This document shows positions 1 to 64,000 of a stretch of 64,000 bases of DNA, one piece after another (the first letter of the stretch is position 1; every line of letters starts with the position of its first letter). This DNA is from an uncultured Woeseiaceae bacterium (lineage in GTDB: Bacteria > Pseudomonadota > Gammaproteobacteria > Steroidobacterales > Woeseiaceae). Made by a program: the position numbers and the translations under genes. The notes under the pieces are model-generated. The model was not told the origin of the DNA. It did not search any database and was given only the letters and a program-made list of their open reading frames with translations. Location of the stretch: NCBI GenBank assembly GCA_905182415.1, contig CAJJBK010000005.1:1-64000 (forward strand), in the 5' to 3' direction.

Positions 1-2
1 AA

Positions 3-1100
3 TTTAAAGAAGGCGATATTATTTCAGCCGCGACGTTTAATCAGATTTTTGGTACGTTACAGAAACTCAATCGGACTCCTATCGATGCTGATCTTGTGGG
101 TACGTGGAGTTGTAATGCTATTACAACAAGAAATACTGATGGATGGACTAATAAAGGAGCATTTTTTCAATTAGAAAATGCTCAAGTTACTTTGACTTCT
201 TCTGGATCATCCTCAAGTATTGAGTCGCCCTATGCTATTTCGACATCGGCACCTAGCCCATTTAAAAGAACTTCGGGAGCATTTTCAGGGGTATATTCTT
301 TATTTGATAATATGATTTTTACTAAAATTTCTGGAGAAACAGATTCAAGAATTTTTCTTGTTGATATAAAAAGCGAAACTAAAATAGATTTTATCTTTCA
401 AGAAACGAGCGCACAGTCTTTTCCGGCAAATTACTCAAGCTATATTAGCTGTAACTCAGCCATTGCCGTCCCCGCTGCCCCCACATCAACCACTGCAACC
501 AACGCTCAAACTACGGTCAATGTGACGTGGACTGATCAAAGTTCGGATGAAACAGGGTTTAAAATTTATCGCAGATTATCCACTGCAACTGAAGCCACGC
601 AACTTGCTACAGCGGTGACTGCCAGCCCTTATGTGGATAGCACTCTAACCGAAGGACAAACCGCTTATTACAGTGTTGCTGCTTATAATGCGAACGGTGA
701 GTCAGCTAAATCAAGAGTTGTAGCTGCGACTTTAGATAGTGTTAAACCAACCGTATCGTCACACAGCCCGACTGCCAATCAACAGGTAACAAATACTAGC
801 CGCGCTTTAAGTATTACTTTTTCTGAAGCTGTAAAAGTTATTTGCCCGGCTGGAGGCAATGGACCAATGTGTGATACTGCAGGATCTGCTATTACGGCTG
901 TAGGAACCAGTAAAACTTATGGCTATATTACTTCAGTTGGCAGTACTGGTTTAGCTTTATCAGGATCCATAGTTGGATCTGCAGAGACGTTAAATGGCTC
1001 TGATACCATTACCGTCACCGTCCATAAAGAATGGATACAAGATGTGAATGGCAATCCGATGGCGGCTGATTATACTTATACATTCACTGTGGGAACTTAA
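3..1100 (+). CDS. Fibronectin type III / Ig-like domain surface protein (5' end outside window)
   Basis: The reading frame is open from base 3 without a start, so the N-terminus lies upstream of the window. The first residues (FKEGDIISAATFNQIF) look like the short motif that precedes the body of some adhesin or tail-like surface proteins. A middle segment of about 125 residues starting with VGTWSC is not recognised. It is followed by a fibronectin type III domain (from about APTSTTATNAQTTVNVTW to SKSRVVAATL) and a C-terminal Big_5/SbsA-type Ig-like domain (KPTVSSHSPTANQ through YTYTFTVGT). Such repeats are typical of exported, cell-surface or extracellular proteins. No anchor or sorting signal is seen at the C-terminus. 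Function is unknown; substrate binding or adhesion is a guess. Confidence 0.8.
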   Translation, partial: FKEGDIISAATFNQIFGTLQKLNRTPIDADLVGTWSCNAITTRNTDGWTNKGAFFQLENAQVTLTSSGSSSSIESPYAISTSAPSPFKRTSGAFSGVYSLFDNMIFTKISGETDSRIFLVDIKSETKIDFIFQETSAQSFPANYSSYISCNSAIAVPAAPTSTTATNAQTTVNVTWTDQSSDETGFKIYRRLSTATEATQLATAVTASPYVDSTLTEGQTAYYSVAAYNANGESAKSRVVAATLDSVKPTVSSHSPTANQQVTNTSRALSITFSEAVKVICPAGGNGPMCDTAGSAITAVGTSKTYGYITSVGSTGLALSGSIVGSAETLNGSDTITVTVHKEWIQDVNGNPMAADYTYTFTVGT

Positions 1101-1237
1101 ATAGAAGTTGCTATATAAGTCGCCCTAAGTTGGATTACATTATCTGTGCTTTTTTTGGTAATCATAATATCAAAATTTATTTCTCGGTAATTAGTTGGTA
1201 ATCAAGACACTAGCGCTGATACCCCTATGGAAATTGA

Positions 1238-1302
1238 GGTTAGTCGGGTCAGTTGGTAGAGCTGCGGACTGAAAATCTGCGTGTTGGTGATTCGACCCCT
1301 AT
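1238..1302 (+). pseudogene. Decayed tRNA-Phe (GAA) remnant
   Basis: The D-arm (agttggtagagc), the 5-bp anticodon stem gcgga/tctgc and the loop ctgaaaa with anticodon GAA match a standard bacterial tRNA-Phe closely. The D-stem GGTC/GAGC is imperfect, and the T-stem 5' half (ggtga) has no complementary 3' half because bases after ttcga are missing. The acceptor stem does not pair and there is no CCA. The sequence therefore looks like a truncated, non-functional tRNA copy rather than a gene. It lies exactly at the border with a more GC-rich patch, as expected if it marks an old integration or recombination junction. Confidence 0.6.
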
Positions 1303-1357
1303 TTCGTTTTGCGACGCAGGAAAGCATGCGAAGGACTCGGCAGATCAGCTTCAAGCC

Positions 1358-1756
1358 CTAGATGCTGGAAGTCTCGCGCTGGATCGCGAGCAATACACTG
1401 GTATCTTTGCCTAGCTTTACTGGCACAACTCGCCAATGCATCAGAAATGGCGTGCCGTCTTTTTTGTAGTTGATCGCCTTACCCTCAAATCGACCGCCGG
1501 CGTTGAGTGTTTTGCTCAGTCGCGCAATTACTGTTTTGTCGGTAGCTGCCCCCTGCAATATCTTTGGCGTTTTCCCCAGAACCTCAGCGGGGCTGTACCC
1601 GGTCAGTTTCTTGAAAGCCTTGTTTGCATAAAGAATTCTGGTTCGATTCGTCGCGTCTGTTATTAGTATGGAGTCAAAACTATTTTCCACCAGTGCTTTC
1701 AGAGCGCGGATATTTAGTTTGGGATCCTGAAGGACCTTATCGAGTGATTTGATCAT
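1358..1756 (-). CDS. Short PAS-domain protein (LOV-like fold without photoactive Cys)
   Basis: A 132-aa protein made almost entirely of one PAS domain: residues ~20-130 contain the NSFDSILITDA start, the YANKAFKKLTGYSPAEVLG core, the GKTPKILQG helix and the YKKDGTPF strand. These follow the layout of short LOV proteins. In true LOV domains the helix reads as a variant of NCRFLQ with a flavin-reactive cysteine; here it is KTPKILQ and the cysteine is absent, so blue-light adduct chemistry is not expected. There is no output domain. A Shine-Dalgarno AGGA sits 7-10 bases before ATG 1756. The gene lies in a patch that is more GC-rich than the rest of the window, which suggests transfer. A sensory or scaffold role is only inferred. 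Confidence 0.75.
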   Translation of the reverse strand: MIKSLDKVLQDPKLNIRALKALVENSFDSILITDATNRTRILYANKAFKKLTGYSPAEVLGKTPKILQGAATDKTVIARLSKTLNAGGRFEGKAINYKKDGTPFLMHWRVVPVKLGKDTSVLLAIQRETSSI

Positions 1757-1966
1757 TTAATGTTCCTGTAAGTATTCGGATTTAAGGACGGGAAGAAATA
1801 AAAATTCTAGAAAGTGGCACAGACTTTCGGTGTTGCAATTTCCGCGTTAGTACGTTCTAGATACCACTATCTTGCCTGTTCCGCAGTGTGAAAAGCAGCG
1901 TAAACGTGTAACAAGTTGTATCAGTTGTAGACCTCTGGCGCTGCGGCGTCTTACTGTACATAGCCT
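1757..1966. other. Non-coding GC-richer spacer
   Basis: I see no supportable gene here. The composition is closer to the neighbouring PAS gene and GDSL scrap than to the rest of the window. It probably consists of decayed remains of the transferred segment plus the PAS gene promoter. Confidence 0.4.
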
Positions 1967-2104
1967 ATGCAGGACTCCAGGACTTACACGGCGCTGGCGC
2001 TGGCCGGCAGATCCATAAACGATCTGCTGTTGCCCGGTGATGGAATCCATCCCAATGCTGAAGGGCAACACCTTATGTTGGTAAACATGTTTTCAATTCA
2101 ATGA
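1967..2104 (+). pseudogene. C-terminal fragment of a GDSL/SGNH esterase
   Basis: A 45-codon frame encodes NDLLLPGDGIHPNAEGQHLM followed by a short tail and TGA at 2102-2104. The string DGIHPNAEGQ is the block V signature of GDSL/SGNH lipases (catalytic Asp and His in DxxHPN.xG). The frame is closed upstream by TAG at 1961-1963, and the catalytic Ser and Gly/Asn blocks are missing. It is therefore a gene scrap, not a functional enzyme. It shares the elevated GC content of the PAS gene and supports the view that 1300-2104 is a decayed foreign insert. Confidence 0.65.
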
Positions 2105-2154
2105 GCCCATGATTTATTGGCTTTCAGGCACGAATCAGAGCAACAGACTGAAAC

Positions 2155-2298
2155 TCAGCCCTTTTCTTTAATATTAAGTTTCCCACAATGCGGGCAATAT
2201 AATTTTTTTGGTTTCCAGTCGTCCATTGAGGCGATAGTCCAATATCCTTTACAAATTTTACAAGTAAAATGCCATATAGTTTCTTTATCTATTTTCAT
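2155..2298 (-). CDS. 47-aa zinc-ribbon protein
   Basis: A 47-codon frame starting at ATG 2298 encodes a protein with two CxxC knuckles: FTCKICKGYW at residues 11-20 and LYCPHCGK at 33-40. Between them is WTIASMDDWKPKK. This spacing and the aromatic/lysine-rich linker are those of tiny one-domain zinc ribbons common in marine proteobacteria, thought to bind nucleic acid or another protein. It lies just downstream of a 24-base palindrome and the secreted SnoaL-like gene, all on the minus strand. The Shine-Dalgarno region is weak. The coding call rests on the intact knuckles. Confidence 0.7.
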   Translation of the reverse strand: MKIDKETIWHFTCKICKGYWTIASMDDWKPKKLYCPHCGKLNIKEKG

Positions 2299-2330
2299 TT
2301 TATTTTGTTAATACTCACTGAGAAATAATG

Positions 2331-2354
2331 GATCCAGAGCTATAGCTCTGGATC
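2331..2354 (-). terminator. 24-base perfect palindrome, possible terminator
   Basis: The two arms gatccagagc and gctctggatc flank TATA and form a 10-bp stem. It lies 9 bases past the stop of the SnoaL-like gene (2363) and before the zinc-ribbon start (2298). The tract following the stem on the minus strand (cattatttct) is only moderately T-rich, so it could terminate transcription or be a protein-binding site. Confidence 0.45.
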
Positions 2355-2362
2355 TACTAATT

Positions 2363-2821
2363 TTATTCGTCTGCAATAACACTGTAATGAAGGCTAATTA
2401 TTTTCCATTCACCGTCTATTTTTTGCCAAACTTCAGTTTCATAACCTTTTTCTTCGTTGATGTCCCCCTCCGGTGAGCGAGAACGATTTTGTATAAATGC
2501 ACCAACAACAGCAGTATTACCACCCGGCGTTACTTTGACTTGAACATCTGTAGCTGTATTTTTTTCAACACCGCCACCGGCTCCGATCATTTTTTTCCAG
2601 TAGTCATAATAATTTGAAACTTCCCAACGGTCCCCATAAAAATACAGCATGGCACCTTCAGCGTACATATCGAAATAACCATCAACGTCATTCACCTCAT
2701 AAGCTAGATTAAAGGCGTTAGTTGCATTTCTTACTTCTGCCGCTGCTTTTAAGTGATGGTGATCAGCAGATGCTGAAGTAAATATAAACATGGTGGTTAA
2801 GATAATTAAAAAATTTTTCAT
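2363..2821 (-). CDS. Secreted SnoaL-like / NTF2-fold (DUF4440-type) protein
   Basis: Starting at ATG 2821 gives 152 aa. An in-frame GTG at 2833 would add four residues ahead of the hydrophobic leader and is less likely. Residues 1-20 form a signal peptide (MKNFLIILTTMFIFTSASA, then DHHH). The remainder has the cone-shaped NTF2 layout: an N-terminal helix (AAAEVRNATNAFNLAYEVND), YFDMYAEGAMLYFYGD, and C-terminal strands ending EVWQKIDGEWKIISLHYS, which resembles the DUF4440/SnoaL-like ending. Members range from isomerases to simple ligand-binding proteins. No catalytic residues can be assigned here. It is predicted to be periplasmic. Confidence 0.75.
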   Translation of the reverse strand: MKNFLIILTTMFIFTSASADHHHLKAAAEVRNATNAFNLAYEVNDVDGYFDMYAEGAMLYFYGDRWEVSNYYDYWKKMIGAGGGVEKNTATDVQVKVTPGGNTAVVGAFIQNRSRSPEGDINEEKGYETEVWQKIDGEWKIISLHYSVIADE

Positions 2822-2928
2822 GCAGCGTCTCACTTTTTTGAGTTATTAATATTAATAAAAGCATACATGATTTTTAGTTTAGATTTTTTTCTGGACTCAC
2901 TATATGAAAATCCACTTTATTGGAAATT

Positions 2929-3894
2929 CTATCGATCTATAAATACGCTCACAGTTTTGGTACCTGATGGATCAAGATTAATATAGCTAACAGTTGCTAT
3001 ATTGCCCCTGAAGACCGGACGAACCGATGCATCAAAATAGAGATTTTCTTTTAAAGGCCTTATGGCGCCCATATTACCTAAAGATAGTATGTCGCCTGCT
3101 TTTAACTGTCGTCCACGTAATAATAATCGATCACGCATATTACGAACACGATAAATTGGTTCATAAGCATCTTCAATTTTACCTTCAGCCAGTAACTCAC
3201 CTGCTTCATTTGTCATCGTGAAGCTAAAATTATTTATCCGTTTTATCCATTCATTGGTTGGTTCTGTCGTAATTAAGTCCCCAATAATCGCATTCTTAAA
3301 ATCATAATTGGTGGCAATACCACTAACATTTGTGCCGCCCTCAAGTGGTTGAATGAGATCAGGCATTTCGATAAACGGAATAAAACCGGAGAGTGCCGCT
3401 AGTATTTCCAAATCTGATTTTGCATTGTTAATCGCTTCACTTTTAACCACGGCGCCAAAATCCGCTTCGACGAAACTCATATTGCAACAATCAACCGAAA
3501 TATGAGCACCATTTTTATGAATACCATTTGTAAACATAACACCGGTAATAGGGCCGCTTAACCCATCAACAGGACCGTTATCATATTCACCTTTGGTGAA
3601 TGTTCCAATTTTATATCCGGCAATGGAGCCTCGAGTCTTTAATTGTTCTGCAACATAATAATCAGCTATTTGATAAGCACTTTCTTCTATTAACTGATTG
3701 GCAGGAATTGCCATGATTGGTTTTGCTGTATTGAAATTATCCATAAAACTGACACCAAGAATTTTTTGATTCTCTGGATTTGTTAAATCGAGATTCTGTG
3801 TAAAAGCTAAACTACCCCAAAAAAATGAACTAAGTATGCCAATTGCAATTAAAGGGCTATAGGTTTTGGCTGTTTTAGTCCTCGCAATGTTCAT
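2929..3894 (-). CDS. Exported FAH-superfamily hydratase-like protein (MhpD type)
   Basis: A 321-aa protein resembling the 2-keto-4-pentenoate hydratase branch of the fumarylacetoacetate hydrolase superfamily. Features are GYKIG near residue 95, VEADFGAVVKS in the position of the metal-binding E-x-E region, a central EMPDL segment, and RGRQLKAGDILSLGNMG near the C-terminus, which is the family's closing loop. Unusually, residues 1-32 (basic start, then SPLIAIGILSSFFWGSLAF) form a signal peptide or membrane anchor. Family members are normally cytoplasmic hydratases of aromatic-ring cleavage products. The start overlaps the end of the pentapeptide gene by 20 bases, so the two are probably co-translated. 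The substrate is unknown. Confidence 0.75.
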   Translation of the reverse strand: MNIARTKTAKTYSPLIAIGILSSFFWGSLAFTQNLDLTNPENQKILGVSFMDNFNTAKPIMAIPANQLIEESAYQIADYYVAEQLKTRGSIAGYKIGTFTKGEYDNGPVDGLSGPITGVMFTNGIHKNGAHISVDCCNMSFVEADFGAVVKSEAINNAKSDLEILAALSGFIPFIEMPDLIQPLEGGTNVSGIATNYDFKNAIIGDLITTEPTNEWIKRINNFSFTMTNEAGELLAEGKIEDAYEPIYRVRNMRDRLLLRGRQLKAGDILSLGNMGAIRPLKENLYFDASVRPVFRGNIATVSYINLDPSGTKTVSVFIDR

Positions 3895-4585
3895 TTATTT
3901 CTCCCCATGGCATCTTAGTATCGCAATATCTAATGCCATTTAATTTGGCATTTTTAAGATCACTTGTAGCAAGATTCGCTCCAGCAAGATTCGTCCCGAT
4001 AAGATTAGAATCCCTAAGTATGGTGCCCGTGAGATTCGCTTTTCTAAGATCGGCATAGCGAAGATTGGCACGACTCATGTCAGCATGACTCAGATCGCTT
4101 CCACTCAGATCGGCACCACCTAGGTCAACCCCAACAAGAATGGCGTCAGTAAAGTTAGTGTCTGCAAGATAGGCGCTCTCGAGATTGGCATCAGTGAGAT
4201 TTGCCCCAGTAAAGTTTGCCCCAGTAAGGTCATGATCACCAAAATCAACGCCACTAAGATTAGCCCTGGAAAGATTGACGCCAGCAAGATAGGTATTTCC
4301 GAGATGAGCATCAATGAAGCTAGTATCCATAAGGTTAGCGCCATTAAGATTAGCATCAGTGAGATCAATTTCACTGAGAATAGTCTGGGATAGATTGGCA
4401 TAACTGAGATCAGTATCAGTGAGGTTAGCGCCACTAAGATCAACACCACTAAGATCAACACCACTTAAATCGCATTGCTTACAAGCATTCAATGTTTTTA
4501 ATTTTATTAAATCTGCCTCATTATATGCCCAGCTATTAGAATTAAAGAGCATAAACGTAATAAGAATTAATTGTTTTGGAAGCAT
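3875..4585 (-). CDS. Secreted pentapeptide-repeat protein
   Basis: Starting at ATG 4585 gives 236 aa with a signal peptide (MLPKQLILITFMLFNSNSWA). The frame extends further upstream but would run into the preceding gene. After ADLIKLKTLNACKQC, more than thirty five-residue repeats of the form A(D/N)LxX run to residue ~225 (for example GANLTDTDLSYANL). These fold into a right-handed quadrilateral beta-helix. The short KQC head before the repeats is common in exported members of this family. The DNA shows a matching 15-base periodicity. The role is unknown. The gene overlaps the exported FAH-fold gene by 20 bases and follows the ornithine cyclodeaminase family gene, which suggests one transcript. 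Confidence 0.85.
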   Translation of the reverse strand: MLPKQLILITFMLFNSNSWAYNEADLIKLKTLNACKQCDLSGVDLSGVDLSGANLTDTDLSYANLSQTILSEIDLTDANLNGANLMDTSFIDAHLGNTYLAGVNLSRANLSGVDFGDHDLTGANFTGANLTDANLESAYLADTNFTDAILVGVDLGGADLSGSDLSHADMSRANLRYADLRKANLTGTILRDSNLIGTNLAGANLATSDLKNAKLNGIRYCDTKMPWGEINEHCED

Positions 4586-4628
4586 ATCTATAGCGTATAC
4601 AAAGTAAACATTTTTAGAAAGATGACTA

Positions 4629-5582
4629 TTATTTATTTTGGTATGCAGATAATACGGATTCAGCAATCACTAGATCTTGAATCGCAACACCGGTTAAATC
4701 TGCAATTGATATCTGATCATCTTTTGTTCTGCCATTTTTTGTACCATTAAATATTTCACCAATTTCAGTGAGTTGATTTTTATCAATCGCGCCATGTTTA
4801 ATCGCTTGGTGTATTTCACCTCTGATCAAATTTTGCTCAATACTGTCGGCTACAATCACATCTGCTTTCGCAAGTATGTTGAAATCAAGTTCACATTTTT
4901 CATGCGTGTCAGAACCAACAGCTGTGATATGAGTGCCAGGCTGAATCCAATCAGATTCAAGGATCGGTTCTTTGGCAGAAGTGGTAGTGATAATAAGATT
5001 TGATCTTGAGGCGGATTGCTCTAAATCATCTTCAACAGTAATATCTAGATGTAAATCGATTAGATCTCGTTTTACCTGTTCCGCCTTATCTTTATCTCTG
5101 CCCCAAATAGATAATTTCTTAATCGACATCAAATCACAAAGATACTTTGCTTGGTATCTTGCTTGCACACCAGTGCCAATAATTAAGGCATTATCGACGG
5201 ATTTTTTTGCTAGTGCTTGAGAGGCTAATGCACCAGCAATGGCCGTTCTGATAACGGTTAAATTTGCATTATCAATGAGCACCGCGTCGGGTTCGCCAGT
5301 CGATAGATTGAATAATAACATCATCCCTTGCCCTGGAATAAGCCCAAGTTGCTCATTAGCCGGAAACCCAGAAGCTATCTTAATTACATAGTGTTTACCG
5401 CCCTTAAGATAACCATATTTGATGTGTACTTCACCTTCAGGATCATCCATGATTAACTCACCAACTGGCGGTATTTCTGCATGCCCTAATGAGTACTGAA
5501 TGAAGGCATCTTTCATAGCTTTATAAACGTCAAGATTTTTAATAAGTGGCTCGATTTGTGGCCAAGTTAAAATAGTACTCAT
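4629..5582 (-). CDS. Ornithine cyclodeaminase / mu-crystallin family protein
   Basis: A 317-aa protein from ATG 5582, which overlaps the stop of the upstream gene as ATGA. It shows the family's hallmarks: IKYGYLKGGKHYVIKIASG (Lys residues that bind substrate), the NANLTVIRTAIAGALAS segment, then a Rossmann NAD(P) site ALIIGTGVQARYQAKYL, and ITAVGSDTHEKCELD. Family members are NAD(P)-dependent ornithine cyclodeaminases, imine or ketimine reductases, or alanine/opine dehydrogenases. Diverging 600 bases away is a diaminopropionate ammonia-lyase gene, so an amino-acid or imino-acid substrate is plausible. The exact reaction cannot be read from sequence. Confidence 0.85.
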   Translation of the reverse strand: MSTILTWPQIEPLIKNLDVYKAMKDAFIQYSLGHAEIPPVGELIMDDPEGEVHIKYGYLKGGKHYVIKIASGFPANEQLGLIPGQGMMLLFNLSTGEPDAVLIDNANLTVIRTAIAGALASQALAKKSVDNALIIGTGVQARYQAKYLCDLMSIKKLSIWGRDKDKAEQVKRDLIDLHLDITVEDDLEQSASRSNLIITTTSAKEPILESDWIQPGTHITAVGSDTHEKCELDFNILAKADVIVADSIEQNLIRGEIHQAIKHGAIDKNQLTEIGEIFNGTKNGRTKDDQISIADLTGVAIQDLVIAESVLSAYQNK

Positions 5583-6073
5583 CGGGTGCACCTGTCTGGA
5601 AAAGATTCAATTAGGGTTACGAAACCTGCTGGCATAAATTTAGATCGACTAAGATATAGCGGTCTTAAGTCGCAGGTATTGTACCAGCTTTCAAAAGCTT
5701 TTAATTTTGCATTCCATATTGAATCATCTAATAAACCTTGAGTATATTGAAAATAATCATTTTCAAATAAAAACCAAGACATGTGATATGTATTTCTTCT
5801 AGCAATAAGATTTTTTGAGAAGACATAATCCATATTGTTATCTATTATGGCGGATTGCCAGTCTATCCCAGCAGTCGTTAAAGCATCAAAATTAGCGTAT
5901 ATACCGTTACTTCTTTCTTGCTGCGTCCTAGCTAAGGCAATTTTTTGCGTTTGTCTTAATTCAAGGCCTACAAATATTAATGATGCCATAACTCCTAATA
6001 CTCCAATGACTTGGAAAAGACCGCTAATTTTTTCCAGATTATTTAAGGAGAGAAAGCTTTTATTCATGATCAT
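5579..6073 (-). CDS. One-TM hypothetical protein
   Basis: A 164-aa protein not assigned to a named family. It has one strong transmembrane segment near the N-terminus (FQVIGVLGVMASLIFVGLELRQ, residues ~20-41) followed by a soluble, aromatic-rich domain (NTYHMSWFLFENDYFQY, WNAKLKAFESWYNTC). The arrangement of a membrane helix followed directly by LELRQTQ is common in uncharacterised marine gammaproteobacterial proteins. GGA lies five bases before ATG 6073. The stop overlaps the ATG of the ornithine cyclodeaminase family gene (ATGA), so expression is coupled. Function unknown. Confidence 0.7.
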   Translation of the reverse strand: MIMNKSFLSLNNLEKISGLFQVIGVLGVMASLIFVGLELRQTQKIALARTQQERSNGIYANFDALTTAGIDWQSAIIDNNMDYVFSKNLIARRNTYHMSWFLFENDYFQYTQGLLDDSIWNAKLKAFESWYNTCDLRPLYLSRSKFMPAGFVTLIESFPDRCTR

Positions 6074-6188
6074 CTTATTCCATATTAACTTCGATTAAGA
6101 GTTATTATTTATGGCATTATTCAGTTAATAATACTATTTAAATATAAATATAAGAAGGTACCTCACCGTCTAAAATGGAAATGATTGA

Positions 6189-7394
6189 ATGAATTCTTTA
6201 ACAAATAATACGCAGAGACTAACAGAGCATTTCCAGAATGATAGGAAGATTATTGGAGCTTATCCTGAAGATTTAAAAGTTGCTTTAAGTTCTCTAGATA
6301 CTCAAGAAGCTCTAAATGAAATTAAGAGCTGGAAGGGATACAAGTCAACTCAATTGCATTCATTGCAAGGATTCGCAAAAGAGATAGGTGTTCAAGATAT
6401 ACTCTACAAAGATGAAAGTACACGTTTTGGTCTTGGAAGTTTCAAGGCGTTGGGTGGTGCCTATGGGGTTTTAAAATTCATTCAGAATCAACTCACTGAA
6501 GATCTTAATAAAAACATCAGTATTCGAGATATACGTGATGGTCAATATTTAGATTTAACAAAAAACTACACGGTCGTTACTGCAACTGATGGAAATCATG
6601 GGCGTTCAGTAGCCTATGGAGCAAAATTATCGGGGTGTAAATGCCAAATATACATTCATGCTGAGGTTAGTGTAGGTCGACAACATGCAATGGAGGAATT
6701 TGGTGCAACGGTAATACGCATCAAGGGTAATTACGATGAATCACTAAGAATCTGTATCGAGGAAGCCACTAAGAATAATTGGCAAATTATTTCGGACACT
6801 TCTTATGAAGGCTATACCAGATACCCACGTTATATTATGGCTGGATATACTGTTTTAGCACATGAAATTGCTGAGCAATTGGATTATAAAAATATGCCTA
6901 CACATATTTTCTTGCAAGCAGGCGTAGGTGGGTTTGCGGCGGCTCTCATGGCTTATTTCTGGGAAATGTTTCCAGAAAAGAATATAAAATTTATTATTGT
7001 TGAACCCACTTTGGCGCCTTGCCTGATTGAAAGTGCGAAAGCAAATGAGTTAACGGTTTTTGATATAAAAGAAGAAACCATGATGGCTGGATTATCCTGT
7101 GGCGAACCGTCCTTATTGGCTTGGAAGATCCTTAATGTAGGTACGGATCATTTTATGACCATTACCGATGATAGGATACCGGATTTAATGCGTTTGCTCT
7201 TAAAAGGTATGGGCAATGATCCGTCCATAGAAGCAGGAGAATGCTCCGCAAGCGGTTTAGCGGCATTGATTGAAATTAAAAATAATGACTGTATTGCCAA
7301 GCAATTAAATCTAAATCAAAACAGTCGAGTTCTTTTGTTTGGCACAGAGGGAGCGACAGATCCTGATATATATGAGGCGATAATCAATGCCTAA
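6189..7394 (+). CDS. dpaL: Diaminopropionate ammonia-lyase
   Basis: A PLP enzyme of fold type II, 401 aa against about 398 in E. coli YgeX/DpaL. It breaks 2,3-diaminopropionate to pyruvate and two ammonia. The PLP lysine is K86 in RFGLGSFKALGGAYG. TATDGNHGRSVAYGAKLSG, the EGYTRYPRYIMAGY segment specific to this family, the phosphate-binding QAGVGGFAAAL loop, and SIEAGECSASGLAAL are all present. The last eight bases overlap the start of the amidohydrolase gene, so both share a transcript. The promoter must lie in the 115-base AT-rich space shared with the divergent gene at 6073. The nearby amidohydrolase could supply the amino acid; that is inference. Confidence 0.85.
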   Translation: MNSLTNNTQRLTEHFQNDRKIIGAYPEDLKVALSSLDTQEALNEIKSWKGYKSTQLHSLQGFAKEIGVQDILYKDESTRFGLGSFKALGGAYGVLKFIQNQLTEDLNKNISIRDIRDGQYLDLTKNYTVVTATDGNHGRSVAYGAKLSGCKCQIYIHAEVSVGRQHAMEEFGATVIRIKGNYDESLRICIEEATKNNWQIISDTSYEGYTRYPRYIMAGYTVLAHEIAEQLDYKNMPTHIFLQAGVGGFAAALMAYFWEMFPEKNIKFIIVEPTLAPCLIESAKANELTVFDIKEETMMAGLSCGEPSLLAWKILNVGTDHFMTITDDRIPDLMRLLLKGMGNDPSIEAGECSASGLAALIEIKNNDCIAKQLNLNQNSRVLLFGTEGATDPDIYEAIINA

Positions 7395-9084
7395 TTCCAT
7401 TAAGTTATTTTGTATTACTTGCGTGGTGATATTAATGAGCGCCTGCAATTTACCACCAGAGGAGGGAATTGATACTGCATTTATCAATGGCGGGATATAC
7501 CACGCTGATGAATCTCATTCTTGGTCAGAGGCTTTAGGTGTTGAAGATGGCGTAATAGTGATGGTGGGTTCAAACGATGAGGTTAATAAATTAATTGGTA
7601 TTAAAACTAATATTATCGATCTGAAAGATAAGATGTTGATGCCAAGTTTTCATGATGGACATGCCCACGTTGAATATGGGGGTAGAGATAAAATCAACTG
7701 TAGAATTGATGGTCGTTCATCACCTATTTCTATGCGTCAACAATTAAATAATTGCACCATGAGTCTTAACCTTGGAAAAGATGAATGGTTAATTGGCGGT
7801 GGCTGGGAATTATTTAATTTCCCCGATGGAGCTCCAACGAGTGAAATGCTCGATGAGATATTTGGTAATAGACCTGTATTTTTATCGGATGCTTTCGGTC
7901 ATAACGCCTGGGTCAGCTCAAAAGCATTGGAATTAGCAGGTATTAATTCCGATACTCTAGATCCATCTAATGGCAAAATTATTCGTGATTCTGTCACAGG
8001 AAAACCTTCAGGAACATTGCGTGATTCAGCCATGAATTTAATATTGGAGGTATTACCAGCATTAACGACAGAGCAACGATATGAGGCTTTATTGTTAGGC
8101 ATTAAAGAGGCAAATAAATATGGTATAACGGCATTTATAGAACCGGGTGTTGATCAACCCTTGGCAAGGTTATATAAAAATCTTGAGGATAATGGAGATT
8201 TAAATGCACGTGTGATGCTGGCTTTATCTCCCATTAATAATCTTCCAGGAAGTGTAGGATCAGAGTTATTCGATTTACTTGCAGATAGAGAGCAATATCG
8301 TGGCCAATATATTAATCCAGATTCCGTAAAAATATACATAGATGGCGTGATTGAAACTCGCACCTCAACTATGCTCGAACCTTACAGTGATGGCAGTAAT
8401 TTTCCCTCTTTCTATAAACAAGAAGAGCTGGAATTATTGTTTCAGCGACTGGATACAATGAAGGTACAAATTCATACCCATGCTATTGGTGATGGTGCTA
8501 TAAGAAATGCTCTTGATGCATATGAATATGCCTTTCTGAAAAATGGACCGAATAATAATCGTCATTTAATTGTCCATTTGCAACTTATTGATGATGCAGA
8601 TCAACCACGTTTTAATGAACTGGGTGTTGCCGCTAATTTTCAGTGCCTTTGGTGTTATCCTGATCCATATATTGATTTTGCAGAAGACGTCGTGGGCGTC
8701 GATCGTGTGGAGAAATTTTTCCCAGTCAGAAGTCTGCAAAAAGCGGGTGCACTATTGGTAGGTGGCAGTGATTGGAATGTGAGCTCACTAAATCCATTGG
8801 AGGCTATCGAAACTGCCGTAAGAAGACAGGATCCTTATGCTGAATCTGGACCAAGCTTAGGGCGGAATGAAGAAATTGATTTGTATACGGCGCTTGATAT
8901 GTACACACGCAATGCTTCCTATGTCATGCGATTGGAAGATAAGACTGGAACTATTGAAGTGGGCAAAAGAGCGGATTTAATTGTCTTAGATCGAAATCTT
9001 TTTGAGATTCCAGTTACTGAAATCAGCGAAGCGAAGGTATTGTTAACACTAATGGATGGCAGGGAAGTATATAATTTACAATAA
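7387..9084 (+). CDS. YtcJ-type amidohydrolase, predicted lipoprotein
   Basis: A 565-aa amidohydrolase of the metal-dependent TIM-barrel superfamily (amidohydrolase 3, YtcJ branch). The N-terminus is a lipoprotein signal with probable lipobox MSAC and lipidation at C20. The HxH metal motif is H92/H94 in MPSFHDGHAH. Also present are KIYIDGVIETRT, QIHTHAIGDGAIRNALDAYE (metal His), LQLIDDADQPRFNELGV, and GGSDWNVSSLNPLEAIETAVRR with the catalytic Asp. It is likely anchored in the outer or inner membrane facing the periplasm and cleaves an amide or carbamate of unknown identity. It overlaps dpaL by 8 bases. Confidence 0.85.
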   Translation: MPNSIKLFCITCVVILMSACNLPPEEGIDTAFINGGIYHADESHSWSEALGVEDGVIVMVGSNDEVNKLIGIKTNIIDLKDKMLMPSFHDGHAHVEYGGRDKINCRIDGRSSPISMRQQLNNCTMSLNLGKDEWLIGGGWELFNFPDGAPTSEMLDEIFGNRPVFLSDAFGHNAWVSSKALELAGINSDTLDPSNGKIIRDSVTGKPSGTLRDSAMNLILEVLPALTTEQRYEALLLGIKEANKYGITAFIEPGVDQPLARLYKNLEDNGDLNARVMLALSPINNLPGSVGSELFDLLADREQYRGQYINPDSVKIYIDGVIETRTSTMLEPYSDGSNFPSFYKQEELELLFQRLDTMKVQIHTHAIGDGAIRNALDAYEYAFLKNGPNNNRHLIVHLQLIDDADQPRFNELGVAANFQCLWCYPDPYIDFAEDVVGVDRVEKFFPVRSLQKAGALLVGGSDWNVSSLNPLEAIETAVRRQDPYAESGPSLGRNEEIDLYTALDMYTRNASYVMRLEDKTGTIEVGKRADLIVLDRNLFEIPVTEISEAKVLLTLMDGREVYNLQ

Positions 9085-9147
9085 ATTATCATGCAGCTTA
9101 ATTTTGATTGCTAAACATGAACTTTAAAAATATGAGAACGTATAAAT

Positions 9148-9711
9148 ATGACTAGATTAGCACCTTTAAATCCAGAGCAGCTCAACGAATCACAAAAACG
9201 GGTTTTTAATGCCATTCAAGAGGGGCCACGAGGAGCAATGCCACTAATTGGACCATTTAATGCTTGGGTTAGAACCGGAGACATTGGTGATGCTATTCAA
9301 AAGCTTGGCGCTTCATTGCGTTTTGAGTCAATCCTTGCAGAGGACGTGAAAGAGCTCCTTATTTGCACCGTTGGTCATCACTATAAGGCAAAATTTGAAT
9401 TTGCATTTCATGAGCAGCTTGCTCTTAAGGCCGGTATAAATGAATCAATCTTGAATGACTTAAAAGCCGACAGAATCCCTGTAATTGATGATCAGAAACT
9501 AAAATTAGCTTATTTGCTAGCAGAACAATTACTGGATACTCATGTAATTGATAATGAATATTATGCCCAAGGTATTGAGGTATTTGGCGAACGAGGTATG
9601 CTCGAATTGGTTTCAATTGTTGGATATTATTGCTTGGTATCGTTAACTCTTAACGCCTTTACTATTCCTCTTGATGAAGGTATGTCGGATCCATTCCCAG
9701 AGAAAAAGTAA
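9148..9711 (+). CDS. Carboxymuconolactone decarboxylase-like protein lacking CxxC
   Basis: A 187-aa all-helical protein of the CMD/AhpD-like family. The core helix pair (DVKELLICTVGHHYKAKFEFAFHEQLALKAGI) aligns with the family segment that in peroxidase members carries CxxC and a proton-relay His. Here the cysteines are replaced (EFAFH) while the His remains, so AhpD-type disulfide chemistry is excluded. A role as a lactone decarboxylase-like lyase or binding protein remains possible. It follows the amidohydrolase by 63 bases and ends 6 bases from the convergent FAH gene. Confidence 0.75.
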   Translation: MTRLAPLNPEQLNESQKRVFNAIQEGPRGAMPLIGPFNAWVRTGDIGDAIQKLGASLRFESILAEDVKELLICTVGHHYKAKFEFAFHEQLALKAGINESILNDLKADRIPVIDDQKLKLAYLLAEQLLDTHVIDNEYYAQGIEVFGERGMLELVSIVGYYCLVSLTLNAFTIPLDEGMSDPFPEKK

Positions 9712-9717
9712 ATTTTA

Positions 9718-10713
9718 TTATATGTGTTTGACGGTGTGACTCAATGTACCTAGACCTTCAATACTGATATCAATCTGACACTCTTCTTCATTCAGTAAGA
9801 CATTTCGGTGAGCATGCGGAAAGTTTTCATTGCCTTTTGCGGCAGTACCGCAACTAATTATGTCACCGGCTTCTAAGGTAAAATAACGACTCGCATCTAC
9901 AATTAAGTCCTCAATACTAAATGTATATGATTGCGTTGTATCGTCCGTAAAACATTGATTATTTTTATAGGCATGAATACGAAGATTATTGGGATCTTTG
10001 ATTTCATCTTGAGTGGTCACCCAAGGTCCCATCGGGCCAAACGTGTCGGTATTTTTTGAACGAGTGTGATACACAAAATATAAATCATTTTCATCACTGC
10101 CATAGGATTTGCGCCAGTTGGTATATTCTGGACGCATAATTTTTTGGTCTCGTGTCACAGCCAGACTGTCTTTTGAGAATTTCATACCATGTGAAGTGAT
10201 GTCATTTGTGATGCTGTAACCAAAGACATGATTGAGTGCATGTTCTTTTTTTATGTCCTTACCTGGATTACCAATAAATAGGCATAATTCTGGTTCTGGA
10301 ATGGTATTCCCATAATAATCTCTGATAAGAACGGGTTCATTGTGACCATTTAAACAACTTGATGATTTTAGGAAATAATTGGGACAGCCCGGATCAAAGT
10401 GAGCCTCCTTACGAATACCCTTATTATTAAAAGCCACACCCAGAATCTTTCTTGTATTTGGGTTAGGCGGTAACCATGTTACTTTATTCAGCTTTATCAG
10501 ATTATATTGATCTGGTTGTTGGGTGATTTTTTCTACCTTATGAGCAATTTCTTGTTGCATGATTGAATCACTGCTGATGAACTCTTGCATCGAGCTCCAA
10601 GATAACTTTAGATTAAAGGCCTTAGAGAGTGTTTCGATACTGACACCAAGCTCATCATTGATACGAAAAATCAAGCAAGGATTTTTGTCTATTTCAATAG
10701 TTGCAAGTTTCAT
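9718..10713 (-). CDS. Fumarylacetoacetate hydrolase family protein, last gene of sox operon 1
   Basis: From ATG 10713 the protein is 331 aa; the stop of soxG overlaps this ATG as ATGA, so this start is preferred over longer frames. The C-terminal half is the FAH catalytic domain: TRKILGVAFNNKG, then EPELCLFIGNPGK (metal-binding E-x-E-type segment), VFGYSITNDIT, and LEAGDIISCGTAAKGNENF. The first ~90 residues form an N-terminal cap. FAH proteins hydrolyse C-C bonds or hydrate, decarboxylate or tautomerise keto acids. A place at the end of a sarcosine oxidase operon is unusual and suggests work on a product of the same pathway. Confidence 0.85.
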   Translation of the reverse strand: MKLATIEIDKNPCLIFRINDELGVSIETLSKAFNLKLSWSSMQEFISSDSIMQQEIAHKVEKITQQPDQYNLIKLNKVTWLPPNPNTRKILGVAFNNKGIRKEAHFDPGCPNYFLKSSSCLNGHNEPVLIRDYYGNTIPEPELCLFIGNPGKDIKKEHALNHVFGYSITNDITSHGMKFSKDSLAVTRDQKIMRPEYTNWRKSYGSDENDLYFVYHTRSKNTDTFGPMGPWVTTQDEIKDPNNLRIHAYKNNQCFTDDTTQSYTFSIEDLIVDASRYFTLEAGDIISCGTAAKGNENFPHAHRNVLLNEEECQIDISIEGLGTLSHTVKHI

Positions 10714-11288
10714 TCTTTTTTCCCTAAAATATTTTCTGTGGCCTGAGTGATCGTATGAACAAGCGATTTTGTGTAGGAGCGAGCACCGAGGATGATAAAA
10801 CAATCTTCTTGATGCGGTTTTTGTATAAAAATTGTCATATGTGAGCACCCCGTCCTGGTAGCGCTTCCAGATGGAAAATTACGTTCACTTAAATCTATTT
10901 TAATCAATCTTTCTAGAACATCTAAGCTGGCTGGCCCCTCTATTTTGATTGAGATCCAAGCATCTGTTTGTAAGGTAACGGTTGACACATCATTAAATTT
11001 CTTTGTTAGTAGTTGATCAAAGTAAGGATTGCATTCATTTGAAGTGACGAACCACTGAGAAGGAGAAACCCAAAAAACCGATCCTGTTGAGTGATTAACC
11101 ATTTTTCCAGGCGCAGGAAGAGAGATGCCATATTCTTCTTTAAAGCGTTCATTTAAATCTAACTGCTTATCTAACGACGCATTGATTGAGCAAATTTCTT
11201 TAAAACTACTCTGTGTGATGGAAAGAGCTGGCCATTGAAGATTTAAATGGTCTAAAGACAGCGCGCTATTTAATTTCTCTTTATTCAC
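10710..11288 (-). CDS. soxG: Sarcosine oxidase gamma subunit
   Basis: A 192-aa protein from GTG 11288, chosen because GGGAG lies at the right distance and the GTG overlaps the soxA stop by 8 bases; the frame itself runs further upstream inside soxA. SoxG is the small subunit of heterotetrameric sarcosine oxidase and contributes to the channel and folding. Recognisable features are FWVSPSQWFVTS (the family's W(L)xPdeWLv motif), TLQTDAWISIKIEGPASLDVLERL, DLSERNFPSGSATRTGCSHM, and the IILGARSYTKSLVHTI ending. The sequence is divergent from copy 2 (56989-57582). Confidence 0.85.
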   Translation of the reverse strand: MNKEKLNSALSLDHLNLQWPALSITQSSFKEICSINASLDKQLDLNERFKEEYGISLPAPGKMVNHSTGSVFWVSPSQWFVTSNECNPYFDQLLTKKFNDVSTVTLQTDAWISIKIEGPASLDVLERLIKIDLSERNFPSGSATRTGCSHMTIFIQKPHQEDCFIILGARSYTKSLVHTITQATENILGKKE

Positions 11289-14238
11289 GTAACCGCTCCC
11301 CTTTGGGATCATAAAAATGTGGGGAAGTAACTTCAATATCAATATCTTGATTTTGCAATAAATTAACCGCCCTTAATTTCCCCCCTATATGGTTCGTACC
11401 GTTTTTAATCATGGCTAAACCAATGTAGCTGTTAGACATTGGGGAATAAGCCACTGAAGTGATATATCCTAAATCATTACTGGGAGTGCAGGCCGATTTA
11501 CTTGCAAAAATATGCGATCCTGAGGAAATTTTTTGTTGTGGATCACACGGCATGACTCCTACTAAAATGTGACGCATGGGATCTACCAAACCTTCTCTTT
11601 CAGATAAGATACTGCCAATAGAATCTTTCTTTTTGGAGACCATTTTTCCTAACCCAAGGTCGCCTGCTGTGGTTTGTCCATTCAATTCATTTCCAGCGGC
11701 ATGTCCTTTTTCGATTCTCATTACTCCTAGTGCTTCCGTACCATATGGGGTCAAATCAAACGTTTTACCTATCTCATGAATATGGCGAATTAATGCATCA
11801 CTATATCTCGCAGGAACGGCCAACTCATAGGCCATTTCACCGGAAAAAGACAGCCGAAAGAGTCGTGCTCTAATGCCATTGCAAATACTTATCTCATCAC
11901 AGGCCATATAAGGAAAATTAGAATTTGAGATATCGTGGTCATTATCTATAATTTTTTCTAGTAAATGACGTGATTTTGGTCCGGCAATAGCATATTGAGC
12001 CCATTGCTCCGTGATTGAAATAAGTGCAACATCCATTTCAGGCCAAAGACATTGCCTACAAAATTCCATATGACGATAAACTTGCACCGCGTTTGCGGTG
12101 GTTGTCGTGACTATGAAATGATTTTTTGCCAGATGTGCAACCGTGCCATCATCCATCACAATACCATCTTCTCTGAGCATAATACCGTAACGACAACGAT
12201 TCATATTTAACGTGGTTATGGTATTGCAATACACTTTATCTAGGAAGGCCGCCGCATCAGTTCCCTGCACATCTATTTTACCTAATGTGCTGACATCGGT
12301 TATTCCCACATTATTTCGAGTCGCTAACACTTCACGATTAACACTCTCTTGCCAATGCAATTCATTTGCATGAGGAAAATACTGACTTCTTAACCAGGCT
12401 CCACTTTCAACAAATTGCGCTTTTTGTTCAACGGCAAATGGATGACTTGGTGTTTCACGTGTGGGTCTAAAATTTTTTCCAGAATGAGGTCCGCTCAGAG
12501 CCCCAATTGCAACCGGTATATAAGGAGCCCTAAAGATTGTGGTGCCCGTTTCTTCAATGGATTTATTCATAGTTTCAGCAATGATGCCGATTCCTATGAC
12601 GCTTGATGTTTTGCCTTGATCTGTCGCCATGCCTAAGGTTGTATAACGCTTAACATGCTCAACTGAATAGAACCCCTCTTGCACTGCCAGACGAATATCT
12701 TTGGTGGTGACATCATTTTGAAAATCAACCCAAGCCCGTTGTTTTGTCTCTCTTACAGACCAAAAAGTTTTGCCACGATAAGTATCATCATTAGCTGAAG
12801 GAATCATCATCTTGGTGGGTGCATGACCTAGTTCAGAAAGCACTGCATTGGCCTGATTCATTGCATCTTGTAAGACTAGATTTGTTGCATAGATACCTTT
12901 TGCAGCCCCTGCAACTTTCATTCCTGAAGGAAGCTCGGCTTCATTTGCAATAAAACCAGAAATGACTTCATTCCAGATAGGTCGCTGTCGATGCTGGCAC
13001 GTCAAATGAATGGAGGGATTCCAACCACCAGAAACCGCAATACTATCTACGCTAATTTTTGCTCCATTCAATAAAGAGATTGCTTTGACTCTATTATGAC
13101 CATGCACTTTTATGATTTGATCTTCACTGTATATTGGAATTTGTGTATTTTTTTTCGCTATTTCCTGATGCTCTTCTTTCTTACGAATATCTATAATGGC
13201 AGCTACTTCGATACCTTTTTGATTTAAATCTCTGGCTGTAAGCCAGCCACTGTCGTTTGAAGTAAAAACCGCTACTCGCGACGCAGTTCGTACAGCAAAT
13301 CGATTTGTATAATCACGCATTGCACTTGCAAGCATTACGCCAGGACGATCATTGTTACCAAAAGCAATATGTCTTTCAGTGGCACCGGAGGCTAAAATTA
13401 TGTGCTTAGTATTTATCTCCCAGATCATCTGCCTTGGGCCGACCGAATTTATTTGGTCACTAAGTCGTTCTATTGCAAAATAGGTTTTTTGATCAAATAC
13501 CCCAAAAACAGCTGTTTTTGGCATCAGTCGAACATGTGGCATCGCTTCTAATTCCTTCACTGTATTTGCCACCCAGTCATGGCATTGCAGGCCATCTATT
13601 TCTTCATTCTCACCGAGCAATCGCCCGCCAAAGAGGAAATCTTCTTCAACGAGAATTGTATTCAAACCTTCCCTTCCCGCGACCAGTCCAGCCATTAAAC
13701 CAGCGGCACCCCCTCCAATTATTAATAGATCACAATGTCGATATCCTCGATCATAGTGATCTGGATCGGTTGAGGGAGCTAGCTCACCCAAGCCTGCCGC
13801 CCTTCGGATTAGCGGTTCATAGACTCTTTCCCAGAAGCTTTTTGGCCACATAAAGGTTTTATAGTAAAAACCTGCAGTCAGGAGAGGGGCAAAGCAATCA
13901 TTGATTGATTGAATATCGTATTTTAGTGATGGCCAGCAATTTTGACTTTGTGCTGTTAATCCGTCGAATAATTGAATGGTTGTTGATCGTGAATTAGGTT
14001 CTTTGGTGTCTTCATTAATGAGTTCAACTAATGCATTTGGTTCACTAGAGTCTGAGGTGAATATGCCACGAGGTCGATGATATTTGAATGATCGTCCGAC
14101 TAAATTAATACCATTTGCGAGTAGTGCTGATGCCAGTGTATCGCCATGGAAGCCCGAATATTTTTTACCATCAAACGTAAAATTTAGAGGGATGTTTCGA
14201 TCGATTAAACCTCCATCTATGCGATTTTTTTGAGTCAC
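11281..14238 (-). CDS. soxA: Sarcosine oxidase alpha subunit
   Basis: A 985-aa subunit of the heterotetrameric enzyme that oxidises sarcosine to glycine, passes formaldehyde to tetrahydrofolate and makes H2O2. Domain order: an N-terminal ferredoxin-like region (FTFDGKKYSGFHGDTLASALLANG, YHRPRGIF), then an NAD-binding Rossmann domain (CDLLIIGGGAAGLMAGLVA, residues ~170-190), ILASGATERHIAFGNNDRPG, a middle region with HVKRYTTLGMATDQGKTS, and a C-terminal GcvT-like folate domain (VSTLGKIDVQGTDAAAFLDK, LSFSGEMAYELAVPA, TPYGTEALGVMRIEKGH). It overlaps soxD by 4 bases and soxG by 8, giving a tightly coupled operon. Confidence 0.95.
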   Translation of the reverse strand: MTQKNRIDGGLIDRNIPLNFTFDGKKYSGFHGDTLASALLANGINLVGRSFKYHRPRGIFTSDSSEPNALVELINEDTKEPNSRSTTIQLFDGLTAQSQNCWPSLKYDIQSINDCFAPLLTAGFYYKTFMWPKSFWERVYEPLIRRAAGLGELAPSTDPDHYDRGYRHCDLLIIGGGAAGLMAGLVAGREGLNTILVEEDFLFGGRLLGENEEIDGLQCHDWVANTVKELEAMPHVRLMPKTAVFGVFDQKTYFAIERLSDQINSVGPRQMIWEINTKHIILASGATERHIAFGNNDRPGVMLASAMRDYTNRFAVRTASRVAVFTSNDSGWLTARDLNQKGIEVAAIIDIRKKEEHQEIAKKNTQIPIYSEDQIIKVHGHNRVKAISLLNGAKISVDSIAVSGGWNPSIHLTCQHRQRPIWNEVISGFIANEAELPSGMKVAGAAKGIYATNLVLQDAMNQANAVLSELGHAPTKMMIPSANDDTYRGKTFWSVRETKQRAWVDFQNDVTTKDIRLAVQEGFYSVEHVKRYTTLGMATDQGKTSSVIGIGIIAETMNKSIEETGTTIFRAPYIPVAIGALSGPHSGKNFRPTRETPSHPFAVEQKAQFVESGAWLRSQYFPHANELHWQESVNREVLATRNNVGITDVSTLGKIDVQGTDAAAFLDKVYCNTITTLNMNRCRYGIMLREDGIVMDDGTVAHLAKNHFIVTTTTANAVQVYRHMEFCRQCLWPEMDVALISITEQWAQYAIAGPKSRHLLEKIIDNDHDISNSNFPYMACDEISICNGIRARLFRLSFSGEMAYELAVPARYSDALIRHIHEIGKTFDLTPYGTEALGVMRIEKGHAAGNELNGQTTAGDLGLGKMVSKKKDSIGSILSEREGLVDPMRHILVGVMPCDPQQKISSGSHIFASKSACTPSNDLGYITSVAYSPMSNSYIGLAMIKNGTNHIGGKLRAVNLLQNQDIDIEVTSPHFYDPKGERLRE

Positions 14239-14519
14239 TGTGTTTGACCTTTCTTGATGACTTTGGAGGCAAGCTCTACGTTATTAATTTCATGAGTGAG
14301 TGTATCCCTAGAAACAATCAACCAGGATCGATCGCCTTGTTCATGGAACCAGAGTTCTTGATGCTGGCCAATGGGGTTATCTCTAAGATAGAGATACTCA
14401 TAAAATACTCGTGCTTGATCTCGCTCTGGTGTGTTTGGTCGTTGCAACAGTTTAGCGTCACCTAGAATAGTAAATTCCGATGCATTTCTTGGGCCAAGTA
14501 AAGGGTGATTAATCTTCAT
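14235..14519 (-). CDS. soxD: Sarcosine oxidase delta subunit lacking zinc ligands
   Basis: A 94-aa SoxD. In the family, C6, C9, H59 and C63 bind zinc; the second copy in this window has all four. Here the start reads MKINHPLLGPRNASEFTILG, so C6 and C9 are Pro and Gly, and the later motif WFHEQGDRSWL keeps H59 but has Asp at 63. The remaining fold markers (YEYLYLRDNPIGQHQELWFH, VSRDTLTHEI) are intact, and the gene sits correctly between soxB and soxA with a 4-base overlap. The subunit is probably still structural but zinc-free. Confidence 0.9.
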   Translation of the reverse strand: MKINHPLLGPRNASEFTILGDAKLLQRPNTPERDQARVFYEYLYLRDNPIGQHQELWFHEQGDRSWLIVSRDTLTHEINNVELASKVIKKGQTQ

Positions 14520-14530
14520 AATAAATATAT

Positions 14531-15781
14531 CTAGTGTAGATTGGGTTGTGCGCCCATCCCCTTTTCATCAATCATGTAGCCTTTTTCAAAACGATTTAAT
14601 AAATAAGCGCTGGCATTGGGGTGGTGTTCATCAGTAGCTAATAAATGTGCGAAACACTTGCCTGAGGCTGGTGTGGCTTTAAAGCCTCCATAACACCATC
14701 CTCCATTAAAATAGATGCCTTTAATGGGTGTCCGATCGATGATGGGTGATCCGTCCATCGACATATCCATCACGCCACCCCACATTCTCAGTAATCTGGC
14801 TTTACCTATCATTGGCATTAATGCCATACCTCCTTCGCAAACATCTTCAACTACAGCCATATTTCCACGTTGCGCATAACTATTGTAGCCGTCTATATCG
14901 CCACCAAAAACCAAACCACCTTTATCTGATTGGCTAATATAAAAATGACCTGCGCCAAAAGTAATCACGCCAGGAATGATGGGCTTTAATCCCTCTGAAA
15001 CAAACGCCTGTAATACATGACTTTCAATTGGCAGCCGTAAACCAGCGTTTTCCATCACAGCGCTTGAAGAGCCAGCAACAGCGACACCAAATTTTTTAGC
15101 TTTGATTGTGCCACGGCTGGTTCTTACTGCGTTGCATTTGGCATTTTGAATATCAAAGCCCGTTACTTCGCAGTTTTCAATGATATCGACGCCTAATCTA
15201 TCGGCGGCACGAGCATAACCCCAAGCCACGGCATCATGACGTATAGTTCCGCCACGCGGCTGCCATAAGCCACCTTGGATAGGAAAACGTGCATTATCGT
15301 AATTCAAGAACGGGCATTTTTCTCTTAATTTGGCTTCATTTAGAAGAATCGCATCTGCACCATTGATTAACATAGAATTACCTCGTCTAACATAGGCGTC
15401 TCTTTGTGCATCAGAATGAAATAAATTAATAACCCCACGTTGTGAAATCATGGCATTGTAATTTAGGTCTTGTTCAAATTGCTCCCAGAGTTTAAGGGAC
15501 ATTTCATAGAACATTTCATTTTCATGTAACAGATAGTTGGAGCGGAAAATCGTCGTATTTCGACCAATATTACCACCACCTAGCCAGCCTTTTTCCAGCA
15601 CAGCTATTTTTTTATTCTTGTACTCTGAGGCAAGATAATATGCCGTTGCTAAACCATGACCACCACCACCGATAACAATAATATCGTATTCAGATTTAGG
15701 TTCTGGACGTCGCCAAAGGGGTTTCCAGCCTCGGTGACCGGTAAGTGCTTCCTTGATGACTTTAATTGCTGAATAGGCCAA
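14531..15781 (-). CDS. soxB: Sarcosine oxidase beta subunit
   Basis: A 416-aa flavin subunit carrying the oxidation site. The FAD-binding Rossmann motif is [20 protein letters not shown] (residues ~32-51) with KGWLGGGNIGRNTTI. H182 in [13 protein letters not shown] matches the histidine that holds FMN covalently in characterised SoxB. SQSDKGGLVFGGDIDGYNSY and the C-terminal IKGIYFNGGWCYGGFKATPASG, which closes the FAD site, are present. The gene is 26 bases after the MOSC gene and 11 bases before soxD, making it the second gene of the operon. Confidence 0.95.
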   Translation of the reverse strand: MAYSAIKVIKEALTGHRGWKPLWRRPEPKSEYDIIVIGGGGHGLATAYYLASEYKNKKIAVLEKGWLGGGNIGRNTTIFRSNYLLHENEMFYEMSLKLWEQFEQDLNYNAMISQRGVINLFHSDAQRDAYVRRGNSMLINGADAILLNEAKLREKCPFLNYDNARFPIQGGLWQPRGGTIRHDAVAWGYARAADRLGVDIIENCEVTGFDIQNAKCNAVRTSRGTIKAKKFGVAVAGSSSAVMENAGLRLPIESHVLQAFVSEGLKPIIPGVITFGAGHFYISQSDKGGLVFGGDIDGYNSYAQRGNMAVVEDVCEGGMALMPMIGKARLLRMWGGVMDMSMDGSPIIDRTPIKGIYFNGGWCYGGFKATPASGKCFAHLLATDEHHPNASAYLLNRFEKGYMIDEKGMGAQPNLH

Positions 15782-15807
15782 GGTTAGTTTCTAATTCTTC
15801 CGATAGA

Positions 15808-16389
15808 TTAATCGGTTGATTTTATCCAAGAGGGAGGCTCGTAAATAATAATGGTAACCTCATCTCCTTTGTTTATTTTTCCAGTGGTTTCTATTACACC
15901 CACAATACCTCGATTTAATTTTGCTGCTTTTGAGAAGGTGGTGTTTTCAATGGGTTGATTTGATCGATCGCAATGTAACTCAGCAATCTTTTTACCCATT
16001 TCCATGCAAGGTGGATTATATTCCTCAATGAGAAGTTCCACGCCCGACGGAAATTGTAATAAAGTGCCTTTTGGTAAACCTGATAAATTAGCTATTCCAG
16101 AGAGACAGAGATTGGCCCCTAATGTGCTCGCATTGATAGTATTCTCAAGATTCATCGCGGTTTCAATTTCTTTAATTTCTTCCATAGAAACAGCTGACCA
16201 TTGTCTTTCATTGCGCCTTATGGTGCCTTTTTTCTGTTTATCACCAGCCCAAGTTTCTCTTGTATAACCTCGATGCGGGTCATTTACAATGCCATCGAGC
16301 TCTAATTCAATAACCTCTTCCTCAATGGTACCAAGATTGTTATTTGATCCAGTATGGACGGAATGGACATATGCAGTTAATGTAATCAT
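15808..16389 (-). CDS. MOSC-domain protein leading sox operon 1
   Basis: About 193 aa from ATG 16389; ATG 16413 is an alternative start, and no strong ribosome site decides. MOSC features are HTGSNNNLGTIEEEVIELELDGIVNDPHRG, an NERQWSAVSMEEI stretch, LGANLCLSGIANLSGLPKGTLLQF, and YNPPCMEMGKKI, which carries the conserved Cys of molybdenum-cofactor sulfurases and YiiM/YuaD-like proteins. RGIVGVIETTGKINKGDEV follows. MOSC proteins transfer sulfur or handle N-hydroxylated substrates with Moco. Why one precedes sarcosine oxidase genes is unknown; a detoxification or cofactor role is inference. The promoter is in the 76-100 bases shared with the divergent symporter gene. Confidence 0.8.
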   Translation of the reverse strand: MITLTAYVHSVHTGSNNNLGTIEEEVIELELDGIVNDPHRGYTRETWAGDKQKKGTIRRNERQWSAVSMEEIKEIETAMNLENTINASTLGANLCLSGIANLSGLPKGTLLQFPSGVELLIEEYNPPCMEMGKKIAELHCDRSNQPIENTTFSKAAKLNRGIVGVIETTGKINKGDEVTIIIYEPPSWIKSTD

Positions 16390-16489
16390 TGTTTCATATA
16401 CTAATGCGAGCATTGATTAATGGCAATAACATAGCATATTGTGAGACTCTTCAATGCATGATTTTTTATTCTAAGGAAAGAATTATAAT

Positions 16490-17986
16490 ATGAGTCATTA
16501 CGTTCCAAATATAGATTATTTGATCATCTTCCTTTACTTGGTGATGTTGGTCAGTATTGGTATCTATTCATACAAAAAAGATACCAGTTATGAGGATTTT
16601 ATCTTAGCTGGGCGTGGGATGACTACCCCGATGTTAATTTCAACCATGGTATCTACATATTATGGCTTAGATATTCTCTTTGGCTCATCTGAAATGGCCT
16701 TTAATGATGGGCTAATGGCGTTTTTTGGTTATGCTTTATCAACCTTAGTGTTTTATTTATTTATTGCTTATTACATGGCAGATAAATTACGTTCAGCAAA
16801 CTTTATTTCGTTGCCTGAAATTCTTGAAAAAGCTTATGGCAGAAAAACCTCTTCAATTGGTGCGATCAGTTCCATGGTTTATTGCTTACCAACGACCAGT
16901 TTGTTTGCATTGGGACGAGTATCCGAATTTGTTTTTGGAGTTGATGCTCATTACGGCGCCTTTATTTTGGGCGGGATTGCTTTGGCATATACTTTACTTG
17001 GTGGTTTAAAGGCGGTGGCCATTACAGATACTATTCAATTTTCACTTATGTGCATTACAGTTGCTGTAGGCGTTCCTCTTTTAGTTTATGAAATAGGTGG
17101 ATTTGTAGCAATTCAAGAGCTCGTCCCTACTGGTCATTTTAAATTATTTGGTACTGTGCCACCTTGGCTTTTGATTGCGTATGCCTCTTCTAGCTTAGCA
17201 GTATTGATTGATCCTTCGCTGTATCAACGAATTTTTGCTGCACGAAGTGCTCGACAAGCACGCAACGCTATTTTAACCTCGACGGTGATTTGGACCACAT
17301 TTGACTGGTTAGTTGTAGCAGGTGGAATAGCGGCATTAGCAGCAGTCACTTCTGGAATTTTATCGAGCAATGTTCACCCAAATGATGCGTTTCTAATTGC
17401 AGTTACTTATGCATTACCGATTGGCTTATCTGGTATATTTTTAGCAGGTGTTATAGCCACCGCAATGTCGACTATTGATGGTTATACATTGGTAGCAGGT
17501 TCCAATATATCCTATGACATGTATCGACCATTAGTAAATCCAGAGGCCACAGATGCTCAACTCGTTAAGGCGACCAAGATTGGTATTGTTATAGCTTGGA
17601 CATTGGGATATATAATCGCCTTCCAATTTGATCGCATAATGGCATTATTGATTTTCGTTACCACAGTGATCACATCGACCGTCTTTGTGCCTGTTCTTAT
17701 GGCGCTATTTTATCGGGGTAAAAAAACGTCATTGGCAGGTTTATTGAGTTGTGGGGCAGGTTTAGCCAGTGTTCTGATATTCTATGTAGGTATGTCTCAG
17801 ATTGGTGATTACAATCAGACTTGGGGTACTTATATTTTTTCTTTCTCTATTGGCGGCAATACTTTTTCTATATGGCAAGAATATGCCTTATTCTTTTGTT
17901 TGCCAATTAGCTTATTAGGATTTTTTGTTGGTAATATTTTTGGCTCTAAAATAGAAGAAGCTTCTTTAGAGGGTGAGGCATTATGA
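16490..17986 (+). CDS. Sodium:solute symporter (SSS family)
   Basis: A 498-aa transporter with about 13 predicted membrane segments. It has the SSS layout: LIIFLYLVMLVSIGIYSYKK, DFILAGRGMTTPMLISTMVSTYYG (the Na+-site region), LGGIALAYTLLGGLKAVAITDTIQF, which is the diagnostic family loop, and GLSGIFLAGVIATAMSTIDGYTLVAGSNISYDMY near residue 330. Family members take up proline, pantothenate, sugars, carboxylates or choline with Na+. Placed divergently from the sarcosine oxidase operon, it may bring in a related amine or amino acid. Its stop overlaps the start of a tiny membrane protein gene. Confidence 0.9.
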   Translation: MSHYVPNIDYLIIFLYLVMLVSIGIYSYKKDTSYEDFILAGRGMTTPMLISTMVSTYYGLDILFGSSEMAFNDGLMAFFGYALSTLVFYLFIAYYMADKLRSANFISLPEILEKAYGRKTSSIGAISSMVYCLPTTSLFALGRVSEFVFGVDAHYGAFILGGIALAYTLLGGLKAVAITDTIQFSLMCITVAVGVPLLVYEIGGFVAIQELVPTGHFKLFGTVPPWLLIAYASSSLAVLIDPSLYQRIFAARSARQARNAILTSTVIWTTFDWLVVAGGIAALAAVTSGILSSNVHPNDAFLIAVTYALPIGLSGIFLAGVIATAMSTIDGYTLVAGSNISYDMYRPLVNPEATDAQLVKATKIGIVIAWTLGYIIAFQFDRIMALLIFVTTVITSTVFVPVLMALFYRGKKTSLAGLLSCGAGLASVLIFYVGMSQIGDYNQTWGTYIFSFSIGGNTFSIWQEYALFFCLPISLLGFFVGNIFGSKIEEASLEGEAL

Positions 17987-18114
17987 CGGGTTGGGATTTG
18001 TTCACTATTATTTGTTCAATTTTCTTAGGCTCTAGTGGTGTTATCTTATTGTATGTTTTTTTAAGAGATGCATACAGAGATAGAATGGCGAATAAAAAGA
18101 ACGTTAAACAATAG
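17983..18114 (+). CDS. 43-aa single-TM accessory protein of the symporter
   Basis: The ATG at 17983 overlaps the symporter stop as ATGA, so translation is coupled. The protein begins MTGWDLFTIICSIFLGSSGV and continues ILLYVFLRDAYRDRMANKK: one hydrophobic helix (residues ~6-26) followed by a positively charged cytoplasmic tail. Tiny one-helix proteins of this size are known partners encoded after SSS-family symporters. The role is probably carrier stability or assembly; this is inferred from position and length. The gene ends 13 bases from the convergent MFS gene. Confidence 0.75.
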   Translation: MTGWDLFTIICSIFLGSSGVILLYVFLRDAYRDRMANKKNVKQ

Positions 18115-18127
18115 ATTGTAATATTTC

Positions 18128-19387
18128 TTATGTTTCTTGATTATTCTTTCTCATTAGACATATGGTAAATATGCCGATCAAAGCGATCATGACTAAAAAT
18201 ATAAAATAATTTTGATGACCCTCTAAACCAGGATTCGCATCAAGGATTCTTCCTGAAATAGAGCCAAAAAATATCTCTGGCGTAAAGCCCACAAATGAAA
18301 CGATACCTATGGTAGTACCAGTAATCTGGCTTGGCGTATTTATTTCTTGAATGAGTGCAAAATAGATTCCTCTTATAGCGAAAACCGCGAAAAAGGTAAC
18401 GAAGATATTGATAGTTATAAATGTGATCCATGGCGCTGATCCATCTGCAAATATAAAACTACAAAAAGAACATATGAGCATACAAAACATGAGCAGAATA
18501 ACGCGACTAGCAATGATTTTGTCAGCAAGTATCCCAGCGAATACGGCTGCAATGGGTCTGGTTAAAGAGGCGTACGTAAATAAGGTAGCTGCCTCAACTT
18601 CATTCATACCCATTACTTCATAAGCATATAAAGTCATGTTATCAAGGCCTTTGTAGGTGGAATAGGCGCAAATAATAACGCAGCTGGTACACCAAACTAA
18701 ACGGTTTGAGAGGACTTTAGTCAAACTTTTGAAAGTAATAGTGCGTTCTTCTTTAGTGGCATGCACTTGAGATTCAGGAAGAAATTTCCACACTAAAATG
18801 GCACCGATAGCAGTCAGACTAGAATAAAATAAAATAATAGAGCGAAAGCCATTTAATCTTTCAGTTGCCGAGGCAAGGTTCACTTGCAATGGTAAAAAAC
18901 TAGCAAATATTATAATCGCAATCGCAGATAATAAAGACGCTAAGGCACCTCTTCCCCCTTCGAGCAAACCAAAAGCTTTTCCTTGCGTGTTTTCCCCGCC
19001 CCACTCTTTTGTGGCTTTGAGCATTGCTGCCCAAAATAAAAAAGTCGTGGTAATTCCCCAATAGGCATAGAGCAAAGTCATGCCGAATAAATCGGGAATG
19101 GTACTCATGTATATTCCGCCAGATGCAGTTAGCAGTAATGAAACCGCCATTAATTTTCGTGCCGATATTTTGTCGGCAATGATGCCACCTAGAAAATAGG
19201 AAATCATAGCCATTAAGCCATAGACAGCGAAGATATCTCCTAAATTAGTATTACTTAAATTAAATATGTCTAAAAAAGTGGGTCGAAAAAAACGTGCCAA
19301 ATGAAAAGGTAAACTGAAAACCAACTCACCGGCTAAAATTAATATGATTATTTGCAGTATCCGATGTTTATTTTTAATCGTTATCAT
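18128..19387 (-). CDS. Major facilitator superfamily transporter
   Basis: A 419-aa protein with 12 predicted membrane helices. It shows the MFS loop 2-3 signature as GGIIADKISARKLMAVS (residues ~67-83), a related loop AGILADKIIASRVILLM in the second half, and GKAFGLLEGGRGALASL in helix 4. The overall feel is that of the organophosphate/phthalate-type anion carriers, but the substrate is not readable. It is transcribed alone on the minus strand between two plus-strand sets, with an upstream spacer of about 115 bases. Confidence 0.85.
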   Translation of the reverse strand: MITIKNKHRILQIIILILAGELVFSLPFHLARFFRPTFLDIFNLSNTNLGDIFAVYGLMAMISYFLGGIIADKISARKLMAVSLLLTASGGIYMSTIPDLFGMTLLYAYWGITTTFLFWAAMLKATKEWGGENTQGKAFGLLEGGRGALASLLSAIAIIIFASFLPLQVNLASATERLNGFRSIILFYSSLTAIGAILVWKFLPESQVHATKEERTITFKSLTKVLSNRLVWCTSCVIICAYSTYKGLDNMTLYAYEVMGMNEVEAATLFTYASLTRPIAAVFAGILADKIIASRVILLMFCMLICSFCSFIFADGSAPWITFITINIFVTFFAVFAIRGIYFALIQEINTPSQITGTTIGIVSFVGFTPEIFFGSISGRILDANPGLEGHQNYFIFLVMIALIGIFTICLMRKNNQET

Positions 19388-19504
19388 ATCAACAAGAGTA
19401 TTCTATAAAATTAAAGAAAGGAAAAAAATCTGACTTTTTAATTTTGGTCAGCAAAAATACAGTTGGATTGCTAAAATAATGATTTACTAAGCTTAAGGAT
19501 AATA

Positions 19505-20254
19505 ATTATTTCACTGATATTCGCATTTTTTGCTACGGCGTTAGTCTATGCTTCTGTCGGTTTTGGGGGCGGCTCGACCTATAACGCATTATTGATTTTA
19601 AGTCAGGTCGATTACAATTTGGTGCCAATTATCGCCTTAATATGTAATGTGATCGTCGTGAGTGGTAATTGCTTGAGATACCATAAAAATGATTTGATAC
19701 CTTGGTCATTTACTTTGCCGGTTATTTTGGTATCTATTCCATTTGCTCTTATAGGCGGTAATACCCTTATTGATGAAGCTCTCTTTATCAAAATATTGGG
19801 TTGGACATTGTTGTTTTCTGGATTGATGATGTTTTATAGACATCAAGAGATTACTTCGATATCGCCAAAACTAAATAGCTCCATAGGTAAATTTATCAGT
19901 ATTATCGTAGCAGCTATCTTAGGTTTTCTTGCTGGTTTAGTGGGCATTGGTGGAGGTATTTTCTTCGCTCCCATATTGCATATAACCCAAGTCCTCCCAA
20001 CGAGAAAGATCGCTGCTTTTGCCAGTATTTTTATTCTGGTTAATTCTATAGCTGGTCTTATTGGGCAATATAATAAATACGATAATCTCGATATATTGTG
20101 GCTTGATAATCAATATATTTGGCTCTTATTGGTAGTATTTATCGGAGGGCAATTGGGTTCATATATAAGCATCAAAACAATTAAACCAATTATTTTACGT
20201 AGACTAACCGCGGGACTGGTGATTTATGTAGGATGTAGATTATTATTGATATAA
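19505..20254 (+). CDS. TSUP-family membrane permease with apparent ATT start
   Basis: About 249 aa when started at ATT 19505, the usual TSUP length. The first helix and signature ATALVYASVGFGGGS are encoded well upstream of the first canonical codon in frame (TTG 19592), which would delete them. Between the in-frame TAA at 19472 and 19592 there is no ATG, GTG or TTG. AAGGA at 19495-19499 is well placed for ATT at 19505 or 19508. The second repeat carries GFLAGLVGIGGGIFFAPIL. TSUP (TauE/SafE) proteins move sulfite, sulfoacetate, other organic sulfur or carboxylate anions. It is the first gene of the plus-strand set up to 24245, although co-transcription is not certain. Confidence 0.8.
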   Translation: MISLIFAFFATALVYASVGFGGGSTYNALLILSQVDYNLVPIIALICNVIVVSGNCLRYHKNDLIPWSFTLPVILVSIPFALIGGNTLIDEALFIKILGWTLLFSGLMMFYRHQEITSISPKLNSSIGKFISIIVAAILGFLAGLVGIGGGIFFAPILHITQVLPTRKIAAFASIFILVNSIAGLIGQYNKYDNLDILWLDNQYIWLLLVVFIGGQLGSYISIKTIKPIILRRLTAGLVIYVGCRLLLI

Positions 20255-20301
20255 GATTAAATGAACGAAGATAATTATAAGAACAGTGCTTGAGGTATTC
20301 A

Positions 20302-20901
20302 GTGTCGTTAGAAATAAGAAAAATCGTGATACATGATGAAGAAACTCTAATTGAAGGATTTTGTGAAGCACAAAATCCCCTCAGAATGTTCGCAGTGGCA
20401 GCGGTCATAAGAAATCCATGGTCTGGTAGATACGTGGATGATTTAAAGCCAGACATTTTGTCTATCGCTCCTCCTTTGGGTGAGGAATTAACTCAAAGAA
20501 TTATAGAGTTAGCAGGCGGTGGAGAAAAAATAGAGGCCTATGGTAAAGCTGCTGTCGTGGGGCTTGACGGAGAAATAGAACACGCCTCTGCCTTGATACA
20601 TACTTTGCGATTCGGGAATTTTTACAGAGAGGCTGTAGGAGCAAAAAGTTATTTATCCTTCACGAATACTCGTGGCCCTGCCAATGCCCCAATTATGGTT
20701 CCGTTGATGGATAAAAATGATGCCGGTCGTCGTTCTCACTACTTAACCATTCAGTTTTCTATTGCAGATGCTCCAAGGGCGGATGAGATTGTAGTTGTTC
20801 TAGGGGGCTCAATTGGCGGTCGTCCTCATCATCGTATTGGTGATCGCTATCAAGACTTAAAAGATCTCGGTCATGATGTGGAAAACCCTGCCTCGGTATA
20901 G
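20302..20901 (+). CDS. AA_synth (PF06684, DUF1185) family protein
   Basis: A 199-aa protein. GTG 20302 is preferred because GAGGT lies 5-9 bases upstream. Characteristic stretches are FAVAAVIRNPWSGRYVDDLKP, GEKIEAYGKAAVVGLDGEIEHASALIH, TRGPANAPIMVPLMDKNDAGRRSHYLT, and DEIVVVLGGSIGGRPHHRIGDRYQDL, which are typical of the family annotated as amino-acid synthesis. The biochemical role is not established. It lies directly before a hydrolase and luciferase-like monooxygenase and overlaps the former by 29 bases. This combination recalls trigonelline degradation clusters. Confidence 0.85.
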   Translation: MSLEIRKIVIHDEETLIEGFCEAQNPLRMFAVAAVIRNPWSGRYVDDLKPDILSIAPPLGEELTQRIIELAGGGEKIEAYGKAAVVGLDGEIEHASALIHTLRFGNFYREAVGAKSYLSFTNTRGPANAPIMVPLMDKNDAGRRSHYLTIQFSIADAPRADEIVVVLGGSIGGRPHHRIGDRYQDLKDLGHDVENPASV

Positions 20902-21685
20902 AACTACTAATAATATTGCCTATTACAAGACTGGTAATGGTCCGGCTATTCTTCTGATTCACGGCGTGGGTTTGAGACTAGAAAGTTGGAATGCCCAAAT
21001 AAATATTCTCAGTCAAGAGCACACCGTGTATGCCATCGACTTGCCGGGCCATGGAGAAAGTGATCAGTTAATACTAGAATCACCCAATATAGATCTTTAT
21101 ACACAACAAATAAAATTATTTGCAGACGAAATGATCACTGGTGCTTTTATAGTGATGGGGCATTCTCTGGGTGCTCTGATCGCGATTCGTTTTGCCCATT
21201 TGCATAAAAAATATTGTCTTGGTGTTGTGGCATTAAATTGTGTTTATCAACGCTCCAAAAAAGCAATGAGTTTTGTCAAGTCGCGTGCAACAAAACTTGC
21301 TCTAGAGGGGCCCAAAAATATTATTCCTCAAACAATTGATCGATGGTTTGGAGAAAATCCAACGGGTTCTAATATAGAAATAGCTAGTACTTGTAAGCAA
21401 TGGTTAGAAGCAACAAATATAGAAGGTTATAGCCATGCTTATAACACTTTCGCTCATGAAGATGGGGTCGCAGAAAAGTTATTGATAATGAATAATTTGC
21501 CCATCGCATTTATAACAGGTACGTTAGACTCAAATTCAACGCCATTAATGAGTCAGGATATGGCGACGACCTCTCCTTTTGGAATGGTGGAATTAATCCC
21601 AGAAGCGGGTCATATGGCACAAATGACTCACTCAAAAGAGGTTGGTGAAGTACTGCGATTATTTGCACTGGGCATTAGAAATTAA
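20873..21685 (+). CDS. Alpha/beta hydrolase (TgnD-like candidate)
   Basis: A 270-aa alpha/beta hydrolase: oxyanion motif LIHGVGLRLESW, AIDLPGHGESD, nucleophile S98 in the elbow VMGHSLGAL, acid Asp in ITGTLDSNS, and catalytic His in PEAGHMAQMTH. It overlaps the AA_synth gene by 29 bases and precedes the LLM monooxygenase by 14. In the characterised trigonelline pathway a hydrolase of this fold (TgnD) deformylates and breaks down the ring-opened product. Context supports that role here but sequence alone cannot prove it. The enzyme is cytoplasmic, with no signal peptide. Confidence 0.85.
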   Translation: MMWKTLPRYRTTNNIAYYKTGNGPAILLIHGVGLRLESWNAQINILSQEHTVYAIDLPGHGESDQLILESPNIDLYTQQIKLFADEMITGAFIVMGHSLGALIAIRFAHLHKKYCLGVVALNCVYQRSKKAMSFVKSRATKLALEGPKNIIPQTIDRWFGENPTGSNIEIASTCKQWLEATNIEGYSHAYNTFAHEDGVAEKLLIMNNLPIAFITGTLDSNSTPLMSQDMATTSPFGMVELIPEAGHMAQMTHSKEVGEVLRLFALGIRN

Positions 21686-21699
21686 TATAACGAGATAGT

Positions 21700-22740
21700 T
21701 TGATGAAATTTTCACTTTTTGCGCATATGGAACGCACAAGTCAACAGCAATCATATGTTGATTCATACGATGAGTTCTTGCGGTTGTGTCAGCTGGCAGA
21801 TCAAGGTGGAATGCATGCAATATGGACGGGCGAACATCATTGTATGGATTTTACTATTGCCCCTAATCCATTTATTAATATCGCTGACTTAGCCAGTAAA
21901 TTGGATAATGTACGCTTAGGGACTGGCACTATCATCGCGCCATTTTGGCATCCAATCAAGTTGGCTGGTGAATCGGCTATGACGGATATAATTACATCGG
22001 GAAGACTAGAACTGGGTATTGCAAGAGGGGCTTATAGCTATGAATATGAACGTTTAATGCCAAGCATGAACGCTTGGGAGGCTGGCGCTCGTATGCGAGA
22101 AATGATACCGGCGATTCAAGGACTGTGGAGCGGTAATTATAAGCACGATGGAGAGTACTATAAATTTCCAGAATCAACGTCAACTCCAAAACCAATGCAA
22201 TCATCAGGCCCACCTATTTGGATCGCTGCAAGAGATCCAAATAGTCATGAATTTGCTATAAAAAATAATTGTAATGTTCAGGTTACTCCTCTCTGGCAAG
22301 GCTATAAAGAAGTAAGAGATTTGATAGCTCGCTTTAAAGATGCTCAGATTAAATGTCAAAATAAAGCCCAATCAAAAATAATGTTGTTGCAGCATACATT
22401 TGTAGCAGGTTCCGATGATGAGATAGATTATGCGGCCAAAAAATTCAGTGAGTTTTATGGCCACTTTGGTGCGTGGTTTAAAAATGAAAGACCAGTAGAT
22501 CAAGCCTTAATGAAAAAATTATCTGTTTCAGAATTAGAAGCGCTTGATATGTATTCTCCTTCCGTTATGAAAGATAATTTAGCCATTGGTAATTCAACGG
22601 ATGTGATAAATCTGCTAAAAAAATATGAGGAGCTTGGCTATGATGAATTTGCTTATTGGATTGATTCAGGAATGAGTTTCGAGCTTAAAAAAGCATCTTT
22701 AGATAGGTTTATTAACGAAGTTATGCCGGCTTTTCAGTAA
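21700..22740 (+). CDS. Luciferase-like flavin monooxygenase (TgnA-like candidate)
   Basis: A 346-aa bacterial-luciferase-fold protein. It opens MMKFSLFAHMERTSQQQS, then IWTGEHHCMDFTIAPNPF, VRLGTGTIIAPFWHPIKLAGE, SGRLELGIARGAY, and PPIWIAARDPNSHEFAIKN. This run of motifs is the one I associate with the oxygenase part of the pyridine-ring-cleaving trigonelline system (TgnA), which uses reduced flavin from a partner reductase. No flavin reductase gene is in the window. It sits between the hydrolase and an aldehyde dehydrogenase, as in that pathway. Assignment as TgnA is inference; the LLM family assignment is firm. Confidence 0.9.
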   Translation: MMKFSLFAHMERTSQQQSYVDSYDEFLRLCQLADQGGMHAIWTGEHHCMDFTIAPNPFINIADLASKLDNVRLGTGTIIAPFWHPIKLAGESAMTDIITSGRLELGIARGAYSYEYERLMPSMNAWEAGARMREMIPAIQGLWSGNYKHDGEYYKFPESTSTPKPMQSSGPPIWIAARDPNSHEFAIKNNCNVQVTPLWQGYKEVRDLIARFKDAQIKCQNKAQSKIMLLQHTFVAGSDDEIDYAAKKFSEFYGHFGAWFKNERPVDQALMKKLSVSELEALDMYSPSVMKDNLAIGNSTDVINLLKKYEELGYDEFAYWIDSGMSFELKKASLDRFINEVMPAFQ

Positions 22741-22757
22741 TCAATGGGTTATTAAAT

Positions 22758-24245
22758 ATGACTATTAAGGAAAAAATACCTCATTATTCACTTTTTATAA
22801 ACGGCGAATTTATTGAGGGAGAAAAAAAAGAAAGTATAGAGAGTATCAACCCTCATACTGGAAAGGTATGGGCAACGTTTTCTGCCGCTAACGATGTTGA
22901 TGTAAACCGTGCAATATCGATAGCAAAACGATCAATGGAAAAAGGCAAGTGGGCAGATATGCTGCCCTCAATGCGAGGTAAATTATTGTTTACTCTGGCT
23001 GATTTAATCGAAAAGCACGCTTCTTTTCTGGGCGAAATAGAAACCAAGGATAGTGGTAAATTACTTGTCGAGACAGCCACTCAAACAAAATATGTTGCTG
23101 ATTATTACCGTTATTATGCTGGCTTGGCAGACAAAATAGAGGGCGCAACTTTACCGATTGATAAACCGGATATGCATGTCTTCACTACCTGTGAACCGAT
23201 TGGCGTGGTCGCAGCGATAGTTCCTTGGAATGCACAAATGTTCCTTACTGCAACAAAACTAGCTCCGGCACTGGCAGCTGGTTGCGCTACTATTATCAAA
23301 GCATCTGAAATTGCCCCATGTGCATTATTGTATTTTGGGAGGCTAATTAAAGAGGCAGGATTTCCAGATGGTGTCGTCTCAATTATTACTGGAGATGCAA
23401 AAAATTGTGCCGTTCCATTAACGACACATCCCGATATTGATCGAATTGCATTTACTGGAGGACCGGAAACAGCTAAACAAATTATTATTAATTCAGCGGA
23501 AAATTTTGCTGTTACCACGCTTGAATTGGGCGGTAAATCTCCAATAATAATTTTTGAAGATGCAGATATTGACAGTGCAGTTAATGGAATTATTGCTGGA
23601 AATTTTGGCGCATCAGGGCAATCTTGTGTAGCTGGATCAAGAGTGATTGTGCATGAATCAATAAAAAATGACGTGATAGCTAGGCTCATAAAAAAAGTCA
23701 ACCACATCAGAGTTGGCAGCCCAACAGACCCAGAGACTCATGTGGGTCCGCTATGTACCGAAAAGCAAATTATATTAATTGAAAACACATTAAAGAAAGC
23801 CACTTCACAGGGAGCTAAAATACAATTTGGCGGGAAGCGAAAACAAAGTGAAGGATATTATTTTGAACCCACATTGGTGGATTGCCCTAATGAATCGATT
23901 GCCACACTTGAGGTTGAAATGTTTGGTCCAGTAATGTCAATGCTGTCTTTCGAGAGTGAAGAAGAGGCGATTGATTTAGCTAATAATAGTTCATACGGGC
24001 TTGGCTCAGGTGTATTTACAACTAATTTGGCTCGCGCACACCGTGTTTCAAAAAAGATTAAGGCAGGTATTTGTTGGATTAATAGCTATCGAGCAATTTC
24101 TCCTATTGCTCCGTTTGGTGGTTATAATCGATCGGGTTATGCCAGAGAAGCAGGTATTCAGGCAATAAATGATTACGTGAGGACAAAAACTACTTGGATT
24201 AATATATCTGATGAGCCTATGGCTAATCCATTTGTCATGCGCTAA
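22758..24245 (+). CDS. NAD(P)-dependent aldehyde dehydrogenase (TgnC-like candidate)
   Basis: A 495-aa ALDH with catalytic C290 in FGASGQSCVAGSR, general base E256 in TTLELGGKSP, the NAD pocket VAAIVPWNAQ and AFTGGPETAK, and the C-terminal APFGGYNRSGYAREAG. It ends the plus-strand set (AA_synth, hydrolase, LLM, ALDH), 17 bases after the monooxygenase. In trigonelline breakdown an ALDH (TgnC) oxidises the hydroxybutyrolactone intermediate; this gene fits that place. It converges with the BCCT gene 25 bases later, with no clear terminator between them. Confidence 0.9.
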   Translation: MTIKEKIPHYSLFINGEFIEGEKKESIESINPHTGKVWATFSAANDVDVNRAISIAKRSMEKGKWADMLPSMRGKLLFTLADLIEKHASFLGEIETKDSGKLLVETATQTKYVADYYRYYAGLADKIEGATLPIDKPDMHVFTTCEPIGVVAAIVPWNAQMFLTATKLAPALAAGCATIIKASEIAPCALLYFGRLIKEAGFPDGVVSIITGDAKNCAVPLTTHPDIDRIAFTGGPETAKQIIINSAENFAVTTLELGGKSPIIIFEDADIDSAVNGIIAGNFGASGQSCVAGSRVIVHESIKNDVIARLIKKVNHIRVGSPTDPETHVGPLCTEKQIILIENTLKKATSQGAKIQFGGKRKQSEGYYFEPTLVDCPNESIATLEVEMFGPVMSMLSFESEEEAIDLANNSSYGLGSGVFTTNLARAHRVSKKIKAGICWINSYRAISPIAPFGGYNRSGYAREAGIQAINDYVRTKTTWINISDEPMANPFVMR

Positions 24246-24270
24246 TTGATACAGCAGTGTCTTTAAGGCC

Positions 24271-25905
24271 TTATTGAGTTGAGTTAGAGTCATCATTTAA
24301 TAACGACTTAATCAGTGAAATAACCATAAGTGCCATGACGACTGAAAACGGCAGAGCACCTATAATCATTATTGATCGCAATGCTTCCATTCCTCCAGCT
24401 GCTAACAATACGCCGATAAGTACCGAGAATAGGACCCCCCAAATCACTATATGCTTAGCTTGTTTTTGACTTTGACTGCCACCTGATGCCAGCGTAGTGA
24501 TGATCAAAATACCTGAATCTGCTGAAGTGACTAAAAAGGTTAATAGTAATGTCACAATGACTAAGGAGAGCGCGATGGATAAACCCGGTGAAAGTATTAA
24601 ATTAATTGTTTCGAATAATTGCGCTGAAATATCTGCATTAACGATGGCACCCTGAGCGATACCGTCCAGTTCAAGGTCAATTGCTGTAGCACCGATGAAG
24701 GTGATCCATACCAAGCAGATTAAAGAAGGAATAATCATTGCGCCGATGACATACTCGCGAATGGTTCTGCCCCGAGAGACGCGAGCTAAAAATAAACCGA
24801 CAAAAGGAGCGAAAGCGATCCACCAGGCCCAATAAAAGATAGTCCAAGTACTTTGCCATCCTTGTAATGCAGCAGAGGGTTCAACGCCGTTATCTTTCCA
24901 AACCGTGGTAGACATCGCTGGAAGGGCGATTAGGTAATCCCATATTGTGTAAAAAAAGGTTTCTAAGGCAAAAAAGGTAGCGCCAAATAAAATGAAAAAG
25001 GCAATTAAGAAAACCGATAAACTCATATTAATATTTGACAACCACTTGATGCCTTTTTTCAAACCCGACATAGCAGAAACACAAGAAGCACTAACGATTA
25101 GAGTTAATCCGAATAACTGAGCTAGAAGAGTTGGCTTCCCGCTGCCATCTATCAACCACGTTGCACCACTTATATTGAAAAGGCCAGAGGCAAATTGTGA
25201 TACACCATAACCAATCGTCACACTTAGACCAACGATAGTGGCTAAGATAGCAACGATATCAACAACGTGTCCCGCACCGCCCGACATAGCTCGGCCAAAA
25301 AGAGGTTGTAAGGCACTTCGAATTGTTAGAGGCAAGTTACGATTATAGGCTAAATATCCCAGTGAAATACCAATCACACCATAACAAGCCCAGGGCGTGA
25401 GGCCATAATGCAACATAGCCCATTTATAGGCATTACGAACATTATTTTCATCCAGTCCAGTGGTTAATCCCCTGATCGTGTCTGGGTTAGTGGCGAAGTG
25501 AGAAAGAGGTTCGGCAGTAGAATAAGTGAGCATCCCTATACCTATACCAGCACCAAACATCATTGAGATCCATGAGAAGGTACTAAATTCTGGCTTTTCA
25601 TTAGGTTTACCCAGTTTTATATGAGCCGTGCGAGGCCAAAATCCAAGGCATAAACAAGCAATGGTATAAAATGCAGTGACATAGACATACCAGGTTCCAA
25701 AGGTCTCAGTCGACCAATTTTGTGCTTCCAATAATATTTGGCCGGTAGTGGAAGGCGAGATACCCACCCACATAATTAGCCCACCAATTAATAATTTTGG
25801 TATCACAGCAACAACACGATTAAAGCCTTTATAGAATCCAGACTGATCTGTATTTATGAATACGGCTGGTTGCTGCTGACTTGAGGGTGAATTATCCAAA
25901 ATCAT
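24271..25905 (-). CDS. BCCT-family betaine/quaternary amine transporter 1
   Basis: A 544-aa secondary carrier with 12 predicted helices. Family landmarks are FSWISMMFGAGIGIGMLTYSTAEP (the Gly-rich helix 3 of BetP) and FYWAWWIAFAPFVGLFLARV in helix 8. Compared with the usual WWxSWxP, the last Trp is Phe here, and the segment is AFAP, which alters the aromatic box for trimethylammonium groups. The ending is RSIMIIGALPFSVVMALMVI. It is the last gene after the DUF3726-like gene (33 bases) and probably imports the substrate of that operon or of the adjacent LLM set. Confidence 0.9.
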   Translation of the reverse strand: MILDNSPSSQQQPAVFINTDQSGFYKGFNRVVAVIPKLLIGGLIMWVGISPSTTGQILLEAQNWSTETFGTWYVYVTAFYTIACLCLGFWPRTAHIKLGKPNEKPEFSTFSWISMMFGAGIGIGMLTYSTAEPLSHFATNPDTIRGLTTGLDENNVRNAYKWAMLHYGLTPWACYGVIGISLGYLAYNRNLPLTIRSALQPLFGRAMSGGAGHVVDIVAILATIVGLSVTIGYGVSQFASGLFNISGATWLIDGSGKPTLLAQLFGLTLIVSASCVSAMSGLKKGIKWLSNINMSLSVFLIAFFILFGATFFALETFFYTIWDYLIALPAMSTTVWKDNGVEPSAALQGWQSTWTIFYWAWWIAFAPFVGLFLARVSRGRTIREYVIGAMIIPSLICLVWITFIGATAIDLELDGIAQGAIVNADISAQLFETINLILSPGLSIALSLVIVTLLLTFLVTSADSGILIITTLASGGSQSQKQAKHIVIWGVLFSVLIGVLLAAGGMEALRSIMIIGALPFSVVMALMVISLIKSLLNDDSNSTQ

Positions 25906-25938
25906 TGCTCCTAATAATTATTGTAAGTAACTTTTTAG

Positions 25939-26700
25939 TTATTCACCCGCACCAAGTCGGGACTGTTCACTTGCTTCGACCAATATCTGATCAGCTATAT
26001 ACAAGAGTCTTGTATATTGAGCAGTCTCAATATAAAGACCGCTTGTTATTTTCTCATTAAAACGTTGTTTAAATTCACATGCTAGAATTTCTCGAGTCAC
26101 TTTTCCTTTTTGTGAAAGAGGTGGAATCTTTAAATAAGACTCAATGGAATTAATACTATCTTTAGAGCATATCAAATCTAATTCAGACTTGTTATTGAGT
26201 ATTGAATTATTTATTTTTATTGTTGAATAATTTGGATACATTTCATTGGGATTGATACTCGCTAAATACAGTAAATTTTTTTCTGGTTCTGCCCACCATG
26301 CTTTCGCGTAATAACCATATTGACTGCATTTAATGAGGCTAGGGAGAATAACAATAGGTTGAAGTGTATTGTTGATATTAGAATGACAGATATTATCTTG
26401 ATGGCATTTTGCCAATGTCATATCAGTAATAATACTGCCTGTATGCATGAGGCTATGCTTCTGATTATCAAAGACAAAACGTTTTTTATTATCTTTTAAA
26501 AGGACAGGTGTGAGATTTAGTTTTTTAGGGTTCACGTCAGTTATCCCTAGAAAATTAATAATTCCCATAAGATCGTGAATTTCAAGCCATTGAATGATTG
26601 CTGCTGTATCTTCGAAATCATATTTATGACCATAATATGACTCACAGGCACGATTTAGCAGAGCTTTGAATTCATTGATTGAAATTCTAATGAATTTCAT
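25939..26700 (-). CDS. DUF3726-like protein
   Basis: A 253-aa protein with probable similarity to DUF3726: a helical start ISINEFKALLNRACESYYG, then AAIIQWLEIHDLMGI, a long middle region, and a C-terminal YIETAQYTRLLYIADQILVEASEQSRL. No transmembrane or signal segment and no recognisable catalytic motif is present. Three cysteines and several histidines cluster at KCHQDNICHSN, which could bind metal, but this is weak. Its ATG overlaps the end of the 575-aa gene by 14 bases. Function unknown; the coupling points to a shared complex or pathway. Confidence 0.6.
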   Translation of the reverse strand: MKFIRISINEFKALLNRACESYYGHKYDFEDTAAIIQWLEIHDLMGIINFLGITDVNPKKLNLTPVLLKDNKKRFVFDNQKHSLMHTGSIITDMTLAKCHQDNICHSNINNTLQPIVILPSLIKCSQYGYYAKAWWAEPEKNLLYLASINPNEMYPNYSTIKINNSILNNKSELDLICSKDSINSIESYLKIPPLSQKGKVTREILACEFKQRFNEKITSGLYIETAQYTRLLYIADQILVEASEQSRLGAGE

Positions 26701-28414
26701 TTCCTTTGCTCATTTGATTATTTGGCATGATGGGGAAGATCCAATCATCTTTATATTTAGAGCCAATATCAGAGGTAATTGGCGCTCCTTGGAACATCGT
26801 ATTACGAACCCATAGTCGAGACTTAGGGTCAAATTTTCCAACGCCAAAAAACGATAACTTACAGCGCAATAAATGTATTGGCAGCACATCTTTATCAAGT
26901 AAATTTGCTTGTATTTCACCGTATTTTGTTTTTGCCATTGTTTGTATACGCCGAATAATTTGACGATGCTCGGGGTAGGCGAATACGAATTCAGCAACAT
27001 TATTAATATTTATTTCTGGAGGTAATTTATTAAGAGTTGAATGACATTGTTCAACAGCGCGAGCAATACCGATCAGTATTTCTTTTTCAGCACCCTGATC
27101 AATGTCTCTATCACCAAGTCTTGGCTCCATTTTTTCTTCAGATCGATACCAGAAAACTGCGTTTGCATTTTTGGAATTGAAATCGTATTGCAACGCCCAT
27201 TGATATTGCTTTTCTATAATTTGTCTGAGATCCAATAATTTCATTTCTGGGGACAATTCATATCTTTCCTCAATGTCATGGTTTTCTTCTAGAGACAATA
27301 CTTCTTCAGGATGGATTTCGATTAAGATGGTATTAATGAGTTCTTGCGCTTCAACATTATAGTGGTTGGTTACATAGTCTATAAATTGATCCCACTCTTG
27401 AAGAGTTTCTTTGCTCAGCCACTTTATGATCGAGCCTAGCGATTGACTAGCCTCTAGATTAATTTTATTTTGTGACTCATTATTGGTCGTTATTTCATTT
27501 AAATGAATGATGGCACGTTGTATCAATAAATTAAGAGCTTGCAGGGTATTTTTATTCGGTAGTGTATTGCTTATAACTTGTGCTAATGCAAATTCTCTCG
27601 TTTCGATCCAGCTATTGATTAATAAAGGATGCTTGATTAAAAAAGGCGCCATCCCAAGACCAGTAGCATTACCAATCCCAAAATACCTTTTTATGTCATC
27701 ATCGAGACGAACTGCTAACTCAGGTGCACGCTTGAATGCAATATGATCGGCTTGATCTAGGCTGAACTGTCTGATCATAAAACAAGCAAACATTTCAGCT
27801 GAAAATGGCTCTTTGAAGTCTTGATAAGCTAATTTTATTTTGCCCCAATCAGCCATTCCGAATTTACCGCTTCCATAAACAGCCGTTGTTCGATACAAAT
27901 ATCCAACCTCATTAATTTTTTTGATACAAGGCTGCATACCAGAACTGAGTTGATTGACCACATATTCAAAGTTACGGCTGCTTTTATTGGCTCTTGATAA
28001 CACTAAGCTTTCTGCTGACATTCTACCTTTTTCTTGGCGTGGCACATTTTCTTTCAGCGTCTCTAATTCATCTGGTTTAAAGGGTCCATGCCGAAGCGTA
28101 ACTGTCATGTCCCACGCCTCTGCAATCACTCTATCTGTTCGAAGAGTGCTATCTAGAAAATTGGCAAATACGACAAAATGATAACAATTGCTTGGAGTGG
28201 TTATCTCATAAACAGCTTCACCATAACCTTCTTTATCTAAATTAAACAAGACGCGATTAATGTTCCACTGCTCTTGCATAACTTTTCTCATTAACTTTCG
28301 CATAAAACTGAGTTTATAAGGGTAAAAGCTTCCTAGTCGATTGAGATCCATGACTTTTGCTGGGCTTCTTAAGCTCGTTTTTGCTTGCTTAAGGCTGTGA
28401 CTATGATTATTCAT
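26687..28414 (-). CDS. 575-aa conserved hypothetical protein
   Basis: I do not recognise a named family. Notable segments are LNRLGSFYPYKLSFMRKLMRKV, EAVYEITTPSNCYHFVVFANFL, TVTLRHGPFKPDELETL, TTAVYGSGKFGMADWGKI, and ERLDDD-like acidic runs around residue 235 (VRLDDDIKRYFGIGNATGLGMAPFL). The C-terminal third holds FWYRSEEKMEPRLGDRDIDQG and LRCKLSFFGVGKFDPKSRLW. It is soluble, with no signal. Two Gly-rich stretches could bind a cofactor or nucleotide but match no standard motif. Its start overlaps the upstream dipeptidase-like gene as ATGA and its end overlaps the DUF3726-like gene by 14 bases, showing strong co-translation. Confidence 0.8.
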   Translation of the reverse strand: MNNHSHSLKQAKTSLRSPAKVMDLNRLGSFYPYKLSFMRKLMRKVMQEQWNINRVLFNLDKEGYGEAVYEITTPSNCYHFVVFANFLDSTLRTDRVIAEAWDMTVTLRHGPFKPDELETLKENVPRQEKGRMSAESLVLSRANKSSRNFEYVVNQLSSGMQPCIKKINEVGYLYRTTAVYGSGKFGMADWGKIKLAYQDFKEPFSAEMFACFMIRQFSLDQADHIAFKRAPELAVRLDDDIKRYFGIGNATGLGMAPFLIKHPLLINSWIETREFALAQVISNTLPNKNTLQALNLLIQRAIIHLNEITTNNESQNKINLEASQSLGSIIKWLSKETLQEWDQFIDYVTNHYNVEAQELINTILIEIHPEEVLSLEENHDIEERYELSPEMKLLDLRQIIEKQYQWALQYDFNSKNANAVFWYRSEEKMEPRLGDRDIDQGAEKEILIGIARAVEQCHSTLNKLPPEININNVAEFVFAYPEHRQIIRRIQTMAKTKYGEIQANLLDKDVLPIHLLRCKLSFFGVGKFDPKSRLWVRNTMFQGAPITSDIGSKYKDDWIFPIMPNNQMSKGNEIH

Positions 28415-29415
28415 GAGTCTTTATTAGGCATGGGTGGAAAGGACGACAAGAAGAAATTTAACCAATTTTTACCCATGATTTTTTCTATGTCTTGATCACT
28501 GAAACTTACTGCTTGTAGGCCATCAATTAAGTTTTGAAATCCCAAATTATTTTTAAACCAGTCTGGTTGTTTGGGCCATGTAGGTTGTTCAGCATTACCT
28601 TCACCAAAGTCAGGTGTGAGCGCCCATCTACCACTGCGCATCCACTCTAAGACGGTATAGTCCCAGTTAAGGCATAAATCTGAGCCAATACCAATGCGAT
28701 CTATACCCATAAATTCAGCTGTGTCATAGATCATATTGCAAAATTCTTCTAAGGTGCAATCAGAACCTTTAGCAAGGTGAAAAGGGTAAAGACTCACGCC
28801 TAGCATACCTTTAGATTGACTGAGATTCTTGAGAACATCATTTGATTTATTTCTTAATGCTGCGTGGAAAGTAGTTGGATTTGCATGCGTGATTGCAATT
28901 GGCCGAGTAGAAATTTCTATGGCTTGCAAGGTTGAATGCTCGGCACTGTGCGACATATCGATGATCATGCCGAGACGATTCATTTCTTTGATGGCCACTT
29001 TGCCAAACCGAGTGATGCCTGAATCTCTCTCTTCATAGCAACCAGTGGCAAGTAAGCTTTGATTGTTGTAACTGAGTTGCATTATACGTGCGCCTAGATG
29101 GTGCATTTCTTCGATAAGACGAACATCGTCTTCCACGGGAGAGCAATTTTGAAAGCCAAAGATAATACCAATTTTATTATTATCTTGAGCGACTTGAATG
29201 TCCTCAGCACTTCTGATTGGCATAATTAGATCAGCATGTTCTGTGAAATGTTTATTCCAGTTATCAATATTTTGGATGACTTCTTTTCGATTTTCCCAAT
29301 AGGCGATAGTGACATGAATCACATTAAGACCACCGCGCTTTGCTTCTTTAAAAAGCTCTCGATTCCAATTTACATATTGGAGGCAATCAATAATTAATAT
29401 GTCATTGGTATTCAT
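28411..29415 (-). CDS. M19 (membrane dipeptidase)-like protein with altered metal site
   Basis: A 334-aa TIM-barrel protein of the peptidase M19 family. Conserved parts include IMQLSYNNQSLLATGCYE, GMIIDMSHS (H156), ITHANPTTFHAALRN (H177) and MGIDRIGIGSDL. Renal-dipeptidase-type enzymes begin with HxD and have a bridging Glu. Here these positions read IDCLQYVNW and FGFQN, so two of the usual zinc ligand groups are missing. It is therefore probably not a classical dipeptidase; a mononuclear hydrolase or lyase is possible. Its start shares one base with the ALDH stop (TAATG), and its stop overlaps the next start (ATGA). Confidence 0.8.
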   Translation of the reverse strand: MNTNDILIIDCLQYVNWNRELFKEAKRGGLNVIHVTIAYWENRKEVIQNIDNWNKHFTEHADLIMPIRSAEDIQVAQDNNKIGIIFGFQNCSPVEDDVRLIEEMHHLGARIMQLSYNNQSLLATGCYEERDSGITRFGKVAIKEMNRLGMIIDMSHSAEHSTLQAIEISTRPIAITHANPTTFHAALRNKSNDVLKNLSQSKGMLGVSLYPFHLAKGSDCTLEEFCNMIYDTAEFMGIDRIGIGSDLCLNWDYTVLEWMRSGRWALTPDFGEGNAEQPTWPKQPDWFKNNLGFQNLIDGLQAVSFSDQDIEKIMGKNWLNFFLSSFPPMPNKDS

Positions 29416-30854
29416 TATGAAGAAATATAGGTAGTTTTAACGATAGTATAAAACTCTTTAGCATAGGATCCTTGTTCACGAGGTCCGTAGCTTGAGGATT
29501 TTCTGCCACCGAACGGGACATGGTAGTCGGTTCCAGCGGTTGGCAGATTAACCATTACACAGCCCGATTCAGAGTGTCGTTTAAAGTGACTGGCTTGTTT
29601 GAGTGATTGAGTAATAATCCCTGAAGTTAGGCCAAAGTCAGAGTCATTAGAGATAGCCAATGCTTCTTCATAACTATCAGCTTTTATAACACAAGCAATT
29701 GGTCCAAATACTTCCTCACGATTAATTTCCATCTGATTGTTGGTTTCTGTAAATAAGGTAGGACGCATATAAAATCCATTATGACTCACTGTAATTGACT
29801 CATCACCAGCTATCATTTTGGCGCCAGCTTTTTGAGCAGATGCTATGTATTTTTTATTTTGCTCAAATTGACGTGAATCAACCACAGGACCAATTTGTGT
29901 TGTCTTATCTAATGCATTGCCGACAATCAATGTTTGTGTTGCTGTGATCATTTTTTCAACGAACTCATCGTGAATGCCAGCTTCAACAATTAATCTAGAG
30001 GATGCAGTGCATTTTTGTCCGGTACCAAAAAATGCGCCGTTAATGGCGCATTGGACGGCAATATCAATATCAGCATCATTCAGGATGACTAGCGCATTTT
30101 TGCTGCCCATCTCTAATTGAATTCGTGTCATATTTTTAATGGCTTTTTGTGCTATCAAGTTGCCTGTTTTGACTGAGCCTGTAAATGAAATAGCATCAAT
30201 GTCTTTTGATTCTGAGAGTGTCTCACCGGCAATACTTCCTGGTCCTTGTATACAGTTAAATACACCTTTTGGTAAACCACTTCGATGCAATATATCAGCA
30301 AATGCAATTGCACTGGCTGGCACAATTTCAGAAGGTTTGAGGACAACACAATTACCAAAAGCAAGGGCAGGTGCTATTTTCCAGGCAGCGACTGCTATGG
30401 GGAAGTTCCAAGGCGTAATGACGCCAATTACGCCCAATGGTTCTCTAGTGACTTCAACATTGATATTGGGTCGAGTGGAAGTGGCCAGTTCACCCATCTG
30501 CCTGAGAACTTCTGCGCCGAAGTATTGAAAGAATTGTCCCGATCGATATACTTCACCAATGCCTTCGGCCAGGGGTTTACCTTCTTCTCGCGCAATTAAT
30601 TCACCAATTTCGGTACTGCAATTAATGAGCTCATCACCAATATAATCGAGTATTTTTTTTCTCTCTTCCAGTGAACTAGCTGACCATTCATTAAAAGCAT
30701 CTCTAGCACTTTTGATGGCCAATAAACTGTCTTCTTTAGAGGCTGCATGAAAAGTACCAATACAATCCGTTGTATCAGAAGGATTGATGCTGGTGAATGA
30801 TTGCCCATTATTAAGCCATTGACCATTAATTAAGTTACTTCCTAAATTTGACAT
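29415..30854 (-). CDS. Aldehyde dehydrogenase (ketoglutarate-semialdehyde type)
   Basis: A 479-aa ALDH from ATG 30854, preferred because GAGGA is close upstream and the longer frame (30884) adds no conserved sequence. Catalytic Cys is in FGTGQKCTASSRL, the base Glu in RIQLEMGSKNA, and the NAD site in GVITPWNFPIAV and SFTGSVKTG. The C-terminal AGTDYHVPFGGRKSSSYGPREQG resembles alpha-ketoglutarate-semialdehyde and related semialdehyde dehydrogenases. It is the first gene of the coupled set ALDH, M19-like, 575-aa, DUF3726-like, BCCT. A semialdehyde from betaine or amino-acid breakdown is a reasonable substrate; this is inference. Confidence 0.9.
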   Translation of the reverse strand: MSNLGSNLINGQWLNNGQSFTSINPSDTTDCIGTFHAASKEDSLLAIKSARDAFNEWSASSLEERKKILDYIGDELINCSTEIGELIAREEGKPLAEGIGEVYRSGQFFQYFGAEVLRQMGELATSTRPNINVEVTREPLGVIGVITPWNFPIAVAAWKIAPALAFGNCVVLKPSEIVPASAIAFADILHRSGLPKGVFNCIQGPGSIAGETLSESKDIDAISFTGSVKTGNLIAQKAIKNMTRIQLEMGSKNALVILNDADIDIAVQCAINGAFFGTGQKCTASSRLIVEAGIHDEFVEKMITATQTLIVGNALDKTTQIGPVVDSRQFEQNKKYIASAQKAGAKMIAGDESITVSHNGFYMRPTLFTETNNQMEINREEVFGPIACVIKADSYEEALAISNDSDFGLTSGIITQSLKQASHFKRHSESGCVMVNLPTAGTDYHVPFGGRKSSSYGPREQGSYAKEFYTIVKTTYISS

Positions 30855-30923
30855 TTCTTCCTCAGATAAAGAATGTTTGCACATAAACTATACGTGAATC
30901 GATTACTAGTTATTGTAACTAAC

Positions 30924-32906
30924 TTAAACAAGATCTCCCAATGCATTTTTAAGAGGCTGCAACCAGGGCTCATAGTTTTTCCATTGCTCTAATCCGCTTT
31001 TATAGATGGGTTGTCTTACTTGTTCTGAACTAGGTGTTCTGACATTTCTTTTGGTTTGATGAAAGTTAATGCAATTTTCTTCAAAAGGAAGTTCACAATA
31101 ATCAAGAATGCGATGCACTTCACGGTCTAAGTTAGCCACCACATTTTCATATTGAACACGAAGAATTTTCCCGGGAAGTATTTCATCCCAATGATCCATT
31201 ACTTTTACGTAATCACGATAATAAGTTCCAATTTCTTCTAAACCATAAGAGAATTGTTGCCCACTGGCGAATAGCTGTTTGAAACCACTAAAGCAACAAG
31301 CCATTGGTTCTCGTCGCGCATCAATTATTTTTGCATTTGGAAGAATCAATCGTATTAAAGCAATATGTCGAAAATTATTGGGCATTTTATCAATAAAGTA
31401 AGGCGCTTTTTTCCGATGAATTCGAGTTTCTTCAATATAATTTTCACCGAAGGCCTTTAGTTTTTCAGGATCGAGTGTGCTTAAATTAGCAGGATAATCT
31501 GGCGTCTGATTAATGGTTTTTCTACCTGCGAGTTTATAGGCAAGTGCTGGAATATTGGGTAATTCTAGAGTTCCATCAACTTGAGAGTGTGAGGCTAAAA
31601 TTTGCTCTAATAAGGTCGAGCCTGCTCTAGGTAATCCGACTATAAAAATGGGGGCTGAATCTAGATGACCTTGATTATGTTTTGCATTAAATAGATCAAC
31701 ATTACAATGCGCTTGTTGTAAGGCAAGAATCTTAGTCATGTTTTCTTGAGTATAGTCGTGTTTCGTTTTTTGTAAGGTATTACCTCTTTCATAATAATAG
31801 AATGATTTTTTGAATTGTTTTTGATCCTCATAATGTTTGCCAAGGGCAAAACAAAGATGAATTCTGTTAGTTGCTACGGTGGCGCTCATGGCCTCTTTTT
31901 CAGTCATTAAAGTAACTTCTTGATCGGTAAATTTATATGTCTTTAAATTAGCCATACTCCAATAAGCGTCACCAAAATCATTGCGTGCCGCATATGCTTT
32001 TCGATAAGCCTCAATTGCTGCGTCTTTTTTACCAATAGTTTTAAGGGCGTGCCCATGAACTAATCTTAGTTCTGGGTCATTTGGAGTAATTTTGTTTGCC
32101 TTGTCATAGATATTCAATGCTGTCTTATAATCACCTACCGCTATGGATTGATTAGCAAAAGCTATTTTATATTTAAGGTTGCTAGGCTCTTTCTTAATTA
32201 GGATTTTTGCTTGCTCAAGCGATTGCTTGTATTTTTGACGTCGATACAAAACAACCATATAGTCGTGCCTGGCAAAATTGTTTTCTGGTTCGAACTCAAG
32301 TGCTTTTTCGAGCAAAAATTCAGCATCATCTAGAACGTCAGCAGCAACACCAAGGCTAGCTAATAAACGCATTCCCTCGACATTTTTTTTATTCTTTTGC
32401 AAAAATTGTCGACATAACTGTTCTGCATCATAGCTATGACCTTCAGAAATCATGTTACGAACGCTTAATAATTCATCGGGTAACGCTTTTAATTTTTCAT
32501 ATTCGGTATTTGTGATTTTCGCGTTATCATGATTGCCTTGTTTGGTATGGATTTTTGTTAAACCGGCCCAACTCGCTATTAAGGAGTTATTAAGCGAAAC
32601 GGCATGTCGATAAGCATAAAGCGCCTGACTGGTGAATCCAGCAGCCATACAAACATGCCCTTCTTCTTGAAAAGCTCTGCCATATCCAGGACGAATTTTT
32701 TTTAACTGCCTTAAGGTTGCAAGCGCCTCTTCTAGCCTATTAAGGTATCTTTGGCATACGGCTTTAATATAGAGGGCTTTTCCATTTTCAGGATATTGCT
32801 CAAGGATGACTTCTGTTTTTTTCTCAGCTTCAACCAGACGACTGTTTGCTAGAAGTGATCTTGCTTCTTCTAATGCAACATCGATTTGTTCTTTATTATT
32901 CATCAT
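30924..32906 (-). CDS. TPR-containing sulfotransferase
   Basis: A 660-aa fusion. Residues ~1-340 are tetratricopeptide repeats (for example YPENGKALYIKAVCQRYLNR, AIEAYRKAYAARNDFGDAYW). Residues ~420-650 are a sulfotransferase domain with the PAPS 5'-phosphosulfate loop FIVGLPRAGSTLLEQILASH, the 3'-phosphate region ARREPMACCFSGFKQLF, and VQYENVVANLDREVHRILDYC. Such TPR-sulfotransferases are common in marine proteobacteria and may sulfate surface glycans or small molecules. No signal peptide is present, so it is cytoplasmic. It lies 70 bases upstream of the ALDH start and may or may not be in that operon. Confidence 0.9.
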   Translation of the reverse strand: MMNNKEQIDVALEEARSLLANSRLVEAEKKTEVILEQYPENGKALYIKAVCQRYLNRLEEALATLRQLKKIRPGYGRAFQEEGHVCMAAGFTSQALYAYRHAVSLNNSLIASWAGLTKIHTKQGNHDNAKITNTEYEKLKALPDELLSVRNMISEGHSYDAEQLCRQFLQKNKKNVEGMRLLASLGVAADVLDDAEFLLEKALEFEPENNFARHDYMVVLYRRQKYKQSLEQAKILIKKEPSNLKYKIAFANQSIAVGDYKTALNIYDKANKITPNDPELRLVHGHALKTIGKKDAAIEAYRKAYAARNDFGDAYWSMANLKTYKFTDQEVTLMTEKEAMSATVATNRIHLCFALGKHYEDQKQFKKSFYYYERGNTLQKTKHDYTQENMTKILALQQAHCNVDLFNAKHNQGHLDSAPIFIVGLPRAGSTLLEQILASHSQVDGTLELPNIPALAYKLAGRKTINQTPDYPANLSTLDPEKLKAFGENYIEETRIHRKKAPYFIDKMPNNFRHIALIRLILPNAKIIDARREPMACCFSGFKQLFASGQQFSYGLEEIGTYYRDYVKVMDHWDEILPGKILRVQYENVVANLDREVHRILDYCELPFEENCINFHQTKRNVRTPSSEQVRQPIYKSGLEQWKNYEPWLQPLKNALGDLV

Positions 32907-32936
32907 CTAATTTATTATTGATTATTTCGAAGAAAG

Positions 32937-32967
32937 AAAAAAGGCGAGCCTTAGCTCGCCTTTATTT
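32937..32967 (-). terminator. Rho-independent terminator after the TonB receptor gene
   Basis: The arms ggcgagc and gctcgcc make a GC-rich 7-bp stem, extended by flanking A/T pairs to about 10 bp. On the minus strand it is followed by a run of T (ccttttttc). It sits about 33 bases after the stop of the receptor gene. On the plus strand it has a weaker T tract. Confidence 0.8.
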
Positions 32968-32999
32968 TCCTTCTGCGTAATAACTACGCTAACACTATA

Positions 33000-35801
33000 T
33001 TAGAAGTCGTATGAGACTCTAAAACCCATAGTACGTGGGCGGTTAGTGGTAGCTCTTTCGAAGAAGTCTTGTCTGTTGATGTGCAACTGTGCACGTTCGT
33101 CAGTTAAGTTCTTCACATAGAACTCCATGCCCCAGTTATTATTTATATTTTTCACGCCAACTGAAGTATCAAAAACTGTATAAGCTTTTTGAAATACATT
33201 TGGCTCGTCAGTCGTATCAACTATTGAGTTAAGCGCTTTTCCTGCATGCTTCATACCCAATTGATAGTAGATACTTCCGTTTGCTGTTTCCCGCTCATAT
33301 TTACCTCGAATGGTATATTGTAATTCAGGAGTCAAAGGCAATTGACGACCTTCATCTTGAACTACGAGAGCAAAGGCTGGATCAACACGAGTCAATTCAG
33401 TTTTATTATATGAACCAGCTGCATAGACAGTTAGATTGTCTGTGGCTGCCCATGTAAGATCGCCTTCCATTCCTTTGATTTCAGCATCACCACCATTATC
33501 AACAAGTGTAAATATTGAGATGTTTTGCGAATCGAAATGTGACACTTGAATGTCTTTCCAGTCGATCATATAGATTGCACCATTGAAACGTAAACGACCA
33601 TCAAACATAGTTGATTTCCAGCCGAACTCAGTACTTTCCATCACGTCTGATCTGAACACATAAGGTAAGCAGTATCCGGGGAAGCCAGTGCTTGCTTTTG
33701 CATCAATAGCTCCTTTAGTACCACAAACTATCTCATTAGCTAGACCTGCGTTTGCTTTATTGTTTGCAGTTGCATCATAAACACCTAGTTTAGCCGCGCC
33801 TCGGTTGAAACCACCGGGCCGATAACCCTCAGACCATGTTGTGTACAATAAGAGATCATCATTTGGCGTGTAAGACAAAGTGAATTTCATCATTGTATCT
33901 TTGGTGCTGATAGGTCTAATTGCCGATGTAAATTTAGTGGCATAATCACGACCACCAGTGACATTAGGTCTAACGTCATTTGAAGGGTCGGCATCATCTG
34001 TCAATAATGGACGATTACCGTATCTCCATGCGCCGTATCCTGTGAAGTTATAATCTAAATCATATTTACGTGCACTCACAGCTACATTCAATTCATCGCT
34101 GAGTTGAAAATCAATCTCACCAAACACTGCTGTTTGCTTTTCTGTTCTGAGATTGTCATTTCTAAACTGCGTTGCACCATTTACAACACCTCTTGCATTA
34201 GCAGATGCCGTACCAAATGTGCCTGGCGATCTATTGATATCGATTCCAGCAAACCCTGCTTCGTATGGTGCCATGTAGTTAAAATTACCGATGTGCTTGA
34301 TTTCGAAATCTTCAGCATAAACACCACCTTGCATGTTGACCATACCATCCCAGTTTGTAGCGAATCGTATCTCATTGGTCATGCGCGTCATTTCATTTTG
34401 CAGTCCTACAGCATTTGCTGGATTACCACACTCAATCACGCCAGGATTACCGCTTAGTGTTGGATCATAACCATACCTTGCTACTGTATTAACAGGAGCG
34501 ACATAATCTGCTGCTGCTACAGCACCTGTTGGATTAAGTGTTGTGTCTGGATTGACTGCACCTTTCACATCTCCCAATTTTCCAACTACAAGAGTTTCCC
34601 CTACGCCTGCACCAGTATAATAACCGGCACCAGTCAAGTATTCACATTGATATCCTGATATAGATCCACCAATATTGGTATAGCCAGTGTAATCAAGTTG
34701 TGCATCAACTGAACGATCTAAGAACGCACCTGTATAAACAATATCAATATCACCTATTGAACCATTTAGAGTCCAAGCAGTTGTATTGAACGAATCATCT
34801 AATTTGTCAGGCGTGAACCGCGATACTTTGAGATCTCCTTTGGCCATATCATAATCCCAAACACCTTCTGTTTTGAGGGACTGAGTGGTATTTTGGAGAA
34901 GTAGATCCCAGTTTTCATTAAGTACCCACTTAAGACCCATCCTAGCGCCTGCATAGTGTGCATCATTAAAGTCATCTTCAACCATTGAATCATTTCTTGC
35001 TGCTGTATAATTAACTGGAATTGTTGTACCAGCTGCGATTTCTGTTCCGTTAAAGAATCTGGTTGCTTTAGCGTACGTAACACCAGTTGTTTTAGGGAAT
35101 GTTGGGTTTTTCGCATTACTAGCAGTAAATGTTCCTGCTACATTATCAATGTAACCACCTTGATTATCATTATAAAGAGCTAACCTGAATGCCATTTTAC
35201 CTTCAACCAATGGAACATTAAGCATCATTTCAGCTGAGTTTGAATTCTCACCACCTGATGTAGATGCAAAACCGCCATTAAAGCTTGCTTGGAATTCATC
35301 AATCACTGGTTTGTTAGTAATTAATCTTACTGTACCCGCCATTGAGCTGGCACCATATAAAGTACCTTGTGGTCCAGGAAGTACCTCAATACGTTCCATA
35401 TCAGTAACATAGACATCTAAGTTACGACCGCCTGATGTAACTGGTTGCTCATCTAAGTAGAGTGCCACGTTTGGAGCGGAACCTTGAGATTCTGCAACCG
35501 TGATATTAATCGCATCGACTGCGGCACCACGAATGTAGATTTCATTTTGTCCTGGTCCACGTCCACCAGCATTAACGCTTGGTAGATATTTCACGTAGTC
35601 ACTGAAGCTTTGAATATTTTCGTCTTCTAGTCGTTGTGCGTCCATTGCTTGCACGGCAAGTGGAATATCTTGCATGCTAGCTGACCGTTTTGTTGCCGTG
35701 ACTGTAATTTCTTCTATTGCTTGTGCATGCACTGCTGAAGTAGCAGCAGTTGCTGACATCGCAAGTAGTACAGCTTGATGTACTTTGTTTACCTTAAGCA
35801 T
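33000..35801 (-). CDS. TonB-dependent outer-membrane receptor
   Basis: A 933-aa receptor from ATG 35801, with GGGGGA 8 bases upstream and a signal peptide (MLKVNKVHQAVLLAMSATAA to HAQA). Next come the TonB-box-like IEEITVTATKR, the plug domain (SFSDYVKYLPSVNAGGRGPG, YIRGAAV, YLDEQPV, ERIEVLPGPQGTLYGASSMAGTVRLITNKP) and a 22-strand barrel ending MGFRVSYDF, with the terminal Phe needed for outer-membrane insertion. Cysteines in the middle loops (YQCEYLTG, VIECGNPAN, EIVCGTKG) are notable. The ligand is unknown; the barrel resembles receptors of marine and sphingomonad-type bacteria for organic molecules rather than siderophores, but that is impressionistic. Confidence 0.95.
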   Translation of the reverse strand: MLKVNKVHQAVLLAMSATAATSAVHAQAIEEITVTATKRSASMQDIPLAVQAMDAQRLEDENIQSFSDYVKYLPSVNAGGRGPGQNEIYIRGAAVDAINITVAESQGSAPNVALYLDEQPVTSGGRNLDVYVTDMERIEVLPGPQGTLYGASSMAGTVRLITNKPVIDEFQASFNGGFASTSGGENSNSAEMMLNVPLVEGKMAFRLALYNDNQGGYIDNVAGTFTASNAKNPTFPKTTGVTYAKATRFFNGTEIAAGTTIPVNYTAARNDSMVEDDFNDAHYAGARMGLKWVLNENWDLLLQNTTQSLKTEGVWDYDMAKGDLKVSRFTPDKLDDSFNTTAWTLNGSIGDIDIVYTGAFLDRSVDAQLDYTGYTNIGGSISGYQCEYLTGAGYYTGAGVGETLVVGKLGDVKGAVNPDTTLNPTGAVAAADYVAPVNTVARYGYDPTLSGNPGVIECGNPANAVGLQNEMTRMTNEIRFATNWDGMVNMQGGVYAEDFEIKHIGNFNYMAPYEAGFAGIDINRSPGTFGTASANARGVVNGATQFRNDNLRTEKQTAVFGEIDFQLSDELNVAVSARKYDLDYNFTGYGAWRYGNRPLLTDDADPSNDVRPNVTGGRDYATKFTSAIRPISTKDTMMKFTLSYTPNDDLLLYTTWSEGYRPGGFNRGAAKLGVYDATANNKANAGLANEIVCGTKGAIDAKASTGFPGYCLPYVFRSDVMESTEFGWKSTMFDGRLRFNGAIYMIDWKDIQVSHFDSQNISIFTLVDNGGDAEIKGMEGDLTWAATDNLTVYAAGSYNKTELTRVDPAFALVVQDEGRQLPLTPELQYTIRGKYERETANGSIYYQLGMKHAGKALNSIVDTTDEPNVFQKAYTVFDTSVGVKNINNNWGMEFYVKNLTDERAQLHINRQDFFERATTNRPRTMGFRVSYDF

Positions 35802-35822
35802 ATCTGGTTTCCCCCGAGGCAA

Positions 35823-36045
35823 TTTATGTTGCCATTTTTTTTGCTTAGTTAATAAAACATTACTTGTTGTTTATGTAAATTTTTCGAATTTTTTTACAAA
35901 AAAATGAGTCAAATCGACATAGTAATGCATGAAATTTAAAGTAGTTGGATCAAAACTACAAGCAAATAATTCATTTTTTACGCATTTTTGTTATTTTTGT
36001 TGTTTTTATACAACAGTAGAAAAAACTCAATATCTTTGGTTTTGA
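35823..36045 (-). promoter_or_regulatory. AT-rich upstream region of the receptor gene
   Basis: About 220 bases of very AT-rich sequence with T and A tracts, between the end of the formate-THF ligase gene and the receptor start. It likely holds the receptor promoter. No clear operator, riboswitch or terminator can be named. Confidence 0.4.
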
Positions 36046-37725
36046 CTAAAATAAACCCGTAATACTTTTTGAATCATCTACACCAATATTATCAGAAGCC
36101 GGTTTCCTGGGCAGTCCTGGCATGGTCATAACATCGCCGCATACTACGACAATAAATTCGGCACCCGCAGCAAGTCGGATTTCACGGATAGGAACATCAT
36201 GACCACTGGGAGCTCCAGTGAGTTGCGGGTCAGTAGAAAAACTATACTGGGTTTTTGCCATACAAACCGGGTAATGACCGTAACCTGCTGCTTCAAATTG
36301 CTCGAATTGTGCTCGTACTTTTTTGTCTGCAATAATATCTTGGGCACCATAAATGGTTCTGGCAATATGCTGAGCTTTATCCCAGAGTTTCATGTCATCG
36401 GCATACAGTGTTTTAAATTTAGATGGCTGATTGTCAATGATGTCGATTACATGAGAGGCTAATGCTTCTGCCCCTTTTCCGCCATCAGACCAGTGTGAAG
36501 AAATTTTACAAGCAACGCCAAATTTTTGGCAGTAATCTATAATTGCTTGATGCTCATTTTCTGTATCAGTTACGTAATCATTTATAGCGACGACTACTGG
36601 CACTCCAAATTCACCAATATTTCGAATGTGACGACCTAGGTTCTCACATCCAGCTATTACAGCATCGACATTCTCTTTTTGTAAGTTTGATTTTTCAACT
36701 CCACCGTGCATTTTTAATGCTTTGGTGGTTGCAACTAGAACTACAGCACCTGGGTGAAGTCCTGCTTTGCGACATTTTATATCAAAAAATTTCTCTGCCC
36801 CTAAGTCAGCGCCAAAGCCTGCTTCAGTTACCACATAATCAGCCAGTTTGAGTGCTGTTTTAGTTGCCACAACAGAGTTACAACCGTGAGCAATATTGGC
36901 AAATGGACCGCCATGCATTAAGGCGGGATTATTCTCTAGTGTCTGAACTAAATTAGGCTGGAAGGCATCTTTTAATAGGGCTGTCATCGCGCCTTGTGCA
37001 TTTAACTGGCTAACTTTAACTGGTTCACGTTTTCTTGTGTAACCAATAACCATATTACCAAGACGATTTTGCAGGTCTTTAAGATCTGTCGCTAAGCAGA
37101 ATACTGCCATAACCTCAGAGGCAACTGTGATATCAAAACCACCTTGTCTTGGAATACCATTCCCAGGACCACCAAGGCCAGTAGTGATATCTCTTAAGGC
37201 GCGATCATTCATATCCACAACTCGTTTCCACGTAATTCTTCTTGGGTCAATATCTAGCTGATTTTCCCAGTGGATGTGATTATCTATTAAGGCTGATAAA
37301 AGATTATGCGCAGCACCAATGGCATGAAAATCACCAGTAAAGTGTAAGTTGATGTCTGTCATTGGAATTACTTGTGCATAACCACCACCTGCAGCACCAC
37401 CCTTCATACCAAAACATGGACCTAGGCTTGGTTCTCGCAAACAAATCATGGCGCGTTTACCGATATGACATAAGCCATCCACTAAGCCGACACTCGTTGT
37501 TGTTTTACCTTCACCAGCTGGCGTAGGCGAGATTGCGGTGACTAAAATAAGATGACCATCTTTTTTATCTTTGATTTGATCGATGTATTCGTAAGTCAAT
37601 TTTGCCTTATCATTACCATAAGGAATTAAACTCGATTCCTTTATATCTAATTTCTTTGCAATATCTGCAATAGGCTCTTTATTTGCTGCTTGCGCGATTT
37701 CTAAATCTGAAAGATAGTCTGTCAT
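36046..37725 (-). CDS. fhs: Formate-tetrahydrofolate ligase
   Basis: A 559-aa enzyme (EC 6.3.4.3) that joins formate to tetrahydrofolate with ATP to give 10-formyl-THF, the usual family length. The P-loop is in [19 protein letters not shown] (residues ~62-80). [45 protein letters not shown], the [20 protein letters not shown] segment, and [15 protein letters not shown] at the C-terminus are diagnostic. It is transcribed singly, divergent from the mttB gene 358 bases away. In this setting it can interconvert C1 units released from methyl groups with formate. Confidence 0.97.
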
Positions 37726-38083
37726 AATATTTTTACTCAGTTTTGCATCTTAATTTAATAGTTTGGTATGGGCGATGCAGTCTAATGCGGAAAGTGTTTT
37801 TTCTCAAATAAGAATCTCATATTGTGGGGATCAATCATAAGGTATTATCTTCTATTTAATAGATTTTTATTTAGCACAAGTGCTAATTTTTATAAGGAGT
37901 TTGTTGCGTTTTAGTCTTTTTAGTTACGTTACTAAATTTGGGTTAGTATTATGTCGTTATTAAACATATATAAGTCGTAATTAGAAAAGCAAATAGTTGT
38001 TATCTAGAAGAGAATCACGAAATAACAAAACAATTACTTATGTAACGAATTAATTTAAATAGGTAAATGAAGAGGGCGATGAA
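37726..38083. promoter_or_regulatory. 358-base divergent spacer between fhs and mttB1
   Basis: No gene is supportable here. It must contain promoters for both fhs and the corrinoid operon. A small perfect inverted repeat ttagcac/gtgctaa (37871-37886) followed by TTTTTAT lies about 200 bases before mttB1 and could be a weak terminator-like or protein-binding element. I see no recognisable cobalamin or glycine riboswitch. Confidence 0.4.
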
Positions 38084-39625
38084 ATGGTAGAACGAAAACG
38101 CCGAAGAAAAAGTGGCGGCAGAAGCTCAAAAGTAGCTGCGCGTCAAAGTAAAACTACCGAATATTCAGCTTTTATCGAACGCAAAGTTCCTTATTTTGAG
38201 ATATTGAGCGAAGAAGGTTTATCGCTGATTGAAAATAATGCTGATATTTTACTAGAAGAAATTGGTGTCGAATTTCATGACTTCCCAGAAGCGTTAAAAT
38301 TATTCAAGGATGCGGGTGCCGATGTTGATGGTGTACGAGTCCGTTTTCCACGTGGTCTTTGCCGGAGCATCGTTCAATCAAATGCTCCATCAGAATTCAC
38401 GCAACATGCAAGAAATCCCAAGCGCAATGTTATTATAGGTGGACCACGAACAGTTATGGTGCCCGCCTATGGCTCGCCCTTTATTCGAAATATAGATGAG
38501 GGTCGACGTTATGCGACTATCGAGGATTTTCGAAATTTTGTGAAATTAGCTTATCTAAGCCCTCATCTTCATCACTCGGGGGGGACTGTTTGTGAGCCTA
38601 TGGATGTCCCTGTGAATAAACGTCATTTCGATATGATATACAGCCATATCAAATACAGTGACAAACCATTTATGGGTTCGGTGACGCATCGAGAAAGGGC
38701 CGAAGACACTGTGGCAATGGCTAAAATTGTTTTCGGCGAGGATTTTCTAAAAGAAAACACCGTATTGACCAGTTTGATCAATGCAAATTCACCGTTGACC
38801 TTCGATGCTACGATGTTGGGTGCGGCTACGGTTTATGCTAAGAATAATCAAGCCACGATAATTTCACCGTTTATCTTGGCGGGAGCAATGTCGCCGGTTA
38901 CAGTCACAGGCACAGTGACTCAAATTTTAGCCGAAGCTTTGGCAGGTATGGCTTATATTCAACTTGTTAAACCTGGTGCACCGGTAATTTTTGGAACTTT
39001 TGCGAGCGTGGTATCTATGCAATCTGGTGCCCCTACATTCGGTACCCCTGAACCTAGTCAAGTGATGACGATTGCGGGCGCTTTGGCAAGACGTTTAGGT
39101 GTCCCGTTTCGAAGTGGAGGTGGACTCTGTGCCTCAAAAATTCCAGATGCACAAGCAGCTTACGAGTCGGCAAATACATTACAAGCATCGGCACTGGCCG
39201 GAGTTAACTTCATGCTTCATACAGCCGGTTGGCTGGAAAGTGGTCTTGCCATGTGTTACGAAAAGTTCATAATGGATGCAGATCAAGCAGGGATGTTAGC
39301 GATAACGCTTAAAGGGGTAGATTTGTCAGAAAATGCTCAAGCATTAGATGCATTCAGAGAAGTCGGTCCTGGAGCTCATTTTCTCGGAGCGAAACATACC
39401 CAAGCTAATTTCGAAACTGCGTTTTATCGTTCCGAGATTGCCGATAACAACAGTTTCGAGCAATGGGAAGAAGAAGGTAGTTTAGATTGCGCGATGCGGG
39501 CAAATAAACAATGGAAACAGATGTTGAATGATTATGAAGCGCCAGAGTTAGATCAAGGAATCGATGAAGCATTGTTGGAATTCATTGCAAAAAGGAAAAC
39601 TGAATTTGAAGATAGGGATTACTGA
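38084..39625 (+). CDS. MttB-family trimethylamine/betaine:corrinoid methyltransferase 1 (non-pyrrolysine)
   Basis: A 513-aa TIM-barrel methyltransferase that moves a methyl group from a quaternary or tertiary amine to a corrinoid protein. There is no in-frame TAG, so it belongs to the non-pyrrolysine branch that includes MtgB, which acts on glycine betaine. Features are the basic head MVERKRRRKSGGRSSKVAAR common in proteobacterial members, GADVDGVRVRFPRG, MVPAYGSPFIRNIDEGRRYAT, LHHSGGTVCEPMDV, and QSGAPTFGTPEPSQ. It leads an operon with the corrinoid protein 56 bases later. Glycine betaine is the best guess of substrate; others (proline betaine, carnitine) are possible. Confidence 0.9.
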   Translation: MVERKRRRKSGGRSSKVAARQSKTTEYSAFIERKVPYFEILSEEGLSLIENNADILLEEIGVEFHDFPEALKLFKDAGADVDGVRVRFPRGLCRSIVQSNAPSEFTQHARNPKRNVIIGGPRTVMVPAYGSPFIRNIDEGRRYATIEDFRNFVKLAYLSPHLHHSGGTVCEPMDVPVNKRHFDMIYSHIKYSDKPFMGSVTHRERAEDTVAMAKIVFGEDFLKENTVLTSLINANSPLTFDATMLGAATVYAKNNQATIISPFILAGAMSPVTVTGTVTQILAEALAGMAYIQLVKPGAPVIFGTFASVVSMQSGAPTFGTPEPSQVMTIAGALARRLGVPFRSGGGLCASKIPDAQAAYESANTLQASALAGVNFMLHTAGWLESGLAMCYEKFIMDADQAGMLAITLKGVDLSENAQALDAFREVGPGAHFLGAKHTQANFETAFYRSEIADNNSFEQWEEEGSLDCAMRANKQWKQMLNDYEAPELDQGIDEALLEFIAKRKTEFEDRDY

Positions 39626-39681
39626 GTCAGTCGCTAAGATCTTCATATGTTTTCTATAGTTATAAAAGAGGGGAATAGATT

Positions 39682-40395
39682 ATGAGTGACTCAACTGAAG
39701 AATATGATGATGAGGATATCATTTTAGCCGACTTGCCTGATGATGAGTTGATCGCGCAAATGCATGATGATCTATACGATGGCCTCAAAGAAGAAATTGA
39801 AGAAGGCACAAATATATTGTTGTCGCGAGACTGGTCGGCGGAAAAGGTTCTTAATAAAGCTTTGGTTGCTGGAATGAAAATTGTGGGCATCGATTTTCGT
39901 GACGGCATTCTTTTTGTTCCTGAAGTTTTGTTAGCTGCAAATGCAATGAAAGGTGGAATGTCCATATTAAAACCGTTGTTAGCTGAAACAGGAGCAAAAC
40001 CGGTCGGCACAATGGTAATTGGTACTGTAAAAGGCGATATCCATGATATTGGCAAGAACTTGGTTGGCATGATGTTGGAAGGGGCGGGTTTTGAGGTGTT
40101 TGATATTGGAGTAAATAATTCTGTGGAAGAATACTTTGCAGCGCTTGAGGAGCACAAACCAGATATATTGGGCATGTCTGCATTGCTTACAACGACCATG
40201 CCATATATGAAGGTAGTTATTGATGAGATGGTTAGAAAAGGCATACGTGATGACTATATTGTTCTTGTTGGCGGCGCTCCTTTGAATGAAGAGTTTGGAG
40301 AGGCTGTCGGTGCAGATCGCTATTGCCGAGATGCGGCAGAGGCAGCTGCTATCGCAGTAATCATGATGACTGAGCGCCGAGAAAGCTCGGATTAA
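39682..40395 (+). CDS. Methyltransferase-associated corrinoid protein
   Basis: A 237-aa protein with an N-terminal helical B12-binding cap (LYDGLKEEIEEGTNILLS, KIVGIDFRDGILFVPEVLLAA) and a C-terminal Rossmann B12 domain. The base-off motif DxHxxG appears as GDIHDIGKNLVGMM with H121 binding cobalt. ILGMSALLTTTMPYMKVVI and VLVGGAPLN follow. It accepts methyl from the upstream MttB protein and passes it to the pterin methyltransferase encoded downstream (41670). GGGG lies before the ATG. It is the only corrinoid carrier in the window and could also serve the second MttB. Confidence 0.95.
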   Translation: MSDSTEEYDDEDIILADLPDDELIAQMHDDLYDGLKEEIEEGTNILLSRDWSAEKVLNKALVAGMKIVGIDFRDGILFVPEVLLAANAMKGGMSILKPLLAETGAKPVGTMVIGTVKGDIHDIGKNLVGMMLEGAGFEVFDIGVNNSVEEYFAALEEHKPDILGMSALLTTTMPYMKVVIDEMVRKGIRDDYIVLVGGAPLNEEFGEAVGADRYCRDAAEAAAIAVIMMTERRESSD

Positions 40396-40416
40396 GAAGT
40401 AAACGATACTTAAGCA

Positions 40417-40725
40417 ATGTCGATTAAGAAAATTACTATTTTTTGGCGTGATATACCGGCTCAGATTCTGATCCAAAAGGGCCGAAATAGAATAAAGCAG
40501 ATGCTAGAACATCGATTTCAAAAGGCAATTGATAGGGCTGCTATGCGAGCAGGAAAAGGGGGCAGCGATGCTTATATTAATGAATGGCGAAGAGTAACCG
40601 AAATTATAGACGAGTGTTCAGATATTGAGGCGTTATTAATTCGTGAAGTCACACAACTTGAAAAAAAATATTCAGATAGCGAATTATTAAATTTAATTCG
40701 AAATCATGGTGCTGCAAAAGAGTAA
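40417..40725 (+). CDS. PF13769 (Virulence_fact) family protein of corrinoid operon
   Basis: A 102-aa protein opening KKITIFWRDIPAQILIQKGR and continuing ERFQKAIDRAAMRAGKGGS-type residues and NEWRRVTEI, the hallmark of the small family labelled virulence factor. In proteobacterial genomes it travels with MttB, corrinoid and MetF-like genes, so a link to demethylation is more likely than one to virulence. It is soluble, with no metal motif seen. It lies 21 bases after the corrinoid gene. Confidence 0.8.
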   Translation: MSIKKITIFWRDIPAQILIQKGRNRIKQMLEHRFQKAIDRAAMRAGKGGSDAYINEWRRVTEIIDECSDIEALLIREVTQLEKKYSDSELLNLIRNHGAAKE

Positions 40726-40766
40726 ATGTTTTTTGTGTGAAAAAGATCGTTAAGTAGGGGAAAATA

Positions 40767-41630
40767 ATTAACACAAATAAACTGCCTAGAACAATCGCTA
40801 AACGCATTGTAGAGGATTTGAAAAATGCTTATATGGAAGTTATTCCATTTCCAAACATTGAAGAAAAATTTGAAATTCTAAAACCTAACACGCGTTTAGC
40901 TGTAACGTGCTCACCGACAAAGGGTGTGGATGAGACGCTGGGACTCAGCGAGAAGCTTGTTTCACGTGGATTTAAAGTGACGCCCCATATAGCGGCGAAG
41001 TGCGTAAGTGATCAAAGGCACCTTGAATCGATTGTTAGAAAACTCGATGCATTAAATATTGATAGTATATTTGTGCCAGGTGGCGATCGTCCTGAACCGA
41101 TTGGTGAATTCAGTAATTCTTATCAGCTCCTCAAAGCCTTAAGAAAGTGTGATCACAAATTAAAGGACATTGGGATTGCTGCACATCCCGAAGGGCATCC
41201 AGATATTGATGATTCTATTTTAATGGAAGATCTGGAGCGAAAAAAAGATTTAGCTGATTATATTGTTACTCAGATGTGTTTTGATGCAAACATCCTAGGT
41301 GACTGGTTGGTTCGGATCAATCAACGAGGTATTGATCTTCCGGTTTGGGCAGGTTTGCCTGGCGTCATTGAGCGTGGGCGTCTTCTTAGGACTTCCCTCA
41401 GAATTGGTGTCGGCGATTCTCTTCGTTTTTTGCGAAAGAAATCCCAAGTTGCTGCGGAATTGATGAAATCGAGTATTTATCACCCTGATAAATTAGTAAC
41501 AAGTATCTCTGAGTACAAAAATATTGAGGCAACTAATCTTGCTGGTTATCACATATTTTGTTTTAACCAAGTTGAGATGACTGAGAAATGGCGTGTTGAA
41601 ACAATTGCCGACTGCAATGAAATACTCTAA
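40767..41630 (+). CDS. MetF-like methylenetetrahydrofolate reductase family protein, apparent ATT start
   Basis: About 287 aa if started at ATT 40767, with GGGG at 40757-40760. The first canonical in-frame codon is TTG 40818, which has no useful ribosome site and would drop a helix (LPRTIAKRIVEDLKNAYMEV) that resembles family N-termini. An in-frame TAG at 40755 limits the frame. The protein shows VTPHIAAKCVSD, NIDSIFVPGGDRPEPIGEFSNS, a GIAAHPEGHPDI segment and VTQMCFDANILGDWL, the flavin TIM-barrel pattern of MetF-type reductases. It probably oxidises methyl-THF to methylene-THF so the methyl groups can be used. Confidence 0.8.
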   Translation: MNTNKLPRTIAKRIVEDLKNAYMEVIPFPNIEEKFEILKPNTRLAVTCSPTKGVDETLGLSEKLVSRGFKVTPHIAAKCVSDQRHLESIVRKLDALNIDSIFVPGGDRPEPIGEFSNSYQLLKALRKCDHKLKDIGIAAHPEGHPDIDDSILMEDLERKKDLADYIVTQMCFDANILGDWLVRINQRGIDLPVWAGLPGVIERGRLLRTSLRIGVGDSLRFLRKKSQVAAELMKSSIYHPDKLVTSISEYKNIEATNLAGYHIFCFNQVEMTEKWRVETIADCNEIL

Positions 41631-41669
41631 TAGTAAAATATAAACATTCATAATTGTTTGGGAAAAAAA

Positions 41670-42572
41670 ATGACTATAACGACAATAAGTTCGGCAACAA
41701 AGGAAGTTAGAATAGGTTTTGATCAGCCGTTCGTAATAATCGGCGAGAGAATTAACCCAACTGGTAGAAAGTTACTGACTGAGGAAATGAAAGCCGATGA
41801 TTTTAGTCGTGTTGAAGCTGATGCGATTGCACAAGTTAAGGCCGGAGCTCATATGCTCGATGTGAATGCAGGGATCCCATTAGCAGATGAACCAGCATTG
41901 CTCGCAAAAGCCATTCAGGTTGTGCAGGCTGTGACTGATGTTCCGTTATCAATTGACTCATCTATAATAGCTGCACTTGAAGCTGGTTTAGCGGTTTATC
42001 AAGGTAAGGCATTAGTCAATTCAGTTACTGGAGAAGATGAGTGTCTTGATGCTGTATTGCCATTAGTGGCTAAATATAATTGTGCGGTCGTCGCGATTTC
42101 AAATGATGAAACAGGAATCTCTGAAGATCCTAATGTGCGTTTCGAGGTGGCCAAAAAGATAGTTGAAAGAGCCGCGGATTATGGTATTTCCCATGAGAAT
42201 ATTATAGTTGATCCATTGGTGATGCCGATTGGCGCTATTAATTCAGCTGGCAAACAAATTATACATCTTGTCGGCCGGTTAAGAAATGAACTAAAAGTCA
42301 ACACGACCTGTGGAGCATCAAACGTGAGTTTTGGGTTGCCGAATCGAAATGGAATTAATGCAGCATTTTTGACCATGGCCATCGCATCTGGTATGACTTC
42401 TGCGATTACGAGCCCTCTACATTCAGAAGTTATGCAGGCCGTTCTAGGTGCAAACGTTATGATGGGCAATGATCCGAACTGTACCAAATGGATTGAACAA
42501 TTTCGTGTTGAAGCAGGAGACGGCGAAAATGGAAATCGCTCGAGACGCTTAACTAGGCGTCGAAAACGATAG
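41670..42572 (+). CDS. Pterin-binding methyltetrahydrofolate:corrinoid methyltransferase
   Basis: A 300-aa TIM barrel from ATG 41670, preceded by GGGA; an in-frame TTG at 41658 is less likely. It contains the DHPS/MeTr-type pterin site: IGERINPTGRKLL, GAHMLDVNAG, PLSIDSS, ALVNSVTGE, and TTCGASNVSFGLPNRNGIN, all typical of AcsE/MtgA-like methyltransferases. It passes methyl between the corrinoid protein and tetrahydrofolate. The tail (RSRRLTRRRKR) is strongly basic, as in related operons. It ends 6 bases before the convergent DMGDH-like gene. Confidence 0.93.
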   Translation: MTITTISSATKEVRIGFDQPFVIIGERINPTGRKLLTEEMKADDFSRVEADAIAQVKAGAHMLDVNAGIPLADEPALLAKAIQVVQAVTDVPLSIDSSIIAALEAGLAVYQGKALVNSVTGEDECLDAVLPLVAKYNCAVVAISNDETGISEDPNVRFEVAKKIVERAADYGISHENIIVDPLVMPIGAINSAGKQIIHLVGRLRNELKVNTTCGASNVSFGLPNRNGINAAFLTMAIASGMTSAITSPLHSEVMQAVLGANVMMGNDPNCTKWIEQFRVEAGDGENGNRSRRLTRRRKR

Positions 42573-42578
42573 TAGAAA

Positions 42579-45020
42579 TTATAGCCTCATTTTCTCCCCA
42601 CCTGGATCATATAGGGCTTTGAGTGAAGCTATTGCAGTATAACGTTTGGTTGCAATTTCAATTTCAATTTTAGCGTTTGCCAATACTTCTTCTGTTATTT
42701 CTGGTGATCTGATATACCCCATACCAATCGCCCCACCCAAGCTGTGGCCATACATACCTGATGTTAAATAACCAGTCACGGCATCATCCATAATAATAGG
42801 TTCATTGTGATACAACAATGGCGATGGATTATCTAATTTAAATTGAACCAATCTTCTCTCTGGAATTCCATTAGCTTGTATTTTTAGAAAGGCATCTTTG
42901 CCAATAAAATCACTTGCATCTGGTTTTGCGGTAAAAGCCAGTCCTGCTTCAAATAAATTGTCTTCAGCTGCTATATCGTGCCCCCAATGACGATATCCCT
43001 TCTCGAGTCTTAGACTATTTACCGCATGCAAGCCTACATCGCGTATTTGATATTTTTTTCCTTCTTGTTTGATGGCCAGGTATACTTTTTTGGCATCAGC
43101 AGATGGGATAAAGAGCTCCCATCCAAGTTCACCAACATAAGAGAGTTTCTGTATCCAGAGTGTCGTGCCTGAGATCTTGGCATATTTACCAGTGCCAAAG
43201 ATAAAATGATCATTCGTGAGATCAGTATTTATGATATTTTGTAATACTGCTCTTGATTGTGGTCCTTGCACTGATAAACAAGCATAATCCATTGTAATAT
43301 CTGTGATATTGGTATGGCCTTTGAGATTTTGATTTAGATGTGACCAATCTCTTTTTAATGAAGAAATACTTGTTACCACATCAAAACTCTCTTCGTTTAT
43401 TCTGGCGATTGTTAAGTCGGCTTCGATACCACCTCGTTCATTTAACCATTGTGTATAAATAACTTTTCCTGGCTCTACATCAATATCGGCACAGCTAATA
43501 TATTGCAATGTTTGCATTGCATTTTTCCCGCATACATGGAATTTTCCAAAAGATGAAATATCATAAATCCCAACAGACTCTCTTATTGCAAGATGCTCTT
43601 TTGCATAAAAGTTAAACCAATTTTGACGTTTATAACTGTATGTATATTCTGCTTTTGAACCGTTTTTTGCAAACCAATTAGCTCTTTCAAATCCTCCTAC
43701 TTCGCCAAAACATGCGCCTTCTTTAGAGAGCGTGTTATGTAATGGTGATTTCCAAAGATTTCGTGCTGTTTGATATTGGTAAAAAGGCCAATGCATTGAA
43801 TAGGTGTGACCTAATGCCTCAGGAATTCTGGATTCAACGTATGTTTGTGTTGTTTGTATTGAATTATTTCTCCTGACATCGGTTTCAGTTATTTCTCCTG
43901 ATGGGTAGCCGTCGACAATCCAATCCGCAAAGATTTTACCAAGGCCGCCAGCGGCAGCGATACCTTTAGAATTCATACCGCAAGCTACGTAAAAATTTTC
44001 AATTTCGGGCGTCGGACCCAGTAAGTGTAGGTTGTCATTGGTAAAGCTTTCGGGTCCATTAAAGAAAGTTCTTATGCCGGTTTCGGCTATTTCTGGAAAT
44101 GTTTCCATTGCGGCCATTAAGTAAGGTTCGATATGCTCCATATCGACAGGAAATTCATCAAAGGAAAAATCTTCTCTTATTCTCGTCATTGGGCAACCGA
44201 TGGCATTTTTTTCAAACCATCCGATGAGCATTTTGCCGGCATCTTCTTTAAAATAAATTCCTTTATCAAAATCTCTCATTACCGGTCTTGAGGTCAGTTT
44301 AGGCATTGCTTCTGTCACAACATAATAATGTTCACAAGCATACAGAGGGAGATTAATACCGATCTTTTTTGCAATTTCTCGAGACCATAAACCTCCTGTC
44401 AGAATAATTTTTTTCCCTTTTATTGAACCTTCGGCGCAACGGACACCAATAGCTTTATCGCCATCTAGTAATATGTCTTCGACTTTGGTGTTTTCTATGA
44501 TTTGCGCGCCTAAGTCACGTGCACCTTTAGCTAATGCCATGGTGGTATCAATTGGGTTGGTTTGTCCGTCTTTTTCAATATATAGACTACCAATTACACC
44601 TTCTGTATTGATACCAGGATACAGTGCCTCCAGCTCTTGGTTATTAATCATTTTGGATGCAACCCCAAACACTTTTGCCATTGATGAGTTTCGTTGGAGT
44701 TCTTCAAGCCTTTCTGAGTTTCGAGCCAATGAAACACTTCCTATGCGCTTGTACCCTGTGGCTTGACCTGTTTCAGACTCTAAAGATGCATATAACTCAT
44801 GGCAGTATTTTGCAAGATTGGTCAGAGTTGGTGTTGGCCATAGCATACTAACTAGACCAGCAGCATGCCAGGTTGTTCCGCAAGTGAGTTGCTTTCTTTC
44901 TAGAAGCACAACATCTTTAACACCTTTTTTTGTTAAGTGATATGCAATCGAGCAACCCACAATACCCCCACCTATAATGATAACTTCTGCTTCACTAGGG
45001 AGGTTCTGTGCTGAGGGCAT
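42579..45020 (-). CDS. Dimethylglycine/sarcosine dehydrogenase-like flavoprotein 1
   Basis: An 813-aa protein: an N-terminal FAD domain (VIIIGGGIVGCSIAYHLTKKG), the covalent FAD histidine site CGTTWHAAGL with H52, and a middle DMGDH domain (HLLGPTPEIENFYVACGMNSKGI). The C-terminal GcvT-like folate half carries GFERANWFAK, RESVGIYDISSFGKF, LSYVGELGWELF and SLRLEKGYRHWG. Family members oxidise N-methyl amino acids and hand formaldehyde to tetrahydrofolate. It lies 3 bases after DMGDH-like gene 2 and is the last in the mttB2 operon. Of the three copies it diverges most, suggesting a different substrate such as sarcosine. Confidence 0.9.
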   Translation of the reverse strand: MPSAQNLPSEAEVIIIGGGIVGCSIAYHLTKKGVKDVVLLERKQLTCGTTWHAAGLVSMLWPTPTLTNLAKYCHELYASLESETGQATGYKRIGSVSLARNSERLEELQRNSSMAKVFGVASKMINNQELEALYPGINTEGVIGSLYIEKDGQTNPIDTTMALAKGARDLGAQIIENTKVEDILLDGDKAIGVRCAEGSIKGKKIILTGGLWSREIAKKIGINLPLYACEHYYVVTEAMPKLTSRPVMRDFDKGIYFKEDAGKMLIGWFEKNAIGCPMTRIREDFSFDEFPVDMEHIEPYLMAAMETFPEIAETGIRTFFNGPESFTNDNLHLLGPTPEIENFYVACGMNSKGIAAAGGLGKIFADWIVDGYPSGEITETDVRRNNSIQTTQTYVESRIPEALGHTYSMHWPFYQYQTARNLWKSPLHNTLSKEGACFGEVGGFERANWFAKNGSKAEYTYSYKRQNWFNFYAKEHLAIRESVGIYDISSFGKFHVCGKNAMQTLQYISCADIDVEPGKVIYTQWLNERGGIEADLTIARINEESFDVVTSISSLKRDWSHLNQNLKGHTNITDITMDYACLSVQGPQSRAVLQNIINTDLTNDHFIFGTGKYAKISGTTLWIQKLSYVGELGWELFIPSADAKKVYLAIKQEGKKYQIRDVGLHAVNSLRLEKGYRHWGHDIAAEDNLFEAGLAFTAKPDASDFIGKDAFLKIQANGIPERRLVQFKLDNPSPLLYHNEPIIMDDAVTGYLTSGMYGHSLGGAIGMGYIRSPEITEEVLANAKIEIEIATKRYTAIASLKALYDPGGEKMRL

Positions 45021-45023
45021 TAT

Positions 45024-47441
45024 TTAACCTCGTAATTTATGATTTTTTGGGTCATATACCGGCTCTACTTCAACGTGGCAGTTCCGTATTCCTGCTGTGG
45101 TCAACACTTGTAGTTTTGAACTTTTAGAAGCCAAGGATGGTTTTATGTAAGCAAAAGCAAGGCCTTTTCCGACACGATGTCCAAATGCACCGCCGGTTGT
45201 TAAACCTACTAATTTTCCTTCTTGGTATACTGCTTCATTGCCAAAGCATTCACTGGCTATATCGTCATCAAAAACAAGATAAGCAAGTTTGATATTTATA
45301 CCCTCGGATTGCCTTTTTTTAATATTTTCTACACCAATAAAATCTCTACTAGTATCGATAAAGCGTTCCATTCCAGCTTCAATACCACTTATTTCCTCAG
45401 TGAATTCGCTACCCCAAGAACGATACATTTTCTCCATACGCATCGAGTTAAATGCGTACCCACCAAAATCTTTGAGCCCTAAATTTTGTCCAACTCTATA
45501 CAGAGACTGATATATCGACAATAATTGATAATTAGGCATATGCAGCTCATAGCCTAATTCTCCTGCATAAGAGACTCTTATAACCCGAACTATGGCACTG
45601 TCAATTGTGATGTTCTTGCAGCTTAACCAAGGAAATGAATCGTTGGATAAATCTTCTTTAGCTAGTTGTTGTAATATTTTTCTAGATTTTGGCCCCGTTA
45701 TTAAGAGACTGCCGATCTTTTCAGTTTGATTAATAATTTCTATATCGAAATTAACAGCATTTGATTCCATCCAATGCTGGTCACGGAATTCAGACATAAT
45801 TGGACCAACCAAATAAAAAAGATTCTCATTTATTTTTGTAATTGATTGTTCGGTCATAATTCCACCGTTAGGTCCATGAAAAAGCGTCAAACCTAAAGTG
45901 CCATCTTTGGAGGGTAACTTGTTGCAGGAAAGATGGTTAAGAAATGCCGTAACATCTTTACCGGTAATCTCAAATTTCGACGACCCTGAAATATCTATGA
46001 TTCCTGCATCATTTTGGACTGCTTTACATTCATCAGCGACAACTAAATGTGCTTCACTTCTTTTCCATGTGAGTGACTCGCGATGAATGGATTTTGTTTT
46101 GAACCATAAGGGTTTCTCATAACCCGAGACCACGCCATGTATCGCTCCTTTATCAGCGAGTATTGCATAAAGAGGGCTGGTTCGACGAACTCTGCCGTGC
46201 TGACGGTTCTCATTAACGCCCATTTCGGTATACATAATTTCATAGGATTCGATACCTTTAGTTATACAATATTCTCTGTCTGCCCAATCTCCAAAACGTC
46301 TACTATCAAGTGGAGCCATGTTCAATTCTGTTTGCCCATGAACCATCCATTGTGCCATGTATTTACCTACGCCCCCTTGTGCGATACCGATGCTTGAGCC
46401 ACATAAATTCCAAAAATTTCGGAGACCTGCCTGGGGACCAGCCAAAATATTATCATCAGGAGTATGAGTAATGGGGCCGTTGATTACGGTTTTAATACCA
46501 ACTTCACTGAAGATTGGCATTCGCTCCATACAACGATCTAAAAAAGGCATCAATCTCTCAATATCATCTGGAAATAGTCCTCTATCAAAATCCCAATTCA
46601 TTCCATCGAGAGCCCATGGTTTTGAACCGAAAGTTTCATATGGACCAACTAAAAGCCCCTGCCCTTCTTGTCTTAAATAAGATGAACAATATGAATCTCT
46701 GCAGACAGGTAATTCATGGTCAAGTTCTTTCAATGAAGGGTGATTTTCGGTGATTAAATATTGGTGTTCGAGATTGATTAAAGGAATTTTCGCACCAACC
46801 ATTGCACCCACTTCACCGGCAAAACATCCGGCAGCATTGACCACATGTTCTGCGATTATCTTTCCTTTTTCAGTTATAACTTCCCATTCACCATTGGGTT
46901 GATTGTTTATTTCTAGAACTCGATTAAAACGACTTATGCTTGCTCCTCTTGAAGTGGCAAGTTGTGACATGGTCATGACAACTGAAGAGGGGTCAACGTG
47001 CCCATCATTGGGGGTATGGACTATTGTTCTGGCATGATCGAAATTCATGAAAGGATGTAGTTTTTCGGCTTCTTTTTTTGATATAATATTAAATTCACAT
47101 GGGACATTTTTTGCGCGGCTTAAAAGATGTTTGAACCACTCTTCTTCGAGTTTACTGTAGCCAATTCGAAGGCTTCCGCACTTATGAAAAGGTGATGGAT
47201 TGCCACTCAAATCAGGGAGTATTTGGTCGTATAATTCGATGGAATAATTATGAATTTTTGCAACTGTCATATTGCTTATAAAATTCGAACACAATCCGGC
47301 AGCATGCCAAGTAGAACCGCTTGTAAGCTCTCCTTTTTCTACAAGAATTACATCATCCCAACCTTCTTCTGTTAAATGATAAAGAAGGCTTACCCCGAGT
47401 GATCCGCCTCCGATAATCACTACTTGTGCAGTTGAGTTCAT
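45024..47441 (-). CDS. Dimethylglycine dehydrogenase-like flavoprotein 2
   Basis: An 805-aa flavoprotein with VVIIGGGSLGVSLLYHLTEEGW, FAD-binding histidine H46 in SGSTWHAAGL, and HQYLITENHPSL, GPYETFGSKPW. The folate half has RESLTWKRSEA, NDAGIIDISGSSKFEI, VSYAGELGYELHMP, and NSMRMEKMYRSWG. It lies 6 bases after mttB2. It is related to copy 3 (49966) but clearly separate. Likely role: oxidative removal of a methyl group left after the MttB step, charging folate. Substrate not determinable here. Confidence 0.9.
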   Translation of the reverse strand: MNSTAQVVIIGGGSLGVSLLYHLTEEGWDDVILVEKGELTSGSTWHAAGLCSNFISNMTVAKIHNYSIELYDQILPDLSGNPSPFHKCGSLRIGYSKLEEEWFKHLLSRAKNVPCEFNIISKKEAEKLHPFMNFDHARTIVHTPNDGHVDPSSVVMTMSQLATSRGASISRFNRVLEINNQPNGEWEVITEKGKIIAEHVVNAAGCFAGEVGAMVGAKIPLINLEHQYLITENHPSLKELDHELPVCRDSYCSSYLRQEGQGLLVGPYETFGSKPWALDGMNWDFDRGLFPDDIERLMPFLDRCMERMPIFSEVGIKTVINGPITHTPDDNILAGPQAGLRNFWNLCGSSIGIAQGGVGKYMAQWMVHGQTELNMAPLDSRRFGDWADREYCITKGIESYEIMYTEMGVNENRQHGRVRRTSPLYAILADKGAIHGVVSGYEKPLWFKTKSIHRESLTWKRSEAHLVVADECKAVQNDAGIIDISGSSKFEITGKDVTAFLNHLSCNKLPSKDGTLGLTLFHGPNGGIMTEQSITKINENLFYLVGPIMSEFRDQHWMESNAVNFDIEIINQTEKIGSLLITGPKSRKILQQLAKEDLSNDSFPWLSCKNITIDSAIVRVIRVSYAGELGYELHMPNYQLLSIYQSLYRVGQNLGLKDFGGYAFNSMRMEKMYRSWGSEFTEEISGIEAGMERFIDTSRDFIGVENIKKRQSEGINIKLAYLVFDDDIASECFGNEAVYQEGKLVGLTTGGAFGHRVGKGLAFAYIKPSLASKSSKLQVLTTAGIRNCHVEVEPVYDPKNHKLRG

Positions 47442-47447
47442 TTTTTT

Positions 47448-48989
47448 CTACCTACCTATAGCTTCTTTACTAAGAAAAATCGGAAATTCTTTACGAATTT
47501 TATTGTCAATATCATCACTAATGTGTTTTGGATAATGACTAGCAAGAATTTCTTTTGTTTTTTTGATGGCCATTTCAAGAGCTTCAGGTTTACCTGCGTC
47601 ATGCCAATCACCTGGACTGAGTCGATTATAAAATTCTGGATAAATATATTCAGTTTGCATGACGTCAAGAGTTTGGTCTGATCCCAAGTAATGACCTTTT
47701 AGATTTAAACAAACATCCTTAATGACATCAAAACCTAATGTTTTTTCATTAACCGAAAGGCCTTTCACCATTCTCATGCATCCACCTAAAACATCGTTAT
47801 CAAGCAATAAACTTTCAGGGCAAACGCTCAAAAGACTAGCATACATCCCTGCCGACTCATAAATAATGTTCGCGCCAGATAGTGCTGTTATGGCCACATT
47901 AGAGGCATGTTCAGCGCCTCCTTGAAAATCAGGTAATTTCGAATCTGACATTCCTGCACCTGTCCCCATTGGCAAATTAAAATATTGACCTACTTGTGCA
48001 CACGCTGCAGATAAAATACCTTGTTCAGGAGATCCTCCACTCATAGCTCCAGTGCGTAAGTCAGATACAAAAGGCCAGGTACCCAATATTGCTGGTGCGC
48101 CTGGTTTTATGGCATTTACGTAGACTAAACCACCAAGACATTCCGCCCAGGCTTGAGAGACAGTTCCTGCAAGGCAAGGTGGCGCCGTGGCGCCAGCTTG
48201 ACCAGCGGATAATAATAGAACTGGCATACCACCCTCTACTGCAACTCGAAGGCACTCCAGGGATTCTTCAGCAAATTTCATGGGTGGAACTACAAAACAG
48301 TTAGATTGGCTCACAAAAGGTCTAGCTCTCCATGCATCTTCACCGCCAGCAACTACATGAAGAAGTTTGAGTGTTTTTTCTAGGTTATGAGAATCAGTCC
48401 AGCTGGCACCGACATGTTTTTTTGTGCCCATGACTGCGTTGTAGGTGGTATTGAGCTCCATTGCATAGACATCTTCAATATCTCTCAACACACAAGTACG
48501 TTGAAACATGTGAATATTGTCACAGGTATCTACAATTCTAGCCATATCATATAAATCTTGAGCCGTTGAGTCGCGGTAAGTTTTGTTTTTGGGATCAGCG
48601 ATCATGACTGCTGCACCACCTGTGGCAAAATATACTCGGCTGCCACTTATCTGCAAATCATTAGATGGGTCTTGGCCATGAAGAATTAAATTACGATTGC
48701 TGGATTCGATGGCTTTGTTAACTATTTCTCGCGACATCCTTAAACGACCATCTTTACCGATTGTCGCTCCATATTCCGTACAAGTTTTTACACAATGAGG
48801 CGTTGCTTGATTAAAGCCTATTTCTTCTAGTATTCGATATATATTTTCGACTACAGCTTCCATATCATCATTTTCAAATGGCTTATAATGACCGCCTGAT
48901 TCGCCTGGATGAATGGGTTTATTTTTATCTGTTAGTGGTGCTGATCGAATAGCTACTTTAGATTTCCGTCCACCGCTTCTTCGGGCCAT
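47448..48989 (-). CDS. MttB-family methyltransferase 2 (non-pyrrolysine)
   Basis: A second 513-aa MttB homologue, not a close copy of the first. It opens MARRSGGRKSKVAIRSAPL, then NIYRILEEIGFNQATPHCVK, GSRVYFATGGAAVMIADP, VDTCDNIHMFQRTCVLRD, GTKKHVGASWTDSHN, and GGSPEQGILSAACAQVGQYF. No in-frame TAG is present, so no pyrrolysine. It leads an operon with two DMGDH-like genes, six bases ahead of the first. No corrinoid protein is encoded with it, so it may use the one at 39682 or work on a different acceptor. It may act on a betaine different from MttB 1. Confidence 0.9.
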   Translation of the reverse strand: MARRSGGRKSKVAIRSAPLTDKNKPIHPGESGGHYKPFENDDMEAVVENIYRILEEIGFNQATPHCVKTCTEYGATIGKDGRLRMSREIVNKAIESSNRNLILHGQDPSNDLQISGSRVYFATGGAAVMIADPKNKTYRDSTAQDLYDMARIVDTCDNIHMFQRTCVLRDIEDVYAMELNTTYNAVMGTKKHVGASWTDSHNLEKTLKLLHVVAGGEDAWRARPFVSQSNCFVVPPMKFAEESLECLRVAVEGGMPVLLLSAGQAGATAPPCLAGTVSQAWAECLGGLVYVNAIKPGAPAILGTWPFVSDLRTGAMSGGSPEQGILSAACAQVGQYFNLPMGTGAGMSDSKLPDFQGGAEHASNVAITALSGANIIYESAGMYASLLSVCPESLLLDNDVLGGCMRMVKGLSVNEKTLGFDVIKDVCLNLKGHYLGSDQTLDVMQTEYIYPEFYNRLSPGDWHDAGKPEALEMAIKKTKEILASHYPKHISDDIDNKIRKEFPIFLSKEAIGR

Positions 48990-49011
48990 TATTTTTCTCC
49001 AATTATATCTT

Positions 49012-49033
49012 TATTTATTCTTTAGAATAAATA
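49012..49033. repeat. 10-bp inverted repeat next to mttB2 start
   Basis: The arms tatttattct and agaataaata pair perfectly around TT, 22 bases before the mttB2 ATG (48989). This is an operator-sized element or 5'-leader hairpin. Confidence 0.5.
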
Positions 49034-49034
49034 T

Positions 49035-49092
49035 CACCTTGAGAATAGTATCTATTATATTTTTCTAGGAAAAAAGATTTATTTTCAAGGTG
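49035..49092. repeat. 13-bp long-spaced inverted repeat
   Basis: Left arm 49035-49047 and right arm 49080-49092 match at 12 of 13 positions; the exception is G to T, which can pair as G-U in plus-strand RNA. The arms flank 32 bases in a divergent promoter. Confidence 0.55.
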
Positions 49093-49237
49093 GAACTACT
49101 CATAATAGAACGATGATATTTGTGCAGTTGTTATTATAAAAATAAACAGGAAATTTAGATAAAAAATCACATGCAAAAGTGGTGGTGATTGGCAGTAAAT
49201 AACATCATAGTTTTAAATCGCAAGATGGAAGGAAATA

Positions 49238-49795
49238 GTGGATAAAAAAGTTAACTTTATAGCCATGGAAGAAGGAACACGCAATGATTATGATTTGGTG
49301 TTCCAACATGAGGCTGAAAATGGAAGGAATCTACTAGAGCGTATTTTAACTTGGTTGAAAATGATGGAAGGAGAATCGCCCTATAAAATAAGTCGATTAG
49401 AGCATGTTTTACAGACGGCAACACGAGCAGAGAATGATGGCGCAGATAATGAGACTATCGTATGTGCATTGCTTCATGATATTGGTGATGTGCTTGCCCC
49501 TACCAATCATTCTCAAATTGCAGCGGCTTTATTAAGACCTTATGTCAGCGATAAAAATTATTGGATTGTTCTGCATCATGGTTTATTCCAAGGTTATTAT
49601 TGGATGCATCATTATGATAAAGACAGAGATGCACGTGATAAATTAAAGGATCACCCTTATTATGACGCTTGTGTTAAATTTTGTGCACATTGGGATCAGG
49701 TGTCTTTTGATCCAAATTACGATACTTACCCTTTAGAGCATTTCATCCCTATGTTGAAAGAGGTTTTTTCTAAGGAGCCAGCTTCATTTATTTGA
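49238..49795 (+). CDS. HD-domain protein, MIOX/PhnZ-like diiron oxygenase candidate
   Basis: A 185-aa single-domain HD protein from GTG 49238 with GGAAGG well placed upstream. Likely metal ligands are H56 (SRLEHVLQTA), H80/D81 (CALLHDIGDVLAP), H91 (TNHSQIA), H113/H114 (IVLHHGLFQGYYWMHH) and D153 (HWDQVSFDP). The His-rich layout is nearer to myo-inositol oxygenase and PhnZ/TmpB mixed-valent diiron oxygenases than to plain phosphohydrolases. It precedes a DMGDH-like gene and sox genes, so an oxygenase step on a betaine or organophosphonate is a fair hypothesis. Biochemistry is not proven. Confidence 0.8.
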   Translation: MDKKVNFIAMEEGTRNDYDLVFQHEAENGRNLLERILTWLKMMEGESPYKISRLEHVLQTATRAENDGADNETIVCALLHDIGDVLAPTNHSQIAAALLRPYVSDKNYWIVLHHGLFQGYYWMHHYDKDRDARDKLKDHPYYDACVKFCAHWDQVSFDPNYDTYPLEHFIPMLKEVFSKEPASFI

Positions 49796-49965
49796 TGAAA
49801 TTGATAAGCTAATTTTCTGTAGGAAGATAAATGAAAAAATTGTCGTTATATTACTAATAAATGTCGCTTATGAGTAAATTATAGAGACACAGGTAATTTA
49901 AACTGACCATCTAAGAATAAGATAACCTAAGAACAATTGTCAAAAATCTTATGGAGATTTAAAGC

Positions 49966-52422
49966 ATGAAAACGCAAGCAAGAGTGGTGGTGATAGGGGG
50001 CGGTGTCGTTGGTGTGAGCGCCCTTTACCATCTCGCAAAAAAAGGTTGGGGCGAGGAAGTTGTGCTGTTAGAAAAGGCCGAATTAACTTCGGGCTCCACT
50101 TGGCATGCTGCAGGTCTTTTGCCGCTCTTTAATATGAGCTACAGTGTTGGACAGATTCATAAGTATTCTGTCGACCTTTATGGAAAACTAGAAGCTGAAA
50201 CCACCCAACCAGTGGGTTTCAGTAGAGTAGGAAATTTAAGGCTAGCAATGAATCAGGATAGAATGGATGAGTATTATCAATATGCCGCCACTGCAAAAAC
50301 TATTGGTATAAATGTAGAATTTTTAACACCTAAGCAAGTTAAAGAAATTTGGCCCTTGTGTGAAACTAGTGACCTAGTTGGTGCTATTTATCACCCTGAT
50401 GATGGTTATATACAACCAGCAGATTTAACTCAAGCTTTTGCAAAAGGAGCGAGATCACTTGGCGCAACTATTTATCGGAATACTCCGGTTTTAGATATAA
50501 ACCAATCGTCTCAAGGTGGCTGGATAGTAAAAACAGAAAATGTTGAAATTACTTGTGATCATGTGATATCAGCCACGGGTAATTATGCTCGACAAACTGG
50601 AAAAATGATTGGCTTGGATTTGCCTGTGATGCCAGTTGAACACCAATATATTGTGACAGAACCACATCCAGCTCTGCAGGCACGACGAAAATCTGGTGCT
50701 CCAGAAATGCCAGTTCTAAGAGAATCAGATGGATCTTGGTATTTAAGAGAAGAGAACGGTGGTTTTATTTTAGGCCCTTATGAGACAGGTGCGCCTTGTT
50801 GCTATGTTGATGGGCCAAATCCAAATGCAGAATATGAACTTTTTCAAGAAGATATTGATCGCTTAATGCCACATATTGAAGCTGCTCTTGAACGGGTACC
50901 AGCATTTGGAGAGGTCGGTTTTAAGCAAGTTTATAATGGTGCAATTGCTTATACTCCTGATGGTAACCCCATCGTTGGACCTGCTTGGGGAGTAGATAAT
51001 TTCTGGTTAAATGAAGGCCATAGTTTTGGTATTACAGCCGCGGGTGGTGCCGGCTGGCAATTAGCTGAATGGATTGTGGATGGAGAGCCGACAATTGATA
51101 TGTTAGGGGTTGATCCAAGACGATTTGGTGATTATGTTTCTAAGCCGTATTTAATGGAAAAATGTGAAGAAGCTTATGCGCATGTTTTTACGACACACTA
51201 CCCTGACGAGGAAAGACCGGCTGGTAGGCCATTAAAAATCTCCCCTTGTTACGATAAATTAAAATCAATGGGTGCTGTATTTGGTCAGAAATATGGGTGG
51301 GAACGAGCTAATTGGTTTGCTACAGACGGAATGGTCCAGGAAGATGATTGGTCATTCAGACGATCGAAGTGGTTTGAAGCTATTGGTAATGAGGTGCAAA
51401 ATGTCACCACAAATGTAGGTCTTTTAGATATGACGCCATTTGCAAAGTGTCGAATATCGGGGCCTGATGCTGAGAAGTTCTTAGATTATTTTGTGGCTAA
51501 TAGGATCCCAAAGAATATTGGTCAAATTGGTTTGTGTCATGCGCTTAATACACAAGGTGGGGTGCATTCCGAATTTACTATTCTTAGAGAGTCTGAGAAT
51601 TCTTTCTATTTGGTTTCTGCCGGAGCCCTTCAAAGACTTGATCATGATTATATTAGAAGATTTATGCCAACAGATGACTCTGTTCACTATACTCATTTGA
51701 CGGATGCGATGGGCGTGCTAGTTATTGCCGGACCCAGATCTCGTGAGTTATTAAATAAAGTATCCTCTGCAGATTTTTCAAATGAATCGTTTCGATGGCT
51801 AACAGCACAAAATATTGAAATTGATGGGTGCCAGCTAAATGCTATGCGTGTTAATTATGTTGGTGAGCTTGGTTGGGAATTACACCATCCAATTGAGCAT
51901 CAAAATCAGATATTTGATGCTTTATTTGCTGTTGGTGCTGATTTAGGGCTTAAGCCATTTGGAATTCGAGCTATGGATACAATGCGAATCGAAAAATCTT
52001 ATCGGATGGTTGGGACTGAATTATCTATTGAGTACTCTGCTTTCGAATCAGCTATGGATCGTTTCATCTGTCTTGATAAAGGTGATTTTCTTGGCCGCGA
52101 TAAATTAATAGAATGGCAAGAAAGGGGCATCGAAAATCAACTGGTTACTTTAGAAATTGATGGTATAAAAGATGCAGATGTACTGGGTAATAATGCATTA
52201 ACATTAAATGGAGAATTAGTTGGCCGTGCAACTGGTGGTGGTTTTGGCTTTAGAGTTAATCGATCACTGGCACTGGCAATGGTAAAACCAAATTATGCAA
52301 CACTAGGTTCTGAGTTCTCTATAGATATCCTTGGCGAGTCATTCCAAGCTAGAGTAATAGCAGATAGTCCATTTGATGGAAAAAATGAACGACTTCGTGA
52401 TGTCAATGGCGCAAATGCTTAA
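49966..52422 (+). CDS. Dimethylglycine dehydrogenase-like flavoprotein 3
   Basis: An 818-aa flavoprotein with VVVIGGGVVGVSALYHLAKKGW, covalent FAD histidine H47 in SGSTWHAAGLLPL, HQYIVTEPHPAL, GAIAYTPDGNPIVGPAWGV, then the GcvT-like folate half (GWERANWFATDG, NVGLLDMTPFAKCRI, VNYVGELGWELHHP, DTMRIEKSYRMVG). It follows the HD gene by 170 bases and precedes soxB2 by 23 bases. It probably oxidises dimethylglycine to sarcosine, which the adjacent sarcosine oxidase would then use. Among the three copies this has the most conventional motifs. Confidence 0.92.
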   Translation: MKTQARVVVIGGGVVGVSALYHLAKKGWGEEVVLLEKAELTSGSTWHAAGLLPLFNMSYSVGQIHKYSVDLYGKLEAETTQPVGFSRVGNLRLAMNQDRMDEYYQYAATAKTIGINVEFLTPKQVKEIWPLCETSDLVGAIYHPDDGYIQPADLTQAFAKGARSLGATIYRNTPVLDINQSSQGGWIVKTENVEITCDHVISATGNYARQTGKMIGLDLPVMPVEHQYIVTEPHPALQARRKSGAPEMPVLRESDGSWYLREENGGFILGPYETGAPCCYVDGPNPNAEYELFQEDIDRLMPHIEAALERVPAFGEVGFKQVYNGAIAYTPDGNPIVGPAWGVDNFWLNEGHSFGITAAGGAGWQLAEWIVDGEPTIDMLGVDPRRFGDYVSKPYLMEKCEEAYAHVFTTHYPDEERPAGRPLKISPCYDKLKSMGAVFGQKYGWERANWFATDGMVQEDDWSFRRSKWFEAIGNEVQNVTTNVGLLDMTPFAKCRISGPDAEKFLDYFVANRIPKNIGQIGLCHALNTQGGVHSEFTILRESENSFYLVSAGALQRLDHDYIRRFMPTDDSVHYTHLTDAMGVLVIAGPRSRELLNKVSSADFSNESFRWLTAQNIEIDGCQLNAMRVNYVGELGWELHHPIEHQNQIFDALFAVGADLGLKPFGIRAMDTMRIEKSYRMVGTELSIEYSAFESAMDRFICLDKGDFLGRDKLIEWQERGIENQLVTLEIDGIKDADVLGNNALTLNGELVGRATGGGFGFRVNRSLALAMVKPNYATLGSEFSIDILGESFQARVIADSPFDGKNERLRDVNGANA

Positions 52423-52445
52423 GTAATTTTTAATATAAAAATATT

Positions 52446-53696
52446 ATGAAAAAATATTCAGCTTTTAGTTTGTTTAAGAATGCACTCACCAATAATAAAA
52501 ATTGGCAGGCATCATGGCGAGACGCGTCACCCAAATCTAAATATGATGCAATTATAGTGGGCGGTGGCGGTCATGGCTTAGCTACAGCATATTATTTGGC
52601 AAAAAATCATGGAATGAAAAATATAGCCGTAGTTGAAAAAGGTTGGATTGGTGGTGGTAATACGGCTCGAAATACAACAATAGTAAGATCTAATTATTTA
52701 TGTAAAGAATCATCATTGCTTTATGAGAAGTCATTGAAGTTATGGGAAGGTTTGAGTCAGGATATTAATTTCAACGTCATGTTCAGTCAGCGTGGTGTAT
52801 ATAATCTAGGACATACATTGCAAGATATGCGCGACATTGAGAGAAGGGTGAGCGCAAATCAATTGAATGGCATTGATGCGGAAGTTGTAAATGCTCAACA
52901 AATCAAAGAAGCCATACCATTAATTAATACTTCAGCAACAGCTCGGTACCCCATTCTTGGAGCTTCATTACAACGGCGTGCCGGAGTAGCAAGACACGAT
53001 GCGATCGCTTGGGGTTATGCTAGAGCAGCCAGTGAGCTTGGTGTAGATATTATTCAGCAGTGTGAAGTGACGGGCATTCGGAAGAATGGATCTCAAGTAA
53101 CAGGCATTGAAACTACTCGTGGTTATATTGAAAGCAAAAAAGTAGGCGTAGTTGTTGCGGGGCATGCATCAGTATTAGCGGACATGGCAGGCATTCGCTT
53201 GCCCCTTGAAAGCCATCCTTTGCAAGCTTATGTATCTGAACCATTAAAGCCAGTGTTAGATACAGTTATTATGTCCAATGCTGTGCATGGTTATGTTAGT
53301 CAATCTGATAAGGGAGAATTAGTAATTGGAGCTGGTATTGATTCTTATATTGGTTATGGCCAAAGAGGAAGTTTCCATACCATTGAGCATTGTATGCAAG
53401 CAATAATAGCCTTATTTCCAAATTTTAGTCGGGTAAGAATGTTGCGCCAATGGGGTGGAATAGTAGATGTGTCTCCAGATGCATGTCCAATTCTTAGTAA
53501 GACGCCTGTCGAAGGCTTATATTTAAATTGCGGCTGGGGAACTGGTGGATTCAAAGCCACACCAGGTTCAGGCTGGACTTTTGCTCATACCATCGCAAAT
53601 AATCAACCGCATGAATTGAATGCACCATTTTCTTTAGATCGTTTTTCAACCGGCGCTTTGATTGATGAGCATGGCGCAGCAGCAGTAGCGCACTGA
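52446..53696 (+). CDS. soxB: Sarcosine oxidase beta subunit, copy 2
   Basis: A 416-aa subunit with the FAD site [40 protein letters not shown], and H184 in [13 protein letters not shown] for covalent [23 protein letters not shown] and [18 protein letters not shown] close the active site; in copy 1 the latter is NGGWCYGGFKATP. The length is identical to copy 1, but the sequence diverges widely, so the two are old paralogues or were acquired separately. It is 13 bases ahead of soxD2. Confidence 0.95.
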
Positions 53697-53709
53697 TTAG
53701 GTAGAGAAA

Positions 53710-53997
53710 ATGTTATTGATAAAATGTCCTTGGTGTGGAGAGAGAGATGAAACGGAGTTTTCATATGGCGGTGAAGCTGCTATTAAACGACCATTAAAAC
53801 CAAAAGATTTAAATGATAAGGACTGGGCTGACTATCTCTTTATGCGTAAAAATACACGTGGCCTGTTCCTGGAGCAATGGAATCATAGTGTTGGATGTCG
53901 TCAGTGGTTTCTTGTAGAGCGAAATACAGTTACTTATGAAATTATTTCCACCAAAAGAATGAATAGTGATGCACTCAATTCTGAGGATTCTCAATAA
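53710..53997 (+). CDS. soxD: Sarcosine oxidase delta subunit, copy 2 (zinc site intact)
   Basis: A 95-aa SoxD whose head is MLLIKCPWCGERDETEFSYG. All zinc ligands are present: C6, C9, H59 (EQWNHSVGC) and C63. WADYLFMRKNTRGLFLEQW and VERNTVTYEI are family-typical. Its stop shares one base with the soxA2 start (TAATG). It is a useful internal control for the zinc-less copy at 14235. Confidence 0.95.
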   Translation: MLLIKCPWCGERDETEFSYGGEAAIKRPLKPKDLNDKDWADYLFMRKNTRGLFLEQWNHSVGCRQWFLVERNTVTYEIISTKRMNSDALNSEDSQ

Positions 53998-56900
53998 TGC
54001 AAACTAATCGACTGAATCAAGGTGGATTTATTGATCGTCATAAAACACTGCGATTTACTTTTAATGGCCAGTCTTATTTTGGTTATCAAGGAGATACTTT
54101 AGCCTCCGCATTAGTTGCTAATGACATTAAAATAGTTGGAAGAAGTTTTAAGTATCATCGCCCAAGAGGAATAATAGGCAGTGGCGCTGAGGAACCTAAT
54201 GCCATTTTTCAAATTGGCAGCGGTGCCACCACAGAAGCTGGAATGCGGGCCACACAAATTGAACTCTATGATGGTTTAGTGGCTAAAAGTGAAAAAGGAT
54301 GGCCAAGTTTATCTTTTGATATTGCGATCATCAATGACTGGTTTAGTAAGTTATTTGGAGCTGGTTTTTATTATAAAACGTTTATGTACCCGGCTAAGTT
54401 TTGGAAAATATATGAATATTTTTTACGTAGAATGGCTGGCTTAGGCCGGGCTCCAAAACAACCAGACCCAGATCATTATAGTCATCAGAATATCCATTGC
54501 GATATCTTGATTGTTGGAGCTGGACCAGCAGGTTTAATAGCTGGAGTATCAGCAGGAAAATCTGGTGCTAAGGTGATTATTGCTGATGATCAAGCTATGT
54601 TTGGAGGATCTTTATTAGCCTCTAAAGAAATAATAGGTGGTCAAAGCTCAGAAGAATGGATTGCCTCTCAAGTTGAAATTTTAAAGACATTACCAAATGT
54701 TACCTGTTTACCTAGAAGTACTGTATTTGGTTATTATGATTATAATTTTTTAACTATCAACGAGCGATGCACTAACCATTTAAGCGAATTCACAGCAGGA
54801 AAAATCCGACAGAAATTGTGGCGAGTAAGAGCTAAGCGAGTTGTTTTAGCTCAGGGCGCTTTTGAGCGCCCCTTGGTATTTCCCAATAATGATCGACCTG
54901 GCATTATGTTAGCTTCTGCAGTATCAAATTATATTCATCGCTATGGAGTGATTCCGGGAAAAAATGCGGTTTTATTTACCAATAATGACTCTGCTTATCA
55001 AGCTGCTATCGATATAAAAACGGCTGGTGCGCAATCTGTTCTTATTGTTGATAGCCGATCAGAACAGCCTTCTGATATGGTCGATGCTGCCAAGAAATGT
55101 GGAGTTGAATTGCAATTTGATGCTGTCATCAGGAATGTGATTGGTAACAAAAGTATTAAAGCCGTTCAAATATCAGCTTACGATGCCAGTGACAATACAT
55201 GTAAAGATAAAGCTGAAAAAAGAGATTGTGACTTATTGATTTATTCAGGGGGGTGGAGTCCCGCGGTTCACCTCCATTCTCAATCTGGAGGAAAAAATAA
55301 ATGGGATAATGAGCGTCATTGTTTTGTTCCAGGTAAGCCCAGCCAAGCATCATCCTCAATCGGTTCATGCAATGGTACCTGGATTCTTGAGGATTGCCTT
55401 AAAGAGGGTATTACTTGCGCTCAAGAAATGGTTACCAATCTTGGTTTTAAAGCTGTAGATATGAAATTACCAAGTTCGAAAAAAACTAAAATAAATCCAA
55501 TGATGCCTCTTTGGCAAGTAATCGCTAAAGACTCATCTGAAAATTTACCAAAGCAATTTGTGGACTATCAAAATGATACGACTGTCTCTGATATATATCT
55601 TGCTGTAAGAGAGGGCTATACAGGTATTGAGCATGTTAAGAGATATACGGCTCTTGGCTTTGGAACAGATCAAGGGAAATTAGGTAATATTAATGGTATG
55701 GCAATATTGGGGCAGGCTCTTAAAAAACCGATAGAGCAGATTGGAACAACCACATTTCGTCCAGCTTATACACCCGTGACCTTCGGGGTTGTTGCGGGCG
55801 AAGATATTGATGAAATGTTTGAGCCGACCAGAAAAACAGCCATACATGATTTTCATGCTGATAGAAAAGCGCCTTTTGAAATAGTCGGACAATGGTTACG
55901 TCCATGGTATTTTCCTGAAGATAATGAGGATATGCTCAGTGCTGTTAGTCGTGAATGTATCGCGGCTAGATCATCTCTTGGAATTATGGATGCCTCGACA
56001 TTAGGTAAGATTGATGTTTGTGGAAAAGATGCAGTTTCTTTTTTGGAGAAAATCTATACACATGATGTCGCTAAGATGGCTATTGGTCAATGCGCCTATG
56101 GAATTATGTTGGGTGAAGATGGAATGATTAAGGATGATGGCGTTATGGCACGTCTAGGTGAAAATCATTTCTATTTAACCACTACTACTGGTGGTGCGGC
56201 TAATGTGATGAGCTGGCTTGAACAATGGTTACAAACTGAATGGCCACATTTAGATGTTTATATGACATCCTTGACTGATCATTTATCTACAATCGCTTTG
56301 GTTGGTCCTAACAGTCGACGAGTATTACAAACTTTAGTAAATACCGACTTGAGTGCAGAATTTTTTCCATTTATGCGAACCTGTAAAAGTGAGATAGCGG
56401 GCATTGCAATAGATTTATATCGAGTTAGTTTTAGTGGCGAACTTGCTTTTGAGGTTAATGTTAATAGTAATTTTGCGTTACATCTATGGAATCTCCTGAT
56501 GAAAGCTGGGAAAGATTTCGGGATTACACCTTATGGCACTGAAACCATGCATGTTCTCAGAGCTGAGAAAGGATTTATTATTGTGGGTCAAGATACAGAT
56601 GGCTCTGTCAATCCTTTAGATGCCGGTTTGGGATGGTTGATTTCTAAAGAAAAAGATTTTTTGGGTAAACGCTCTCTTGAAAGAGCTGATTCTTTGCGTA
56701 AGGATAGAAAACAGTTGGTTGGATTACTTTCAGTTGATAATAAAAGTGTCATACCTGAAGGTGCACAACTAATTGAGAAAAAAGCCACTTCTGGACCAAC
56801 ACCTATGTATGGCCACGTTAGTTCCAGTTATTACAGTCCTATTCTGGGGCATCCCATTGCGCTGGCATTAGTTCAATCTGGAAGAAATCGTTATGGTGAA

Positions 56901-56999
56901 AAGTTATTGGCCGTATCATCCGATGCAAAAGCAATAGAAGTCAGTATCACAAAACCAATATTTTATGATCTGAAAGGGGAGCAACAGCGTGTTGAATGA
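53997..56999 (+). CDS. soxA: Sarcosine oxidase alpha subunit, copy 2
   Basis: A 1000-aa subunit. The order is N-terminal FTFNGQSYFGYQGDTLASALVAND and YHRPRGIIGSG; the Rossmann domain CDILIVGAGPAGLIAGVSAG; GAFERPLVFPNNDRPGIMLA; HVKRYTALGFGTDQGKLG; and the folate-binding C-terminus (STLGKIDVCGKDAVSFLEKI, VSFSGELAFEVNVN, TPYGTETMHVLRAEKG). Channel and folate residues seem conserved. It overlaps soxG2 by 11 bases. Confidence 0.95.
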   Translation: MQTNRLNQGGFIDRHKTLRFTFNGQSYFGYQGDTLASALVANDIKIVGRSFKYHRPRGIIGSGAEEPNAIFQIGSGATTEAGMRATQIELYDGLVAKSEKGWPSLSFDIAIINDWFSKLFGAGFYYKTFMYPAKFWKIYEYFLRRMAGLGRAPKQPDPDHYSHQNIHCDILIVGAGPAGLIAGVSAGKSGAKVIIADDQAMFGGSLLASKEIIGGQSSEEWIASQVEILKTLPNVTCLPRSTVFGYYDYNFLTINERCTNHLSEFTAGKIRQKLWRVRAKRVVLAQGAFERPLVFPNNDRPGIMLASAVSNYIHRYGVIPGKNAVLFTNNDSAYQAAIDIKTAGAQSVLIVDSRSEQPSDMVDAAKKCGVELQFDAVIRNVIGNKSIKAVQISAYDASDNTCKDKAEKRDCDLLIYSGGWSPAVHLHSQSGGKNKWDNERHCFVPGKPSQASSSIGSCNGTWILEDCLKEGITCAQEMVTNLGFKAVDMKLPSSKKTKINPMMPLWQVIAKDSSENLPKQFVDYQNDTTVSDIYLAVREGYTGIEHVKRYTALGFGTDQGKLGNINGMAILGQALKKPIEQIGTTTFRPAYTPVTFGVVAGEDIDEMFEPTRKTAIHDFHADRKAPFEIVGQWLRPWYFPEDNEDMLSAVSRECIAARSSLGIMDASTLGKIDVCGKDAVSFLEKIYTHDVAKMAIGQCAYGIMLGEDGMIKDDGVMARLGENHFYLTTTTGGAANVMSWLEQWLQTEWPHLDVYMTSLTDHLSTIALVGPNSRRVLQTLVNTDLSAEFFPFMRTCKSEIAGIAIDLYRVSFSGELAFEVNVNSNFALHLWNLLMKAGKDFGITPYGTETMHVLRAEKGFIIVGQDTDGSVNPLDAGLGWLISKEKDFLGKRSLERADSLRKDRKQLVGLLSVDNKSVIPEGAQLIEKKATSGPTPMYGHVSSSYYSPILGHPIALALVQSGRNRYGEKLLAVSSDAKAIEVSITKPIFYDLKGEQQRVE

Positions 57000-57582
57000 A
57001 AACAAGAACTACGCTCTTGATGACTTTATCAACGAAGAAAAATCATCCTTATCATCTTCACAAGGATTAGGAATTAATATTCGCGCAGAAATTAATTTTT
57101 TAAATATTAGAGGTTCTATTAATGACAGCGATTTTATAAAGCATGTCGAAGCAGTTTTTCAGCAAGCTTTGCCTTTAGATTTCAATACTTTTAGTGTTGG
57201 AGAACATCATATTTATTGGCTTGCTCCAGATGAATGGCTGGTTGTTACTGAGCATGATTTAAAGCCAATTTTGCAGAAAATATCACCAGAAATTGATCTA
57301 TATATTACCAATCAGACAGGAGGTTATACGCAATTAATCCTTCAAGGTGACTATGCTCGCTCTCTTTTATCAAAAGGGTGCACCTTGGATATTGGTGAAA
57401 AGAAATTTTTGATCGGACAATGCGCACAAACAGGATTAGGAAAAGCTGGAATTTTATTGGCCTTGACTGACTCCAAACCTTCTTTCAATATAATTGTCCG
57501 CCGCAGTTTTGCCGAGTATGTGGGGTTATGGCTTAAGCAATGCGGAAATGAATTTGGAGTAAATTTTACACATAAGCATTAA
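56989..57582 (+). CDS. soxG: Sarcosine oxidase gamma subunit, copy 2
   Basis: A 197-aa SoxG from GTG 56989 (GGGGA 8-12 bases before). The diagnostic IYWLAPDEWLVVTEH, TNQTGGYTQLILQGDYARSLLSKGC, QTGLGKAGILLALT and IIVRRSFAEYVGLWLK are visible. It ends the sox operon; the regulator gene starts 49 bases later. Low similarity to copy 1 is usual for SoxG. Confidence 0.9.
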   Translation: MLNENKNYALDDFINEEKSSLSSSQGLGINIRAEINFLNIRGSINDSDFIKHVEAVFQQALPLDFNTFSVGEHHIYWLAPDEWLVVTEHDLKPILQKISPEIDLYITNQTGGYTQLILQGDYARSLLSKGCTLDIGEKKFLIGQCAQTGLGKAGILLALTDSKPSFNIIVRRSFAEYVGLWLKQCGNEFGVNFTHKH

Positions 57583-57631
57583 GAGCGGCTAAACTTATTT
57601 TTATCTTTTATATTTGATAGGTAGAAGTTTA

Positions 57632-58603
57632 ATGAATGCTATAGCTAAAGTTATAGTGGGGCCCAAAAATATTGGGTTTTTACTACTCAATAACTTTACC
57701 TTAATATCTTTTTCCTCAGCAATAGAGCCATTGCGTTTGGCCAATCATGCATTGAAGGAAAAAATTTACACTTGGAGTACTTTCTCAGAAAAAGGTGAGA
57801 CAGTATTGTCCAGTGATGGGATAAATATTAATGTTGATTTTTCAATCAATTCTGAAGTGGCGTTAAATAAAATTGATTTACTTATTGTTTGTGGTGGCTT
57901 AGAGATTGAAAAAAATTACTCTAAAAGTATTGCCCGTTTTTTGAGAAATGTTGATTCTAAAGAGATTTCTTTAGGGGCAATTTGTACAGGCAGCCGTATA
58001 TTGGCAATGGCTAATTTATTGAATGGCTATTCATGTAGTGTTCATTGGGATGGATTGAGTACTCTGAGTAATTTATTTCCCAATATCAATGTGCGTCGAA
58101 ATTTATTCACTATAGATCGCGATCGATTCACTAGTAGTGGAGGAATTGCCCCATTTGATATGATGCTTAAAATAATAAGAGATAGATATGATCTAACAGT
58201 TAGCTCGGCTGTGGCAGAACAATTTATTTCAGATAGAATTCGACGCGGTGATGATGAACAGCGTATTCCTTTAAAGCATTTAATTGGTTCACTGTCAGTG
58301 CAACTAATGTCTGCTGTGCAATTGATGGAAGCTAATATTAGAGAGCCAATTAATCAGACTGATCTTGCTGCCTATATGGGATTATCTACCAGGCAGTTAC
58401 AGCGTCTCTTTAAACAATATCTCAGTTGTAGTCCATCTCGATATTATCTGCAATTACGATTACAAAGAGCAAAAAATCTTTTACAGCAAACCTCATTAAG
58501 TATCCTTGAGGTTACCGCCGAATCAGGTTTTATATCTGTTTCTCATTTTAGCAAAAGTTATAAAATATACTTTGGTTATCCACCTAGTATCGAACGAAAA
58601 TAA
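57632..58603 (+). CDS. GlxA/GbdR-type AraC-family regulator
   Basis: A 323-aa regulator from ATG 57632, with GGTAG upstream; a TTG six codons earlier is less likely. Residues ~10-190 have the DJ-1/PfpI-like fold (IGFLLLNNFTLISFSSAIEPLRLAN, LIVCGGLEIEKN, GAICTGSRILAMANLLNGYSCSVHW). Residues ~225-320 are two AraC helix-turn-helix units (TDLAAYMGLSTRQLQRLFKQYL, ILEVTAESGFISVSHFSKSY). Proteins of this architecture include GbdR, which senses glycine betaine/dimethylglycine and activates the catabolic genes. Its position at the end of the sox operon fits such a role. Confidence 0.9.
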   Translation: MNAIAKVIVGPKNIGFLLLNNFTLISFSSAIEPLRLANHALKEKIYTWSTFSEKGETVLSSDGININVDFSINSEVALNKIDLLIVCGGLEIEKNYSKSIARFLRNVDSKEISLGAICTGSRILAMANLLNGYSCSVHWDGLSTLSNLFPNINVRRNLFTIDRDRFTSSGGIAPFDMMLKIIRDRYDLTVSSAVAEQFISDRIRRGDDEQRIPLKHLIGSLSVQLMSAVQLMEANIREPINQTDLAAYMGLSTRQLQRLFKQYLSCSPSRYYLQLRLQRAKNLLQQTSLSILEVTAESGFISVSHFSKSYKIYFGYPPSIERK

Positions 58604-58620
58604 TTAAATAAAAGATATTG

Positions 58621-60150
58621 CTAGTTTCTTTTTTCTGTTTGATAGAGTGCTTTAGAAAGGCCAAGTATCATTAGGATCAAAACAATTGAAAAGGGTAATG
58701 CAATAGCAGTAGTTGCTGTTTGGAGTGCAGTTAGACCTCCCGCTAGAAGAAGCAATCCCGCAACAAGACCTATTATGACACCCCAGAATATTCTTAATGC
58801 TTTTGGTGGATTCGTTTTACCGCTACAGAGGATGGTGCAGATTACAAGAGTTCCCGAATCAGATGAGGTTACAAACCAAGTAGCAATTAATACTGTTGCC
58901 AATAAAGCAACTGGCCAAGTTGCCCAACCTAAGTTAAGCAATTCAAAAGTTCTAAAGAGAGCTTGGGTCATGTCTTGATTGACAGCCTGGACTAAATTTC
59001 CTGACTGATTCAATTGAAGATCTAATGCTGTTGCTCCTAGAACACATAACCAAATAAAGCCGATGAAGGTGGGCACAAGTAAGGTCCCAATAACGTATTC
59101 TCTTAAGGAGCGCCCTCTTGAAATTCGAGCCATAAACATTCCTACAAACGGCCCCCAAGAAACCCACCAACCCCAATAAAAAAGAGTCCATGCCGTCTGC
59201 CAACCAATTTCATTACTAGGATCGACCCAAATACCCATTGGCAGAAAAGTTTGCAGATAATCTATGCTGCCATAGAATATTGAGCTGATAATGGCCAATG
59301 TTGGTCCAGCAAAAAGAAGACAACCAATGAGGATTATGCATAACCAGATATTCAATTCACTGAGCTTACGAATACCCCGATTAACTCCCGATACGGCAGA
59401 TATAGTCGCTATTGCTGATACTACCAAGATTAGTCCTAATTTAAATAAAGGTGTGGCTTCAATATTAAAGAGATATTCTAAGCCACTAGCCATTTGTGAA
59501 GCTCCTAAACCTAAGCTCACAGCAATACCAAATAAAGTACTGAAAACAGCCAATAAATCGATAAAATCGCCAGTTAATCCATAAATTCGATCTCCAATAA
59601 ATGGATACAATGAGGATCTGATTGTTAATGGAAGCCCTTTGCGATAAGAAAAATATCCCAAGCATAAACCAATAACGGAATATATTGCCCAGCCGTGTAA
59701 ACCCCAATGAAATAGTGTGACCCTTTGAGCAATAACAGCCGCTTCATCCGTGACTGGTTGGATATTCTCCAAAGCGAGAAATGGATTTTGTTGCAAGTGT
59801 ATAATGGGTTCAGCTACACCAAAAAAAAGGATGCCAGTTCCAATACCTGCCCCAAATAGCATTGAGAACCAAGAAAATCTACTGAATTCTGGTTTTTCTC
59901 CGTCTTTTCCCAAGGTGACATGCCCATATGGCGAAACAATTAGGAGTAAGGTAAAAACCATCACAATAGTGACTATCCATATTAAATAACTGGAAAAGTA
60001 ATTGGTTATTAGTGTTTGCCAATACATAACAAATTGATTAACTAAATCAGGACTGCTTAAGATAAAACTAAGGAATGAGCCTATGATTATTGTGGCGGTA
60101 ACTGCAAGGCGTATATTGGTTCCTTCTAAGTGATCCATTAATCTTTTCAT
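58621..60150 (-). CDS. BCCT-family betaine/choline transporter 2
   Basis: A 509-aa carrier with 12 predicted helices. Landmarks are RFSWFSMLFGAGIGTGILFF (Gly-rich helix 3), GVAEPIIH and FYWGWWVSWGPFVGMFMARI. The aromatic box WWxSWxP is complete, which favours glycine betaine, choline or carnitine substrates. It ends LALPFSIVLILMILGLSKAL-like, without a long regulatory C-tail. The gene is convergent with the regulator gene and is the natural uptake system for the DMGDH-sox pathway. Confidence 0.9.
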   Translation of the reverse strand: MKRLMDHLEGTNIRLAVTATIIIGSFLSFILSSPDLVNQFVMYWQTLITNYFSSYLIWIVTIVMVFTLLLIVSPYGHVTLGKDGEKPEFSRFSWFSMLFGAGIGTGILFFGVAEPIIHLQQNPFLALENIQPVTDEAAVIAQRVTLFHWGLHGWAIYSVIGLCLGYFSYRKGLPLTIRSSLYPFIGDRIYGLTGDFIDLLAVFSTLFGIAVSLGLGASQMASGLEYLFNIEATPLFKLGLILVVSAIATISAVSGVNRGIRKLSELNIWLCIILIGCLLFAGPTLAIISSIFYGSIDYLQTFLPMGIWVDPSNEIGWQTAWTLFYWGWWVSWGPFVGMFMARISRGRSLREYVIGTLLVPTFIGFIWLCVLGATALDLQLNQSGNLVQAVNQDMTQALFRTFELLNLGWATWPVALLATVLIATWFVTSSDSGTLVICTILCSGKTNPPKALRIFWGVIIGLVAGLLLLAGGLTALQTATTAIALPFSIVLILMILGLSKALYQTEKRN

Positions 60151-60228
60151 TTAAGCGATGCTCTAATTAATTCGTTAGTATAAATAAATATTCTAAGAAT
60201 TTTTATTTTCGAAGATATGACTCTATAA

Positions 60229-61752
60229 TTAACTTTCTGGTGGACTAAATACTCGGGCAAAATAATCTGTAATTTTATTTGTTAATTTCTCTGAATTATT
60301 ATTTTTTATTCCTGAGAGTTCGATTGCCAGAGCTTTTTTGAATTCAACCTGCATTTCACGTGCAATCTGAATTCTTTGTGCCTGAGGTGAGCCAGCTCCA
60401 TGCATTGATTCTGTAAGGTAACCGACCGCATTTCTTCCTAAGGTCATATTCTCTATCAGACGAAGTATTCTCACTCTATTCTCTGTGGGTATTTCTTTTC
60501 GACCTTTAAGGTATTTTTTTAATAAGATTCCAATTTTTGGGTGATCAAAATCTTTTTGTGAAGGCAGTGTAGCAACCAATCCGCCGGCAATATCATGAGC
60601 TAGTCTACCAATTTCATAGGTAAATTTGGTCACATGATGCTTACAGACATTCGCCAGCATGTCATCACAAATATAAGCACCAGAAGCGGTCTCATGAGAT
60701 TGGTAGCTTGATGCTATTCCGGTAGCGTAAATTGTCTCATTGAGATGAGTCATTTCAGTTAGCTTGTCTTTTATATGTGAGGCTTTCTCGACACCATTAT
60801 ATTCAGCCGCAGCTGCGGCGGCACCAATAAGAACATCTCCAACGCCAGATTTACAAACATAACTTCGACGATGATAGCAAGTAAATCGCTCTACAAGCAT
60901 AGCTGCAAAATCGTATTCACCATTCATAAAAATTCTTTCATTTGGAATGAATACATTATCAAAAATGACCATAGCTTCTTGTCCAGCATATTGTGCATTA
61001 CCCACATCAATATCACCTTCATCCAAAGAGCGAGTGTCACAAGATTGTCGTCCATAGATATAAGTGATGCCTTTTGCATCAGTTGGAATCGCACCAACTA
61101 TTGCATAGTCTATGTCTTTTTCACCCAATCTGATTGTCCGCATGACTATCATCCAATGAGAATTTAAACATCCCGTTTGATGCGCTTTAGCCCCACTGAT
61201 ATATACGCCTTTATTGGTTCTCTTGGAAATATGTACATATAAGTCAGGATCGTTTTGTTGGTGTGGCGCTAAACTACGATCCCCTTTAACATCTGTCATG
61301 GCACCACCAATGACAAATCCGCCATTTTGAACCATAACAACAAATTCTTTGAACTTTTTATGATACGAACCATTGTATTTTTCATCCATTTCATATGTCA
61401 CCGAAAACAATGAGTTCAAAGCATCCATTCCAACGCATCGTTGAAAGCAGGTTCCAGTTAACTGACCAAGGCGGCGTTGCATTTTGTTTTGCATAACCAC
61501 ATCTTCAGGAGACTGTGCAATATGCAGAAATCGGTTAATCCTTTTATTGGTAAAAGGAGAAATTACCGATGCAATTTCTGGATTCTCGATAGCAAGATCA
61601 TATGTTTTTGCAACTGCATTGACTGAAGGTCTGATAATTGGATGATCAATGGGTTCATCTATCTGCTCTCCAAAGTAATAAACGATTAGATTACGATTAC
61701 GCAAACTATCAAAATAATCTTTGCTTGTTTTTATCGAAATTTCTTTAATCAT
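60229..61752 (-). CDS. 4-hydroxybutyryl-CoA dehydratase / HpaB-family enzyme
   Basis: A 507-aa protein of the 4-hydroxyphenylacetate 3-hydroxylase superfamily. Unlike plain monooxygenases it has C102 and C106 (GTCFQRCVGMD) and H294 and C300 (CYHRRSYVCKSGVG), in the positions of the [4Fe-4S] ligands of 4-hydroxybutyryl-CoA dehydratase (AbfD). MTDVKGDRSLAPHQQNDPDLYVHI and GAKAHQTGCLNSHWMIVM are also typical. AbfD dehydrates 4-hydroxybutyryl-CoA to crotonyl-CoA. A C4 acid product of betaine or pyridine breakdown could feed it; no CoA-transferase is visible in the window. Confidence 0.8.
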   Translation of the reverse strand: MIKEISIKTSKDYFDSLRNRNLIVYYFGEQIDEPIDHPIIRPSVNAVAKTYDLAIENPEIASVISPFTNKRINRFLHIAQSPEDVVMQNKMQRRLGQLTGTCFQRCVGMDALNSLFSVTYEMDEKYNGSYHKKFKEFVVMVQNGGFVIGGAMTDVKGDRSLAPHQQNDPDLYVHISKRTNKGVYISGAKAHQTGCLNSHWMIVMRTIRLGEKDIDYAIVGAIPTDAKGITYIYGRQSCDTRSLDEGDIDVGNAQYAGQEAMVIFDNVFIPNERIFMNGEYDFAAMLVERFTCYHRRSYVCKSGVGDVLIGAAAAAAEYNGVEKASHIKDKLTEMTHLNETIYATGIASSYQSHETASGAYICDDMLANVCKHHVTKFTYEIGRLAHDIAGGLVATLPSQKDFDHPKIGILLKKYLKGRKEIPTENRVRILRLIENMTLGRNAVGYLTESMHGAGSPQAQRIQIAREMQVEFKKALAIELSGIKNNNSEKLTNKITDYFARVFSPPES

Positions 61753-61842
61753 TTGTATTCGACCACCCTCATATCGAAATTTAACAATATAATCATTATC
61801 TTATTTTAATCAATTCTGTGGATTTCAGTTTTCAGATAAATC

Positions 61843-63192
61843 TCATACTACTACATAAGCAATAGCAATATAAAATATTGATGCAGCTCCTGCAGCTATT
61901 AAAGCATATGGAAATTGTGTTATTGCATGCTTCATAGGGCTGATATCACAACTTTGTGCCGAGAGCACAGTAGCATCTGTATAAAAGCAGGCATGACTTC
62001 CAAAAGATCCTGCTGAGAGTAAAGCTCCAATAATTAGCGGGATAGGTACTTCTAGGGCAACACCTAAGGGCATTACTATGGGTATTGCAATGGCAAATAT
62101 TCCCCAATTAGAAGCTGTGGCGAATGACATGAATGCCATTGAGATGAACACAATGACTGGAAATAAAATGGGAGACATAAAAGGTTTAACTGATTCCATA
62201 ATAAATTGTGGAAAACCCAATTGATCATTGATCGTTTTAAACATGAAAGCGGCTATGACAATCATCAAAGGTGGAATCATTATTTTAAAACCTTCGAGCA
62301 TTGCATCGAGAGCTACATACATATTGATCAACTTTAAACCTATCATAATTGGTACAGTCAGCATTAACGCTGCAATAATACCTCGTAATAAATCAATATC
62401 GTTTAACCATGTAAATGCAATAAGTACAATCAAGGGAAGAATAAAAGCCCACATGTTGGCTTTCTGCTTTGGGGTTTTGTAATTAATGTCTTCAGTTGGC
62501 TGTTTGGCGTAGTCTTTTTGAGATGCAATTAACTCCTCATTTTTCATGGGTCCGATAAGAGGAAATCGGCCAGTTGCGACGAAAGGAACAAGAAAAAGAG
62601 CAATGATTGGGTAAAACATAAAAGGTATAGCGGCAATGTAATGACTCATTCCATCGCCTAAAGAGATCGCATCGGTTGATTCAAGTATGACAGAGAAATA
62701 AACCGCCCAAGTAGATATAGGAATCAAAACACATGTTGGTGCTGCAGTGGAATCAACAATATATGAAAGCATAGAACGCGATACTTTGAATTTATCGGTT
62801 ACTTTTTTCATGGAATTACCGATAACAATTGCATTTAGATAGTCGTCTAAAAACATTGTCAGTCCAAGCAGCCAGGTAATGATGAGTGATTTATTTCTGG
62901 TGTTTGCTTTTTTCGACATGGTGTCTGTGAATGCTGCAACACCTCCGGTCGCAATTAATAGATAGAACAAGCTCCCCATCAAGCCACAGACCATAATTAT
63001 CCATCCAATTTGAGGGTCTTGCATAACCGAAAGAGTAATGTCAGAAAAAGAGCCAAGTAAATTTTCTGGAGAAACCAATAATATACCAATTACAACACCA
63101 GTAATAAGTGCAGCGACAGGCCTATTAGTGAGTATTGCTGTTGCAAGAACTATAAAAGTAGGTAGCAATGTTATCAATCCCGAATTCTCCAT
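61843..63192 (-). CDS. NhaC-family Na+/H+ antiporter or carboxylate exchanger
   Basis: A 449-aa membrane protein with about 11 helices. Motifs are FIVLATAILTNRPVAALITGV, TWLLGLTMFLDDYLNAIVIGNSM (NhaC signature), DSTAAPTCVLIPISTWAVYF, and ASNWGIFAIAIPIVMPLGVA, followed by LLSAGSFGSHACFYTDATVLS. Family members exchange Na+ for H+ or malate/lactate. It may be linked to uptake of substrates of the neighbouring dehydratase, or may simply manage sodium. It lies 90 bases from the dehydratase on the same strand. Confidence 0.85.
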   Translation of the reverse strand: MENSGLITLLPTFIVLATAILTNRPVAALITGVVIGILLVSPENLLGSFSDITLSVMQDPQIGWIIMVCGLMGSLFYLLIATGGVAAFTDTMSKKANTRNKSLIITWLLGLTMFLDDYLNAIVIGNSMKKVTDKFKVSRSMLSYIVDSTAAPTCVLIPISTWAVYFSVILESTDAISLGDGMSHYIAAIPFMFYPIIALFLVPFVATGRFPLIGPMKNEELIASQKDYAKQPTEDINYKTPKQKANMWAFILPLIVLIAFTWLNDIDLLRGIIAALMLTVPIMIGLKLINMYVALDAMLEGFKIMIPPLMIVIAAFMFKTINDQLGFPQFIMESVKPFMSPILFPVIVFISMAFMSFATASNWGIFAIAIPIVMPLGVALEVPIPLIIGALLSAGSFGSHACFYTDATVLSAQSCDISPMKHAITQFPYALIAAGAASIFYIAIAYVVV

Positions 63193-63218
63193 CTTCTTAT
63201 TCCTTTTTGAGTTTTAAT

Positions 63219-64000
63219 TTACGTAAATGTTCTGGTTAGAAACCAGAAAAAACCAAGACCAAATAAACCGCCAGAAAGGATAGATGGAAGTGGTTCCTTG
63301 ATTAATGACTTTGCATAATAATAAATTATCCAACATAAAGAGATGATACAAATTTGCCCAAATTCTAGCCCTAAATTAAATCCCAATAATGGCCACAAAA
63401 TATTGCTGCTGGTCATGCCAGTTTCACTAAGGAACCCGGCGAATCCCAAGCCATGCACAAAACCAAATAAGAGAGCTATTATCAGTAATAGATATTTGGT
63501 GTTTTTAACATAGTGACTGTATGAAATTTTACAAAGATTTAGATAGCTGTATGAAAATATTCCCAAGCCAAAATAACAGATTAGATCTCGAGTTGAAATT
63601 TTTCCAAAGTAGAAAGCAGCTACACCGAGACTAATTAATAATATCGTGAAGCTATTGGTGAGTAATAATTTAGTATTATTTTTGTAGTTACTGTATTCAA
63701 TGGCCATCAACATAATGGTGAAACCTATAACAATTTCTACGATGCGACTATTAGTTGAGACCATACCAGCGGTAGCGGCGAATAAACTGGCACTGTGCCC
63801 TATCGTAAAACCAGTGATTGCTATAATACTTCGTTTGACTGAAGCGGCAACTAAGAGTATCCCAAATAAGAATGCAAGATGATCATAGCCACCTAAGATG
63901 TGCTCTATTCCAAGCACAAAGAAATTACCAAATGATTGATTTTTCTTCATCGTTTCTCTGGTATTTATTTCCCAGGGAGAGGAAGCATTATTTATCAGTA
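63219..64000 (-). CDS. HupE/UreJ_2-like membrane protein (5' end outside window)
   Basis: An ATG at 63950 is possible, but the frame stays open to the window edge, and family members usually have an additional N-terminal region. The gene is therefore marked as running off the edge. Motifs are FVLGIEHILGGYDHLAFLFG (metal-like His/Asp cluster), TIGHSASLFAA, and LLFGFVHGLGFAGFLSE, with 7 predicted helices. HupE/UreJ proteins are thought to be nickel/cobalt or other metal permeases. Cobalt supply to corrinoid enzymes is an attractive but unproven role here. Confidence 0.75.
   Translation of the reverse strand, partial: LINNASSPWEINTRETMKKNQSFGNFFVLGIEHILGGYDHLAFLFGILLVAASVKRSIIAITGFTIGHSASLFAATAGMVSTNSRIVEIVIGFTIMLMAIEYSNYKNNTKLLLTNSFTILLISLGVAAFYFGKISTRDLICYFGLGIFSYSYLNLCKISYSHYVKNTKYLLLIIALLFGFVHGLGFAGFLSETGMTSSNILWPLLGFNLGLEFGQICIISLCWIIYYYAKSLIKEPLPSILSGGLFGLGFFWFLTRTFT

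Follow-up and report, generated by a model that had tools for sequence, protein, structure and literature searches.

Does a row of genes in the genome of an uncultured marine Woeseiaceae bacterium encode the catabolism of trigonelline, and which part of the known pathway does it lack? Trigonelline, or N-methylnicotinate, is a compound with which plants and plankton balance salt. Its catabolic (trc) genes were reportedly mapped on pSym near nif and nod genes by Boivin et al. in 1990, and the tgn pathway by which Acinetobacter baylyi ADP1 degrades trigonelline, including the chemistry of TgnA to TgnE, is said to have been described by Perchat et al. in 2018. Another paper states that the trigonelline ring is opened by TgnA/TgnB, and that trigonelline has been measured in the ocean and is used by a marine bacterium (PMC8269262).

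The window, that is the whole stretch of 64,000 nucleotides analysed here, belongs to contig C5 of an assembly of 1.82 Mb (99.4% complete, 73 contigs), and a sequence-only reading of it had proposed that an AA_synth protein, an alpha/beta hydrolase, a luciferase-like flavin monooxygenase (LLM) and an aldehyde dehydrogenase (ALDH) form a trigonelline degradation set. From gene content, homology, tree placement and selection, and with no reductase found, I consider it quite probable that this row is a Tgn-type trigonelline catabolic operon, which was probably acquired and would have lost its own flavin reductase. A trigonelline route that is complete but for one part would thereby be placed in a marine gammaproteobacterium with a reduced genome, and a betaine of plants and plankton would be linked to carbon and nitrogen cycling in the ocean.

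The open reading frames and Pfam families of the row are as that reading described them, and so are the TSUP permease in front and the adjoining BCCT gene (Table 1). Alignment with relatives led me to revise the starts of AA_synth (to a GTG) and of the LLM (to an ATG); the AA_synth and hydrolase genes share 29 bases, and between the hydrolase and the LLM there is a spacer of 17 bases. The start codon of the TSUP gene is uncertain. Its reading frame extends to 19505/19508, and the part from 19505 to 19592 encodes a conserved GFGGGS motif without an ATG, GTG or TTG start; as the ATT codon at 19508 is kept in all seven Woeseiaceae-type loci, window counted, a rare ATT start is possible. The permease gene adjoins AA_synth in six of these seven loci, and the contig of the seventh ends there. 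The LLM and the AA_synth protein are the sole matches of the genome to PF00296 and PF06684, respectively, and the closest named relative, Woeseiaceae isolate AM-375-N10, has an LLM that is 97% identical. Scans for promoters and terminators gave no excess over shuffled sequences (11 vs 17.2 and 4 vs 3.2).

Table 1. Features of the gene row and of its surroundings in the window.
Feature	Position	Strand	Model match
TSUP-family permease (TauE/SafE), first in row	19508..20254	+	PF01925, 102.6 bits
AA_synth / DUF1185, TgnF-like	20302..20901	+	PF06684, 243 bits
Alpha/beta hydrolase, TgnD-like	20873..21685	+	PF00561, 63 bits
17-base gap, site of the TgnB-like reductase in other operons	21686..21702	none	
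LLM, TgnA-like	21703..22740	+	PF00296, 157 bits
ALDH, TgnC-like	22758..24245	+	PF00171, 512 bits
BCCT transporter, convergent with the row, candidate trigonelline importer	24271..25905	-	PF02028, 485 bits
Formate--tetrahydrofolate ligase	36046..37725	-	NF010030, 912 bits (cut-off 652)

A scan with the LLM, in which each species was represented by a single genome, yielded 574 confirmed relatives, and I kept the best 80 of them (62-97% identical); gene counts per locus were taken from a tblastn map and are limited by contig ends. Among these best 80 of 574, 78 loci have AA_synth close to the LLM and on its strand, all 80 have the hydrolase there and 79 the ALDH, frequencies which argue that the grouping is not due to chance. 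A flavin reductase is near the LLM in 69, and a succinate-semialdehyde dehydrogenase (SSADH) occurs anywhere in the locus in 40. Twenty further loci, from 19 of the 30 Moraxellaceae-family matches and one genome of the same order, contain AA_synth in 19 cases, hydrolase, reductase and ALDH in all 20, and SSADH in 17, so that the link with SSADH draws on 40/80 and 17/20 loci. In annotated records the gene order is AA_synth, hydrolase, flavin reductase, LLM, ALDH. Such operons, often with SSADH, are found in Rhizobium, on pSymA of S. meliloti, and in Moraxellaceae, Burkholderia and Psychrobacter, and the window LLM is 60-65% identical to the operon LLMs of Moraxellaceae, rhizobia and others. In a plasmid collection 1024 records match the LLM, 245 of them at 60-80% identity. 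On Mesorhizobium plasmid pWSM1497 the hydrolase is naturally fused with the flavin reductase into a single protein of 599 aa, of the TgnD-TgnB type (L085:8205-10004).

As the genes of the homologous operons (for LLM, reductase, ALDH, hydrolase, PF06684 protein and SSADH) make up the Tgn set, trigonelline is the likely substrate, and the proposal of a trigonelline set gains support from the flavin reductase and SSADH, the remaining Tgn parts, that these operons carry. The pSymA copy of S. meliloti is located between nodL/noeA/noeB and nifT/nifB; this position counts for trigonelline, because the trc genes were reportedly mapped there.

In a tree of 44 rows, the window LLM falls among operon-linked LLMs in a clade of 34 rows including the window, with a support of 91/98 that is just below the star threshold. 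The operon-linked ALDHs form a clade (100/99) that includes the window protein and that of locus L138, apart from the E. coli ALDHs (BetB, GabD, PuuC and FeaB), which answers the earlier concern that the ALDH could group elsewhere. Judged by these placements, the LLM is probably of the TgnA type and the ALDH a fitting TgnC, while the hydrolase, present in the window and in 80/80 of the best 80 of 574 loci, would fit TgnD; orthology of the window proteins to the Tgn proteins of A. baylyi is inferred through the Moraxellaceae operons.

As in tgn of A. baylyi ADP1, a single row encodes the LLM oxygenase, the ALDH, the hydrolase and the PF06684 protein, a BCCT gene lies beside it, and the genome has an SSADH. 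Three differences count against the trigonelline reading: neither row nor genome has a TgnB-type reductase by PF01613/PF00175; no GntR-type regulator was found near the row; and the SSADH, which scores over its cut-off, is unlinked to the row (G000:C32) and in a tree closer to E. coli GabD than to the operon SSADHs. TgnE seems to be replaced by this unlinked SSADH. Another ALDH of the window (29415-30884) was considered for TgnE and rejected, its best matches being dioxovalerate and ketoglutarate-semialdehyde dehydrogenase models, below cut-off. Compared with pSymA of S. meliloti (CP140953.1), AA_synth, hydrolase, LLM (61%) and ALDH occur in identical order, but the pSymA operon additionally comprises a flavin reductase of 311 aa and an ABC transporter, and its SSADH is linked. 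The window row would be a reductase-less variant of a known pathway, distinguished by this absence. A sister operon with a 38% identical LLM exists in Ensifer canadensis (pT173c) and Agrobacterium fabrum (pAt), at L086:7463-12271 and L183:4466-10255. It likewise has LLM, ALDH, hydrolase and AA_synth close together, and a flavin reductase; unlike in the window, its LLM and ALDH lie in separate clades (100/99 for the two LLMs in the 44-row tree) and a carboxymuconolactone-decarboxylase (CMD)-like gene is present. It is a candidate pathway for another ring betaine.

From this gene set I infer the following steps. Trigonelline would be imported by the BCCT transporter, which in a tree is placed with the operon-adjoining BCCTs of Psychrobacter and Hellea (an unstarred support of 94/93) and away from both BetT and the BCCTs of Pseudovibrio. 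TgnA (the LLM) would open the ring with O2 and with FMNH2 supplied by some other reductase of the cell, TgnC (the ALDH) would oxidise the ring-opened product, and TgnD (the hydrolase) would release succinate semialdehyde, methylamine, formate and CO2. The unlinked SSADH would oxidise succinate semialdehyde, assisted by TgnF (AA_synth), and the formate-THF ligase of the window, a possible formate sink with a presumed link to the pathway, could channel formate into the folate pool. This ligase and the sarcosine oxidase alpha and beta family proteins in the window, which score over cut-off, fit both the betaine theme noted earlier for this stretch and a use of formate in one-carbon metabolism.

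AA_synth had been counted in the proposed set and left unexplained; the protein can now be read as TgnF-like by its PF06684 match (cut-off 27 bits). According to PMC7913881, TgnF of A. baylyi is homologous to a DUF1185/PF06684-family protein and stimulates the TgnE-dependent oxidation of succinic semialdehyde, so that AA_synth in the row supports the trigonelline reading. Its predicted structure (24 sequences, pLDDT 85.7) matches the DUF1185 structures 3byq (Z 23.2) and 2qtp (Z 20.9). Fold comparison lends no support to a RidA-like catalytic role, as in this model Rid and chorismate mutase matches reach Z <=5.8, which is noise level. Locus L003 was left out of the AA_synth alignment. In 27 sequences (the window and 26 chosen loci), pairwise identities have medians of 69.7% (AA_synth), 67.7% (LLM), 66.3% (ALDH) and 37.2% (hydrolase, the least conserved member of the row); the medians of the window against other taxa are 68.8, 62.6, 53.7 and 33.0%, respectively. 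By these medians the TgnF-like protein is at least as constrained as the oxygenase, which adds comparative weight to a little-understood helper. It is not indispensable, since the LLM occurs without AA_synth nearby in L009, L010 and L149 (genome G298), and genomes G298 and G312 have no PF06684 match at all.

The main rival concerns the substrate. A deep split divides the operon-linked ALDHs: on one side stand rhizobial, Acinetobacter-like, Burkholderia and roseobacter proteins (98/96), on the other a marine group (100/100) from Woeseiaceae, Psychrobacter, Hellea, Kiloniellaceae and G298. So deep a split would allow for a different substrate; the marine subclade (this genus together with Psychrobacter, Hellea and Kiloniellaceae) could act on another N-methylpyridinium betaine such as homarine. 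Cutting of the homarine ring would, by reasoning, yield 2-oxoglutarate, methylamine and formate and make SSADH unnecessary, in keeping with the row of this genus, which has none. PMC8269262 describes homarine as far commoner at sea than trigonelline, with no degradation pathway known in 2021; the authors, however, thought an action of TgnAB on it unlikely. Furthermore, the split of the marine subclade is shallow in the LLM tree, Psychrobacter operons of this subclade are adjoined by an SSADH gene that scores over cut-off, and an identity of 60-77% is maintained in the TgnF-like protein, which according to PMC7913881 serves the oxidation of succinic semialdehyde. I therefore regard homarine as an unlikely substrate, and it is more doubtful still that the Tgn enzymes of the marine subclade were re-aimed to homarine, with 2-oxoglutarate as product, together with an oxygenase that became independent of a dedicated reductase in this genus.

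Returning to trigonelline as the preferred substrate, the reductase is the missing part. As the sequence-only reading had correctly noted, the window contains no flavin reductase; the 17-base gap lies where annotated operons have the TgnB-like gene between hydrolase and LLM, and it holds no reductase remnant. Eleven of the best 80 of 574 loci have no reductase gene close to that of the LLM, namely all seven Woeseiaceae-type loci, one Rhodospirillaceae MAG whose LLM nests among the Woeseiaceae-type LLMs, two Hellea MAGs and Caballeronia arvi, with gaps of at most about 70 bases. As a reductase does accompany the Burkholderia LLMs that sit beside Caballeronia in the tree, at least two losses must have taken place. 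Three extra LLM matches at class level all have a reductase, one of them cut by a contig end. In search of a reductase elsewhere in the genome, I found no match to PF01613 or PF00175 in the 73 contigs, with control searches positive in 13/14 and 10/14 genomes, respectively. The 97% identical relative also lacks a reductase, in an assembly that is only 84% complete. Of the eight other genomes in the genus, three carry a PF01613 gene that stands alone (about 160 aa) on a different contig, and there a generic reductase may serve. The visible candidates in the own genome are two PF03358 proteins (200 and 153 aa), presumably WrbA-like, and one PF00881 nitroreductase (187 aa), none of them linked to the row. 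The row raises the question of how a two-component flavin oxygenase runs without a detectable PF01613 or Fre-type reductase in the genome.

Alternatively, the operon may be decaying, its oxygenase no longer working once the reductase gene was gone from the row, with no PF01613 or PF00175 match in the genome. I consider this very unlikely, as all genes of the row are open with dN/dS values of 0.04-0.20 (window against two close relatives), which indicates purifying selection, the row is retained in seven of the eight other genomes of the genus, and comparable reductase-less rows exist in Hellea and Caballeronia. A ring-opening or desulfonating pathway of the RutA or SsuD/SfnG kind, suggested by the breadth of the LLM superfamily and by weak matches to many LLM models, is hardly conceivable: the SsuD and SfnG models give 21.5 bits (cut-off 518) and 45 bits (cut-off 383), and in the tree RutA, SsuD and SfnG join one another at a great distance from the window LLM, on long outgroup branches that make their exact positions unsure, the tree being for RutA, without a model row, the sole evidence. 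On scores (SsuD, SfnG) and tree together I reject such a kinship; a grouping with RutA or alkanesulfonate monooxygenases had been named as what would refute the trigonelline set.

The LLM is carried by the own genome and by 7/8 other genomes of the genus, by 0/28 genomes of the other genera of the family, 2/23 from the rest of the order as sampled, 4/369 of the class (own genome counted) and 30/249 of the Moraxellaceae sample. This patchy distribution suggests transfer into the genus, and the operon was probably acquired by this marine genus. The locus of the Rhodospirillaceae MAG (L009:9177-11038), with hydrolase and LLM nested in the Woeseiaceae clade and without AA_synth, is either a recent transfer or a misbinned contig.

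Elsewhere in the window, an MttB-like methyltransferase (38084-39625) scores 271 bits, which falls short of the cut-off for trimethylamine (525), and is possibly a non-pyrrolysine betaine methyltransferase. Two open reading frames of 253 and 575 aa without Pfam match (25939-28414) have genes for an M19 dipeptidase and an ALDH as neighbours; in a same-order genome (L149), a homologue of the 575-aa frame, a dipeptidase and an ALDH also adjoin the operon.

Follow-up and report, generated by a model that had tools for sequence, protein, structure and literature searches.

A widespread gene module encoding a protein of no known family and a DUF3726-like protein is probably linked to betaine breakdown

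Introduction

Among the compounds through which reduced nitrogen and carbon pass from phytoplankton to bacteria, betaines, including homarine and glycine betaine, make up some of the larger pools. Several described systems for their breakdown resemble the operon analysed here, which contains a 575-aa protein (H575). The homarine operon (Nat Microbiol 2026; cited in PMC13390433) is reported to involve a betaine substrate and an Mgd-type N-methylglutamate dehydrogenase; H575 is found in marine Alphaproteobacteria including Rhodobacterales. The trigonelline (tgn) pathway breaks down an N-methylpyridine carboxylate and includes an aldehyde dehydrogenase (ALDH), as the H575 operon does. The dgcAB locus for dimethylglycine catabolism, an N-methyl-glycine operon, encodes an M19 protein from the degenerate subfamily (2i5g type) to which the one analysed here belongs. 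In MtgBCD glycine betaine demethylation (PMC12478193), the betaine methyl groups are passed to tetrahydrofolate, and MttB-family, corrinoid, and pterin-binding methyltransferase genes are also present in the window.

The H575 operon differs from each of the last three systems. Unlike the tgn pathway with its TgnA/TgnB-type flavin-dependent oxygenase, it contains no LLM monooxygenase or flavin reductase, which are found instead in a neighbouring module (20290-24245). Unlike the dgcAB locus, it has no dgcAB genes, and its M19 gene is linked to ALDH, H575, and DUF3726; no H575 or DUF3726 has been described at dgcAB. Unlike MtgBCD, it has no corrinoid methyltransferase.

Gene organization

The window is a stretch of 64,000 nucleotides from an uncultured Woeseiaceae bacterium (contig CAJJBK010000005.1). 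Five open reading frames, all on the minus strand, were found where an earlier sequence-only reading had placed them. They encode an ALDH of the ALDH1 group (29415..30884, starting at 30854 or at the in-frame ATG at 30884; Pfam Aldedh, 7e-156), an M19-fold protein (28411..29415), H575 (26687..28414), a DUF3726-like protein (25939..26700), and a BCCT carrier of the betaine/carnitine/choline family (24271..25905; Pfam BCCT, 2.5e-145). All of the junctions were read directly and agree with the layout claimed before. The ALDH stop and the M19 start have one base in common (TAATG); the M19 stop and the H575 start share four (ATGA); a 14-base stretch (26687-26700) belongs to both H575 and DUF3726; and a gap of 33 bases (25906-25938) separates DUF3726 from the BCCT gene. 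The five-gene set is real, but its boundary was probably drawn too short. Upstream of it, and also on the minus strand, the stretch 30924-35822 encodes a TPR-sulfotransferase (30924..32906) and a TonB-dependent receptor (33000..35822). Because both recur at this place in other lineages, and neighbour H575 in 13 and 10 of 120 mapped loci, respectively, the operon is probably longer than five genes.

Distribution and conserved neighbourhoods

At least 583 stretches homologous to H575 were found in GTDB contigs. DUF3726 lies directly 3' of H575 in 113 of the 119 mapped loci outside the window; of 108 pairs in which the two genes are adjacent, 85 overlap. In an even sample of Pseudomonadota genomes (32 loci), the neighbours of H575 were M19 (28), DUF3726 (28), a betaine-type transporter (22), and ALDH (18). 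The transporter is a BCCT carrier or, in other organisms, a glycine-betaine-type (ProVWX-type) ABC transporter. With its order shuffled, the set recurs in genomes that are rich in genes, namely those of Vibrio, Halomonas, Pseudomonas, Rhodobacterales, rhizobia, and Bacillales, and in part in a haloarchaeon. It is a widespread module. In Phaeobacter inhibens DSM 17395 the genes bear the locus tags PGA1_RS19000 to PGA1_RS19015, and this strain has another copy of H575 besides. The sequence-only reading had proposed a comparison of neighbourhoods; homologues of both genes that it had left without a role accompany ALDH, M19, and BCCT or the ABC transporter, and so do not occur mostly apart from them.

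Structural and sequence features of the encoded proteins

H575 has no Pfam family above cut-off, in the window copy or in its relatives. Utp13, DUF7450, and Spo0A_C were rejected, with scores below cut-off and matches that were inconsistent between members. The H575 profile reached an E-value of only 0.059 against solved structures, and no recognisable cofactor motif was found. Its structure was predicted very confidently (pLDDT 93). The structure prediction and fold search suggested earlier for both proteins gave different outcomes: the H575 model had no fold match in the PDB or among viral models, whereas a fold was found for the DUF3726-like protein.

The DUF3726 profile (PF12525) scored 19.1 bits against the window copy, below the curated cut-off of 22.1; five relatives at the same position scored 26-58 bits, all above cut-off (up to 1e-15). 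The AF2 model (pLDDT 91.5) matched 27 PDB chains at E <= 0.001, every one of the Ldh_2 type, and the profile-profile comparison with Ldh_2 (PF02615) gave an E-value of 7e-8. For this family, which includes delta1-piperideine-2-carboxylate reductase (1wtj), the Foldseek probability was 1.00 and the TM score about 0.57-0.67 by query length. However, the DUF3726-like protein is about 90 residues shorter than Ldh_2 proteins, and its end is formed by a conserved tail resembling S-x-x-S-R-x-G-A-G. The His of the Ldh_2 SHG motif is catalytic; this segment falls in a gap of the DUF3726 profile alignment, and DUF3726 has no conserved His. From profiles and models, DUF3726 is thus predicted to be a shrunken Ldh_2-fold protein, related to type-2 malate/lactate dehydrogenases and imine reductases, without the catalytic His. 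It had been read as having no defined role, and now has at least a predicted fold. DUF3726 was not named in any paper found by the literature search. H575 and DUF3726, whose synthesis is coupled, probably form one complex.

The M19 protein matched its Pfam family well (PF01244; 1.8e-72, 244.7 bits against a cut-off of 26), and its closest solved structure is 2i5g (3.5e-59), which we take to be PA5396. In renal dipeptidase, the N-terminal HxD motif and a bridging Glu belong to a binuclear metal site, and there is an active-site His. Of 108 aligned copies, 103 have Leu and 102 have Tyr at the two HxD positions; Gln stands in place of the bridging Glu in 107, and Tyr in place of the active-site His in 107. 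All 108 keep the two His that come later, the Arg, and the Asp. As the metal ligands are lost in nearly all copies, the "dipeptidase" annotation is doubtful, and by its residues this protein is probably not a dipeptidase.

The nearest curated models of the ALDH are 2,5-dioxovalerate and alpha-ketoglutarate semialdehyde dehydrogenases, both below cut-off; the catalytic Cys and Glu are conserved in its relatives. The BCCT carrier contains the betaine/carnitine/choline signature region FYWAWWIAFAPF.

Link to Mgd/Sox-type demethylases

The window holds an Mgd-type demethylase set at about 10.7-15.8 kb, with an Mgd/SoxA-like alpha (large) subunit (11281..14238, minus strand) and the SoxB-like beta subunit that belongs with it (14531..15781, minus strand). 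The alpha subunit shares 56% identity with the Ruegeria TM1040 copy, 48-52% with gmaS-linked Mgd, and 40-42% with glyA-linked sarcosine oxidase. In the tree, it falls with the Mgd beside gmaS-mgsABC and not with the glyA-linked sarcosine oxidase (local support 0.99-1.00), and its group includes the Mgd-type copies that Ruegeria and Phaeobacter have beside H575. The SoxBDAG operons near H575 in Ruegeria TM1040, Phaeobacter, Shinella, and G174 also group with the gmaS-linked Mgd (53-73%, versus about 46% to sarcosine oxidase). No gmaS or mgs gene lies beside these operons in TM1040 and Shinella, which were the two examined.

SAR11 are the commonest ocean bacteria, and H575 was found in 86 of 150 SAR11-order genomes. 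Of the 150, 66 have both H575 and the SoxA paralogue that goes with it, 20 have H575 alone, 10 SoxA alone, and 54 neither; these genomes are kin, so that a Fisher p-value for the co-occurrence overstates their independence. The two genes are less than 8 kb apart in 53 of 59 same-contig pairs. There was no association of H575 with gmaS across the same 150 genomes. The identity of the SoxA beside H575 in SAR11 is only a little higher to Mgd (42-44%) than to sarcosine oxidase (37-40%). Not every Sox operon adjacent to H575 is an Mgd: the one at L070 is of the sarcosine-oxidase type, and the SAR11 assignment is weak. No adjacent demethylase was found at the Vibrio, Halomonas, Marinobacter, and Pseudomonas loci. 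Because H575 is linked to N-methyl-amino-acid demethylases, a role of the operon in betaine breakdown, as the sequence-only reading had supposed, is well supported.

The neighbouring LLM module

The module at 20290-24245 encodes DUF1185, an alpha/beta hydrolase, a flavin reductase, an LLM monooxygenase, and an ALDH. TgnB is also an LLM-type protein. Vibrio and Marinobacter lack the module, as do most SAR11 that have H575 and most H575-positive genomes outside family f71; the two modules are therefore separable, and the LLM genes were rejected as part of the H575 pathway.

Proposed route and alternative explanations

These features suggest a route from a betaine through an N-methyl amino acid to an Mgd/Sox-type demethylase. 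We consider the route as a whole moderately probable, an estimate that applies to the route and not to homarine as its substrate. In this reading, the ALDH, M19, H575, DUF3726, and BCCT genes form one catabolic operon. A quaternary N-methyl betaine would be imported by BCCT (elsewhere by the ProVWX-type transporter), perhaps with the upstream TonB receptor. H575 and DUF3726 would then catalyse the step that commits the imported ring or chain to breakdown. Intermediates that are reactive imines/enamines or amides might be handled by the M19-fold protein and, in genomes that have them, by RidA and a full-length Ldh_2 reductase. A semialdehyde, most simply N-methylglutamate gamma-semialdehyde, would be oxidised by ALDH to the N-methyl amino acid, which is probably N-methylglutamate. 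The last methyl group would be transferred to tetrahydrofolate by the separate Mgd/sarcosine-oxidase-type enzyme. The analysis itself shows how the genes are linked and coupled, which folds are predicted, which residues are lost, and that the demethylase co-occurs; the substrate, the order of the reactions, the complex, and the product are inferred from this. Homarine (N-methylpicolinate) is the leading candidate substrate, at somewhat below an even chance; proline-type or other betaines are possible. The route is favoured by the predicted DUF3726 fold, which is that of a family including delta1-piperideine-2-carboxylate reductase, and by the participation of Mgd in homarine catabolism (PMC13390433). 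Against it, none of the operon's genes plainly encodes an enzyme for ring opening or demethylation, and the LLM module chemically fits the opening of an N-methylpyridine ring better. A fuller claim is put forward only tentatively: H575 and DUF3726 might be a two-protein enzyme, with a fold absent among solved structures, that starts an undescribed betaine pathway. This pathway would proceed via an N-methyl amino acid to an Mgd/Sox-type demethylase dedicated to it, and would be present in over half of the sampled SAR11 genomes as well as in Vibrio, Halomonas, Rhodobacterales, Bacillales, and a haloarchaeon.

The operon may already be described as the homarine operon. That operon is reportedly named homABCDER, which five structural genes and a LysR regulator would fit, and the abstract of the study is said to give a distribution that matches the presence of H575 in Rhodobacterales and SAR11. 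H575, DUF3726, M19, ALDH, and RidA would then be the hom genes, and only the structural findings would be new; we see almost an even chance of this. The Mgd-type genes adjoining H575 agree with it, as does the conserved homarine pathway (Nat Microbiol 2026, 10.1038/s41564-026-02313-7), in which Mgd acts according to PMC13390433, where it is cited. However, the LLM module equally consists of five genes and a regulator, and it too occurs in likely Rhodobacteraceae and some SAR11. The name homABCDER did not occur in the papers found by the literature search, whose scope lay outside the text of the 2026 paper itself. It is unlikely, though worth weighing, that the LLM module is the homarine or trigonelline pathway and that the H575 operon degrades another betaine, such as proline betaine, hydroxyproline betaine, or another N-methyl amino acid betaine. 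The separability of the modules is consistent with this, and SAR11 genomes carry near H575 an Ldh_2 enzyme and a proline-racemase-family protein nearest to trans-3-hydroxyproline dehydratase. The LLM protein and flavin reductase resemble the TgnA/TgnB oxygenase that opens trigonelline, but action of TgnA/TgnB on homarine has been argued to be unlikely (PMC8269262). Moreover, the modules are direct neighbours in the window's genus, G040, and Arenicella, and the surroundings of 12 LLM loci, out to about 10 kb, showed no Mgd-type gene.

A side branch of glycine betaine catabolism, accessory to dimethylglycine or sarcosine handling, is improbable. It is suggested by the M19 of presumed PA5396 type (closest structure 2i5g) beside dgcAB in Pseudomonas and by the richness of the window in glycine betaine genes. 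In Vibrio natriegens and P. aeruginosa, genes for a dipeptidase and a hypothetical protein stand ahead of dgcAB (PMC12093977). However, a complete-looking MtgBCD and DMGDH/Sox set is already present in the window, the SoxA that accompanies H575 in SAR11 is a paralogue of its own and not a general one, and glycine betaine demethylation has no place for an ALDH. Five unrelated genes might also lie together by chance in a streamlined genome, as this one is small (1.8 Mb) and gene-dense, and short gaps alone therefore mean little. This explanation is very remote and was rejected on the conserved neighbourhoods, since the same set stands in shuffled orders in the gene-rich genomes above, in hundreds of genomes overall, with the overlap of H575 and DUF3726 so often kept.

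If the proposed betaine route is correct, the gene set in the SAR11 order would mark a flux overlooked by current gene surveys. The set is centred on a protein that belongs to no family and matches no solved fold, and its first step would contribute an enzyme architecture that is new. Two common annotations, dipeptidase and DUF3726, would need to be corrected.

A more distant H575 copy occurs in S. meliloti (about 29% identity), beside an ABC transporter, a class III aminotransferase, and an ALDH; it was left aside as a distant subfamily.

Gene layout and distribution of the five-gene set

The five genes all lie on the minus strand: ALDH (29415-30884, alternative start 30854), the M19 "dipeptidase"-type protein (28411-29415), the 575-aa protein H575 (26687-28414), the DUF3726-like protein (25939-26700), and the BCCT carrier (24271-25905). 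The layout claimed in the sequence-only reading was confirmed, and its joins (TAATG, ATGA, a 14-base overlap, and a 33-base gap) are exact in the window sequence. Pfam places ALDH, M19, and BCCT beyond doubt; H575 has no Pfam family; the window DUF3726 copy matches below the cut-off, and its orthologues as strongly as 1e-15. Genes for a TPR-sulfotransferase and a TonB receptor lie upstream of ALDH on the same strand; records from Woeseiaceae, Hellea, and Porticoccaceae also have them next to the set, and thus the unit may begin at 35822.

The H575 profile (A1) found at least 583 matching stretches among GTDB contigs, and H575 was present in 29 of 399 evenly drawn Pseudomonadota genomes. A total of 120 H575 loci were mapped, each with up to ~10 kb of flanking sequence to the left and right. 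The neighbours at a distance of up to seven ORFs were DUF3726 (108 loci), M19 (106), ALDH (81), BCCT (70), a LysR regulator (66), RidA (41), and full-length Ldh_2 (24); 80 GTDB loci in these counts are biased to close relatives because best matches were taken. At 32 loci from evenly drawn genomes, H575 occurred with M19 (28), DUF3726 (28), a betaine-type transporter (22), and ALDH (18). DUF3726 directly follows H575 at 113 of 119 loci, and the reading frames overlap in 85 of the 108 adjoining pairs. Bacillales have the same genes in another order (H575, M19, DUF3726, ALDH, IclR, BCCT), a haloarchaeon has H575 together with ALDH and BCCT, and annotated plasmids of Phaeobacter, Ruegeria, Shinella, Aminobacter, and Pseudomonas show the same neighbourhood. 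These recurrent neighbourhoods therefore link H575 and DUF3726, left without a defined role in the sequence-only reading, to ALDH, M19, and BCCT, rather than placing them mostly apart. The gene set is no local curiosity; its range is far wider.

The BCCT proteins of loci L044, L088, L098, and others form at least two lineages within the clusters, and the carrier seems on this basis to have joined such clusters at least twice. A glycine-rich GIGIG stretch differs from the window BCCT in 58 of 76 cluster carriers. On S. meliloti pSymB (L165, 12001-22327), a distant H575 (about 29%) is followed by a DUF3726-length protein, M19, an ABC transporter, a class III aminotransferase, and ALDH; this is a subfamily whose substrate is probably different.

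Structural features of H575, DUF3726, and M19

Structure prediction, proposed earlier for both proteins together with fold searches, gave a confident H575 model (mean pLDDT 93.4, pTM 0.92; 75 sequences). No relative of H575 was found in the PDB by sequence profile or by fold (best E 0.17, probability below 0.1), or by fold among viral structure models; the predicted fold is unseen among solved structures. About 40 alignment positions are invariant; Arg is frequent among them and His and Cys are absent, a pattern suggesting that H575 binds a carboxylate- or phosphate-bearing ligand. For DUF3726 (pLDDT 91.5), all 27 PDB fold matches at E <= 0.001 were type-2 malate/lactate dehydrogenases, including delta1-piperideine-2-carboxylate reductase, and profile comparison supports this kinship (E 7e-8). 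DUF3726 is ~90 residues shorter and lacks their catalytic SHG segment; its C-terminal end is a conserved tail of the Ser-Arg-Gly-Ala-Gly type. We infer that DUF3726 acts as a partner of H575 and is either non-catalytic or repurposed.

The closest solved structure to M19 is 2i5g (3.5e-59), considered here to be PA5396, from the dimethylglycine locus of P. aeruginosa. In 108 M19 copies, apart from one to a few at each position, the HxD ligands are replaced by Leu and Tyr, the bridging Glu by Gln, and the active-site His by Tyr; the later His pair, Arg, and Asp are retained. M19 is unlikely to be a dipeptidase.

Linked demethylases and candidate substrate

Operons with a sarcosine oxidase annotation, or similar to such operons, adjoin H575 in Ruegeria TM1040, Phaeobacter, Shinella, and Halieaceae and Hellea MAGs. 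Copies adjoining gmaS-mgsABC (L173, L175, L177) were taken as true N-methylglutamate dehydrogenase (Mgd), and those adjoining glyA (L172, L178) as sarcosine oxidase. The alphaproteobacterial H575-linked copies grouped with Mgd (53-73%, versus about 46% to sarcosine oxidase), and neither gmaS nor mgs adjoins the linked operons of TM1040 and Shinella. Halieaceae copies grouped with a type that in Acinetobacter adjoins dimethylamine monooxygenase, purU, and folD; L070, the Hellea copy, belongs to the sarcosine oxidase type. The window holds two such demethylase sets. SoxA of the first (11281-14238) clusters with Mgd and with the copies linked to H575, sharing 56% identity with that of TM1040; SoxA of the second (53997-56999) clusters with sarcosine oxidase.

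The order containing the L113 genome was taken as SAR11 from the 83-88% DNA identity of L113 to L116 (Pelagibacterales) across about 8 kb. H575 occurs in 86 of its 150 genomes, in two arrangements: H575-DUF3726 beside M19, an ABC transporter, an FAD oxidase, ALDH, and often a SoxBDAG operon; or one run of OpuAC/ProV-type transporter, ALDH, M19, H575, and DUF3726. A dedicated SoxA paralogue (71% or more identity) co-occurs with H575 (both 66, H575 only 20, SoxA only 10, neither 54). Shared ancestry inflates the significance of this association (Fisher p 5e-14). Where the two genes are on one contig, 53 of 59 cases place them no more than 8 kb apart. This SoxA is only slightly closer to Mgd (42-44%) than to sarcosine oxidase (37-40%). 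H575 shows no association with gmaS (39, 47, 30, 34; p 0.87), and gmaS is missing from 42 of the 66 genomes carrying both H575 and the dedicated SoxA; therefore, the demethylase beside H575 serves a purpose other than the methylamine route. At the SAR11 loci L201 and L206, an ectoine-hydrolase (DoeA)-like M24 protein and a trans-3-hydroxyproline-dehydratase-like protein adjoin H575.

ALDH is of the gamma-semialdehyde type; its nearest models, below the cut-off, are 2,5-dioxovalerate and ketoglutarate semialdehyde dehydrogenases. The transporter would import a betaine, which would be converted to N-methylglutamate semialdehyde; ALDH would yield N-methylglutamate, and the demethylase glutamate. 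The transporter, ALDH, and demethylase fit such a betaine-to-glutamate route, and their linkage to H575 strengthens the earlier proposal of betaine breakdown. According to a passage of PMC13390433 (citing Nat Microbiol 11:1531), Mgd takes part in homarine catabolism; homarine is plentiful, and the trigonelline oxygenase is considered improbable to act on it (PMC8269262). Homarine is therefore a first guess, held tentatively. Alternatively, homarine or trigonelline might be opened by the neighbouring plus-strand LLM module (20290-24245: DUF1185/AA_synth, alpha/beta hydrolase, LLM monooxygenase, ALDH), with the H575 set serving another betaine. This module resembles two-component ring-opening oxygenase sets and is kept in family f71 (probably Rhodobacteraceae), compared genome G040, Arenicella, and some SAR11. 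A flavin reductase is usual in such modules and none adjoins the window copy. Gene distribution favours neither reading, as LLM also occurs in 12 of the 150 SAR11-order genomes.

Other genes of the window

Over most of its 64 kb, the window appears to be an island of methylated-amine catabolism. The genes at 36046-42572 (formate-THF ligase, MttB-family protein, corrinoid protein, MTHFR-like protein, and pterin-binding methyltransferase) resemble the MtgBCD glycine betaine demethylation set (PMC12478193). The stretch at 42579-56999 then holds three fusions of the DMGDH/GcvT type, another MttB-family gene, and a SoxB/SoxA pair of the sarcosine oxidase type. A second BCCT (58621-60150) lies beside a minus-strand gene (60229-61752) for an HpaB-family protein with 4-hydroxyphenylacetate 3-hydroxylase N and C domains.
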